Of a stretch of DNA of 64,000 nt, positions 1 through 64,000 are shown piece by piece (position 1 is the stretch's first letter; the number at the start of each line of letters is the position of its first letter). A program made the position numbers and the translations under genes. Source of the DNA: Owenia fusiformis (taxonomy: Eukaryota > Annelida > Polychaeta > Sabellida > Oweniidae); NCBI GenBank assembly GCA_903813345.2, contig CAIIXF020000009.1:3968001-4032000 (forward strand), given 5' to 3'. A model generated the notes under the pieces. It saw nothing but the letters and a program-made list of their open reading frames with translations. It did no database searches and had not been told where the DNA came from.

Positions 1-1062
1 ATCGTATTTCAAATCGTTTGAGCATGACGTCACGATTCCTGTTGTATGAATTTTTTTGAAGGGATATTTTTGCAAGACCACATCTCTCCTAATATGGTAG
101 CTAGCAATAAACATATATACTTTCGATGCCAAGAAAAACATGAACAAATGGTTTGATATAGTCAATTTTATTCACCTAAAAATTCCAGTATGCTGCCTCA
201 TATCAAGATTTCATACAGGAAGTGATGTCATCGACTCTCAAATTTGAAAACGGGAAATGGTAATTAGCAGTCAAGGTATGTGTGAATAAAGTTTCTGACA
301 AAAAGGTTGTAACATGGTCGTCCTGATTTTTGAACGTGCATTTTTGGGACATGAAGGCATGCATTTAGTGTGATACTTATGATGAATGATTTTTCACTGA
401 CAGTTTTCTTTGAAGACTTGTGTTCTTGAGCTGTTGCAAACATGGACTGACCACCTGCGTGTATATTGTTATCAACATGAATATTCAATAAGTTTTCTAT
501 TCTATAAAGTCATTTAGACTGGGCTTATGATTACAATTGCGTCTGGATTTTTAAAGTTGATCAAATAATGATTTTAATATGTTGAATCAGATGATGTTAC
601 AATCATTTTATCAAGTGCATTTTGACAAAAAAGTATGCAGTTTTAGGCAGTTTAGTGTGAGTTTGCTTAAATCATTGGGTCTGAGGTAAGGTTCCTGATA
701 AATCATCGGTATGATATGATACTTCACCTGCCGGTACATCTTATTATCAAGGGTCGGTCAGGTATCATGGTCATACCACATTTGCATTTGATTTGGATAT
801 CGTGATAAAAAGATGTAACTAAATAAACTGTATAATGTAAAAAAACGAAGCACATCTACAATTCTAAATTAAAACAATTATCTCGACTCTGTAATACAAC
901 AGAAATTAATAAGCTGTTGAGGTCATTTGGAAAGTGTGTGCATTTGTGGTTGATGCATTTTTGATTTATTAGCAAGTGTGTTTGTTTTGAATAAATGCAT
1001 CCGCAATGTTGAAACCATGAATTGTTTCATGTGTATCATTTCGTACTGTAGCCAAGAGGAGA
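1..1062. other. Region upstream of SIAE
   Basis: No coding exon, RNA gene or recognisable mobile element was found. The stretch is AT-rich and non-repetitive by eye. It should contain the SIAE promoter and 5' UTR, but no TATA box or other core element could be fixed with confidence. Confidence 0.5.
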
Positions 1063-4000
1063 ATGCCATTCAGGACCACGGTGCCGATTTTATTACTGGT
1101 TCTCAGCGTTGGTTATGTTGCAACAAATTTGTGTGTAAAAGATAATCTGGCAGATTTCGGAGAAAAGATAAGGACCACATTGGTCGAATGGAAGAATGAA
1201 ATTTTGGAAATTTTGGCCAACAGAGTTCAAAATTTTAAAGGTAAGCTACTTAAATCTTCGAATCACAATATGACGCCATGATCGCTGCCTTGGTGATTTC
1301 CCATAAAAAGTAACCCTAATGGCGGACTTTTGGTCACTTGGCTCATACGAAACGTTCCGCCCAGGAATGGAATGACCCAAAAAGAAGGGCTTGAGTCAAA
1401 GGAGGTAACACCTGAGACAGAGGTTTTGACGCTATTCTATATATCTAGTGAATTTTCATTTTTTACATTTGGCTAATGAGTGGATTATAAAGTCTGGTGT
1501 CTATCAGGTAAAGGCTTATACTTTTGGTCTGTAATGAAAGTTAGTAGTCATAAATAGATCGGGAAATGAATTGTTCCAACAATTCTGACGCCACATGTTA
1601 ACGTGATTAACTTTGCGTTAAATCGTTGTAGGTGAATTAGAATTTGCCAGTTATTATTATTATTATATTTATTTTCCCTCCATTATTGGAGATAATTAAT
1701 AATATTGTCTGACAAAAATATAATGAATATAAAAATATAAAAATATAAAATCTAATATAAGATTTGGATGTCGACACAAGGTACGCTGAGTTCATGGCCC
1801 ATCTTCTCCACTCAGGCGGACATCTTCCCCAAGGTCGATGCTTCCCTCGTTGAGAAGTGGGCCACATTTAAAACATCATTCTGACTTCTGTCGTACTTGT
1901 TGAAACGGTTAAAACAATAAAATATGATATCACATAAATGCATCTCGTTGCCAATTACAATACATACTTCCCTTTGCCATTGCATGAAATTTACTTCTTC
2001 CAAAAAGTACTATATACAAAATTATTACCAAGATTCAATGGTGTTGCCACGTGCTCCAAACAGAGCGAGAATTTGGGGATACGGAATTTATATACCTCTC
2101 GGGAAAACTGTCAAAATTAATGCAGCTGGCAAAAAATACACTGCTTTGATTAAAAAAGATGGTATGTACTTTATTGTCAGGTTTCAAAAGTTATTTACAA
2201 AACATGTCCTATTAAAGAGAGATACCATTATTTCGTATCAATTGGAAAATGGAAAAATGTATAGCACCAATAACAATCATATGAAAAGGGCCGCCGGTTT
2301 CGGTCCTCGAGCAAGTTATCTAAAAATGAAAAAGCTAAAGAGGACAATCCGTTTAAAAATAGTTAAAATATAGTGTTTACGCATGATTGGCGCGAGCTAC
2401 TTCTTTTGCATAAAGTTAGTTCTTCATCTGTTCGTGGCTTTGTAGACACATGGGAAGTGGTACTTGATGCGATTACCTCGAAAGGTCCATATACGATCAC
2501 AGTGTCATATTCTGAGAATCAGATTAAGCTGAGAGACGTATTGTTTGGAGACATATGGTTATGTTCCGGCCAAAGTAACATGGGATATGAATTAGGACGA
2601 GTATGTATTTTAAATACAATAGAAAGCTTTCGATTTAAAGTTGTTTGGAATACGTATACGCAAACTTGTAATTGTACTCTGAGGGGGGGGGGGGGCTCTG
2701 GAAACGATGATAGGGTGCTTTCATTGATGGGATATTCACAAATCAATTCCCTCGATTATTATTATTATTATTATATTTATTTCGCCTCCATTTTTGGAGA
2801 TAATAATAATTGATTATTACAATACATATAAAAGACACATACAAAAATAAAAACAATTAAAATGTTTATTTACAACCAATCCCTGATGTTGACGGACGTC
2901 AGGCTACCGCGTTGACGCCGTCAAGTTACTACTATCTGTTACATACAATAAGAAAAACAAGTTCTCCACCTAATATTTGCTGTTGACGGACGCCAGGCTA
3001 CCGCGTTGACGCCGTCAGTTAACCTACACTTTACCTATTACCCTTTAGCTACAATAAGATATTGTCCACCTACACGACGGCAGATTTCGCAGCCCCAGCT
3101 GGCCATTTCAATTTATGCTTTTGACGCACGGAGTAATTGATAGATAGCGCTGTTTTTATAAAATCGATAATCACGTGATAATAAACTGAACCAATTCGAG
3201 GAAAACTACGTCACAAATACATAGGCGAAATGTACATGCAAATCTTTAAATCTGTACTGTACAGCCGAAAATACATTTTAATCCAGTCCAGCTGTCCAGC
3301 GATCGGAAAACGGGGAAACTTTTTCTAATGAAATTTACTTTCCTATTTTCTTTGAGAAACCTCCCCTCTCCAGTGGTGTTTACGACATTTAAAAGTTAAA
3401 GTTGCACTATAAGTTTGGCTGAAAGTTCTCTACTATCTCAAATATGTACGCGGAAATTCTACTACAAAAGCTAGAGGAGAAAATCTAACAAAATATTGAA
3501 AATCAAGTTTCGGCTTATTGTTTCTTCTTTTCTTATTGAATGAATGGACTTGTTTTGAACAAGTCCATTCAAAACATATTAGAGAAACCTAAAATTGTTT
3601 ACATCAATGGCACGCAGATGAGTATCCCTTAAGAAGACAAACAAGAATCTGTAGGTTGAAACATGGACGTATATCATCTGGATATACGTCCATGGTTGAA
3701 ATAATAGCTGAGAGTATAAGAAATATATGTATTTTAGATTCCGAATTCCACAAATGAACTTGAAGACTCAAAGAATTTCCCAGATATTCGCATGCTACTA
3801 ATCCCAAAGAAACGTAAGGTTGAACCACAAAATGACTTTGACGAACTCATACCAATGTGGGAGACAGCAAGGAATACACGTATGTGCACACGCGGTATTA
3901 ACTTCGACCGTTAATTTGAATTTTTGACCTACCAGATGCTTGAAAATCAAGGATCGCGAGTCTCATACTGCACCGTTTTTCTTCAAACTTATACCATTAA

Positions 4001-7000
4001 AAGCAAAACAAAATTGCCTTTCTGTCGGTGCATCACTTTATTGTAAAGAGTCCCTCGTTCTAGCAGCGTTTTGGTCCCCAGCTGTTAAAAGGCCTTCTTA
4101 CAGCTGGGGACCAAAATGCCGCTGGAAGTAGGGACTCTTTTTAAGAGAATAATGTACCAACAGAAAGGAATTTTTGTTATGCTTTGAATGGAACAAGTTT
4201 GAAGAAAAACGGTGCATTATGAGACTCGTAATCCTTGATTTTCAAACATCCGGTAGGTCCGAAATTCAAATTAACGGTCGAAGTTAGTACCGCGTGGTGC
4301 AGGGGCGCGCGTTTTCCTATATCAATAACCCAGATGCGAGTAGAAATAAGGCCATAAGAAGTAGATTCTTTGTTTTGCGTCCTAGCAAATTCCAAATCAT
4401 GCAAGGGTACAAGGAAAACAAACACAAACCCAAGAAAAAACACAAACTTGTTTGCTGAGGAATGTATACATTTTATGGGCATAAAAAGGGATGACAAACC
4501 AATTTGCAGTTATTACAAACACATATCTATACAATTTATAAGATATATTTAAACATAGGTATTATTCAAGGGTAAAAAATAAGAAAATACACAATGTATG
4601 CCAAAGTAATCAACAATGCTGTCAATTTTGACGCACGCCAAATTATCCACTATTTCGTCTGATTCTTATTGAACAAGATGCGATTGTACTTTCAGACCCT
4701 TGTGATTGCTATTTGAATGTGTTTGTTTTTTCTGATTTACTCCAAATCGTGCAAGCAAGGGGACGCAAAACAAAGAATTTACTTCTTATGGCCTAATCTT
4801 GATTTACGTCATTAAAAATTCAAAATTCAGTCAAAGTAATATCATATTTGAAATCTACATGTAAAATTACATCTAGAAATGTGGTTTTAAAAAGTGTTTA
4901 TCAACTTTGAAAAAACAATTTTCTTTGAAAATGTGACTTCTAGCTCGGGGAGATTCCCCATAGACCCCATGCTATAAAATCACAAAAAATGAAATATCTT
5001 TGCTTTTAGTGGACAGATAATATTTTGCTTTACTGGACATATTTTCATTAGTATAAGTATCAGACACATAAGGGTTATATGAAAATCGAGCCACTTAAAT
5101 TGATAATATTCAAGTTTAAGGGAACTTTCTTATATACCTGCCATGTTAATTGACCCGAATCAGCCACCTGGTGGTGAAACTGGTAACTACCTACTCGCAT
5201 TTGGGTAATTAGAATTGCGTATTTGATTCAGCACGTTCGTTATCTGAGAAAAAATGTAAACCCATATAACTTGTTCGAGCATCTTGCTCTATGATTTTAG
5301 AGTTACAAGATGATTTTCACTAAGACTCCATATAGGTCTACTTCAAACCCGAATTTCTACGACAACTTAGTTAAATTCGATTAAAACGAAAAATATTCAC
5401 ATCAATACTTCGAAAGGCATTTCGAAAGGCAATGTAACATTCTAATTTGATTATATTTGTATAGAGAAATTATCTTCGTTTTCTGCGGTTTGCTGGTTAT
5501 TTGGAAAAGAAATAAACAAGAAAGAAAATGTTCCTGTCGGATTAATAGATAGTGATTGGGGAGGATCACCTATCGAATCATGGATGTCTGCAGACTTACT
5601 CAAGAAATCAAATTGTAGGATTTCCAACAGGTAATTCCTATCGAGACTCACGCGAGACTCAATTAATTTAGTCATGTAATAGACCTTTCATATGTATCCT
5701 GCCACCTTTTTGTAGATGAATGAATCTAGGATATACGGGTGTATTGGCTAGATTGAGTATGCCATTGGTTGTTGGCAGAAGTCTGTCCAAGCAAAAATAG
5801 GATTTACTTATCTCTAAGAACAACAAATGACATCTAGGCAATATATCATACAGGGTGTTCCAAAAGTAACAGGACTGGTGCTGGCATTTTGTTAAATATG
5901 CACCAATCGTCTTTAAAATTTTACATAATGTACTTTTATGTATCGTTACTAAAATTAGAAATTTTCGACAAAAAATATGTAACTCAGGTAGAGTTATTGT
6001 TGCTATGGTAACATGACATCACAATACCCGGGGCAACATTCACAGAAAGTTACATTAAGACAGAAAGATACATTAACCATTTTGTACATCCCATATCAAA
6101 GTTAAAATGCAAAAACTGGTGGGCATTACATTTGTTTTACATAATTTGATATTCCTATGTATCCTATGTACTTTGAAAAATAGGCTCCTCTTTGGTCAGT
6201 AGAAGAGTAGCACTCTGTTTCCATGACTCAAACGCATGAGTGAACCCATTTGAGGACATGTCACGCATGGTCGATTGAACAACTTGGAGAAGCTCAATCT
6301 CATTTTTAAAGATCTTACAGCACTGATTAGCATTCCCTTCTCCATGTAAGTAAAAATTGGATGTTGCATGATCAGAAGAGTATGGTGCATGGTTTTAGAA
6401 CTCAAGACCTAACTCCTCTACAGCTACATGGTCTTTAATGGTGACCTGCGGGCAGGCGCTTTATCAAGGTGGATGACTGGCTTCAAATTGGTTATTTTCA
6501 AAAACTCAACCATGAATTGTTCAGACTGTAATTCATAGTGATATTCCAAGAAATTGAATAAATATTATTATTATGAAATTATACTTGAATTTGAGTTTTA
6601 TAGCAACACCTTTACAACAAAGACACTAATAAAATAAACAAGAAATGTTGTATTATAATAGGTGTATTAGATACTTTCTTTAGTAATACAAAAATGTTAG
6701 ATATCACATTTTCAGAAAAAAGTTGCCCCGGGTATTGTGATGTCATGTTGCTATAGTAACCATAACTCTACCCGCATTTCATCATTTTTTCTGAAACTAT
6801 ACAATTTTAGTTGCAATACTTCAAAGTACAATTTGTGAAAATTTGAAGACACTCGGTGCAAAATTGACAAAATGCCAGCACCAGTCCTGTTACTTTTGGA
6901 ACACCCTGTAGGTTCTTTGATGTGTCAAAAGGTGGCATGATTTACCGGAAATGTCTTTTGAATCCCGAAAATAATATCATTAAACTCTTGAATTTGTTAT

Positions 7001-8801
7001 CAGTTAAATGGGTGCTTTGAGATATATATTTTCGTTTCAAAAGTGCTGCACCAAAAGGCGAACTGTGGAATGCTATGATCCATCCCTTGCTTCCGTTGGG
7101 TATATATGGTGTAATCTGGTACCAAGGTAACATAATAGTAACTGCCCTACTGTTAAACACGTGAAATGTAAATGGTGTATACAGGGTGAGACAAAAAATT
7201 CATTTTGCTGTAACAAATTTAAAATAAAGCATCGAATACAACCATGTACGTATGAGATTAAATGAGACTACGCGTAGGGTAATAACCATTTCCACCTTAC
7301 TTAAAATCTATATCACTATACCTTTAAAATGCCACTTGTTCACAGGTGAATCAAATGCATGGAATCCTTCTCCATATTCCTGTTTATTCCCCGAAATGAT
7401 TAAAGACTGGAGGAAGAGGTTCAATGAAAGAGGAGGAAGTGCTCTGGATTTTCCATTTGGATTTGTTCAAGTATGCGTAATTTTGTAATTCCCTGTGTTT
7501 TCATTGGGTTACAGAGCGAGAGTAAATCATATCCTGATAAAATCTGACTTTTTAGCGAATGTAATTTTGGATCGTGCATCCATGTGATATTTAATATCAA
7601 AATTAACAAAAATATACTTAAATTCTATAAAAGTAAGGGTTATGTTGTATTTGTCAGCTTGCCGCTTGGGACGATAATCTGAGTAAAAATAATAACTGGC
7701 ATACAAATTTCCCGCATATTCGCTGGGCCCAAACAGCTAGAATAGGATATGTACCGAATGACGTCATGCCAAAGACATTCATGGCAGTCGCGATGGATAC
7801 CCCTGACTTCGGCCATAATGGGTAATTGTATTTTGATCTACATGTTCACCTGTCCGAATACATCATGAGAGTCATGAAGTTTGATGTCTTTAACTTTACA
7901 CTGGGGAAGAAAACATCAGTTGGCGATGTTCCCGTTCGTTTGTGCTCATACGATTAATAAATGAATCGGACTTCCATCCGAAACAAATCGAGTTCCCATT
8001 CTTTCATGTATTTCCCAGTGCCTTAACAATGTCAACTGCCAATTTTGATTCTCGGCTTTCCCCCCAAATTATTATTTCACATTTGCATTAAAGCATTCAC
8101 CCACGTTTTAAACGACCCGTTGCTGAGCGTCTTGTATATGGAGCCCTTCACGTTGCTTATGGTAGACACAATGTAAAACACCAAGGACCGTTCCCGACCA
8201 AATATTTAAGACGGGGTAATCGAAAAATACAAATAACATTCGACGAAGGAGATACACCTCTTAAGTTTGGAACAACGGGGTTATTTGAGGTAAAAACAAT
8301 GCAAAACAATAAGTCAATTGAGTTCTTTTTGAGACCAAGGTAGCATTCGCGAATTCATCTGACGGCTGAGGGATAAACTCACTTAAATATGAATAGTGCC
8401 TGCCATATTCCATTCATATTTAGATGAGCTGGCCATGAAAACTATGTCAAACCGTCAACCGGCGGTTGAATGCTACCTTAAATTATCCTGTTCTATAGGT
8501 GTCGTAACAAGCATAATCATCAAAAGAATGTACATTGTATAAGTAGTAATATGTTCAATTAAAGGTATGCTGTTCCCTTGACAAACTAAGAATGTGTTCA
8601 GACAATGATAACAGGTGGATCAAGGCAAAGCTTAAAACTACCCAACCATCGGGAGTTATAATCTCACATTTGTGCAGCAAAAAAGTATTTGGAGTTCGTT
8701 ACGCCTGGCAGGAGTCGCCCTGTGGCTATAAGGACTGCGCCGTATATAGCGTTGAGAATAACCTGCCCGCTCCACCGTTTGTATACCATGGGAAGATTTA
8801 A
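1063..8801 (+). CDS. SIAE: Sialate O-acetylesterase, 10 exons, complete (534 aa)
   Basis: The enzyme removes O-acetyl groups, notably at the 9 position, from sialic acids; family members are lysosomal or secreted. Coding exons are 1063-1240, 2033-2161, 2416-2600, 3738-3879, 5465-5630, 7044-7126, 7346-7470, 7658-7821, 8094-8289 and 8565-8801. Every intron is GT-AG and phases agree throughout (1,1,0,1,2,1,0,2,0). The product is 534 aa, close to the roughly 520 aa of vertebrate SIAE. Residues 1-21 form a signal peptide with core PILLLVLSV. The SGNH-type nucleophile is in WLCSGQSNM (Ser156, codon 2574-2576). Other family blocks are VCWLFGKE, WNAMIHPLLP, VIWYQGESN, FPFGFVQ, FMAVAMD, IHPR (likely catalytic His393) and LPAPPF near the C-terminus. 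Residues about 22-59, between signal peptide and catalytic domain, are charged and not familiar. The exon 1-2 junction is the least certain. Introns 4, 5 and 9 contain mobile elements. The domain assignment is very secure; transcription is not shown. Confidence 0.94.
1640..1700. repeat. Dispersed repeat, copy 1 (ATT tract plus small hairpin)
   Basis: An ATT trinucleotide tract is followed by TATTTATTTTCCCTCC and a small hairpin, CTCCA-TTAT-TGGAG, then AT-rich sequence. It closely matches 2755-2812 in SIAE intron 3. This is probably the end of a dispersed element; the class is not identified. Confidence 0.5.
2755..2870. repeat. Dispersed repeat, copy 2 (ATT tract plus small hairpin)
   Basis: This is a second copy of the repeat at 1640-1700: an ATT tract, TATTTATTTCGCCTCC and hairpin CTCCA-TTTT-TGGAG. 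It lies in SIAE intron 3 directly upstream of the 94-bp direct repeat pair, which may belong to the same element. Confidence 0.5.
2888..3021. repeat. Two-copy direct repeat with internal inverted motif
   Basis: A 40-bp GC-rich unit at 2888-2927 recurs at 2982-3021, 94 bp away, with one clear mismatch (ACGTC versus ACGCC). Each unit starts with TTGACGG and ends with CCGTCA, so the unit itself is an imperfect inverted repeat. It is in SIAE intron 3 and its origin is unknown. Confidence 0.7.
3539..3570. repeat. Perfect short hairpin
   Basis: TGAATGGACTTGTT and its exact reverse complement are separated by 3-4 bases, a 14-bp stem in SIAE intron 3, about 170 bp before exon 4. No function is known. 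Confidence 0.7.
3664..3695. repeat. Second short hairpin
   Basis: CATGGACGTATATC is followed by four bases and its near-exact reverse complement, a stem of about 14 bp. It lies about 45 bp before SIAE exon 4, where it could influence access to the acceptor. That effect is inference only. Confidence 0.65.
3885..4301. mobile_element. Fold-back (inverted-repeat) element in SIAE intron 4
   Basis: Nearly the whole 417-bp segment is an imperfect palindrome centred near 4097. The left end TGCACACGCGG pairs with CCGCGTGGTGCA at the right end, and matching continues through TTCGACCGTTAATTTGAA, the GAGTCTCATA block and the central CCCCAGCTG region. No coding capacity is seen. The left end starts five bases after the splice donor at 3880. 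No clear target-site duplication was found. Confidence 0.75.
4346..4797. repeat. Second inverted-repeat block in SIAE intron 4
   Basis: Arms at about 4346-4410 and 4735-4797 are reverse complements, sharing AAGGCCATAAGAAGTA and TTCTTTGTTTTGCGTCC. The roughly 325 bp between them is AT-rich and shows nothing recognisable. It is probably a separate MITE or fold-back element next to 3885-4301. Confidence 0.6.
5851..6908. mobile_element. Mariner/Tc1-like element with long terminal inverted repeats
   Basis: The 1058-bp element is flanked by TA on both sides. Both ends begin CAGGGTGTTCCAAAAGTAAC and match perfectly for about 42 bp. Weaker matching extends to roughly 190 bp, including the shared ATGACATCACAATACCCGGGG block. 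The interior carries a decayed transposase (separate entry). Position: SIAE intron 5, between exons 5465-5630 and 7044-7126. Confidence 0.85.
6180..6545 (-). pseudogene. Degraded mariner-type transposase C-terminal region
   Basis: The minus strand inside the TIR element reads blocks resembling a mariner DDE transposase. VIHLDKAPAR sits where HxDNAPAH is usual. EELGLEF follows, then an in-frame stop, then HAPYSSDHATSNFYL, which corresponds to HPPYSPDLAPSDYHLF. At least one frameshift and one stop interrupt it, and the third acidic residue position reads N. Only the C-terminal half is visible, so the copy is inactive. Confidence 0.65.
8337..8479. mobile_element. MITE in SIAE intron 9
   Basis: The ends AAGGTAGCATTC and GAATGCTACCTT are perfect 12-bp inverted repeats, with weaker matching inwards around CTGACGG and CCGTCA. 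It is 143 bp with no coding capacity. The target duplication is unclear, so the superfamily is not assigned. Confidence 0.65.
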
Positions 8802-8842
8802 TTTCAACTTCGTATATGCAGTTTGATTATTCTTGCATTATT

Positions 8843-8848
8843 AATAAA
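8843..8848 (+). promoter_or_regulatory. SIAE polyadenylation signal
   Basis: AATAAA lies 42 bases after the SIAE stop codon in AT-rich sequence. It implies a very short 3' UTR. Confidence 0.6.
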
Positions 8849-10230
8849 TGTATAATTGAAACACTTACTCTATTGTCCTCTCGATTCATCAACGATACAA
8901 ATGTACATACAACGCACACCATCCTGCGTACGCAGGCCTCCAAAATCCAGAATACCTTCTTTGTTTTTACCCCCAGCCCCTATTGGAAGTAGGCTCAATG
9001 AATATACTTAGCAGCGGCAAGTAGACAGCACGCCCGACATACAGCCACCATGGAACCTTTCTACGGTTTGGCAAAGGTTTGTTAACTTCTAGTAACCGTA
9101 ATAATGAAAAATTATAACTACTCGAGTTATAATTTATACGGCAACACTTGGAGTGCCTGTAAAAATGGATACGGAGGCCGTAGATTTCCACGGTCGCCGT
9201 ACATGCCGTAGGGCAAATGTGACTGAGGCTAAATACATACATCGTTTCAATACATTCGCCTATGAGTAACTCGTTCAAAGATTCTACTATTTTTTGTCCC
9301 TTTGGGATGAATTACCCTTTGATGACCGGTGTGAAAGAAATGATGGTCCCCCAGGGATTATGGTCCCCCTTTTTAACGGCCCTTACTGGCTCTGATTGCG
9401 TATAAGATAATGAGGGAAAGAGTTGTATTTAGGTCACCATATAAATCAATGGAGAGTAGGACCATAATTTGATAGGACCTCCTACCCTTTTATACCGGAA
9501 AGGCCAACCAATCTCAAGATTTAAAACATTAGTACGGGGTAATAGGAGCCCATATGACAACACTTTTTAACTGGTCAGTGACCCAACTTGCATACGTGGA
9601 GCTGTATTTACAACAGACAACCAATCATTTTAAAGTACTATAGCATAAAGTTAATTTCTATTATTTCGGGAAAGTAGACTCAATATTATAAATTGGTAAA
9701 GGTTTTAAGAAGTTCATAGTCATTATATTTTTCATGGTTTGGATATTTTAAATCAATATTATTCATACACTTTTGTTAGCAAATAATAAATTTGATTTAC
9801 AAATGTGACCAAGCATAAGACATTATTTATAAGATTTGAGCCATATCTAAGGGCGATAGAAATCATTTTTATATAAAGATGGCATGGTAATCAATTTGTG
9901 TTTATCCATGAAAAAGATAATACTGGATTCTGTTGGTGCTGCCCTCTTTATATCGGCCCAGAACCTATGATTTGAACCAAATTTGTCAACTAGATTTGAA
10001 TTATTATTGCCCCAAAAGACGAACTAACAGGGGAACAGATGGACAAACTCATGACCTGCTTCACAATAGCCCTACATACTTTGGTGAGATAATTAGAATT
10101 TGTGGTAGGTATACATGATTTATTAGAACAAATCATCATACAGCAAATGCAGAAATAGTAAAAATGATTGTCAAATATAGTGTGTGTAATGTAATGTACT
10201 ATTCTAGAATTACATTAAGATTAGGTGACA
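8849..10230. other. Convergent intergenic region between SIAE and KLHL
   Basis: No coding exon could be supported. Open frames at 8967-9278 (minus) and 9933-10118 (plus) have no recognisable similarity or splice context. The part around 9340-9500 holds GGACCATAA/TATGGTCC-type inverted words that may be an old element. Confidence 0.45.
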
Positions 10231-10236
10231 TTTATT
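10231..10236 (-). promoter_or_regulatory. Candidate KLHL polyadenylation signal
   Basis: AATAAA on the minus strand, 254 bases after the KLHL stop codon. A second candidate is at 10119-10124. Confidence 0.4.
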
Positions 10237-10489
10237 TAGCTACTAGTGTCTCCCCTCTTATTTTACTCCCTTGCTTTTCTGAATCTTATACAGATATATA
10301 ATTTATAACTTCTTCTATACGATTGGATGTCTCAATCATTTTTTTAGTTATATAGAATTCAGAATGATAAAGAAACGATCCCCTCTAATTCCTTAGATGA
10401 TTTGCTCCAGTGAACAGTTTGCATACAAAAATACAAGTATGAACATAGTCATAGTCACTACATATTGTGAACATGCGATGAAAAGTTCT

Positions 10490-12328
10490 TTACAACCAAA
10501 TAAGATGTTCATCCTTAACAAGTCTGGGGAGATCACCAAAGAGGAGAGAATATTCGAATGACGTCAACACCTTGGTTGTACCAGACACAGGGTCAAATTC
10601 AAACACCTTCTTATTACATACATTGGGGGCTGTAAAACCTCCAAATGCCAATATTTTGCTGCTTCGCACCAGCAAGGTTGGAGCTGTGAGAACCAGAAAT
10701 ACTATGTCGTGTAAATCAGTCCACTGGCTTGTTTGTGGACTATATTTTGAAATAGTTTTGCCCCAAAAGCAGTAAATTTCCTCATTGCAACACGCTCCAC
10801 GAATACCGTAATATGCAATGTTGTCTGCATCTGCGTTGAGTGAAGAAGTGGGTAACTTCGGCCCCATTGATATTTTGCCTTCTCTGGTGTTATATATTTG
10901 GAGAAATTGGCTATTACTTCCATCCACAGTAAGGCCACCAATTATGTACAGGGACCCTTTCAGAGCAACTGTCAAATGTCCAAACACTGGATGAATCAAA
11001 GTGGTAATAGCTCCTTGGGGTGCTTGCCAGACATCTTTTCTCCAATCATACATGTCAATCTGAGAACTGACAGTGACATTTGCCGCCTCACCTCCAATCA
11101 AATATATGTAATCACCACATAATGTTAAAGTGAATGATTTCAAATACCCAGATCTACTATTTGAAGCTCTACACTTCTTCCAGCCTTTGCTTTTAAAGTT
11201 GCTGTCATCTTGCTTATATGTGTTCCGGTACAGTTCCCCACCTCTTAGGTATTTGTAAATGTTTTGTCCGACCAAACAGACTCTGTCTTGAAGCAAGTAG
11301 CTCCCTAGGGACTGTAAATATGCACAACATGTCATTTCAAAAGTTTGCACTTTGGATAAGGTTTCTCTGATAACGCTGATAGAAATGTCATCACCACCAA
11401 AAATAGTTGAAGCACAAATTGATGTCTCACAGTTCCTTGGTTTGCATCTGTAATAGTGTTCTTCATGCTGGTAACACGGTGTGGTTTGATGACGAAATGC
11501 ACCTATAATATAGTTATTCAGACACGGGAACTGATTGGTCAATGCATGTGTATAGATTTCATCGCTTAAAACTTTGGACTTTATGAAACAAAACCTGACA
11601 CATTCAAAAAGCTCCAAGGCATGCACTTCTCGCTCTTTAGTCTTGGACATCCAGCGATCTACAGCATAGAAAATATTTTCTTCCTCAGTGACAACTAGCC
11701 TGTCATCTCCAAGGTAACTGACAAGACTGTTTTTTCCAAGTTCAAGTAATCCATCCGTTTTCCATACATTGTCAAAATTGAGCAACGCATGTTCATTTGC
11801 TGTTTCAGCTAGCTTAGGTTGCCCTATAAATTCAGCTGTCTGGACTATTTCAAGGCAATTGTCATCTGCTATGTTCAACCTGAGGTAATCAGCCAAAATG
11901 TCCTTCATTCCATTTTCAATCTGGAACATATCAACAGCTTTTAGAGTTTCAAGTGCCTGCTTGGCGCTAAGGTTAGTGGACCTTATACCTATGTCACTGT
12001 TATCCTTGAAGTCATAATAAATGAAACGCAAAATGTGTTCCATTGCAACACTTGAGACGTCTTTCAGCTCAATGGTTTTCTTTGTAGTTTCAGCCATGCC
12101 ATTTGTCAACAATGAATTGAAGTAAGGAGAGTTAGCAGCCAGGATTATCTTATGGCAATTGAATTGTTTCCCTTCAACTTCTAATGTAATATCGGTGAAT
12201 ACATTGTCCCGCCAAAGTTCATTTAGCTGAGTCTTGAAATATATGACATTCATCTGGCCTGCCGTAATGTGTTCAGGGAGACTGTCAGATATAGAATCTA
12301 TGTGTCCTTCACTCCCACTTGACGACAT
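10490..12328 (-). CDS. BTB-BACK-Kelch protein (KLHL family), intronless coding region
   Basis: A complete 612-aa reading frame. KLHL proteins typically act as substrate adaptors for CUL3 ubiquitin ligases. Residues about 36-147 form the BTB/POZ domain, with the hallmark DNVFTDITLEV and CHKIILAANSPYF segments. Residues about 150-255 form BACK, including FYAVDRWMSK. The C-terminal part from about 400 holds divergent Kelch repeats: YIYLIGGE near 408, LYIIGGLT near 460, a degenerate blade near 518 and ILAFGGFT near 559. A stretch rich in Cys (about 280-345) between BACK and Kelch looks unusual. The length matches the family. The start was chosen as the first Met, because a good splice acceptor (TTTTTGTAATTTCAG) ends 11 bases before it, implying a 5' UTR intron. 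The exact paralogue could not be named. Confidence 0.93.
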   Translation of the reverse strand: MSSSGSEGHIDSISDSLPEHITAGQMNVIYFKTQLNELWRDNVFTDITLEVEGKQFNCHKIILAANSPYFNSLLTNGMAETTKKTIELKDVSSVAMEHILRFIYYDFKDNSDIGIRSTNLSAKQALETLKAVDMFQIENGMKDILADYLRLNIADDNCLEIVQTAEFIGQPKLAETANEHALLNFDNVWKTDGLLELGKNSLVSYLGDDRLVVTEEENIFYAVDRWMSKTKEREVHALELFECVRFCFIKSKVLSDEIYTHALTNQFPCLNNYIIGAFRHQTTPCYQHEEHYYRCKPRNCETSICASTIFGGDDISISVIRETLSKVQTFEMTCCAYLQSLGSYLLQDRVCLVGQNIYKYLRGGELYRNTYKQDDSNFKSKGWKKCRASNSRSGYLKSFTLTLCGDYIYLIGGEAANVTVSSQIDMYDWRKDVWQAPQGAITTLIHPVFGHLTVALKGSLYIIGGLTVDGSNSQFLQIYNTREGKISMGPKLPTSSLNADADNIAYYGIRGACCNEEIYCFWGKTISKYSPQTSQWTDLHDIVFLVLTAPTLLVRSSKILAFGGFTAPNVCNKKVFEFDPVSGTTKVLTSFEYSLLFGDLPRLVKDEHLIWL

Positions 12329-12339
12329 TGTAATGATCT

Positions 12340-12354
12340 GAAATTACAAAAACC
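12340..12354 (-). other. Probable 3' splice site of a KLHL 5' UTR intron
   Basis: On the minus strand, TTTTTGTAATTTCAG directly precedes ATCATTACAATG, where the final ATG is the KLHL start. A possible partner donor, GTAAGTTT, lies near 14370-14377 on the minus strand. That would place the nested transposons (12373-14184) within the intron. Confidence 0.5.
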
Positions 12355-13148
12355 GTGTATCAGCATAATACTCCCGGGGGGTTCACTATATATAAACCTT
12401 GACGGGGATCCTCGGCGCATGTGGGGTACCTTTTTCAACGTTTGGTATGGCAATGGACCCATATTTTAGGATTTGGTATGGGAATGCCCGGAAATTTCTG
12501 ACTTCTGAGGTATGGCAATGGTCGGACTTTTGCTCTTCTGGTATGAGAATGGTCGTTGTAGATACGTTACCTAACATTCGTGGTATGGCATTGGTCCAGT
12601 AGTTGCAAATTTGAAGTTGTTTTGGATCGTTTCCCGAAGTATCTTCTTTTCCAGGGCCTTCTTCAACTTTTGAATTTTATATACAGTTTTGAAGGCGGTA
12701 GACCTAGATTATTTTCCGTTATCCCTGATTTTCTCAACGGGTTTGTGGATTTTTCTTAGAAATTTTTTTTTATAAAATTAAAAATCAACATTTTCAAATC
12801 GTTTAAATAATACAGGGGAAATAATTATATTTTCATTCTGAATTGTTAATTTTATGCATATAAATGTACACGTTAATGAACTTGTTTAAATTAGAAATTG
12901 TGGGCTTTCAACTTTGTGGTAAAACTTGAGCCTGCTGTAGGCCTAGATCTACTCCCAGGGATCTAGGCTACTGTAGGTCTCAGGGTCTTTCAATGAAAAG
13001 TGTGGGTCGTGTTATTTTGGTCATTTATGACCCCAACTACATATGGCATTTGTCCTTGATTTGAGGTATGGCGATTGGTCCTGTATTTGCACATTTGTAT
13101 GACATTGATCCTATATTTAATTTACTTTGAATTAAGGTATGGCATTGG

Positions 13149-13899
13149 CCCGGGGGGTTCACTATATATAAACTTTGACGGGGATCCTCGGCGCATGTGG
13201 GGTACCTTTTTCAACGTTTGGTATGGCAATGGACCCATATTTTAGGATTTGGTATGGGAATGCCCGGAAATTTCTGACTTCTGAGGTATGGTAATGGTCG
13301 GACTTTTGCTCTTCTGGTATGAGAATGGTCGTTGTAGATACGTTACCTAACATTCGTGGTATGGCATTGGTCCAGTAGTTGCAAATTTGAAGTTGTTTTG
13401 GAACGATTCCCGAAGTATCTTTAACTGAAATCGAACATTTTATGTGATGTATCGCTATGAGTAAAAGTGTGAGTCGTGTTATTTTGGTCATTCATGACCC
13501 CAACTACATGTACAGTATGGCATTTGTCCTTGATTTGAGGTATGGCGATTGGTCCTGTATTTGCACATTTGTATGACATTGGTCCTATATTTCATTTACT
13601 TTGAATTAAGGTATGGCATTGGTCCCATATTTGGACATTTGGTATGGCATTGGTCCTACATTTTGACATTTGGTATGGCATTGGTCCCATAATTGGACAT
13701 TTGGTATGGCATTGGTCCTATATTTGGACATTTGGTATGGCATTGGTCCTATATTTGGACATTTGGTATGGCCTTTGGGCGTTATTTTGGTTGGTATGGG
13801 AACATATTGAAATTTGACAGATTGGTATGGGAACATATTGATATTTGAGGCTTCAGCCTAGGACCCCCGTCGAGTTTTATATACAGTGAACCCCCCGGG
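13149..13899. mobile_element. Inner copy of the same transposon, nested in the outer copy
   Basis: The same CCCGGGGGGTTCACT ends delimit 751 bp. An 8-bp duplication, GGCATTGG, at 13141-13148 and 13900-13907 comes from the minisatellite unit of the outer copy. The left 230 bp is almost identical to 12373-12600, so the insertion looks recent. It lacks a middle block of the outer copy (about 12630-12950). Confidence 0.88.
13610..13790. repeat. 31-bp minisatellite in inner copy
   Basis: About five tandem units of 31 bp with core GGTATGGCATTGGTCC then TATTTGGACATTT. The unit belongs to the transposon interior. The peptide repeats it would encode on the minus strand are artefacts of the array. Confidence 0.85.
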
Positions 13900-14058
13900 G
13901 GCATTGGTCCCATATTTGGACATTTGGTATGGCATTGGTCCTACATTTTGACATTTGGTATGGCATTGGTCCCATAATTGGGTATTTGGTATGGCATTGG
14001 TCCTATATTTGGACATTTGGTATGGCATTGGTCCTATATTTGGACATTTGGTATGGCC
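13900..14058. repeat. 31-bp minisatellite in outer copy
   Basis: About five units of the same 31-bp repeat. This array was split from its left part by the inner insertion at 13149-13899. Confidence 0.85.
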
Positions 14059-14192
14059 TTTGGGCATTATTTTGGTTGGTATGGGAACATATTAAAATTT
14101 GACAGATTGGTATGGGAACATATTGATATTTTAGGCTTCAGCCTAGGACCCCCGTCGAGTTTTATATACAGTGAACCCCCCGGGATAATACT

Positions 14193-15200
14193 CAAGCACT
14201 GAAGCAGAACTTTCTTTACGTCATTCCACGCTTTTCCAACAGAAAAAATTACATGTACAAAAGCCCACACACGTTTAGATCCAATATAAAAACGATCCAA
14301 AAGTGTATATAAATACGATGGTAGGCTGTTTTATAAAGCAAACATTGTATAGATGAACATGATGAAAAGAAACTTACATTTTGATTTTTAACTTTAAACC
14401 GGAAATCAGTTTTCACTGAATTTCCGAACGTCTAAGAAAATTTTAAGAGGCACATTCACCCAACATACCCAAAGTGATTATAGTCATACCTGTAACATAA
14501 AAGATGGTCTCAGGTCATACTATCTACACAACCAAAACCACAAGATATTATCTCCACACATCCAGAGTGACAATAATTTCTGGCACAATCCGATATCATC
14601 TCCGGATCCAGAAATTCAGTAAGGGCATGCATCCCATTCTGATTTATCAGAGTCCCTCTTTACCTACCGCTTTTGAGAACTATTCCAAAAGGATAGTAAA
14701 GGCTGTGGATCCCACAATGCATGCATCCGGGCTTTCAATTAGATAGTTGAAAGCCCATGATAAGGGGAAGGGGGGCCAAACATTTGAGTCTGGAAAAAAG
14801 GAATTTGGGCCCCTAAAACCAAAAATTGGGTCAAAATTTTGAAAATTTAAGGCTCATTTAAAGATAAATTGGCCCAAAAGACCTAAAAAGGCCACACTAT
14901 GCCCCAAAGACCCATTTTAGGCCCGACAAAATGCTGGGGCCTTAAAACTAAATTTTTTCTGGGCCCACTAAAGGGGAGAGGGGGGCCTCCGACACTGGTC
15001 TCGATACAACTATATTTGGTACAGCCAAAACCACAATTACCTCGACACAACCTGAGTGACCGTGATTGTTTCTGGCACAACCAAAATCACGATCATCATT
15101 TATGGCACCATCAGAACTTATATTTCTGGCAGAGTCACAACCTACGAGACACAAACGTAAATTTAGAGTTGTATAGCCTGGAAAACATTTACGTCAAACT
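14193..15200. repeat. Degenerate short repeats, KLHL upstream region
   Basis: ACAACCAAAACCACA-like words with GAGTGAC and TTTCTGGCACAA recur at about 14520-14600 and 15005-15140. Between them, 14770-14990 is rich in GGCCC words interspersed with A-rich runs. A possible KLHL 5' UTR exon could lie here, but none can be defined. Confidence 0.4.
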
Positions 15201-15399
15201 GGATATGTAATCACATGTAGCGTTCACCATGGCAAAATGTTGGAAAATTTATTTTTTCCATATGAAAATAATTTTTGTAAATTGAGCCTGGCCGGTCTTA
15301 TCACAAAGATTAAAATTCTGCCACAGAGCCAAAAATGTACTCAAGATAAGAGGAACATGTGCTAAATTCAAATCCGACTTTGCGGTCTATATATGCAAG

Positions 15400-16030
15400 G
15401 AAAAATTATATGACTATTTTTTTGACAATGAAGACATGTTTATCTTTTAGATCAATTCATTATCTCAAAAAAAATTATATACAGTAATAATAAAGTCTAA
15501 CAAACTCGGAGATATTTAACTAGCAATCAACCCATCAACACACTTTTTCAAAGATGTTGACCCCATTTTCACCAAAAATGCAATCATTTTTTACAATGTT
15601 TAATGCATTTCTACCTATTCTTTATTTTGATGTATCAAATAGTTATTGAAAGAAAAACTTAATTGCTTTAAGATAAGGGTTCCCCATGTTATTTCTCCAT
15701 TGAAAAATCTCATGCTATCCATTGGTTTCAGTTCATTTTAGTCATCCACATTCAATATCTTTAAAGTCCCTGGAGCAATCAACGTTTCCTTTTAGGAAAT
15801 CGAACATGTCTCAAAGCACATAGGCTAAGTCTTATTATGCATTCAAAAATATAATAAAAGGTTGCATTTTTGGTGAAAATAAGGTCAACATTTTTGAAAA
15901 AGTATGTTGATTGGTCTATTGCCCCTTAAATATCACTTAGGTCTGATTAACTAAATTATCATTATATATACTTTTCTTGAAGATAATGAATGGATCTAAA
16001 AGATACACCCATGTTCATGATAAAAATATT
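15400..16030. repeat. Large imperfect inverted repeat
   Basis: Arms of roughly 190 bp or more at about 15400-15625 and 15830-16030 are reverse complements. They share TATCTTTTAGATC, ATCAACACACTTTTTCAAA and TTTTCACCAAAAATGCA with scattered mismatches. No coding capacity is seen. This is probably a fold-back element or an old TIR transposon. Confidence 0.65.
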
Positions 16031-17378
16031 CATAATTCAAGTCAGAATCGTTTAAAATTGTTTCCGATAACATATATGCGCCTTTTCAAAATTGTGTAAG
16101 GTTTTGGAGGCGAATGCGACGAGCAATAAGTTTACCTTCATTTAACCTTCTAATTTAGGTCTGATTTGAAAGAAAAATTAACCGCACAATATCGTCATGG
16201 CGAAATTTACAAAACAATAACCAGTTTATTTATTTTGCATATAATATTGAAATAAGAGCTGGTTTTCAATACTTTAAAAAAATGTGACGCATGTGATTTT
16301 TTGACCACAAATTCCATACATATCAATTTTTACTAACGTCCCAAGTGGATTTCTTGACCGTTTTTCAAAATTCAAAAACATTTTAGAAATATTGTCATCG
16401 GGATCTTGCTGCCATGTGAATTTTGTCATGATTAGATAAGAATAAATATTTTATTTTTAGGTTGACAAAACTTTAAAAAATGTGATGCTTGTCGTTTTTG
16501 ACGTTGTAAGTTTGCTCATTGGTTTGTTTTAGTTTTTGACGCCATAATGTTACGTCCCCAGTTTCGTGCGACGTGTATGTACAGTAATATTCTTTCCAAA
16601 GAGAATGATGTATGTCATAAATGTTTTAGCTCCAAATATCTTACGAAAACGAGATTGTTTAAAATATGTATCAGAAAAACCAGCTCGTATAGAGAACTAT
16701 CAATGGCATATTACATGCCACGGTGTAGTCTAAGTAATCACTGTACCTGAACGGTGAGACATGCAGTGAACAAGGTGTCCCGTAAGTATGCCCCCCAATG
16801 TCTCTCTAGTATGTGTCATATATCATTTTAAAGCTCATCCAAAGTTGCATTGATAGGCAGACATATACCAATGTCTCCATAGTGTCATATATCATTTTAA
16901 AGATCATCCAAAGTTACATTGATTTGTCAATTATTATGGCTCAACTCACAAATGGGAAAAAGTAACAGGCATTTCAAAATTTAGTATCTGGCCAAAATTA
17001 AGTTCAATTTTACACCAGATTGATAGTCAGTGTGTTAACAGCAGCAATCTTAATGTTACTATCCCCATATTATATATTCATAATATAAGGGGTGGTATTT
17101 TACATTTTGACGAGTTTTCAACGAGGCCCAAACAGCCAGGACCAATTGTGCAAAGTATGGACCCAAAATGGAAATGGCCAGATAAAGGGCAGTTTTCAGT
17201 TTGTCTGAAAAATTATTGAGGGACACATGGATTATGGGACAACTGGGTGGGTGATTCTAGAGTTTCACAATGTGAGCCAAAAACAAAGTGTTCCCTGTCT
17301 CTGTTCTCAATTTCAGACATAAACAAACATGTTGTGATAAAACAAACAAACAAACAAGTCAATTACACTTATTAACAG
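16031..17378. other. Intergenic region downstream of RBFOX
   Basis: No coding exon is supported. A local duplication of about 70 bp (GTCATATATCATTTTAAAG plus TCATCCAAAGTT) occurs at 16806-16855 and 16881-16925. A (AAAC)n tract is at about 17338-17357. Confidence 0.45.
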
Positions 17379-19194
17379 TTTATTGCATTAAATGCAACAA
17401 CAATACAATAGATGGGTTGTGTTCAGTGTCTATATAAGGTCAAGATTGGATATGTTATCCTATACTCTTTACTCATTGGCTATCATAGAACTCATATACT
17501 TTCTATCAATGCGTAGTCTTACAATATGATCCTTGAATCAAATTTAAACATCTAATCGTTTATTCTTTCATCATTCTTGGTCTCAATTTGCGCAGTAAAT
17601 GTGAAAGCTGATATTGCATACTTGACAGTTTTTGGAAGCTGAAATTGCACATTTTGAGTTTCCATAGTGGCACCATTTTTTCTGTTAACAACGCATACAC
17701 AGCACAACGCACAATGTTTTCTTGAACACCTAAACACCAAATGAACTTTAAACCAAATTTTAAACAATGTATATGAAATTTGAGCAAATTGAATTTCATA
17801 ATGATGAGAAAAACGACCAATGAAGTTCTACTAGTTTACAGGTCTTTGAGGTGTGTTGTCATAGCAACCCGACTAGACAATATGGTTGCTATGACATGAA
17901 AGATGATAAATATTCCAAAGTACTATACACTGTGTACAATTAATATAAACATTACTAAGTGACTAGTTTGTCTTCAAATGACAAGCCTGTACAATATTCT
18001 AGCATAGCTGCTGCTTCCCCATATATAAAACGACAATGGTCACGCTTAATTTCACAGAATAGTGACAGAGAGAGGACTAATCAATGAACCAGGAATGAAG
18101 TAAACCAAGAAATCTGAATTGTGTAAAGGCATGTAGAACAGTAGAAATGCCTGGAATTTGATATTTGTCCTAGAAAATGGCGTGCATGACCATAGTGATG
18201 TTATATTTATGGTTTTAAACTAGATTTCAAACCTGAACACTGAAATGGTGCAGACACCTGCTTCTTTAAAATATTGGTTTTTGAAATTTAAAATTGACCT
18301 TAACTCTCAAGACAATAAATTGATTGTAATAACAAATTTGAAAGTATTGTATTGATTCTAAATCACAATGCACAACATGGAAAACTCCCATGCATGATTT
18401 GTACATGCTCATTCAATTGCTTCGGAAAATACCAGATAGAATAGACTACTGAAAGAATACAGTTTACACTAGTATAAGGTATAGCGTATCCGCTGGATGT
18501 AACATATGCAATATAGCTACTTTATTATTTACAAGTGACCAATAGGTCTTGGTTCAGATCTGTATAAGATAAACAAAGTGCCTGTGGAATCAGTTGTAGA
18601 CAGATCAGTATAAGGCCATAGAAAATTAGTTCTGATGATACAACGCAAGTAAAATAACCTCAGAATTTCCTTTATATGGCCTAACTACATATAAAATCAT
18701 TTTATATTGTCATGAATCGCTCGTATGGAAGCATTAAGGCTTAAAACAATGCAGATGAAAATTCTTCACTTTTGTACATGTTTGAAGTATTTCCAATGCA
18801 CCGTTGATTCCACTATATCATATGAAAATCAAAAAATAATTGACATTAATTTGACAACACAAATCGGCAAGATGGGTTGATTGTATAAAATAGACATTCA
18901 CATTTGTTATATATTAACATATATTATCTACTTCGATCATATTTAGGGGACTTGCTTGCTTAAAATAGTATGTCCTAAAATGTTTAACGAGGTCTTCATA
19001 TAAAATTCAAAATCAGTTCTTAAATCAGTTAAGTAAGATCTAAAATATCCAGAAATAATATTGCAGTCAATTTATCAAATTTTCTTCGTATTTTCATCAT
19101 AAGTGAATTGTTTTGTATTTTAATATAACAAGTCCCCTAAAGTCTAGATTGATTCCACAAGCCTGGCCTACTACTGTACACAAGAGCACCTATA

Positions 19195-19320
19195 GAAATC
19201 ATGTCAAATAGGTCACCTAGGTCAATAGGAAAACACTATCGTTAAATAGGTCCCCTAGATGCCTAGGAAAACACTATTGCTGAATAGGTCCCCAACTGAG
19301 AAGGGCAACACTATTGCACC
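19195..19320. repeat. Three-copy degenerate repeat (about 50 bp)
   Basis: AATAGGTC(A/C)CC followed by GGAAAACACTAT is repeated three times with variation. It lies in the possible 3' UTR of RBFOX. Confidence 0.55.
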
Positions 19321-19814
19321 CATTGAAATAAAAAATATGCATATTTATTCTTTGCTCCTGTCATAATTAACGCAAGATTTTCTCCAGAAAAACATTTTCA
19401 GTGGATATTTAAAATAGTTCAATTAGAACAGATTGTATTTTAATTATTTCTATTATATGAACAGGAGCAAATTGAGAGATATACATACAAGAAAGTGCTT
19501 TGTAAGATGATACTTTTCATTTTACTCATTGCAATATATAAATAGTATATGTATATATATATATTAACTTTGTACAAGGATGTATGTAGCAAATGACAAT
19601 ATTATTTATAATGGTCACTGTTGACAAAATATAACATCAACTACAGATAAACAGTATCCATAGAAATACTCATTAATATCCTAACAATAATATTAATAAT
19701 ACAATTCCAAGTGTCTGTAAATTACGGTACCATTATCTAATTTGTATAAAATGTTGATCGGTTGACAATGCTTAACAATTGTGAGGGATTAGAATGATAA
19801 ACCAAACATAAAAT

Positions 19815-19896
19815 ATATAAATGCTGTTTACAAAGATTCAAATTATTTTGTATAAATGCTGTTTACAAACATTGAAATTATTTTGTATAAATGCTG
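19815..19896. repeat. 39-bp tandem repeat
   Basis: TATAAATGCTGTTTACAAA and the following AT-rich spacer are repeated about twice, with a partial third copy. Confidence 0.65.
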
Positions 19897-21355
19897 CGGC
19901 TCTATTGCACTCAGGGTGATGATTTTTCAATGTCATTTACACATGTGTTATCAACTAAATCGAAATAAACTGATTAGAATTGAAAACAAATATAAATGAA
20001 ATTCATGATACAGAATGCTGAAATTAATGATCAAAATTAAAACCCTCTGGTTTGTTTTCTCCAATTGATGAACATTGTCAAATAGTAATATAATATCATA
20101 TGTTGGATTTCTGGGATATCTCCCTTGGCAGAGGATATCATATTTATCCACTGAGGATTTTATCCATGTAAAGTTAAGACCAACGTAATATATTACTATA
20201 CTAAATTGCTATTTACAAGTTTAAAAAGAACTCACTAGAGAGAATATATCGAAAAAATAAAGCTACAAAGTTTGTGTAGTCATAATTAAAGTGTCCCGCT
20301 CCCGCTCTGCCTGATTTTGCTATCACGGCAAGCCTAAGGAAGCAAATTCTACCCATAGAGGGCTCTCATTGCACTGTTCTGAAAACTTATGAGCACCGTG
20401 TGACTTTATACTTTATACAGTATTAAACATGTTCCCTGGTCTGCTTAACCCTGGAGTGAATACCTTCATCTTGCTCTCGTTCCGTTCTCCCGTATGTACA
20501 CTTCAGAATTTAAGATATATTTGGCATATACTGATTGTATAGAAGATATACATTAATACTTGTAAATAGCCAATTCATAAAATGCTACTCTACCCATCAA
20601 TGTTAGATTCACTATCAACCTTTCAATGAAGCACTGAATTCTCAATATTTCTATATTGATTTCATACTATGCCTTATATCAAGTTCATCCCTGAATGATT
20701 TCTCATTATTTTAATTATTTACTTGTTCTTCTTGAAAAACATGGCTATAATAGCATTTCATCAATGGAAAAAGCTGAATAAATAGAACACATCATTGTAG
20801 ATGTGTCTTGAGATTGCAAAGTTTATCCCTAATAATAGGTGCCCGCTTGAGGTGATGATCTGATGTAACGTCACTACTGTACTGAACAGTGATGCAAAGT
20901 GACATACGCAATGATTATCTGTGACATCACTGAACCGCATATGATCAGATGGTATGAAGCTGTTGCATCATTATTTTTGAAGGTATTCAGGACATTATTC
21001 AAGTTTAACTGAAATTGCTAAACTGCACATCTGATTTTATAATGCGACAAAATCCACAAAAATATGACACAAATTAGGCTGGATGTTACAGCTGGATAGA
21101 CGTATCATCACCATAGTTGATACATCATGGCACAAAACCTGAAATTAAACATCCGTCGAATCCAGGAAATATATACGACTCACACATAGAGATAATGAAC
21201 TGAAGTTAACTTTGGTGAGTATTTCTGATTGTTCCTGATGTGAGATTTTTGGGAAGATCTGAATATTTGGATCTCCCATATTGTCTTCACATTATTGATG
21301 GTAATTCACTCCCACTTTCTCTGCATGTGATGTTTCTCGCTGACTGGGAAGGGGG

Positions 21356-24300
21356 CTAATAGGGCGTAAACCGTTGGTACGCTCCTCGATACACGGCAGC
21401 CTGAAATATCAAGAAACCAACATTATTCATTATAATCTTGAAAATTCATAAAATGTGACACATAAATGACTATTACACTTGTTGGCAAATTTCTGAAGGT
21501 TGTTTTAAAGCTGGGTCAATGTTTGAAAGATTATCAACAAAATTAGAATTTGTTAAATCTTATATAAACAATGTTAATTGACATAAAATATAGTTATTAT
21601 CAAATGGATGAATTTATTGGGTTATACTTTCTAGTTCTAGCTTGAAATCTCCTAATAAGATAAGAAAATCTTGCTCTCCGAAAGTCTAAATCCAAAACTT
21701 TATCGAACAAAAATGAATTAAAATAAAAAATATTGTCGTAACACAAAAAGTGAATCAAGAAAGAATTAATATAAAACATTAACTCAATGTGTTATAATGT
21801 AACTGATCCAAAACAATAGGAACAATAAATAATAATTCTTATATTCTGAAAATTTATCTCTATACCTTCTAGAATTTATGAGTAATACGTCTAGTCTGAA
21901 AGTGATATAAGAAAATGAAATTCCAATATTGATCAAATGGCACGGTAATAATCATAAGGGAAGTCTGACTCAAAACCGTTTTTATTTGAGTAAAATTTGA
22001 GCATCATGAATGATTTGATAAGTGTGGATTGTTAAATTGATGTCTACTTCAAATATGAACGATTAATAGGACTGACAAAAATACGAGTGAATCTTCATTA
22101 AATGTCTCTTACCAATATTCCCTGACAATTTTCAATAGAATTTTGGTAAAGGAATTACAAGAACTCACAAGCTTGCAAAATGTCCAAGTTAATGAAACTT
22201 CTTGAACACAGTTGTTCCAACTGACACATATTCATATTGCTTTATGGAAGCACATCTAAAGAATATAGAAAAATATAATATAATGACCTTTACCCCATAA
22301 CCAGCTACAGGGCCTATACTGTGTCCTATGTAGGGATCTGAAGTGTATGCTGCAGTGACTGGATCACGGCCATACGCACTGTAATAAAAATATGAATACG
22401 CGTGTGAATATAGTTCCCTTGATTAAGTAGTGTGGCACCATATATACAACTGTTGGAGAAAACATGATGTGATTTTCAAAATGGCGGTGGATCGTAATGA
22501 CGTATTATCTTCAAGGACGATCAGGAAATTCATGCCATGCAGACATTGCACAAGATGTAACAACACGTCATTCGATCCACCGTGACATGTTGCGATGATC
22601 AGCAACTTGGCTTTCAAGATTGAAGGACAGTTATATATATAGAGCGACACCTTTTGTTGAACTACAGTACTTCATGCCATGGCTGCACAACATTCGGGCT
22701 TTGGGGGTGGTGGGAGGGGGTAAATGAGATCGGCGGGATTAATAGGGGTGAAGCATTATGAACTAAATTACTGAAAATACAAGCATTCTCCAACTAAGCA
22801 TACAAGTGATAAATTACGTGGTGCAAATTCATGCAACGTTTGTTTTAATTCCCATGCGTTTACCACATTCATTAATAATTTGAAAATACGATGCGACTTA
22901 GCTCACAGATAAGGCATTCATCTAAACTAGTGTACAGCATTCTCAATTGACTCAAATTAATCATTTTAACACAATAAACATTCATTTTTATTAATCAATT
23001 AAAGAGTGCTTTGATTCTTGCACATGCAATCAATACGTGTTATAATCTCCTCAATTCTTCATATTAAATTGATATTAATTTACTATAGATGGAAGAGAAT
23101 CGAAGGGCTGTTAAGGTTATAAAGGTCATAGGTGATACAGTAACCCCAGCTTATATGAACAAATGTAGGTCTCACAAAATGAGTTAGTAGAAATGAAACA
23201 CATGACAAAAATAAACAGGAAAACATAGTGTTAGTGTACTATAGAAGAAAAAGTATCCTGATAAAAATTGACCAAGAAAGGATAAAGATTGAAGACGAAA
23301 TGATAAACAGAAAAGATACCAACAAAACACCACCTGCAATGTTACTTCAACAGGTGGCGCTAGTAGTGGTAAGGTGATAATATTAAAGATGGATTTGGAA
23401 CAAAATGAACGTATATAGGAAATAAACGGGGCCAAAACTATAACACGGTAGTGTGCAATGCCGCAAAAACCAACACAACTCTGTTGATCTGGGGGTGTCA
23501 GTACCTTTGTAACCCAACAGCCATTCTGGACGTGTCAGTTTGATTTTTCACATACCCTGCAGTTGCTGCGGCCGCGTAAGTGGCAGCATTAGCCACCGTG
23601 GGAATAGCTGCGTAACGGGTGGCCGTAGCATATCCGGCGGCATAAGGCTAAAGGGAAAGAGATTAAACCACATGTAAACGGAATGTTACTAAACCACAGC
23701 CAACATAAAGTGCTAGGTCCAACGGTCACCTACGCCGTGTATTGCATGCTAGCAATGACCGTGGAATGATGTATACCCTCTAACCCTTGGTATGTTAGTG
23801 CAAGCGGATTAGAAGCCCTGGAGCTGACTGACTGATTCAGCCATAAGTCCTAAAAAAGGTTCTATCAAATGAAAAAAAGGTGCATATCCACAGCATATAC
23901 GGTCGAGACATCAAGATTCCGGGATGATGCTGTAATACACAACACAAAGTCATTCACAATACATCAGTACAGTATAAAATGGCAACATGCTTGGCATATG
24001 GAAAATCATACGGCAAATGGTATACATGTATTATCATATGGCAAATGATGCAAAATGGGTAAATATTCTTTATGAGTAAATGTCGATGGCACAACTCCCC
24101 ATGGAAATTGTTGGATTTATCAATATGCATGATCTTAATCTAGGGATTATCTACTAATCCAACAGTTGATTATCCCTTATCCACTCCATTTGCATGTGTC
24201 AACAAAAATCTGATCAATCAACAGAATTTAAATCATACATGTTTGATAATTCCTCCATTTAAAAAAATGAAAAATTACCAGTGCCAAAGTGTCATTCACA

Positions 24301-27300
24301 TTTATGGGTCATGATATCGTCAATAAAAAAGCAGGACTGACTAAGCATCAAGAGATCCAGAGCCAATTAGTTTCAAACTTGTATCGGAAATAACATAACT
24401 GGCTCTGTGTAATTTTGACCAGAAGATGTGACGTCCCAGTAACGCACCCTGAATTGAAGCCATAATGGTATCCCAGCATTCTATGATTACCCATGATTAG
24501 TATGTTTCAAAAGTACTGTCCAAGCGAAGCATGTTGCCATAGTAACAGTAAATATGGGGTTTAATTCCATTCAATTGATCCATCTCTATATGTAAAAAGC
24601 CATTCTGATTGTGGTTAAATAAGGCATAAAGAGACTAAGGACACAATAGCTTTATATCACATCTATTTCAACTGATTACAAATTAATCTATGAATAAATA
24701 ATTAAATAAGGGGCTTCAAAAATCTCAATTATACGCAAAATTGGTTTTATTCTGGTATGCAAATACTCTTATTAATCAAGTATGAATTTAGTAAATATAA
24801 AGTACTGTAATCCATAATATTTGTGTTATACCAGTAAAGAACTAGTTGAACACACACAAAGTACTAAATAACAATTTTCAAAGGAATGAAGTACCAAATA
24901 ATTATCAATTCAGTACCAAACAAGTGGGATTAAGTACCAAATAAGGGGAAATTCAGTTCAAATTATTGATGTGAATTGAAAGCTATTGTGCCTCAATTAA
25001 ACCTGTCCACACTTAGAAACGACTACATCAACATTGGCCGCCAATTCTCCCATGCCTTGAGAAGAAAACTCATTCAAAAACATTATTATTAGACATCCAT
25101 ATCACTATTATACACAGTTACAACATCAAATATGAAAAAATAGCTGCGAATTTGCCAATTCTAATACGAAAAATGCTTATGTATGCTACAAGGTATGTTT
25201 TTTGTTTACTTGTAAGATGTATGCAATTTACCATAGACCAATGCAGAGATGGCTGAGACAATAATTTACAACTTCTCTTCTGGAGACAATAAAGCTGGAC
25301 ACAATAAGTAGTTTTAATAATAACACTTTACATGTGTAATATTGTAGATTTCAAAATTTGAGATAAAGCAAGCAGTAATATTAAGAATCAAAAATATTCT
25401 TGCATTACTATTTTTTCATTGATTCTGGATAACATATTTGTTGATGAAATACCATTTTGTGTTTTTTAGAAGTTTGAAATTTTTGTCTCTGCCATCAATA
25501 TAAATACATATGAGAAATCTGGAACATAAGAACTGCAAACTTAAAGTGCCTACAGGGTAAGGGGGTAGGAATCTAATGAGTTAAATATGCAATTCTCATA
25601 TCATTTGGCAGCAAAAATTAAGAAATTAAAGTCAAACCATTCTGAATTTTGCAGTGATAAATGCACCGAGGGGGCACAAAGGGCAAGATATCCCAAATGC
25701 ACATTTTCCATCAAAAATCCCAAAAATGTTTAGGCGACATTCCAGGGTTAAAAAGATTCGTACAAGATCACAAAATCCCACGATTCATTTTAATAACACC
25801 CCAGTTAAGTTATTTTATAAAGCAAAATCACAAGAACATTGCATGAAATCGTTTTCTCAAAAAATACACCCCACTCATGTTTCACCTTCCCAGTCACCAA
25901 TATTAAAAAAGTTTAAATAAAAAATGGATTAAAATCAAGCCAGTCAAATATTATCAATTCTAATAACATGTGTTACCCCATTAATATTCTAAGATTCACT
26001 TTAAGCGATATTCGCATCATCAATGATTTATTTTTCGGAATAGTTCGAGATGATCGAACAGACATCAAAGTACATCTTAGCTTCTTAGGGTCAATATTTG
26101 AAAACATCTGACCCCAAGAATCAACAGAATCCAGAATCGTCTCGACGAGAAAAATATTATTTCTCACGAAATTTCATAACTTCTCAACAAAACTAAACAC
26201 TGAATTTATATATTTTTTACAACTCTGGAAAACGTAAAATTCAATCTTGGATTCTGTTGCATTATGGGAGCTAGCTAGGTTAAGACCTTTCTTTATACGC
26301 AATCCGTCACTCATCAAATCCTTGTTCTGCCTGTGACAATTCATTAAAACCAAAAAGCCCAATTCAATGGAACATACTGGCTATTAAGATTCAAAGTGGA
26401 AAATCTAGAGAGCAATAATAGCCCATTAGAGTCGAACTTGCAAAACTAATCATCAGGATTATTCATGAAATGCATGAGATTGGAAACTGAAGTGTACCTC
26501 AAAAAAGCAATAATCCATGAGTATATTGTCAGTTGTGTGTAATACAGTAAAACCCGTTGAAGTTAAACCTCTTGGTTTCAATAAAGTGTTCCACTTTGGG
26601 AGGTGTTCCACTTATAGAGGTTCAAGTTCAATTAGGGCAACAGGGATAATAACTTAATAAAACATATTTCACTTCTTCTTCTTAAAATAGAGAGCTAACT
26701 TTCAGTTATAAATCCATTTCTCCCATACCAACCCATTTCGTATTTTAGTGACGATTTGATGCAGTGACGAAAAACTAAAGTAAGGTGTGTGTGAGTGAGA
26801 AGTATGTTTACCAGGGTGGGTGTAGTCACTTGCATTTGGTAACGGTCAGCATACGCTGCTAAAAATGGATCTGTGCCCGGATACACACCACCAGTTCTGG
26901 AAAAACAAGCATATTGATAAAATACATTTAACAACATCCAGGTGATTCAATGGATACATGAGTGAATACAAAATATTAATCAAAAATGAAAATAAATCGC
27001 ATATACAGAACTTGCCCAATTAAACCTAAAATTGTGAAATTAAGGCTTAAAATGAATTTATCAAAACTGGGTAGGATTCTGAATATATTGCATTGCAAAA
27101 ATAGCAAAGAAGAATGTTTGATACTGGTGGTTGGTAAGTTAATGATGGCATGTACTGTATAGTGCAATTGCATACATTATAAACTCTACATAGCAGTACA
27201 GACCAGCTACTACCCTTAACTCCCTTATCACTAGCTATAGAATAAAATAAGACCTTTTGGTCATTTTGGAATGTATAACAAATACATTTTGATAATATAA

Positions 27301-30300
27301 AGCTTTCTGATGGTCTATCCCCTTTCTTAAATGCAGATCTGAGGAAACAATCTTTCGCTATATTTTCTAAAGGATCTTATAGATAATGGTCGAGATGAAT
27401 TTGGGGTTTCTTGCTCAAATCAAATCAAAATGCATGGACTGTACTTTCATTCTCATTATTTACTATTTTTACTATCATTTAAGGGACACTGTTCAAGAAT
27501 TATGAAACCTGTGTGTTATTAGACTAGATTACAATTTGACATGTAATTTTCAATAAGATCTTGAGTAAAATATTGGTGGGGGGACTGGGTAGCTGATGTT
27601 TATTCAAGATTACATGATAATGCAATGTCTCAATTGTCTTAACTGTATGATATGGGACTGAGTGGCAACTGGCCTGTATGATGACATAACAATCGTTCAA
27701 CCCACAGGACATTAACCCATGCATGAAGCAATGACCAAAGACACAGAAGAACAACTAAAAACAGAGAATATAGTTTCATAGCAAATTGAGGTGGAGAATG
27801 CAAACAAGTCCATTATTGAAGGTCAAAGTGGAATAATATTGATATTTGAACAAAATGAAATATTATGAAGTAACAGAATAGTATGACATTAACTTGAATT
27901 TTTGGGCAGTAAAGTGAAATTATAAATTCCAAGCAATAGCAAAATATTCATTCATCCAATTGACTATTTTTGTTCACTGGGATATTGGTTGCATGTTCAG
28001 CTGAACTTATTCAATTTGGGTCTATAAAATACTTGTGGGAATACTTTGCAATGATTTATCATATATTAAGGTCTTTATTGAACCAAGTAAAATGACATTG
28101 GGACCTGAGAATATGGATGGTATGCTTCAGTCTACACATTTGCAGTAAATCTACCACTTCTAATAAAATAATTTACTGCTCCGTTGGTTTTAAAACAGAG
28201 AAAATTGCTTTACAAGGAAGTGGGAAAACTCTTTCATTGACTGATAAATATGTTGTTAAATTGTAAATTGATATGATTTGTGATATGTTAGGTTTAGCAA
28301 TATATGTATTCCATTCACCCAAGATTATATTCAAGAAACATAAAAGTTTGTCACTGCCAAAAACCTTTAACATAAAACCAACTGAAAATTTGTTTCATAT
28401 TTCAGAAGGTGTCAATAAAAATGATAATGGCATCTGGAATATTGTATAAGACTTATAAAATAAGACTGTATAAAATATGCTGATATATATCATAATATGT
28501 TGATGTATATTATAATATCTTGGTATGTATCATAATATGTTGGTATATATTACTGGTTAAAGGCAATGCAAACCATTCATGCATACCATACTAATAACCA
28601 AACAATTCAGATCTAAAATAGACCAAGACTTGGAACCTTTTTAGAATTTTGTATTCACTATACAAGGATGAAGCACATATCATGCATATAGGATATGCAG
28701 CAACTATGGATGTATAATGTAATAATCATAGCATGCAGTGTTCCAATCCTAACACCCCTACATTTAAATGCAACATAAAGGGGTGATAGGTCAGAAATTC
28801 AATTTGCAACTAGATAATGGCAACTCCGCGGAGTAGCAAATCCCAACGAACAAAATATCAATTACCGAATTCCAATCAATTATACTCATTACTTTGGTTA
28901 AAATTCAGATTTAAGAATTGCGAATTCCTGCAAAGCAGCCATTTCGAATTTTCTGAGGTACAAATCTGAAAAATAATACCATAATTGTGATCTACTCCAA
29001 AATTCCTTCAATTTGAGTATTATAAAGCCATACGCTGAAGGGATCGAAAAAATTATTGCGAAATCATACATTAGACGGCCATTTTGAATTTTACGAGGCT
29101 CGAATCAGAAAAAAGATACAATATTTGGAATCTACTCTCAATTGCCTTTCATTTGAGTATAATAAAGCTATACTTCAGAAAGATCTAAAAATTATATTTT
29201 TTTCTGTTTTCCTGACCCCCCATACACGGCCCCTGGGGGTCAGGATGAAAAACACGGAATATATGTGAAATAGATAGATGTTGCGAATATACTACCAAAA
29301 TTTCAAACAATAATATTAATTACCGTACTTTGGTTTAGAATGAAAGATTTATGATTTTTGCGAAAAGGTCCCGTCATTTTTAAAGTGGTGGCCATCTTGA
29401 AAAAATCCATTTTGAATTTTCTGAGGTACAAATCTGAAAAATAATACCATAATTGTTATCTACTCCAAAATTCCTTCAATTTGAGTATTATATAGCCATA
29501 CTTTGAAGGGATCGAAAAATGATTGCGAAATCATACATTAGACGGCCATTTTGAATTTTACAAGGCTCGAATGAGAAAAAAGATACAATATTTGCAATCT
29601 ACTCTTAATTGCCTTTCATTTGAGTATAATAAAGCTATACTTCAGAAAGATCTAAAAATTAGCGAAAATTTCTGTTTTCCTGACCCCGATACACGGCCCC
29701 TGGGAGTCAGGATGAAAAACACAGAATATATGTGAAATAGATAGATGTTGCGAATAAACTACCAAAATTTCAAACAATAATATTAATTACTTTGGTTTAG
29801 AATGAAAAATTTATGATTTTTGCGAAAAAGTCCCGTCATTTTTAAAGGGGCGGCCATCTTGAAAAAACTATTCACCAATACACATCTTTCCGCTAAATAT
29901 GAAGAAAACCCGTCTACTAGTATTTGAGTTATCTTCCGGACGGACAGACGGACGGACGGACTGACGGACGGACTGACGGACGAAGGGCTTCACTATATCC
30001 CTACCAAACTTCGTTCGTTGGGATAATTAATTGTATCATACTGTATTGTCTACACACCACAGAAACCCCATAGCCAATTTGTAAAAAAATATTAGAGAAA
30101 AAAAGGTTTCGTTAAGGCTCGGAACATGTGTTTTTGACAAATATGTCAAGAAGGAACCCTTTACTAAAAATGGAAAATTACAAACTTAAGACGAAAACGG
30201 ATATGAAAAAACTTGTAAATTTGCTAAAATGACAGATGAATTGAATAAAGTCATACAGATATTTACACTGTTTAAATTAGATTGGGTGACACAAATTGAC

Positions 30301-33300
30301 CAAATAATAAATATGAAGATGGCAAACCAATGAAACTCAGCAAACATTAATAATGCTACACTTGGTAGTATCATAGATGATAACATAATGCGAAATGGTT
30401 TGACAAAAGCAAATATTCATGAAAATGGCAAAATATTTGCTCTTTATATGAAAAAAATGTTATTGGCCAAGGGGTCTTTGGTGTACGTGTTTGGGCCATA
30501 CCTGTACTGTTGTATCAGTGCATCTGGAAGACCACTGAGACCCATCCTAATATGGAAATAAAGCAAATTCACCATCAAACCCAAATCAAAATGCAAACGT
30601 GTGTGCGCATATTTCTCTCAAATTTTCATGCTGTAAATTGCATCAATATCCAGGTCTCAAAATGAGTAAGACAGTTTTTAGAGAAGCTCAAGCCCTTAAT
30701 TATTCCAACCCTAATATCTGGTAATAGAGAAAAACTATAATCAATTCTTGGAAATACAAAACCAGAAGATGTCACAAAATTAATAAAGAAAAGTAATCCC
30801 AGTCTCATTTCATGGAAAAATCCCTATTCTAAAATGATATTTATTGTTTCGAATTTTGTTATTTTTCAATTTGAGAGAAATATGTATTCTGGATAGGAGT
30901 GAAGCAAAAATTGTGATTAATATAATTTTTATTAACATCAAAACGTGTCTACTTAGTAATACAATGTAGAGGCATGCAAGCTCTCTCTGTGCATGCAAAT
31001 CTTTAATAATTAGAAAATAATTGAAATTTATTCCATGTGTAATTTCTTTTACAAAATATAACTGTCATCATTTTTATAGCAAGTTGAATGCACATAGATA
31101 CCTTGCAAAGTTAACTAATGAATATTTACTAAATTCAATATTAGGCAGAAAATGAAGAAAATTCCACGCCTTTTCAGAAAAATCTTTCAAAAAACATGTT
31201 TTCCCAGCATTCAAACTGATAGCCATGTGACATAATTCAACCAATAAGACTCAAAAGATTTCACAACTTTATGCTGTTATATTGAGTAGTGGAATTTTCC
31301 TTCATCAGTATGGATATCACCAACACCATATATAAGTTGCTCATTTGTTGACATACATGCTAGATACAGATAACCAAAACCAAACATTATCAATAATTAA
31401 AATTTGTGAGAAAAAGCAACTAATAAAGATTCACAAATACATCAAATAGAAATATGGACACATGTTCATACTAGCTTTTAGATACACATTATTCAAAAAG
31501 TAATGGAATGTACATAAAACACCTCAAGGGTAGAATTATATCACAACTGATCAATATATTTTCTATATATAAACCTTTGACATAAGGATCTAATATAACT
31601 AGTATAAATGTGTCCATGACATGCCTTATTTACGCAGTGCAATTATTCAGAAGTTCATTAACCCTTTCCCGACGTGAATATAAGAGGAAAATGTTGGCCC
31701 TGGTGACGGATAAGTAAGAGCAGTTTTTAGGGGAAAACTGAAAATTACCTATGCCCAGGGACCTATACCTTGAATTTTATCACTGAAATACATTTTTTAT
31801 AAAGGACTATCGTATTAGAACAACTTGTCAAAATTTGGTGTAAAAATACTGAATAGAACTGGAGATATTATCATTTCATTGATGTATATAAATAAAAATT
31901 ATGGTGCCAAAAGGAGCCTATAGTCCTGAAAGGTATTACATAATTGGGCTCCATATGGAGCCCATCGTCGTGAAAGGGTTAAGGGAGGCAACATCTTTAA
32001 GAACATCACACCATATCAAAATGATCATGTTTATAATGAAAAATTCATCTTTTAATTGATTATTTTATATATTTCTAAACATGACCATTGTGACATGATA
32101 TCAATAAAATACAAAAAATCTTGGATAGTATACAAAGAAAAATAAAGGTGGCGCTTTTAAGCAAGGTCACCTAACTTACGTGGCATATGGCAAGCCTGTG
32201 GCTGTGGCAAGAGTTGGCCGTATCTGAGCTGCAGGAGTGGCTAACATAGCAGCACCTCGTGCTCTCCCTCTGGTCAATGCTACCCCTCTTAAAGCTGCTG
32301 CTAAAAACGTAAGAATGAAAATATGATTTTTTTTAATGTTTTATAACATTATTCATCTCATACTTGAACATGCTTGAGGTAGATGTATAGAGCAGTTTAG
32401 CAAAGAAGTGTATAGTCAACAACAATCAGAGGACCAATAGAATAGTAAGTGAAATAATCCTAATGTTCCAAACCTCATATTGGGTAAGTTAATTAACTAA
32501 ATGAATAGATATTTTTGGTTTAAATAAACAGTAATGAAAAATTAATTTTAGCTGCGCTTTTTGAGCATTAATGCATGACAAATAAGCAAACTAATGGTCT
32601 TCATGTCTCACTCAAATTAATCAGTGGGGGAAAAATTCAGAAAAAGCTTGTGTCTAATTATTATTTACTTACATTGTAAGTAGTCTCCATTTGGTATGAC
32701 CCCAACACCAACCCCAACCTGGGGGGATGGCACAACTGCTTTCTTGGTCATAACCCTAGCTGTGGCATTATTAACCTACAATATATCATCACATTAGTAC
32801 ACAATGATCAATCCCTAATCAAGGAACTATAGCATTGTGGGAAAACCATATCATGAAAATATGTATGAAAGCCTTTTGAAATTGTCCTTTCTTAACATTC
32901 ACTTTCACAGTTGCATAAATCGATAAGAATTGATATCAAAAGGGACTTTATAATGGTATCTTCTATTTCAAAGGGAAACAAAAAAGGTGTTATTTGAATA
33001 GAATTTCTCTGTTTGCAATGAGGTACTCCGACTTGAATAATAGGAGATTAGAAAAGAAGAAGTCCTCATTATGGTTTTCATTCTATTATTGCTAAGGGCT
33101 TATTCTGGATAATATATTTGTTTTAAGGCTATTATTACCCACAATGCTTTAGTTTCCTAATTAGGATATATTAGATGGCATCGCCAGTATTTCCTGTAAA
33201 AGAAGATGAGATTATAATTTGTACCTTGCTAAGTAGTTCTAAACCAAGTGATTTTTAAAATGCATTGTGTTTAAGTCATTCGTTCTTAGTTATCTTAATA

Positions 33301-36300
33301 ATAAGTGACCTGAAGGATACATGACTTATCTGAGGTTTTATTTTAATGATATAATAGATCACGATTTCTGATATTCCATCTGCCTCTCACGATGTAATTA
33401 TGGCAGTATAAAATGAAAAAATGCATATCAGATATCTTTATTAATTTTGTTTGATGAAAAACGATATAATATATGAGATTCTTAACATGTATGACAATAT
33501 AAGTATCTCTTATTTTTCGTAAAATAAATCTAATCCCAATGCATATTAAAAATATCACTTTTTAAAAATGCTGATAATCCTTATTGAAGTTGAACATAAA
33601 TTGACAAAAACGTAAGGTGAAAAATATTTCTCGATCGATTTACTTTGCAATACCATGCATCATTTATGTCATTCCATTCATTTATTTAAAGAAAAAGATC
33701 AAGGGCAACAATTGCAACAATATAAATCATCAATCAGACTGTACAGGAAGAATATTGATTTGAAACATTGCATAAAACTCAAAACTTCAATTTAACAAAT
33801 TATTGTTTGAGAATAATATTTACATTGAGCATGTAAAACCAAGCAAGTCACTTTACATGGACTTGAAGGGGCCCATTTCTAGAAAATGTCAGGTGTTATG
33901 ATTCTTGAATTTCAATTGCCTTGATGGATGTAACTATAGTAATATCATTAGACAACTTAATTCAGAAATCATGATTCGTGACATTTTCAGGAATTGACCC
34001 CAAGACTGTATTTACATGCTCATTTAGCAAGGTACAGATCATATAAGAAGCATAACTGTAAGATGTAACAATATATGTCAAATACATCAAACCAAAATAT
34101 GAACTTTGAAATTGTTTTCAGAAAACAAAGATTTTGCGATATCCATCCAATTTTCACAATAATAGAAAAAATATTTTCAGAAACACAAAGATTTTGCGAC
34201 ATCCATCCAATTTTCACAATAATAGAAAAAATATTTTCAGAAAAACAAAGATTTTGCGATATCCATCCGATTATAGAAAAAATGGCAAATCGTTGTAAAA
34301 GTGACAAAGTTATGCTTCTTTCTCTATTAATATTACAACACAAAAGTCAGCATGTACTTGCTTGTTCCGTAACTGATATTGTATCCTTATGTTTTTAGCA
34401 AAATACTTTTAACCATAATTTGCACATTATTACGAAAATGCAATTCTATCTATCCCCAAAGCACAGATGATGCTCTTAACAGTTAATTAAGAAGTGATAT
34501 GTGATAACATAAATATATTATCATCATATTGAGAGTTCCGAACAAACAAGTACATACTGGATACAAAACATGTGATACAATTTTTATCTATTTTAAGACT
34601 ATTGTGATAATCATGAAACTTTCTATTAACTTTACGGAGAGGTAGAACTAACACTTAAGACTTGTACCACCAATTATAAATAATCAAGATTTTTAAAAAA
34701 AACTCTTGTCTGGACTGAAATACTCCATTCAATTTAATAACTTCTAGTTATTCTTTTTGTTGTTTTTCCAAAATATCATTGAGAATTTGGTTAACATTGA
34801 GTGAATATCACTTAACTTGAGTAAAATATTCTGTTAAGAGTAATAATGAGTATAGGTCAAAGAGTTTGAATTAGGAAAATGAATTAAACAGGCACCAGTA
34901 TTAGATCATTTTGGAATTCAAATAAATGAACAAGACTAGATAAACTGGAATGTAATGTTAATGCTTAAAATCAAGTAATTCTTCATAACATTTGCTAGCA
35001 TCTGATTGATAAGAATTTCTATGTTCACATATTCCGATTAAGGACATCACAGTTTAATTGTCTGTTTAGTTGAATTTAGTCTGATAAAAAGGAGCAGGTA
35101 TTTCTTATCTTCATCATAACTCTAAGATTGCAAAAAGTTGCAATGTGTTGAGCAGAGATGATCTTGAATGACCAGATAGACACTGCTAAACAGTAAATTA
35201 TTTTGAAAATGCCTTTACTGTATATGAATCTTGAATTCTGACAGTTTCGTTGTGTAATTCTGGCACCGTGATTAGACTACATTTCCATGATTTTGCTTCG
35301 AGAAGATAAAAGGATATTTATAGATTCATGCATTCCAGTTTAACATTTTGATCATTCAAACTTGAATATTTTATTCTTAGATTGTTTTAAATGCTGTCAA
35401 ATTAGAAAAGTTAAGCAGGAATAATATTTTATTCATAGACATATCCATCATTTGATTCCGACTGTTTAGGTGTTTTTCAATATGAAGACAATTCTCCTCA
35501 GGAAAGCAATGCATCAACTTGAGACCTATCAACGGATAAAGCAAGAATAAATAAACTGAAATTGAAAATTAAATTTCCATGAGCCATACAACTCTCAGTT
35601 TGAATTGTTATCTTTGAGTATTCATGCACTCGTGATCACTCGTTTCAGCTGATTTCATACGAATATTGAATAATCCCGTAAGAAATTAGTGAAAGGAATT
35701 TAGTAAAAATAAGGTTTTATTTCTACTTATAATTGAATGCTAATAGATTGAAATGAGAAAAATATATCATTTTGATTAAATAAAAACGATTCACGTCTAT
35801 AAGTGCCTAATTGCGATGATTTCAGAGGCAGTTAAAGTCAAAAGGCTATAATACTAGTGGTATAATGCCATTCTAAATCAAACTGAAGTTCAATTATATT
35901 TCCACAAATATTACATAAAATCACTTTTAGCCCCTAGATATAATCTTCTGCAAGGCATCAGAGAGGAAATGTGTCTAATTTATCTTCATTTCAAGATATA
36001 ATTTTGGATTTTACTTGATGAAAAAACACCATTAGTATAATAACAATGCAAGTAGAATTGGAAATCGGAAATGATCCATTATTTATGATTATTTATAATC
36101 GGTGGATTAACAGACACACCACCGTCTGACTGGAAAAAATAATCGAAAATTTTCATAAATGACTCTTTCTGTAATTAACTTAATGAGCTTCCCATAATTT
36201 TCATAAAATTGAAAATTGAAGCATGGTAATAACTCAAAATTAGTAACCAAAATATTTCTTCACTAATAAGGGCTTTCAGCAGTGGTGTATCCAGAACATT

Positions 36301-39300
36301 AAACATTGTTTTTTACCTTATATCCTCTCTCTGACAATTCTATAGCTATTCAATAACAATGATACACAGATGAGGAAATGCCATGTTGATTAGAGTAAAG
36401 AGACAAAAAAAGTGGAAAATATGCACTCACAAATATATAACAAAAGAGGCTCTAGCATTGCTGATGCACTTTCACCCATTGTATTATTGTGTGATTGTTA
36501 AAGGTGGAGCAGTCATTGAGATTAATTAAGGGGCTCTAATAATGCGCCTATCGTTCACATCAGGACAATATCCAATCAAAATGCAGATAATATTAAAGTA
36601 CGGACAAATAATGAGGAAAACATGAACTGAAGACACCCCGAGTGTCATATGACATCAAACATCATTTGACATCAGACGTCAAATGACATCAGAGTTGTTC
36701 TATATAGTAACAATGCACGGGCACACTGACACATTCCGACAAGGTCACAAGGCATTTCTTCATACTGCGACGTAATTATAAATGATAACTTAGCGGTTAT
36801 GTGTTGTGCTATACCACAGAGTATGTAATAAATAAATAACCATGCACCTCGATCTTTCTCCCCTCAACCACAGTTCCGTTCAGTTTTTCACGTGCTCTCT
36901 CGGCTTCAGCGCTATTTTGGAAAGTTACAAAACCGAATCCCTACATGCATGAGGAAAATAATAAGGGGCATGCATTTAAAATCGTGCAAATCAACGAAAT
37001 CACAGCATTTGTTGTTGTTCATTTATTATGATGTTTACGAGTACAATAGACAAGTAACTGATCATGCGTGGAAGATTTGATCGCTATATATTCATTTGTA
37101 TTGCAAGTGAAGAAGTTTGAATGATAGATAGGTCATGCAAGAGTTCTTCTAGAAGCAATTGTTGTGTCCATGTATTGACAAAGCCTATAATTGATTGATC
37201 TAAGTTAACAGAGGCATGAGTTAACACTGATACAAGTCAACTTTTGTGCAATATACAACATTGGCACAGTCAACATTGATACGGGTTAACATTAGCTCTA
37301 GTCAAGATTGATATGAATCAACATTGGCATAAGTCAACACTGGCGCAGGTCAACATTATGCATTACAGCAGAGACACACAGACAAAGACAGTTGCCAGAC
37401 AGACAGATAGACAGATGGACAGACAACACACATACACAGCTCTACGATCGGCCAGCAGGGCTGAATGGAACACGTATACAGTGCTTGTTAATCGGTGTAA
37501 AGATAGACAGAGGGAGGGGAAATGAGACTGTGGCGGATATGTGAAAGCTCCTTGCATAGGATTCAAAGCTACCCATCCAAAATATGTTCATTCTGGTCAA
37601 GCCTTTTTCATACTTTTTCACACCAAAACATGAAAGTATTTAATTTTCACATTACTGATTGAGTTTGCGGCCTACGCCTGTACTATTACTCTCCTTACTA
37701 TTCCTTATGAAGCTAATGTGTTAAAGGATAGGCTGACCAGAGTGAGGCACACGGTATATGATAACATACATTAGAAACTTAATCACCTTACGGAACAATC
37801 AAAATGGCGGCCAGAGGAGGTCAACATTCAAAATGGCGGCCAGAGGAGGTCAACATTCAAAATGGCGGCCAGAGGAGGTCACACAAAGAAACAACCCCTA
37901 CTAAAATAATACAGTAAATAAATAGTCAACAGTTTTGGACCACCCTTCCAAGATCTAAAATAAACTGGCCCAAGAAAGAAGCCCTTAGGGTTCTTTATAA
38001 GAGTTTGCTATATTCAAAGCTTCCACCAAAAGAGGATTGTAGAGCGAAAGGAGGCAGAAAGTAGTAATAGGGCAATTAAAGGAACATGGAAACCTAAATG
38101 CCCAACATGTTAAATAAATGGAATGAAATGTAGATAGTGTAGGGGAGAGGGGAGCTCCTTGTTTTACACCAGATCTTGTTAATAAAGTTAGTTGGTCATA
38201 GAAAGATGTGTTAGCATAGGTTAGGAGCATATGTGTGCGTAATTCCTGAACTTGGATGATGACAAACATCGCTGTTGCAGTATGTATATTAATAGAGCAC
38301 ATATATGGTAACATATTGATCCAAACTAATCATAAACAGAAATTGCAGCACACATAATACAAGAGAGAAAGTATACGAGCTTTTGGACATAATTCATAAA
38401 TAGAAACAGTCTAAACTAAAAAATGCTCCACGGATGACTTGAGTTCACATAATGCAGCAGACTTTGAAAAATCGTAGAAATAATTGCAGAGCACTGTGAT
38501 GTGTGACTACATAAGCGATGTATAAGAAACAAAGAATGCCGAAATCGTAAAATTTGCTTGCCATTTTAATTTAGACTGCCCTGAACAACTTGACGAGCCG
38601 TGAGTTTCGTGTTTGACACTTCATATGTAACAATGTACAATACATTATAAGCTGAGGGCCCACACAAAGTTGTAATACTGACACTATTTTAGTCAACTAC
38701 TAGATTAGAAATCTGGACATTCTAAACCACAGTGTGTGTTCACTTAAACTTAATTATATCATTCTTTAAACTAACATTATCATTAAACTAGTCTAAGAAA
38801 TTACAAAATATTTTGTTCTACTAATATATTTAAACTAATGAAAATTAGGAAATATAACATGGATTTAATTATTATATATTTTATTCATTTTCTTTATTTT
38901 CTTATTAATATGGTGACGATAATTCAGAAATGGACATACCTTGGATCCCCTTTCGTTGAATATAATTTCAACATCCAATATAGTTCCAAACTGCTGCAAA
39001 AGAATAAAAGATTTATTTAACTACTTATTTAGTCGACAACAATCACTAAGATACGAAATATGAAAATATTTTCCTGTATATATATACGATAGAAACCTAG
39101 TAAAGTAGAGAGCTAAACTTGGGACTTATAAATAAGTAGTCATCACATTTCTTAATTCATTTTTCATTTTTTATGTATACTGTACTCCCAAAAGATGTAT
39201 GCCTGAACATTGACTGAAAAACCTCTTGTTTTAAGGATAAGGGCAATATCACCAATATAAAGATTCTCTAATAAAACTTGAAGACTTTCAGGTAAAATAT

Positions 39301-42300
39301 AACTGGAACCTCCTGAACAATACAGAAACAGTATTTTCATGAATCATTGGTATAAATAAACTGACATAATTCACTTACTCCTAATAATTGCCTTAGATCT
39401 GCCTCTCTGAACCTAAATGGAATATTTGATACATGTAGTCTCTTTGGGCCTGGGGTCTCTGGTTTGGCTGGCATCTGTACATTTGGATTGATTGTGACCC
39501 CTGGGGGCATCTGGACTTCACCACCCTCCAGTTCTGTTTGCTGTAAAACAAAGAAGTAACATTTAATTTTGTTTTAGCTAATAGTGTTTCTTTGATATAC
39601 AGGATATAAAAAGAAAAGAAGTTCACTCTCTTCTTCCCAATAAACATCTGCAAGAAAATTGAATCGTTTTTAGATCATGCAATGTGGCAGACTTGTAAAG
39701 ACTCTGCACTCCAAGTTTAAACATGTAAAACATGAAATTGAAGAAATATCCAAAACAGCCTTGTGCTAAATACACATTGCTCCAACTCTGGCTAGGCTAT
39801 TCTCCACTTCTTTTTTACTTTATCTATTAGCCTTTGATTCAGAGGTGGTTCATTGATCTCACCTATTTCATCATATCAGACTACATTGTCAGAATATCAC
39901 AACACAACATTTTCTACGAATAAATAGCTTACATTAATTTCAGAATCAACTCAATAGAACTAAAACTAAAATCATCTCAATAATCAGAGGGTTTGGCAGC
40001 TGTCTAATTCCAGGGTAGTTCAGTCCAATGATGGAAAGAACGGTTTCATTACATCTAAGACCATCATTAATCACATCTGAAAGCTATACCTCATTTCTGC
40101 AATATGAACTAATCAAAAACGCAATGCTTTTAATGTAAATTAATGGGAGGTTTATACAGATCTTGATCCCAGGGATGCATTATGCTCTTTATACTAATAT
40201 TTTGAGCTGATGCCTGAAATGATGTATAATATATTTTCATATCTTTATATAATAACAGACTTCCAGTTTTCTAGGATTCGATTGCTAATCTTTAAAAGAA
40301 AGCTTTATCTTTTAACAAGAGTTGATTCTTTTCTTTGGACCAAAATGTGATTTCTGTATCTTCATCTACCAGGCCTTGACAGCTACTCAATCAGGTCATC
40401 AAAACATTAAAATTAGCTACATTAATCAGAGGGTAAAAATTACCTTTAGCCTCTGAGCTTAAGGGTTTCTAATATATAACCTCCATCAAGTCCTTAATGT
40501 ATCTAATATTGTCACATGCACCCAAGAGGAGCTCGAAATATGAGCAATTTGTCTCATTTTAGGTCCCAGGGTTGCAATATATTAGTCTAACTTTAGAATT
40601 AATATTCAAGCATTAAGAATTAGGAGGTAGAAAATCTCCATTTTCCAGAATTGAAAGGCTTTCTATGAAGATGCAAATGTTTTTTCAGATGGCTGACATT
40701 TCTAGCTTTTTGTAGCTTTTGGTTGCTAATACTTTTATTAGCTACTGTATAACTTCTTCCAAATAGAATCAAATTTCTCTCTAGGGCTTTTATTCCTCTC
40801 TCTGTTACAAATTCTCATTATTGATTTTTTTTCAAAACTGGTCAAACCAATTTTTCTTGATTTTTACCATTTTCAAATGGGTGCAAGGGTTTCCAGTTTG
40901 GAGCCTATTTTCAAAAGCTCAAGTAAGTGTCAAGCCTACTTGCCTCAATATTGGAGAGATCACCAAAAAAGTGTAAAGCATGGCAGAGTAGAACCACTTG
41001 GAAACTCATTTATGCCATAGTGCATAAAAGGGCTATACCAGAAAACTCAATCTACTTGACCTACCAATAAACTTGATTATATATATCTGTATTTGCCCCA
41101 AACCATGGAAAGATGTGATATCCCTACCACTGAAGCAAGTAGGTGCTTTCCTTGAGATCTTTAAAGACTTGAAAATCCTGGAGAATTTGATTATTTTTGA
41201 ACCCACAGAAAAACCCTGATTCAGGAACTGAGGTAATACATAAAATACCGAGTGAACAATCTATTGAATGCTATAACCTGTAGCAACAGGGTTGTCAGAA
41301 CAAAGTAAAAACCTGTTCGGCTACTCTATTCTGCTCCAAAAATCAACTATCAATGATGTTTTATGGTCCAGGAACTAACGATATCTTGAAACATTACACA
41401 GATATCAGCTACTGAGACCCCACACATAAAATAAATCATGAATACACATTTGACCATAAGTACCACAAATAATTATCAATACATAACTATCATTAAGTAT
41501 CAGTCACAATAGTTAAATAAACTTACTACTACGGTAGACTGTAAATCTAGTAAAACTAGTAAATCTAGTAAATCTAGTAAAATCTTGTAAAATCTTGTAA
41601 AAACTTGATTATTCAATGTCTAAGATATAAAGTGCAAATGTCGAAAAAGCACTGAAAATGCCTTTGTATGAATGAAATGAACATGTAGAAAAAATTCTAC
41701 CTTTTATTTCATTATATTTAGTTACAAAACAACTATATGTTAGTACTGGATAACAAAATGGTTATCAAATGGTACACCCATTTTATCATCATACACAACC
41801 CACCCAAGAAGCATGCTCTATTAACAAATTAAGTTACATATTTAAGGACTGAGGGGACAATGCGTACCATCTAAATCTATAAAAGATCTAATCAGCCAAT
41901 CACGCTTTGAGGGGCATAACTTGAAAATGTATAAATTCATTGATATTCTATACACAGGTAAAGCGAGCTTTTCTACAGGTATGTGAAGTCCCAGACCAGG
42001 GTAGAATACACAGAGCCTTTGTGCTTCCTATAAAAATAGCTAAAACAGTTCCCCCGATAAACAAAAAGCCATTAGTAGGCTGATAGGAAAGATCGTTGCC
42101 ATGGTAACAACTAAGAGATGATGGTAGACTACCTGTATTCTTTTAGCATGATCTTTAATCCAGTGTCAAGAGGATTCAATATCCATTCAACACCCAAATG
42201 TTAGTTTTTAGATTTTTCAAACTAACCTTCTAAATAAATAAAGAAATGGTTACCACAACAACTGATTTGATACTTATTTCTTTCCTCATTTTCAAATTTT

Positions 42301-45300
42301 CCGAAGTAAGTATCATTTTCTATAGAAACCGTGCCAAAACTTTTCATTTTTGTACCTTTTTCTAAATAATCAACAGAATATCTAGAATTACCACTCAATC
42401 TAAATGATATTGCAAAGTGACCATATCTTTAAAATACAAATATGTAGTAAGAAAACTGATGAATCATTATCCAATAAAACTAAAATAAACTTAACGATTT
42501 CTTACCTTCATGCTGTTTTGTTTCACGATTCAGAAGAGCATACTTATCTCTAACACATAGACAATCCTAATTAACTGTTGCTCTGAGAGAAAGCGCTACC
42601 TGCCTAGGAGCTAGCAATCTTGACAACAGAGAACAGGGGCATTAGTATCTTTCTTTTATGTCAGATTGCATATCTCTGCAAGATTTCAAGCAAATTAAAC
42701 CCTCTGGTAATTTATACAATATACCCTCTGAGTTGATCTACATCTGGACTCATGGCAGAGAAGGCCCCCAAAACTAGCTATAATTAATAGTTCTTAACCG
42801 AATGCCAGACATTACATTTATAAGGAAACTATGGGGCCTTTCGTGAACAAGGGAATACTTTTATATAAACAGCAGTAATTGGGCAAGATACCTGTGATGA
42901 CAACATTATTTCAACTAGCTCTACCAATTATTTTTAGCTCAACAATTACAAAACATAATATAATATATTCGTAATAATATCAGCATTTGATTCTATCTTT
43001 CATTATCTTCACCTGCCATTTCATAAGCATTCTATATAACTGCTTCAGAACTACTTCATCAGGCTGACATCATGTAGTCATATAAATCCGACCATCGTAT
43101 GCTTTATTTTTCATTATTTTTTGATAATTTGGATATTTATTTTTTGTTATTTTCTTGCATACTAGGGTCGTACACACTTCCCGGTTGTAAATTGAGGGAA
43201 ATGCTTTCCTGGCCTGTTTAGGCAACCAAAATCACACAAATTATGTATTAGAATATGCTCTTCATCGATAATGTATTTAATCCTACCTTACACACGTCAA
43301 ACGCTTGATAATTGAAGAAGTATAAGAATTTTTCTGGAAAATTTTTTTTTCCCCATGTGTAGATGCATTCTGGGTAATGATTGTGTAAAAGTAAAACTCT
43401 AGGTGAAGCGAAAAACGAAATTACAATAAATAACAGCAGCCATATTGAGATCGAGATTTCAACTCGAAAGTTTATCATCGTCTTATGACAATTGAATCGC
43501 CTTCTCAGACACCAAGGAGGGTGAAGAAACCGAAAACAGATATGTTGGTAATAAATAATTACGATTTCGTTTTGGTTGCATGGTTTTACATTTAGACAGT
43601 ATTCAGTGACCTTGAGTGACCTTGAGAACCATATTGGTAATTGGTTCAAACATATACGAAAATGATTACATTTCTTCAATTATCAAGTATTTCCTGTGTT
43701 TAAGGTAAGAGTTAATACATTCTAGTTGAATCATTGGATCCATTATCTTATCTGTGTAACTTTTGTTGAGCATAGAGGGCAGAAAAGCATTTACCGCAAT
43801 ATACAGGGCTTAATATCCTCGACGCAAATGTTGAAAACAAAAATAAAAAACAAATATCCAAATCGTCAAAAAGAAACGTGAAACAACAACATTAAGTCGA
43901 GTTCACTTGACTAACATCATGCTGATTAAGGAAACTATTCTAAAGTTTTTCATGATTTAAGAGAAATAGATATGTTTTGGCAATAAATTTGATTGCACTT
44001 ACCTCATAAGGAACCAAGCTCATGGCGTTATTTTCTGTAATTGTGGATGATGAGATCCCCGAGTGAAAAATTAGTTTACTTTAATCCTATTATCCTGAAT
44101 TTTCCAAAAGGAATATATTTCTAGATCTCTATGTCTGGAATAGTAGGCCCTTGAAGCACTTGGGAGTCATGGCTCTTACAATGAACAAGCTTGCCTCTTG
44201 AAAAAATACTATAGATCAAGTACAACCATTTTGAATCATCGCGGTGGTCATAATTACAAAATACCTCCATCTATTTAAGATCTTTACAAAATTCAATTTA
44301 CGGGTTTACATTTTTCATCAGCTTATCATAGTTCAGTTTTTCGTTTCATTTATCAAGTTTTCTCAGAAATGGACTTTTGGTTTGTCAGAGTTAAAAAGGA
44401 TTTAGGGCTGAGCATTAACATTAAAGGTAAGTGGGACTTGAGCTATCTTCAAAACTGCCAAATAAAGATGGAATAAAAATCACCTTTCTTCATAAAAGTG
44501 GATGGATATGATGTTTTCCCAGAAAAAAGCTAAGTGGCTATATAAATGCCATCAATAAAGAAGAGATAACTTCACTCAACGAGATCCAATAATCCCAGAA
44601 AAATCAACCTTCTTTCCTCAAATATCAAAAAAAGGTAAATAAAACAACAACAAAAAATTTACAGAACAGGTGCTTGAAATAGACAATGTCTCAAATTTCT
44701 CAAAAGATGACGTAATGAAAGAACATGACAAAACTATTATGAATGCCATTCATGTTTTCCAAATTATCCAATCACGCCATCTGGTACCTCAATATATCAA
44801 GTGGCTCCCTCTTGCAGAATAATATAATGGTACTTATTATATAATAGATAAAAATATGACAAAAGATTTGAGACCTTTCATGACGTAGAATGGTGGCTAT
44901 AATGATACATCATCGAATCCTTGAGGTATCATAATAATCTAGGACCACCATTAAAGAAAATAAACAATTTGCTTGAATTATTCTATGAACACCAAGTATA
45001 ATGATTTATTACAGACCTTGGGGTCCGTTTTTGGAAAACGTCATAACTTACGATTTGGTCGCAAGACATTGTTTGTCAAAAGACAGTGGTTTTCATGGAA
45101 TCGTATTGAGTTATAATCACACCAAAAATGAACCCCTGAATGACTAAACTGAATGCCAGTCGCAATAATGGTGACTTATGTCACCTGTAGAATGCCATAA
45201 TAAAAAGACCATGGACAATTTGTTTTCCTTGATTAGTGAAAACCATTAGTCTATTATCATGGAATGATATTAAAAAAACATCACATGGCTTTCAGATCAT

Positions 45301-48300
45301 ATCCGCTACATGTGACAACCCTGAGCAACAATTGTCACTTTCCTGAATGCAGATTCCATTTATCACTCTTCTGTGAAAGAATTCAAAAATGTTGATACAT
45401 ATCAAAAAGCTTTGAATAATGTGGACCCATAACATTTCATTTTATCATTACTCTAAGTTATCATATGTATTTGAAAAGCTCAAATAATTTGTCAGGTACA
45501 CACTGGACATAATATAATTTGCATCCGGCACTGTGCCACTTTAAGTAAAATCTACCCTCTAATTGATATAGAAAGTCTCATCAAAATGTCATCCTGATTA
45601 ACAACATGGTCTTTAGCTCATCAATGTTTTGTTCTTTACTCTCACATTGAAGGTCTTGCAGAAAAACCATCTCCCATTCATTTTCTCTCTTACAAACTGT
45701 GAAAATATATGAATATGATCGAGGAGACCTGTCACTGGCTCAATGAAATACATGTCACAGAAACAATGATGATTTTATATAATTAAATACGGTAAGTAAC
45801 TGTAAACTTAATAAAACCTTTTGTACTGTAAATAATGCCCAGATGAGATGTATGTGCAATATCATATATATTATAATAGGAAGCAGATATTTAAGATAAT
45901 ACCCTAGCTTATAACCATCTTTAACCTTTACATCATGTAATATCAACATGACATAACAGTTATGGGTGTGGTACTGTATATATTAAAGCAACAGTTAATT
46001 AGTTTCATGAAAACCAGCCCCACCCCTTCTTCATCTTAATCAGGGGAGGGGGGGTCAGTTCATTTTGCCTTTTTAATGTGATCTATTTTTACAACAAATC
46101 TGCCCAACTTGCTCTGTTATCTATTTTCCCAGCCAGAGTGTTATGACACTCAAAACATCTTTCTGCTTCACTGAAACATGGCTGTAAAGAATTGAGATGA
46201 TGTGATGACTTATCATAATGAGCCAGAGGCATCTTACATGGCTTTTTAAAGGAACTGAATGTAAAATGAATACAAGTTATTTATTCAAAGAAAATGTTGT
46301 GTCATGATATTCTGACAATGTAGACTGATAAGATATAGGCTAAACCAATGATTCATGGAATATGTGAGACAACAGACAAACTTGATGCAAAACTACCCCC
46401 CCCCCCCTCCTTCTCTTCAATCATAATTTAGAACTAGCTCATTTCAACCTTGCTCTACATGATAGAACATAAGAGCCACAAAACCTCATTAACGCAAAAC
46501 ATCATTAATGGTTGCCAATCCCCATATCACGCCTGACAGAGATGCAACAATAATCTGATATTCTACTGGCTGATGGTAAACTAACTAGCTCCTTCCATCA
46601 AAATATCATAAAACTATATCTCTTCAATTTCACACCTTATGGCCTGCAATGGGAGAATGTAATGAGTGTGAAATGTTGGATTCTATCCCTGTTATAAGCA
46701 CATCAATCTATTAGATCAAGAAAAGATCAAACAATGTTAGTCTTGCTTCAGGCCCTTTTGCCCCCCCCCTTCAACTATAAGTAAAGTATAAAGAGGTGGG
46801 GTCTACTCGGACTTGATGTAAGACCATTTATGACTGTATATATTTCAGGTTTAGTGTCACTACTCATCATTTATGTTATGTTATGTTCCTGAAATCAAAA
46901 ATTAAGACAAAACCTTTAAACCAACCATGCCTTACTCTTTGTGAAAATACAGTTACACTGCCATAATTTATATCTCATTTTCGCTAAATGATATAAATAT
47001 CATAAAATATTACTAAAAATTCTTAATGAATTACCTGAACAACTTGTTGTGTTGTGTTTTGCACATCCATATTTTACTCCTAATACCTAAGTAGTCTCTT
47101 AATTAGAAAACTGAAGCAACTAAACTCCTATGACCTCTACTCTACTGTTTATGATATTGCAATGAATTTTTATCATTAGGTGGAGACATTAAAAACCTGT
47201 TACACATCAATTTATGCTCCTAATGTTGTCAGAGCCTAATTAAAGGTAAATACCCTTAATTGTAATTATCTAGCAGAGAGATGAAAGTCATAATATGTCA
47301 GGAAGGAACTTTCGATTTCAGGTACATTAAAGTTCTGCCACAGTGATACAATCAACTAAAAGACCCCAGGGGCCTGTGTGTAAGACATTCAATCATGTCA
47401 TTCTACCCTTCATATCCCAGACCTCCAAAAATAGAACTTTTTTAAAAATATTTACATCAATATAATATATATCTAAACTATATACCTTAATCTAAGATTG
47501 TTAGCTAATTCCTAAATGCTTTCTTTACATTTGTAGATGATGTCCTTGGAGATTTTATTCCAGGACCAGAATGCAATCAAGAATGGCAGGTGGAACAATC
47601 AGCACAAGAATATAGTAATCATATACTGTATTATGAAGCTTGACATAAGATTCTACCTTCTATAATTATACATTAGATATTAATCATAAAAGGTATCATC
47701 ATATTGTCTACCGAGTTTTGTATTGAAGGTGATATACTTAAAGACGGATTCCTTTTTTTAATTTTCAAGTTCCCTTATATGATTCTTCAGGGCTATATTT
47801 CCAACATATTTATCATTTCCAGAAGTTTAATTTTGCTTCTTTAGATTGTTTCATCAACATTACAAGGTCTTGCCCCAGGGTTTTACTCTTGAGAAATTGT
47901 GGTCTGTACACACTACCTTCTCTTGTACATGCTCTGGCAGAGGGACTTATATCATGATCCAGAGTACATCAAAATGCCTCTTGGTGTCTTGGTGTCTTGG
48001 TAGTTGTTCAAAAATGACTCACTCTCTAATGACATCGGTTTACATGCCAAAAACTAACAATATTGTAGAAGTTAACTTCAGGATTGGCATTGGATGAGAT
48101 TCATCTTTTTCTGTTTTTTTTAAGGTATTAAGTTTAGAGAACGGGAATCAAATTCAACATCAACATTATATTATTGACATGACTTCTAAACCTCAGGAAT
48201 CCCTATAAACAATTGCAAATACTAAACCTAAAAGTAGAAACCATTATCTACAGGGTGTTCCATATGTATACACCCCTTTAAACTCGTACATGTAGCATTG

Positions 48301-51300
48301 TCACACTAATGTCAAATCAAATAAAGATATGATACCAAAATAGTTTTCAAGTCTCTCAACTGCCCTCATTCACTTCCAGATGTATTTGGAGACAAAGGAA
48401 GATTCAAAAGAGCTTGAAGCTAGATTGATGCACAAAAAATGTGAGATATGAAAATTATTTGGACCAACAGTTAATGCTAAAACAATAGGGGCAATAGGTG
48501 TCAATAGGTCAGCTCAATATGTATCTCTATTCAGTTGAACATTTGTTGGACCCATCTGTTAGGAACAATTATGCCAACAGCTGTTTGTGAACTTCTAAAT
48601 TCATCATCAGTCACCTGCCAAAATTACCTTTAAGTCCCCAAGGCATTCACCTATACCAGTTTACATGTACTGTGAATGCGGGTACCTTTCAAAGGCTAAT
48701 TAGGCAAAGGTTATCTTATAAAGATGTATATAAACTTTATAACATGAACCATTTATATAATAAATACCATATTATGGATTTGTGAGATATCTCAAACTTT
48801 TTACCAGTTTGGTTTTCAAAAAAAGGTATCAATACTAAATATAACTTGGAAACCCAATATGGGTAAATTGTTGATGTTTTACAAATGTATGTATCTTTCT
48901 TTAAAAGCATTGAACCCAAACTCTGGAAAAGCGTAGGCCAACTAAGGCAATGATCAGGCAGAAACTGTTAAGAACCCATCCCTCAACCCCCTTCTCGTGC
49001 TGTGCTGTTAATATCAAATACGTTTGGTCTGATTTTGAATAGGGTGTTATGAGGAGGGATGTGAAGATAATGGAAATGCAAAACACTATTGTTGCGCAGT
49101 AGCTAGCAGATAAAGCTCACTTTAAAGAAACATTTCTTAATTTAAACATTAACAATGCAGTTTGTCACAATTTATATTCAAAGTCTAACACTGTCATGGC
49201 ACAGCTCTACAGTTTGTGCCACTTATGGACAAACTGTTACATTCAATACATCATCATTAAATAATCAAAAACAGACATGACAATATCAAAAAAAAATTAC
49301 ACAAACGAGACTCCCTTACATGTACATGCCTCGCTTACAGAACATAAATTTTACCAGGGACTTCTGGGATTTGAGATATTGTTTTGACATTTTAGAACTA
49401 TTATCTACACTAATGAAATAAAGCAATTTCAATGAGGGTAATGGACCATCTTAAGATGACATGAAAATGTATGAGTCACATCTATTCTATGGTCTCCAAT
49501 TACCAAGACAAATCTCACATGACATACTAGCCCAAAGAAAAAGGATTAAGACTGGTAGAGTGGCATGTACTGAGCTACTGGCCTACCAGAGTTAATCCTT
49601 TCAGGCTTGATTGATCTAAAATGAGAAATTGATAGATTTAAGACCAGACATATAAGATACCATATGTATATTAGATAGTTAATGGATGACCCACTTTTAA
49701 TCATGCATGAAATCTCTGCTACCATTTACAATTTTTATAGAGGTCGATGTAGTATGTGCCAAGAGAGAGAGAGAGAGAGAGGTGTTTATTAAGACAGGTT
49801 TCACTGTATACTGTCTTGTCCCATGCAGATTGAGCCATATCCAACATTGATAAAGCATCATGAGCCTCTGGGATAGACAATCAATATGGTTGAGTTAGAC
49901 TGGAATAAAAACAAATGTGACAAACTCACAAATAGACCAAGTGGATGCATCATGGCATAGACGACATTTCAATGATGAGCCAAAGAAAAAATTTGATCAA
50001 AGCAATCATATTTGGTCATTTATATATTATAAATTGATTGTTGATGGAGCTCTCTCATTAATAGGGAAAATGGTATTGTACCAATATTTCCATCCATCAA
50101 CCATGGATTGAAGAAAATGAGAGGTTACCAGGGTTATGAAAGCCAAGATATGTGACTATGAATGCCTCATGTTATCTACTTAGTAATCATTAATAGGCAG
50201 AGTTCAAACTAAGAATTCCTGTGTTGCATCAAGAATACTCCACATACTAAGAATTAGGTAACTAAGATAGGCTGAGAAATTGTTTCATGTATATCTCTAA
50301 TATTGCCCTTTGTACTTTTGATTTAACAAATGCCAACCCTTCATCTGGCATTTCACTGTATATATGTCTGATTAACAACACTGTTCATAGTCACCATGTG
50401 TTAATTTATTTAAAAGTATTGCATTTCTAAACAGATGAAGAAATTTAAAACCATTGTAAGTAAATATATGGTAATTAAATAAGCATAGTCTAATTAGAGA
50501 TAATTTCACTTATCCTAATTGAAACGAAAGTTTTTAATCATGATAATGGGTTCAAATAAAAATAAATTCTTATCGTTTGTCATTAAGAAAGTTCAATAAC
50601 CATAAATTGTAATTTAGCAATGTTTATGTAGCCATAAATAAATATATAAACAAGATGAATTCCAGTTAAAAACAATAAAATAATCATTTTCAAGCCATTA
50701 TCTATGAAGTATGATTCCATAGCTAGTTGAAATGATGAAATATCACCATTACCAAGTGACCATTATAAGTCTCAATGGCCAGATAGAAGATACTAAACCA
50801 AATACATAAACTATTTTTCTTGATTTCCCAGAAGAAAATAAAGATTGGACAGTTTGGTTTAAAGTCAGTAGAGAATGAAACCAATTCAAAATATGAATTA
50901 TTCTTAATAATGAAGGGACTCTTACAAATTGATGTTTTAACCTCTGCTCAAAGAGTGGTATCTCTATGGCTTAAAAATATTGATATTATATGACATTTCA
51001 TTTCAAAAAGAAATCAAGGCCAGTAGAAGTACCACTTCTTCTTATAGTCAAATGTTTCATTGTTAAAAAAAGCAATTATGCAAATCAAACTTTGTCTTCG
51101 TCTTCTATGTGGAGTAGTGCACTTAGACATATTGTAATAACCTCAATATTAGAAGACAAAGAGAATTAATCATGATTCTCTCATGGAAGTGATAGATCCC
51201 ATTCAATGAGATAATCCAAGCATAAAGCAAAATATGAGGCTGAAAGTATAGATCTTGAGAAATATTTGCATGTTGAGATGTATTAACCAAGGAAGCCAGC

Positions 51301-54300
51301 AAAAAGGAAATTTTGGTCAAAATAACATGCAAAAAATAACCAACCCTTTAGCTTCTCACTAATGGTAGTACAAAGCAAAATCAGACTAAGTGGAACACTT
51401 TTGGTATCTCTAAAAAGTGTTCTCCTTGCGAGGTGTTCCATTTATAGAGGTCCATTAACGTTAGGTCAGTTGGTCTCAAGACTCTGAGGTGTTCTACTAA
51501 CATAGGTGTTCAACTTTACTGGTTTCACTGTACCAACAAGACATGTCTTGCAGGATATTCTGAGAGACAAAAATATAACCAAAACTGACTGAATAATGAA
51601 AAGGCAACCAAAAAGAGTTAAAACTAGACATAAGGAGCTGATGACCATCTTACGTCAATAAAACTCAAAACCAATAGTTATAACCCCAAAAACTGAGAGC
51701 AATGAAAAACATATCCTATACGATTCCCAGTAAGAATGTGAGAATATTCCTTGCTAATTCCTCATTTTCCATTCCAAAACAACCAGGAAACATTTGTCAA
51801 TGTGAAATGCTAAAACATGACTTCCACATCAAGAATTATTAGCCCGTCTGGGAGAAAAGAATATTGATTCTCTGTCAGACTGATGATAAAATAGTAGGAT
51901 TCTTTATGGTTTTTGGCACACACGAGTATCCATCAGATCAATGAAGCTCTTTTCAATAAGGCAATAATCCCAACCAGAAATTCAACAATTTCGAGGTAAT
52001 ATTGGTACACAGTTTGATGTGCACCATTAATCATTCGACTTTGTCTCCTTAAAAGATAGCTTCATCAACATTGTATCAGCATTACAACTATTCAATTGGC
52101 CATTCTAGGCAGAGCATAGCAGTCATTTTTAGCCTCTCAGGCTCAGGGTATTGTATATGTACTGTAGCAGAGAAGTGAGATGCCACTAAGTCTCCAATGA
52201 AAATGAACTACAACCTGCATAACACCTAACTATTATGAACACCCAATTCTAACTGTTCTCAGTGATAACACAAGATACATTTTGGTCAAGCGCATTTTGG
52301 TCCTGCTTATAGAATCCCTACAAAACTAAAATATACTTCTCCCTTTAATAACATGGACAAGAGGTACCTTGTTACACCCACACAAAAATTAGTCTAGTTA
52401 ATCACATACCAGATACTGCATAGAGATGTTTAAATGCCAACCTTGGCACTTCTGTAGCATGTCATATAAGAAATATAGTATGTAATAAAAGAAATATTAA
52501 CTGGAGTCAGAAAATGCCAAATGCCAAATGCAATTTATATATTACCATGGTGATCCAAAGAGACATTTGAGATACAGCCAAATGAACGTTTAATGACATG
52601 ATATTACCATGTTCAGACGTTTTCATAATGTACATGTATCATCAAAATTGAACTAAAACCTCTATGATTCCGTACCCTGCGTGCAGAGTCTAGTTAAAGA
52701 CGAAGCTCTCTTTTAAGAAGTGAAGTCAAATGAATGCAAAGGGTAATGATTCCGGAACTTCTGACTTGAAAAACTTTTGTCCGTATATTTTCATATCCTC
52801 TTTTTCTTGATTTCAATGAGACAATCCAAGTGTAAAGCAAAAGATGAGGCTGAAAATATAGATATGATGAATATATTGCTTTTTCTAACTCTAGTATATT
52901 TGAAATGACAAACAAGCTCAATGTGAACTTATTGCTCCATTGGGATGAATGATTTGTATGTCTGGCTTTGGAACTATAGGTTTACACAAATTCTAACAGT
53001 CAGTAATCCCATTTTGGAAGGCCCTGTGTGTTATGCAAGAAATTGCTAGCATTTTATTGTCTGAGTTTTCTCTGACTCTGACAAATTGAGATGAAAATCA
53101 TGGAGATCTAAATAATTCCATTCAACAATATGGTTCTTGCATGATACAGACCACTGAAATTCAGTTTAACTTCTACACTACAAAGAGAAGGCGAAGAAGC
53201 ATATACCAGCTTGATAAGAGACAGAAAGGTGAAATAAAGGACCAAAAATAAATTTTGACAGTACAAGCTTGAAAAATGCTGACACCCAAATTGTTTTCAA
53301 TAGATGGCCCCATTGCGGTATCAAGAGCCTCTCTCGAGCAGTAACTGCTGAAAGCATAAGATAAAGAGCAACTCTGGTAAATCAGATATCTAGAGATGGC
53401 CCAGTTCAACTCAAAAATGTAGTGCCACTAGCGCAAGCTGGTCCTACATGTACTTGGTGATCATTATGAGTGAAAGTAATTATACAGGAGCTCATTATTC
53501 AAATTGCTGGAAGCCTTTGACCTTTATCCTAATTTTGAACTTATATGTGATTATTTCACATCTTGGGGGTGTGTAAACTTTCAAACAAATACATATCTGT
53601 ATGTACTGTCCATATCATTATTTTACATCTAGGGGGTGTATCTTCTCTAATGGTTATCTCATAAAAACCTTTGCAATAAAAACATATTTGTACGCAGTCA
53701 GCATATACCATCATTTAACATCGAGGGACATGAATTCTCTTACAACAATCTAACTTACACTAATTTTTGCATCTAAAAACACAGAACCACCATACACCAT
53801 TGCAGAGATCTATAAATGAAGCCAGGTGATTACTCAAAGTCACATAGTTATAACCCAATTGAGATGTAAGCTTTTACACGACATGGATATTATCTCCCAG
53901 AAGCATTTTTAAATAGAAAATCCAAAGATGAAAAATGGATATTTGAGAAATTATAACGCATGAGAGTGATTATCGGAAAATTGAGTTTCATTTGTAAACA
54001 CAGTGGATCTTAGTTGCATTTATCTTGTTCATATTGGAAACATAATGAAGCAACCGGACTGAAATCTAAAGAGAATTACATGGAGGCCTTTATCCCATGA
54101 TAGTTCCTGATGAATAACACTGGGAATATATGTGATATTGAGAAAGTATCAACAGTCATAAATAATAAGATACATTCTGTATGGCTCCTGTGATGGCCAA
54201 TTCTGGACTTCTGAAAACACATTCAATATATGTAATATTTTAAACAACATTCAATTTATACAAGCAATATTATAAGATAATAAGGACACATTAAGTTATA

Positions 54301-55712
54301 AATCCTATGCATCACCAACTTAAATAATATTTGATTTAATATTTTCTCATACAGTAAAACGTGTATGCTGGAACACCTCCCTTACAAAACACTGAAGTCC
54401 AGTTTCCCACTGATTTGCTGGAATTACACCATGCGTTTTAGAAAGGCGCCTAAGGTTTTAACCCAGTTTAAAAAATAGGTGTAATCAGGATGGTGATTTT
54501 GTAAAGCACTTTCCACTAAAGAGCGTTTAGTGTTTTTTCTGGAGTAATTCCATCAATTAATGTAAAATGACCTCTATGAGTTAAACACTAAAGTAGAATA
54601 CAAAGAAATATTGAATAAATATTTTGAGGTACCAAATGTGTCCCACACTAACAGGTACTACTGTAATTATTCAAATGTTAGAATGTTGATTCAGTTAACT
54701 TCTCATAGATGGAAGTCTCAAATAACCTATTAACAATTATGACTTAAGGATATGAACTGATATCGTCAGATATTAATATAACAATGACATGGTTGATGTT
54801 ATGCAACACATGCTCCTCACAATTTTAAGATTTATTGGATACATGTATAATAAAACAGTAGCAAGTCTGATCTCTAACCGATCATGCAAGAAAACATGCA
54901 GGGTTTAAAATATACATTGACCAATCACCTCACAATATGCATTCGCTGGTTTGAAGCTAGAAAAATTCTACGATGAAATTAATTAAATAAACCCTATGAA
55001 CTGCAGTTCATCTTTCATATCAAAAGGCAACATAATTTCTTCCATTGATTCAAAATTATAGTTCCCTTTCCTATACAATTGCTGGAGAAGAGACATGAAA
55101 AAATAGGAAGTTTGATGCAAGGTTGATTTCTTCCATTCTTCAACTTTGATTAAACACAAGAGAGTGCTATGCTACGATGTTCCTGCTTGCCTTTTAACTC
55201 ACTCGGTCAGTTTGTCATGTTGGTACCAACCTTTACATTCTTCGATGGTTTGAACACCACTATAGCCAGAGCGGTCGACCTTTAAGCGCTACCTGCTGTA
55301 CGCACTACTCTGCCCTTGTTGGTAAAGGAATGGTGAACAAACCCTCGGTGAATGTATTAGCAATTGTCAAATAAGTCATTGGTTAATGTTGTCTCTCTCT
55401 TTAATAAGGTTATACATTGAGAGATATGTTGCCCTTTGTTATATACAGATGAACATGGTCTAAAAGTAAGGCACGATATACTCATACGCCTACAACATTC
55501 TTGCATAACCGCGCTATGATCACATTTGCCATATTCATTGAAAAGACGACAGAAAAGGTGTACTAACACTTACTGTTTGCTGCTCCACTGCAGCTCCTCC
55601 ATTGGGCACTGGCTGTAGCTGGGGACTATATGTAGGCGGATGATCTGGCTTGAGTGGGGGTTGTTGTGAGGGATCTGTAGTTACGACTGTAGGGGCACCG
55701 GGATTCTGTTGT

Positions 55713-55744
<32 letters not shown>

Positions 55745-58700
55745 TTGTTGTTGTACTGCTTGTTGAACCTGCTGTTGTTGATATTCTTCTAAGGTTGCCG
55801 GAGGGGCTGTCTGTGCAAACTGTGGGTAGGTGGGAGCCATTTGATTCTGAACCATGTGCTGAAAATACAGAGAATTCAAACATTAAATAATGTAATTAGC
55901 ACAGATTTTTGACGAACCACACTTGTGTTAGTAAAGATGACATATGATAGTTCAAAATTTAATCAAATAGTATTGACTTCACTTGACAAGTTATTTTTTA
56001 TATTTACAGCATCAGAACATATGAATTTGATCCCTGAAATATCCTTTGATCACATAAAATGAAGAACTGAATTCATTACTGAGACTATTTCATTTTCTTT
56101 CTACCTACTCTACTGTGCCGCACAAGCAGACAAAGACAATGCACTCCACAAGTACTTTAAGTACATACTGTACTAGACTCCTTTGCTGAACTAGACTGTA
56201 TTTCTTTTTTAAACATGAGTACATAGCAGAATTGTCTGCATCAATAATTCTTGAATATTCACCAAATATGAATAACTATCATACACAGTTTGAATAATAA
56301 CATATAAATCTGATCTGAATTCAAAACAGAGCTATTCTATGCTATTCTGTGTACCTGTAATATAACATAGTTATTCTGGTCAGGCCCAATTAGGTTCATC
56401 TCAAATAACTGTCAATGTGAATTCCAGATATTTCGAATCAAGTAATATCTAACTATTTAACAAATCACGATTGAGAGACAGTGCTAATCCCAAAAGTCTC
56501 CTGCTAGAATTTTAATCCATGAATTAACGAGCCTTTCTCACTCTTATACACTCCTTGTTCATTATTCTATGATAAAATGCACAACTATGAATGTATATTA
56601 TATACGTCTATGTTCTGATACATTTGTTTGTGACACCACATGCCAAACTAAACTATAACCGAAATATAATTATTTTTTCAATATAGCCTCGATGCATTAA
56701 ATCTATCTATCAGAGCCTAGTTTATAATGGCCTAATTATAGCAATTTTCTCCAGAATTGCTATAACTTAACATGCCATGGCCTAATAACGTGTATATTAT
56801 TGATAGTGAAGATATAGTATGATTTTTAATACAAAAGTGAAACCCTAACACAGCTGGTACCAGTTTTCAATGTGTATGATTATTGAATAGCAAATCTGCT
56901 CTCCTCAAGTACAAATCCATATGTATATAGATGAACCAATAACAAGAATCAGAGACACATTTGTACTTTAACATGGTTCAGGTTGAAGTACTGCCTATAT
57001 AATCCCCCTCATTTTCCAATCTATATAGAGAAATAGAGAGAGAGGAGGTATATAAAGACTTGAATAATCAAGATGAAATATACCATGAAAGCCAGTAATA
57101 TAGACAAACCTATTTAGAATCAAACTAATGAAAAATATACATGAACTATTGATGAGGAACCCAACTATATCAATTGCTGAATCATCAAGTTACAAATAGT
57201 ATATCCGTTTCCTTTTCAATAAAGGCTCTGATATATCAGGTTGTATTACTACTACAGGTTGTGAAGGCATAATATACTCTTCCATATAATATTCTTAACA
57301 ATGTGATTTTCTGGCAATAGAAGCAAATCATGAATCATAAAAAATGAGTAAATTATGCATGAAGTACAATAAAGAATATACGTTATAGTTCAATATATAA
57401 CCTGTATGGTTGCATCTGCCAGTTCCATTTTTCCAGATCGGCTTTGTACCATCAGCATTAGAATTCTTTTATGTAAATCTCAATGAGCTATAAGCTAACC
57501 CAACTGCTGGTATATAGTATTATATATTATATCTTGTGATTTTTCTAATATGTTCCCTGAAGTTAATCTCTAAAAAATTCTTAAATTCAAAATTCTTCAA
57601 ATCAAATTTTCACTAAGACGACTAAATATTTCGTGTATCATCTATTTTTGCAATTTTTTGTAACTGTTGTATAATTTCTCCATTTCTTTCCATTAGCCAC
57701 TGTACATTAGCCACTGTCTAATTTACATTGAAATGATGTTACTCTCTGAAAATCTCTAATGAAAATGAACACTGAGTTATTCTATGTGTCTCTTATCAAA
57801 ACATCTCTCCTATATTTCCTCCCTAAACAGATGTCCTGCCATTTATAATCCCATGCTAAAAACGTCCCGTATATAACTGCCAATTGCAGGATCTCCTACG
57901 AAATCAGATATTAAGTATCTATTTTGCCTATTTTTTGTGTTTCTCCATGTGTAAAAACTGAATTCTTCAGTGATTCAACTTTTATGTCTGCATTTTCCTG
58001 AAACAACGTGTGACAGCCTTGCTTTAGTAAAGAATGTCTCAATAAGTGGGTGATATACATTCATTGAGAGAGAAGTGAATAATGCACCATTACTTGCTAC
58101 ATGAAATTATGTAGGCACCCTAAGGACCATTCCCTCAAGACTAACAGCCCCATCTCCATACTAATCAAGGCATATGTTATTGTGAACAATACAGCCCCTA
58201 CAAAATTCACCAATCAATCAAGACTATATTACAGATCAAGGATTTCATGTTTTCCAATTTTCTCAAAAATCTGATTTCTTATCAGGGTACATTTTATGCA
58301 TTGTGGTATGATAATTTTATACATTTATTTAAGAAAAATGCATGAATTTATAATAGGGTATATCTAATGAGATTTCATATTGCAAATATTTAAGCTATTT
58401 TATAATTCCATAGAGAATGTCATAATAGAATAAACATATGCAAATATGTAATGGATGGAAGAAAATTTAGTATTAATCTCATTTTCAGGCTTCATCAAAT
58501 AGAAACAAAAATATGAACTTTGTAAAGTAAATAATAAATGATGTTTTCATATCCATTTAATATATCGCTAATGGACTGCAATAGATGATAAGGATTAGAA
58601 TATATTTAAATTCATTGTTGATTAGAAAACAACTTAGCACCCAGACATAATGTTTTCATATGTATTTCCTGATTGGTAGCTTGATTGCACTTTACTGAGA

Positions 58701-61700
58701 CAATGCCGGAGTTCAATCAATTGACCAGGAACTCTGATAGACCCCTACTTCCTTGAAAGCATTGTTTGTTTGTTTGTTTAATTACTAATTGATCTTCTAG
58801 AGACATTGAGTTGTAAAATATTTGGATTACATATTTTCATTTCGTCATCAAAGGAACCCTGAGTATCAGATCATAGAATATTACACAGATGAAGCTCTCT
58901 TTTAAGAAACAAAATCAAACTATTGAAAGGGTAATAAATCCATCAATATAGATCTATAAGTCAATGAGAGAAAATCTACTTGATAAACAAATCCAGACTC
59001 TCAATATAATCTGTAATTCCTTCAAGGATTTATCCAAAAAGACAATAGAGTGCATCTGGTCTACATAAACCATGTAGTTCCTCAACATGTTAATCAGCAG
59101 GGATTAATTAAAGCTCATGCTGTGTGGCACTCATTAATATAATGTTTTCATTTCAGTGAACAGGCCATCTGGACTTTCCAGACAACTCCTCAATATGAAA
59201 CAGCAATATTGAAGTGTTTTTGAATTATAATTTGAGGACATTGTTGCTCTACAATAATACCCCCCCCCATTCACCCAACATACTGATTGACTTCATATTT
59301 CTAAACAACAGATTTGTCCATGTATCCAGATTTACTTGGATCTCTGAATATAGTATACAACCCAGGGTATACAAGATCATTTCATAAATTCTGCAATTCC
59401 ATAATTTTTGTGGGATATTGCAGCTATTTCATCAATTAAAACCATGTGTCTTACAATCGAGACAATCTACTATTGTTATATTAGAAACGAGGTGAGACTT
59501 AATCAGTCTACTGTTAACCTAGCTAGTCAAAATATATCAAATAGAACAATGCATAAAGCTATAAAATAAACCAAACTAGGGTTAAAACGAAACCACAGAA
59601 TACAATATGTCATTTATTCCTCGTATACATTAAGTTTTATGAATGAACTAAACAGAGAGATAAACCTAACAGAGAGATGGACCAAAGTTTAAATGCAATG
59701 TCAGAAAATGCCTTAGAGCAAATGTACTCAGAGTCCAAAAGGTAAAATAGATATAATCAACAGTTTATTTATGTCACCAAATTTCCATATTGGCAAGTAT
59801 CTTATGACCTCCTCAGCCCTTGAGGCTAGTTGTATATGAAATTCCTTTTTAAGACATTAAATCAAATTGAATAGGATGTGATTCTCAGAGTTGTATGCTG
59901 ACTACCTATTTATTATATTTTGGATTTAAAGAATTTACTAATACAGAGGTTGGTCGTTTTTCTTGAGTAAGATCAGAAGACACAGAAGGCAATACACTTT
60001 TCATTAGCTTGATTTCCGTTCTTTGAAAGAGAGCTTCATCTCTGGAGGTACCAGCTTTTGGGGTAGCAATAGAGAAATCCATTAATAGGAGCATATCATG
60101 GATAACATAAGGGAATAATCAAGAGGGCTAACTTTATAAGTAGATGGAAAAGGATGTCTAAAATGAGAAACATTTCAAACTGTCACAAATATTCAAGCTG
60201 ACATTGATGTCTTTCAGTGATGACATCTAACATCAACAAAAGATGTAAACATTTGAGTTTTAACAAAACATATCAATTGCAGAAATAGTTAATAAAGCTC
60301 ATTTAAATATCACCTTGGGGCAATATTACAATATTAGTTTGGATGATGAATTTAGATACCATATGAACATGTTTCATTATTATTAACCCTAATACATGTA
60401 CAGACATCATGTTGATGGTTAGTATAACAGGATGCTGTTTTTGAAGAAACAAGGTCAACATGGAGAATATATCAATAGGGTATCCCACTGTGTTTTCCCT
60501 GCATAATGCACTGGCTGGCTCAGTATTAACAAAAGTACATGTAATAATGGTCACACATGGTGACAGATGTGAAACCACTCAAAGCAAAACCTATCCATAC
60601 AAAACCATCATTTCTGGTTTTAACACATATTCCGTGCCATTCCTCTGCTATTATCATAAAAACTTGATCACTAATGAAATATATTAATAATATAGAGTAC
60701 TAACAGTGCGCCTGTTGGATCGGTTTCATTTTCCTTCTACTACATTTACTATTTTAAACATTAGCTATGTGATATTTAATTTATGAGCAAGATGCTCTCA
60801 ACCATTTAATATCCTTTTTATGTTTAACTGGATGCTTAACATAAACACTAACCAATATTACTGTATAAACCCTACATATATTCTTTCTATCTTTTCCATA
60901 TAGTCTGTGTAACCCTGTATAGGGAATAACAACCAGAACAACGGCAACGCCAAAGCGTAGCGAATCCCATCGAACAGAAATGGCTGGCATTTTTACAAAC
61001 GAAGCGCAAATATCATAAAACAACACACCAGAAAGGCCACCGTTTTCAAAATGGTTACTCACTAGTCAAGTTGTCATCAGAAGAAATAATATGCTTTTAA
61101 GTAGCCACCTCTAAAATTTTTTGAAAAATCGCACACATACTTGTAAAATAACACACGTAAAAATGGTGGCCATTTTTCAAAATGGCCGACTACTCCCCAA
61201 AGTTTTATTAGACAATGTGCCATGCTTAAAGTATTCACATATCAAATATGAACAAAATCGCTCCACTACTTTTCGAGTTATAGTAAAATACGTTAAAATG
61301 GCGGCCATTTTTCAAAATGGCCACTTTCTACTAAAAGCGTCATTAGAAATAGACGGTGTTCCATGCTTATAGTATTCACATACCAAATATGAACAAAATC
61401 GCTCCACTTCTTTTCGAGTATTAGTAAAATACGTTAAAATGGCGGCCATTTTTCAAAATTGTTTTCAAAATGGCCGCCTTCTATCAAAAGTGTCATAGGA
61501 CAGTGTGCCATGCTTATAGTATTCACGTACCAAATATGAACAAAATCGCTCCACTACTTTTCGAGTTATAGTAAAATACATTAAAATGGCAGCCATTTTT
61601 CAAAATTGTTTTCAAAATGGCCGCCTTCTACCAAAAGTGTCATAGGACAGTGTGCCATGCTTATAGTATTCATATACCAAATATGAACAAAATCGCTCCA

Positions 61701-62431
61701 CTACTTTTCGAGTTATAGTAAAATATGTTAAAATGGCGGCCATTTTTCAAAATGGCCGCCTTCTACCAAAGGTGTCTTTAGACAGTGTGCAATGCTTATA
61801 GTATTCACACACCAAATATGAACAAAATCGCTCCACTATTTTTAGAGTTACAGCAAAAATCGTAAAATGACGAGTAAAGGCCGCCATTTTTCAAGATGGC
61901 TGCCATGTGCTTTTTAATATCTACATTTGTAGCATTTTTAATGTCCTTTATAATTTTTTTTACATTTAAAACATATTGCTATTACAGTTTTACATATTGC
62001 ACCTAAATTACTGTAAAATCGTCACTAAAATGGCCGCCATTTTGAAATGAGCGGCCATTTTGAAAATCGGCTTTCAAGCAGAACTTCTACCCTCATAGGG
62101 TATATGTGTACGAAATATGAACAAAATTGGGCCAACGGTATTTGAGTTATTGCCCGGACGGACGGACGGACAGACGGACGGACGGACAGACGGACGGACG
62201 TACGTACGGACGTACGTACGGACGGACGGACGGACGGACGGAGGCGTTCCCTATATCCCTCCGAACTTCGTTCGATGGGATAATAAAATATACCATCAAT
62301 TGGAATTCCTATCTTTTGTTCTGTCTGTTTACTAAATGTAAGCTGATGATTATGCTAAATAAAGGTTACATATTTACCATTCCGGGCATGATTTGGTGGC
62401 CGAGTTGTCCCATTTGTAATGTTTTCATCAT
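21356..62431 (-). CDS. RBFOX: RBFOX (Fox-1) RNA-binding splicing regulator, long isoform
   Basis: Nuclear RNA-binding protein that recognises (U)GCAUG and controls alternative splicing. Coding exons in transcript order: 62378-62431, 55574-55858, 39379-39540, 38940-38993, 36848-36940, 32673-32775, 32180-32300, 30502-30546, 26812-26896, 23556-23647, 22294-22378, 21356-21400 (stop TAG). All junctions are GT-AG and phase-consistent; the product is 407 aa. The N-terminal 113 residues are Gln/Pro-rich with a 16-Gln run (54-69). A single RRM spans about 147-223, with RNP2 LHVSNI and RNP1 KGFGFVTF at 185-192. Splits at LLG/QFG, GSK/GFG and KIE/VNN match vertebrate RBFOX exon boundaries. The C-terminal half is Ala/Tyr-rich ([20 protein letters not shown]) and ends [12 protein letters not shown], the family signature. 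The 5' UTR and further first exons may lie beyond the window. Confidence 0.95.
21401..22293. other. RBFOX last intron
   Basis: AT-rich, with no element or extra exon recognised. Confidence 0.5.
22379..23555. other. RBFOX intron before exon 22294-22378
   Basis: No additional exon was recognised. Open frames at 22423-22650 and 23184-23435 on the minus strand are not supported. Confidence 0.45.
23648..26811. other. RBFOX intron, 3.2 kb
   Basis: AT-rich and without a recognised exon. It contains part of a dispersed GTTCCACTTATAGAGG repeat at about 26544-26637. Open frames around 25654-25920 have no family similarity. Confidence 0.45.
26544..26637. repeat. Dispersed repeat with AGGTGTTCCACTTATAGAGG core
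   Basis: CAGTAAAACC followed by GTGTTCCACTTTGGGAGGTGTTCC and TATAGAGGT. Related words occur at 51400-51540 and 54353-54390, so this is a dispersed family. No class is assigned. Confidence 0.5.
28478..28555. repeat. 20-bp AT-rich tandem repeat
   Basis: Four units of roughly 20 bp, ATATGTTGATGTATATTATA-like. It sits in the intron between RBFOX exons 26812-26896 and 30502-30546. Confidence 0.6.
28819..30026. mobile_element. Pearl/DINE-like (Helentron-type) non-autonomous element 1
   Basis: The left end is GGCAAC, then palindrome ACTCCGCGGAGT at 28823-28834, then TCCCAACGAAC (28841-28851). The right end has the reverse complement GTTCGTTGGGA (30013-30023). Between are two direct copies of a 467-bp core (28945-29411 and 29412-29878) and a (GGAC)n tract. 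The order of subterminal inverted repeats, tandem core and microsatellite is the architecture described for bivalve pearl and fly DINE-1 elements. A second member is at 60943-62284. No coding capacity is seen; short frames inside come from the core. Confidence 0.75.
29938..29984. repeat. (GGAC)n microsatellite in element 1
   Basis: CGGACGGACAGACGGACGGA-type tetranucleotide tract directly before the element's right terminal block. Confidence 0.9.
30502..30546 (-). CDS. RBFOX: RBFOX 45-nt exon, possible cassette
   Basis: Encodes [15 protein letters not shown] in the Ala/Tyr-rich C-terminal half, with phase 2 on both sides. It is a multiple of three, so skipping preserves frame. The acceptor is ...CCATATTAG and the donor is GTATGG. 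Two TGCATG motifs lie about 430-450 nt upstream (30973-30978 and 30992-30997). Alternative use is an inference. Confidence 0.85.
31662..31978. mobile_element. piggyBac-type MITE
   Basis: TTAA at 31658-31661 and 31979-31982 flanks a 317-bp element. Its ends, CCCTTTCCCGACG and CGTCGTGAAAGGG, are near-perfect inverted repeats. TTAA targets and CCC-starting ends are typical of piggyBac. No transposase is present. It is in the RBFOX intron between exons 30502-30546 and 32180-32300. Confidence 0.75.
33867..34003. mobile_element. MITE-like inverted repeat
   Basis: The left arm has GAAAATGTCAGGTGTTATGATT and the right arm has its near reverse complement, with GGGGCCC and TGACCCC at the ends. It is about 137 bp with no coding capacity. 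Confidence 0.55.
34119..34282. repeat. 60-bp tandem repeat, 2.7 copies
   Basis: Three copies beginning CAGAAA, with core AAAGATTTTGCGA(T/C)ATCC at a period of 59-60 bp; the last is truncated. Because 60 is a multiple of three, both strands stay open and show peptide repeats. No promoter or homology suggests these are real proteins. Confidence 0.8.
36841..36974 (-). promoter_or_regulatory. Cluster of three RBFOX binding motifs around the 93-nt exon
   Basis: On the transcribed (minus) strand TGCATG occurs at 36841-36846, inside the 5' splice site GTGCATGG, at 36944-36949, four bases before the exon (TGCATGTAG/G), and at 36969-36974. A fourth is at about 37134-37139. RBFOX proteins bind exactly this motif. 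In mammals they bind upstream of the homologous exon and cause its skipping. Confidence 0.75.
36848..36940 (-). CDS. RBFOX: RBFOX 93-nt exon encoding RNP1 half of the RRM
   Basis: Encodes 31 residues from GFGFVTF to GRKIE, phase 0 on both sides and the same size as the regulated vertebrate exon. Skipping it keeps the reading frame but removes RNP1, including the Phe residues that stack on RNA, giving an isoform expected not to bind. Its 5' splice site (GAG/GTGCAT) is weak and its acceptor lacks a normal pyrimidine tract, fitting an alternative exon. Confidence 0.92.
37204..37364. repeat. 16-bp tandem repeat, ten copies
   Basis: Ten units of 16 bp (one of 17) with consensus GTCAACATTGATACAA, degenerate at several positions. 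It lies in the intron upstream of the 93-nt RBFOX exon and runs directly into a GACA-rich microsatellite. Confidence 0.85.
37371..37430. repeat. GACA-rich microsatellite
   Basis: Imperfect CAGACAGA/GACA tract. Short frames on both strands here are translations of the repeat. Confidence 0.75.
37800..37880. repeat. 29-bp minisatellite with AAAATGGCGGCC
   Basis: Three near-perfect copies of a 29-bp unit, CAAAATGGCGGCCAGAGGAG plus GTCAACATT. The AAAATGGCGGC word resembles the YY1 recognition motif. The same word dominates the core of element 60943-62284. Confidence 0.9.
38120..38290 (-). pseudogene. LINE reverse-transcriptase fragment
   Basis: Minus-strand translation contains [13 protein letters not shown] preceded by [10 protein letters not shown]. 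This resembles the G-V-K-Q-G-C-P-L-S-P-x-L-F motif of non-LTR retrotransposon reverse transcriptases. Only this block is preserved and the usual FxxYI continuation is degraded. It is a dead fragment in the RBFOX intron between exons 36848-36940 and 38940-38993. Confidence 0.7.
39541..42505. other. RBFOX intron upstream of the first shared exon
   Basis: Contains TGCATG (minus strand) at 39676-39681, 136 nt upstream of exon 39379-39540, and a short AAATCTAGT tandem tract at about 41540-41612. No other exon was recognised. Confidence 0.45.
42506..42511 (-). CDS. RBFOX: Possible RBFOX alternative first coding exon (MK)
   Basis: ATG AAG directly followed by a strong donor, GTAAGAAA, in phase 0, so it could splice to exon 39379-39540 and start a 296-aa protein. 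With only two codons, the evidence is the start-plus-donor pattern and its place among similar exons at 44003 and 47035. Confidence 0.4.
44003..44023 (-). CDS. RBFOX: RBFOX alternative first coding exon (MSLVPYE)
   Basis: Seven codons ending in a consensus donor, GAG/GTAAGT, phase 0, compatible with exon 39379-39540. The predicted isoform is 301 aa and lacks the Gln-rich N-terminus. Vertebrate RBFOX genes likewise use several promoters with short alternative N-termini. Confidence 0.6.
44024..47034. other. RBFOX intron/promoter region between alternative first exons
   Basis: No further exon or clear mobile element was recognised. It should hold the promoter for the 44003 exon. Confidence 0.4.
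47035..47070 (-). CDS. RBFOX: RBFOX alternative first coding exon ([12 protein letters not shown])
   Basis: Twelve codons followed by donor CAG/GTAATT, phase 0. An in-frame TAA three bases before the ATG marks it as a true start. Splicing to exon 39379-39540 gives a 306-aa protein. The Gln-rich composition suits the family N-terminus. Confidence 0.7.
47071..55573. other. RBFOX intron, 8.5 kb
   Basis: AT-rich with no extra coding exon recognised. It contains a (GA)n tract at about 49765-49780, a dispersed GTGTTCC repeat at 51400-51540, three degenerate copies of a roughly 85-bp unit (TTTCACATCTTGGGGGTGT-like) at 53545-53740, and a mariner-like end (CAGGGTGTTCC) at 48254 without a partner. Confidence 0.45.
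51400..51540. repeat. Dispersed GTGTTCC repeat, second copy
   Basis: Shares AAAAGTGTTC, GAGGTGTTCCATTTATAGAGG and the ACTTTACTGGTTTCACTGTA end with the repeat at 26544-26637 in inverted or related arrangement. A third related piece is at 54353-54390. Confidence 0.45.
55574..55858 (-). CDS. RBFOX: RBFOX Gln-rich N-terminal exon
   Basis: A 285-nt exon encoding 95 residues, phase 0 on both sides, flanked by TGTATTTTCAG and donor ACA/GTAAGT. It holds 16 consecutive Gln codons made of mixed CAA and CAG, then a Pro-rich segment. Isoforms starting at 42506, 44003 or 47035 would lack it. Mixed codons make the run less prone to slippage than pure CAG. Confidence 0.88.
55859..60942. other. RBFOX first intron, proximal part
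   Basis: No supported exon. A candidate at 57401-57430 on the minus strand was judged too weak. It contains (TTTG)n at about 58767-58780. Otherwise it is unremarkable AT-rich sequence. Confidence 0.4.
61160..61870. repeat. Core tandem repeats of element 2
   Basis: Five units of 134-147 bp containing AAAATGGCGGCCATTTT, CAAAATGGCC, CCATGCTTATAGTATTCAC and AAATATGAACAAAATCGCTC. Copies differ by small indels and substitutions. Predicted peptides from this array are artefacts. Confidence 0.85.
62155..62242. repeat. (GGAC)n microsatellite of element 2
   Basis: CGGACGGACGGACAGACGGA-type tract with a GTACGTACG interruption, directly before the element's right terminal block. Confidence 0.92.
62378..62431 (-). 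CDS. RBFOX: RBFOX upstream first coding exon (18 aa)
   Basis: Encodes [18 protein letters not shown] and ends at donor ATG/GTAAAT in phase 0, matching the Gln-rich exon at 55574-55858. An in-frame TAA lies 12 bases before the ATG, so this is a start exon. It defines the long 407-aa isoform. Conservation was not tested. Confidence 0.72.
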
Positions 62432-64000
62432 CTTGTGTATATCTTAGGTTATCCTTTATTAAACTAGTAGTGTCCTTTTCCTTGAATCTTCTTAATAAAC
62501 TCCAATATAACTGGAGACACAGGAAATATTATACTGAGCTGTGAAAACCATCATCATGTGAAATATCTTGGGTCAATAGATTGGTTTATTCTATGCTCAA
62601 GGGGTGCTAGGTTTCTGAGTCAATATTGGCTTTCTAATTAACCCCTTTAAGTCTATTTATACAAACAATTTATCCATATTGATGTATCAAATATCCTTAG
62701 TATACTATAAAGGGGGATTATTGACAAAATTAAAGGTGGATATCTTGTATACATATTTATTTAATGATTTCCATTATGCCTTATGCTACCTAACACCCCT
62801 CAGGATGCAGTTACCCTGTATGACTATTTGACTCTTCCATCACATCAGAAGAACAAAGAGTCTTGATTAGGTTTAGATGACTTGCTATCATAGACATTTA
62901 TATATGAGCTTTTCAATATTACACTGAATATTTCTACATTATTGCTTTGCAAGTTTGAAATACCATTAATAAATGAATGGAGTGAATTGTTATGCAGTAG
63001 ATCTTACTGGAAGTATTGTTTCTATAATAGATTTGTAGACAGCATGGATTTGTTTACACATGACATGTCAATAAAACCATTCATCAGTTTGTTTACTTGT
63101 TATTTCTATTTGATTGTTCAATATTAATTATCTTGATTCCAATCATTATTTAAAAAAACACAGATTTTATAATCAGAATGATCAGGATCAGAATGAATTT
63201 TTCAAAATACACTGAGGTAAAAAAGTGAGTTCTTCATATAATACAAGAAGTACATAAATAAATATCCCTCAATATAAACAAAGTTTACATTGAATTTCGT
63301 TTTTTATATGTTTGTTAGTATAAATGACATTGTGGGAAGTGCCTTGGGAGTTACAAGGAAATAACTCATTTAGTGAATGTGAAATACAATCTCAAAAAAT
63401 AAATGAATTAAAAAAATATGAATCATGTATTTATTATTTAAATCAGTGTATAAAAACATAGTTTATGTTAGTTACATTAATAACTTATAGATGGACCAGA
63501 TGTTACTCGGAATGCCACCTTTATATTAGGAAAAAAAGAAATTCAAAAATTCAAAAACAGCATTTTGTCCCACAATAAGATATTGAGTCAAATCTAGTGT
63601 TGTCATAACAACTACAATAATTAACACATTGAAAAGCAATTTTGTCCATTACAAGATTGCGCTAAGTATCCTTTAGCCATGTAGAAATACTTTTGTTCTT
63701 TAGTTTGTGACAATTAATGAAAGAAACACGTCCTTCTATCAACAGAATCGGTTTACTGTCACCATGACGATGATTTATGATGACATAATTTAGATTTTTC
63801 CTCTATAATCCCTGAGCAATCTGAGCAAATTATCACTAGTCAACTCAAAGTAGGTGGAAAGTCTGACAATATTTGAATAATAGCGACTGGCCATGCAGTT
63901 AATTGTATTTTCTCTAAAAAACATGGTAAGGCCAAAGGCGGAATATCAATCATTTTAATCAGATGACATTCTATGAATAATCACATCAATTAATGTTTTA
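62432..64000. other. Upstream flank of RBFOX long isoform
   Basis: AT-rich, with no recognised exon or mobile element. It may hold the 5' UTR and promoter, or an intron to a further 5' exon outside the window. Confidence 0.4.

Follow-up and report, generated by a model that had tools for sequence, protein, structure and literature searches.

The window analysed here, a 64-kb stretch of Owenia fusiformis DNA from contig C9, carries an RBFOX gene on its minus strand. Eight coding exons were found, and others may have been missed:

55574-55858, minus strand: probable N-terminal coding exon, 285 nt, poly-Q, from an open reading frame and splice signals, assigned by position and phase
39379-39540, minus strand: exon with the start of the RRM (QTELEGG...), 162 nt, from strong similarity
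38940-38993, minus strand: 54-nt RRM exon, 18 amino acids, from strong similarity
36848-36940, minus strand: 93-nt RRM exon, phase 0-0, from its translation and junctions
32673-32775, minus strand: VNNATARV exon, from similarity; joins the 93-nt exon or, upon skipping, the 54-nt exon in frame
26812-26896, minus strand: probable C-terminal coding exon, 28 amino acids, from an open reading frame and splice signals
22294-22378, minus strand: probable C-terminal coding exon, 28 amino acids, from splice signals and a weak tblastn match (E 2.3) to RBFOX1
21356-21400, minus strand: last coding exon, 14 amino acids and the stop, from a tblastn match (E 0.005) to the RBFOX1 C-terminus

Placement of the first exon and of the C-terminal exons thus relies on reading frames and splice signals, with similarity that is weak or lacking, and the N-terminal exon has no Pfam match. 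The RRM, by contrast with these, is highly conserved: its best match is the RBFOX1 RRM (E 1e-45), and 74 of 84 residues are identical to human RBFOX1. Searching the assembly (498 Mb in 525 contigs) with the DNA returned a single match, the RBFOX locus itself, and the protein search gave nine, the top three at this locus and the remaining six only 32-48% identical. Neither search found a second high-identity RBFOX gene or a haplotype copy. A look for COX1 in this assembly also came up empty. With one high-identity locus in both, RBFOX is therefore probably single-copy in this genome; assembly gaps could hide another.

The 93-nt exon (36940-36848) encodes 31 amino acids (GFGFVTF...VEGRKIE), RNP1 among them, and supplies the latter half of the only RRM in the protein. 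Its best PDB sequence matches are the RRMs of RBFOX1 and RBFOX2; the identification of the gene and of its 93-nt RRM exon in the first-pass annotation is borne out. The exon is symmetric, starting and ending between codons, and its removal would preserve the reading frame by joining NERGSK to VNNATARV. In a model protein built without it, only positions 2-37 of the 70 in RRM_1 are left, scoring 23.9 bits versus 68.1 with the exon. Judged from sequence, its length, phase and homology match those of the known regulated RBFOX exon.

Several other features lie in the same window. Short tandem repeats occur on both sides of the 93-nt exon, at 36644-36693 and 37256-37357, starting within about 320 nt and built of 17-nt and 16/32-nt units; larger tandem arrays are found at 13539-14184, 61155-61869 and 62155-62242, with units of 31/285 nt, 147 nt and CGGA. 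Downstream of RBFOX, an uninterrupted frame of 617 amino acids with BTB, BACK and Kelch domains runs through 10490-12343 on the minus strand. At the start of the 54-nt exon is a tandem acceptor, TTTTGCAGCAG (38991-38996, minus strand), which could add or omit one glutamine; a 3-nt acceptor pair with the same plus-or-minus-one-glutamine effect is described for mouse Rbfox3 exon 6 in PMC3126832.

UGCAUG at the splice sites of the 93-nt exon

The RBFOX gene has UGCAUG, the predicted binding site of its own product, at or overlapping both splice sites of the 93-nt exon. The sites around it are as follows, with a slash marking the exon boundary:

36841-36846, minus strand: TGCATG across the 5' splice site, at +2 to +7 (GAG/GTGCATGG)
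36891-36895, minus strand: GCACG within the 93-nt exon
36944-36949, minus strand: TGCATG at -9 to -4, three bases (TAG) ahead of the exon (CATGCATGTAG/GG)
36951-36968, minus strand: pyrimidine tract CCCCTTATTATTTTCCTC, between both upstream TGCATG
36969-36974, minus strand: TGCATG at -34 to -29, on the 5' side of the pyrimidine tract
36983-36987, minus strand: GCACG, a secondary FOX motif upstream of the TGCATG cluster
37134-37139, minus strand: fourth TGCATG, 194 nt upstream of the 93-nt exon

Through the exon start, the context of the acceptor-side motif reads TGCATGTAG/GG. The first-pass annotation had correctly noticed the TGCATG that overlaps the 5' splice site on the transcript strand (36846-36841) and the one farther upstream (36974-36969). 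It had also recognized the motif near the acceptor (36949-36944), but with a gap of four bases where there are three, and its statement that this motif takes the place of a pyrimidine tract proved wrong, the tract being present at 36968-36951. Elsewhere in the gene, three sense TGCATG fall within 160 nt (28578-28737, minus strand) in the intron separating the VNNATARV exon from the C-terminal exon that follows.

The best explanation for the arrangement at the 93-nt exon, with a probability of roughly 80%, is an RBFOX autoregulation loop in which negative feedback operates through skipping of the RRM exon. When abundant, RBFOX would bind UGCAUG at three places around its own exon: in the donor, beside the acceptor and directly 5' of the pyrimidine tract. 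In the donor it would compete with U1 by covering the U1-pairing bases; at the other two places it would sit on either side of the tract and compete with U2AF and with branch-site recognition. The exon would then be skipped, the more so the more RBFOX is present, and the in-frame product, deprived of RNP1 and of most of the RRM's C-terminal half, would keep both ends of the protein, be unable to bind RNA and perhaps act as a dominant negative. Feedback by direct masking had been put forward in the first-pass annotation; the motif placement on which it drew is right and skipping feedback is our preferred reading, and we infer the remainder, namely RBFOX binding, masking of both sites by the protein, skipping and dominant-negative action at this exon. 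More tentatively, the UGCAUG in the donor and those bracketing the tract might form a minimal double-mask switch, one protein blocking U1, U2AF and the branch region, and possibly the ancestral bilaterian form in an animal with a single RBFOX gene; we regard this narrower version as doubtful.

The motifs could instead oppose one another, the upstream pair repressing and the donor site either activating or recruiting RBFOX without blocking U1, with inclusion set by the balance. According to PMC5577181, upstream RBFOX binding favours skipping and downstream binding typically promotes inclusion, and the donor motif could therefore in principle act the other way. However, at +2 to +7 this motif consists of the very bases that pair with U1, which would make simultaneous binding hard to picture, and we consider an opposing arrangement unlikely.

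Chance placement, splice-site strength and folding

The 93-nt exon might also be an unremarkable, constitutively spliced one, in a stretch with a slight excess of TGCATG. The hexamer is modestly over-represented in the window, with 58 occurrences versus 45.9 expected, a count reached in 5 of 100 shuffles. Three copies on one strand within 134 nt were seen in 10 of the 400 Markov surrogates; these are themselves poorer in the motif (on average 23.5 per strand versus 32 observed), and clustering alone is therefore only mildly unusual and weak evidence. The positions relative to splice signals are far more restrictive. On the minus strand, only 4 of 3,522 GT dinucleotides begin a GTGCATG, and only 11 of 3,221 AG dinucleotides have TGCATG in the preceding 14 bases, the donor and acceptor of the 93-nt exon included. 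Both placements coincide in just one of 48,335 AG..GT pairs spaced 30-300 nt apart, and that pair is the 93-nt exon. When every hexamer was asked for at least two occurrences in -40 to -1 and at least one in -3 to +12 of the donor, TGCATG was the sole one of 4,096 to pass at this exon, and at the six other internal exons none of the 4,096 passed; the placement is unique among the eight coding exons found. Given the single AG..GT pair and the hexamer result, chance is unlikely. Moreover, this exact placement at both splice sites falls on precisely that exon for which theory would predict it, an exon with the length, phase and homology of the known regulated one, so that we give a chance origin very little credence. 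The non-random placement is established here, together with the gene, the exon, its phase and the motif positions.

The rest of the genome gives a similar picture for RRM exons, and a different one for the bare motif string. Among 40 other RRM-match regions, drawn from 121 RRM matches (contigs C1-C12, 31.9-62.2 Mb), sense TGCATG was absent from 27, single in 12 and present three times in one. None of the 40 had acceptor-like and donor-like TGCATG together (GTGCATG lay somewhere downstream in two, and an acceptor-like motif occurred in three). Across the genome, TGCATG-NAG-(80 to 106)-GTGCATG had 238 matches, versus three for the reversed control pattern, and genome-wide uniqueness of the string was rejected. 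Most of the matches listed (C1-C4) fall in tandem arrays and repeats; the string therefore needs its exon context and alone is no proof of function. Two of these arrays are regular: at C2:27147370-27152550 the listed matches recur every ~115 nt, with gaps, and at C4:30640660-30646838 they are spaced at multiples of 81 nt.

The one compared region with three motifs, L023 (G000:C10:27090126-27090796, minus strand), is an hnRNP A/B-type RRM exon whose apparent donor is followed within about 125 nt by three sense TGCATG. By PDB sequence comparison it is closest to yeast nuclear polyadenylated RNA-binding protein 4 and hnRNP A1, with DAZ-associated protein 1 lower, which makes this exon, in a different gene for an RNA-binding protein, a candidate for activation by RBFOX.

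Splice-site strength was scored with a consensus matrix. On this scale the donor of the 93-nt exon scores 6.4, versus 6.2-9.1 for the gene's other donors, and the acceptor 2.4, the second lowest of eight (the others range from -5.5 to 6.6). A crippled donor was accordingly rejected, the score being no weaker than those of neighbouring donors on the same matrix. With such a donor and an acceptor that is second lowest of eight, repression is likelier than an inherently poor exon. RNA structure acting with no protein, the upstream motif and pyrimidine tract pairing with the exon end and donor and hiding both splice sites, is highly improbable: TGCATG is partly self-complementary, and minimum-energy folds do join both the upstream-intron GCAUG and the tract to the donor and the end of the exon, but these folds are no stabler than shuffled sequences (z 0.58 and -0.34; 143 and 76 of 200 shuffles at least equal).

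RBFOX feedback in Owenia and in other animals

The motif arrangement at the Owenia exon is very likely functional, and ordinary for the RBFOX family. Damianov and Black 2010 reportedly describe Fox elements that overlap the splice sites of the Fox-1 and Fox-2 exons and that flank the Drosophila one; such wording was absent among the literature matches listed. If the description is right, the contrast drawn in the first-pass annotation, with upstream motifs in mammals and splice-site motifs here, fails.

UGCAUG is the binding word of the RBFOX family in vertebrates and flies (PMC8742874). Rbfox3 represses Rbfox2 exon 6, whose inclusion in 293T cells drops from 92% to 39-48% (PMC3126832). With reference to Damianov and Black 2010, PMC3126832 calls the skipped product dominant negative, and it notes that the Rbfox1 and Rbfox3 genes of mammals and the Drosophila homolog have an equivalent exon that is alternatively spliced. 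A rat Rbfox2 -93 isoform is reported in PMC5577181, and a stable, dominant-negative skipped RBFOX protein is described in mammals in PMC3126832, PMC5577181 and PMC11380049.

An equivalent alternatively spliced exon is already reported in Drosophila (PMC3126832), and a feedback older than the vertebrates is therefore no new suggestion. Both the loop and such an age are already known, in part on the strength of what Damianov and Black 2010 reportedly describe, and Owenia adds an example. Among the literature matches listed, in the portions available, Drosophila is the only invertebrate mentioned with the RBFOX RRM exon. A scan of viral contigs for the orthologous exon with its flanks gave no relative, and one of genome contigs gave no animal relative, returning two RRM loci that are 40% (L002) and 33% (L003) identical and are both titled as prokaryotic MAGs; these two were left out of the comparison. 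The Owenia locus contributes an invertebrate whose RBFOX gene is probably single, whereas the loop has mostly been studied in mammals, which have three cross-regulating paralogues. If the gene is indeed single, it would be a clean setting for self-regulation, with a compact arrangement directly testable in a minigene.

Set against known systems, the Owenia exon is closest to the autoregulation of mammalian RBFOX1/2/3: the family is the same, as is the in-frame exon of 93 nt (31 amino acids), RBFOX sites lie at the exon, and an isoform unable to bind RNA would be expected. Unlike the mammalian genes, Owenia RBFOX is probably alone in its genome and would regulate itself without paralogue cross-talk, and the bracketing of the pyrimidine tract by two upstream motifs is set down as a further difference. 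Drosophila Rbfox1 (A2bp1) is alike in the equivalent alternatively spliced exon reported for it (PMC3126832). The C. elegans system of FOX-1 and xol-1 is more distant. According to PMC7787662, FOX-1 uses GCACG as well as GCAUG, and clusters of these give a dose response; the combination of GCAUG and GCACG in a cluster, with dose-dependent splicing repression, resembles the Owenia arrangement, whereas the target is another gene, the outcome is intron retention or an alternative acceptor, and there is no self-regulation.
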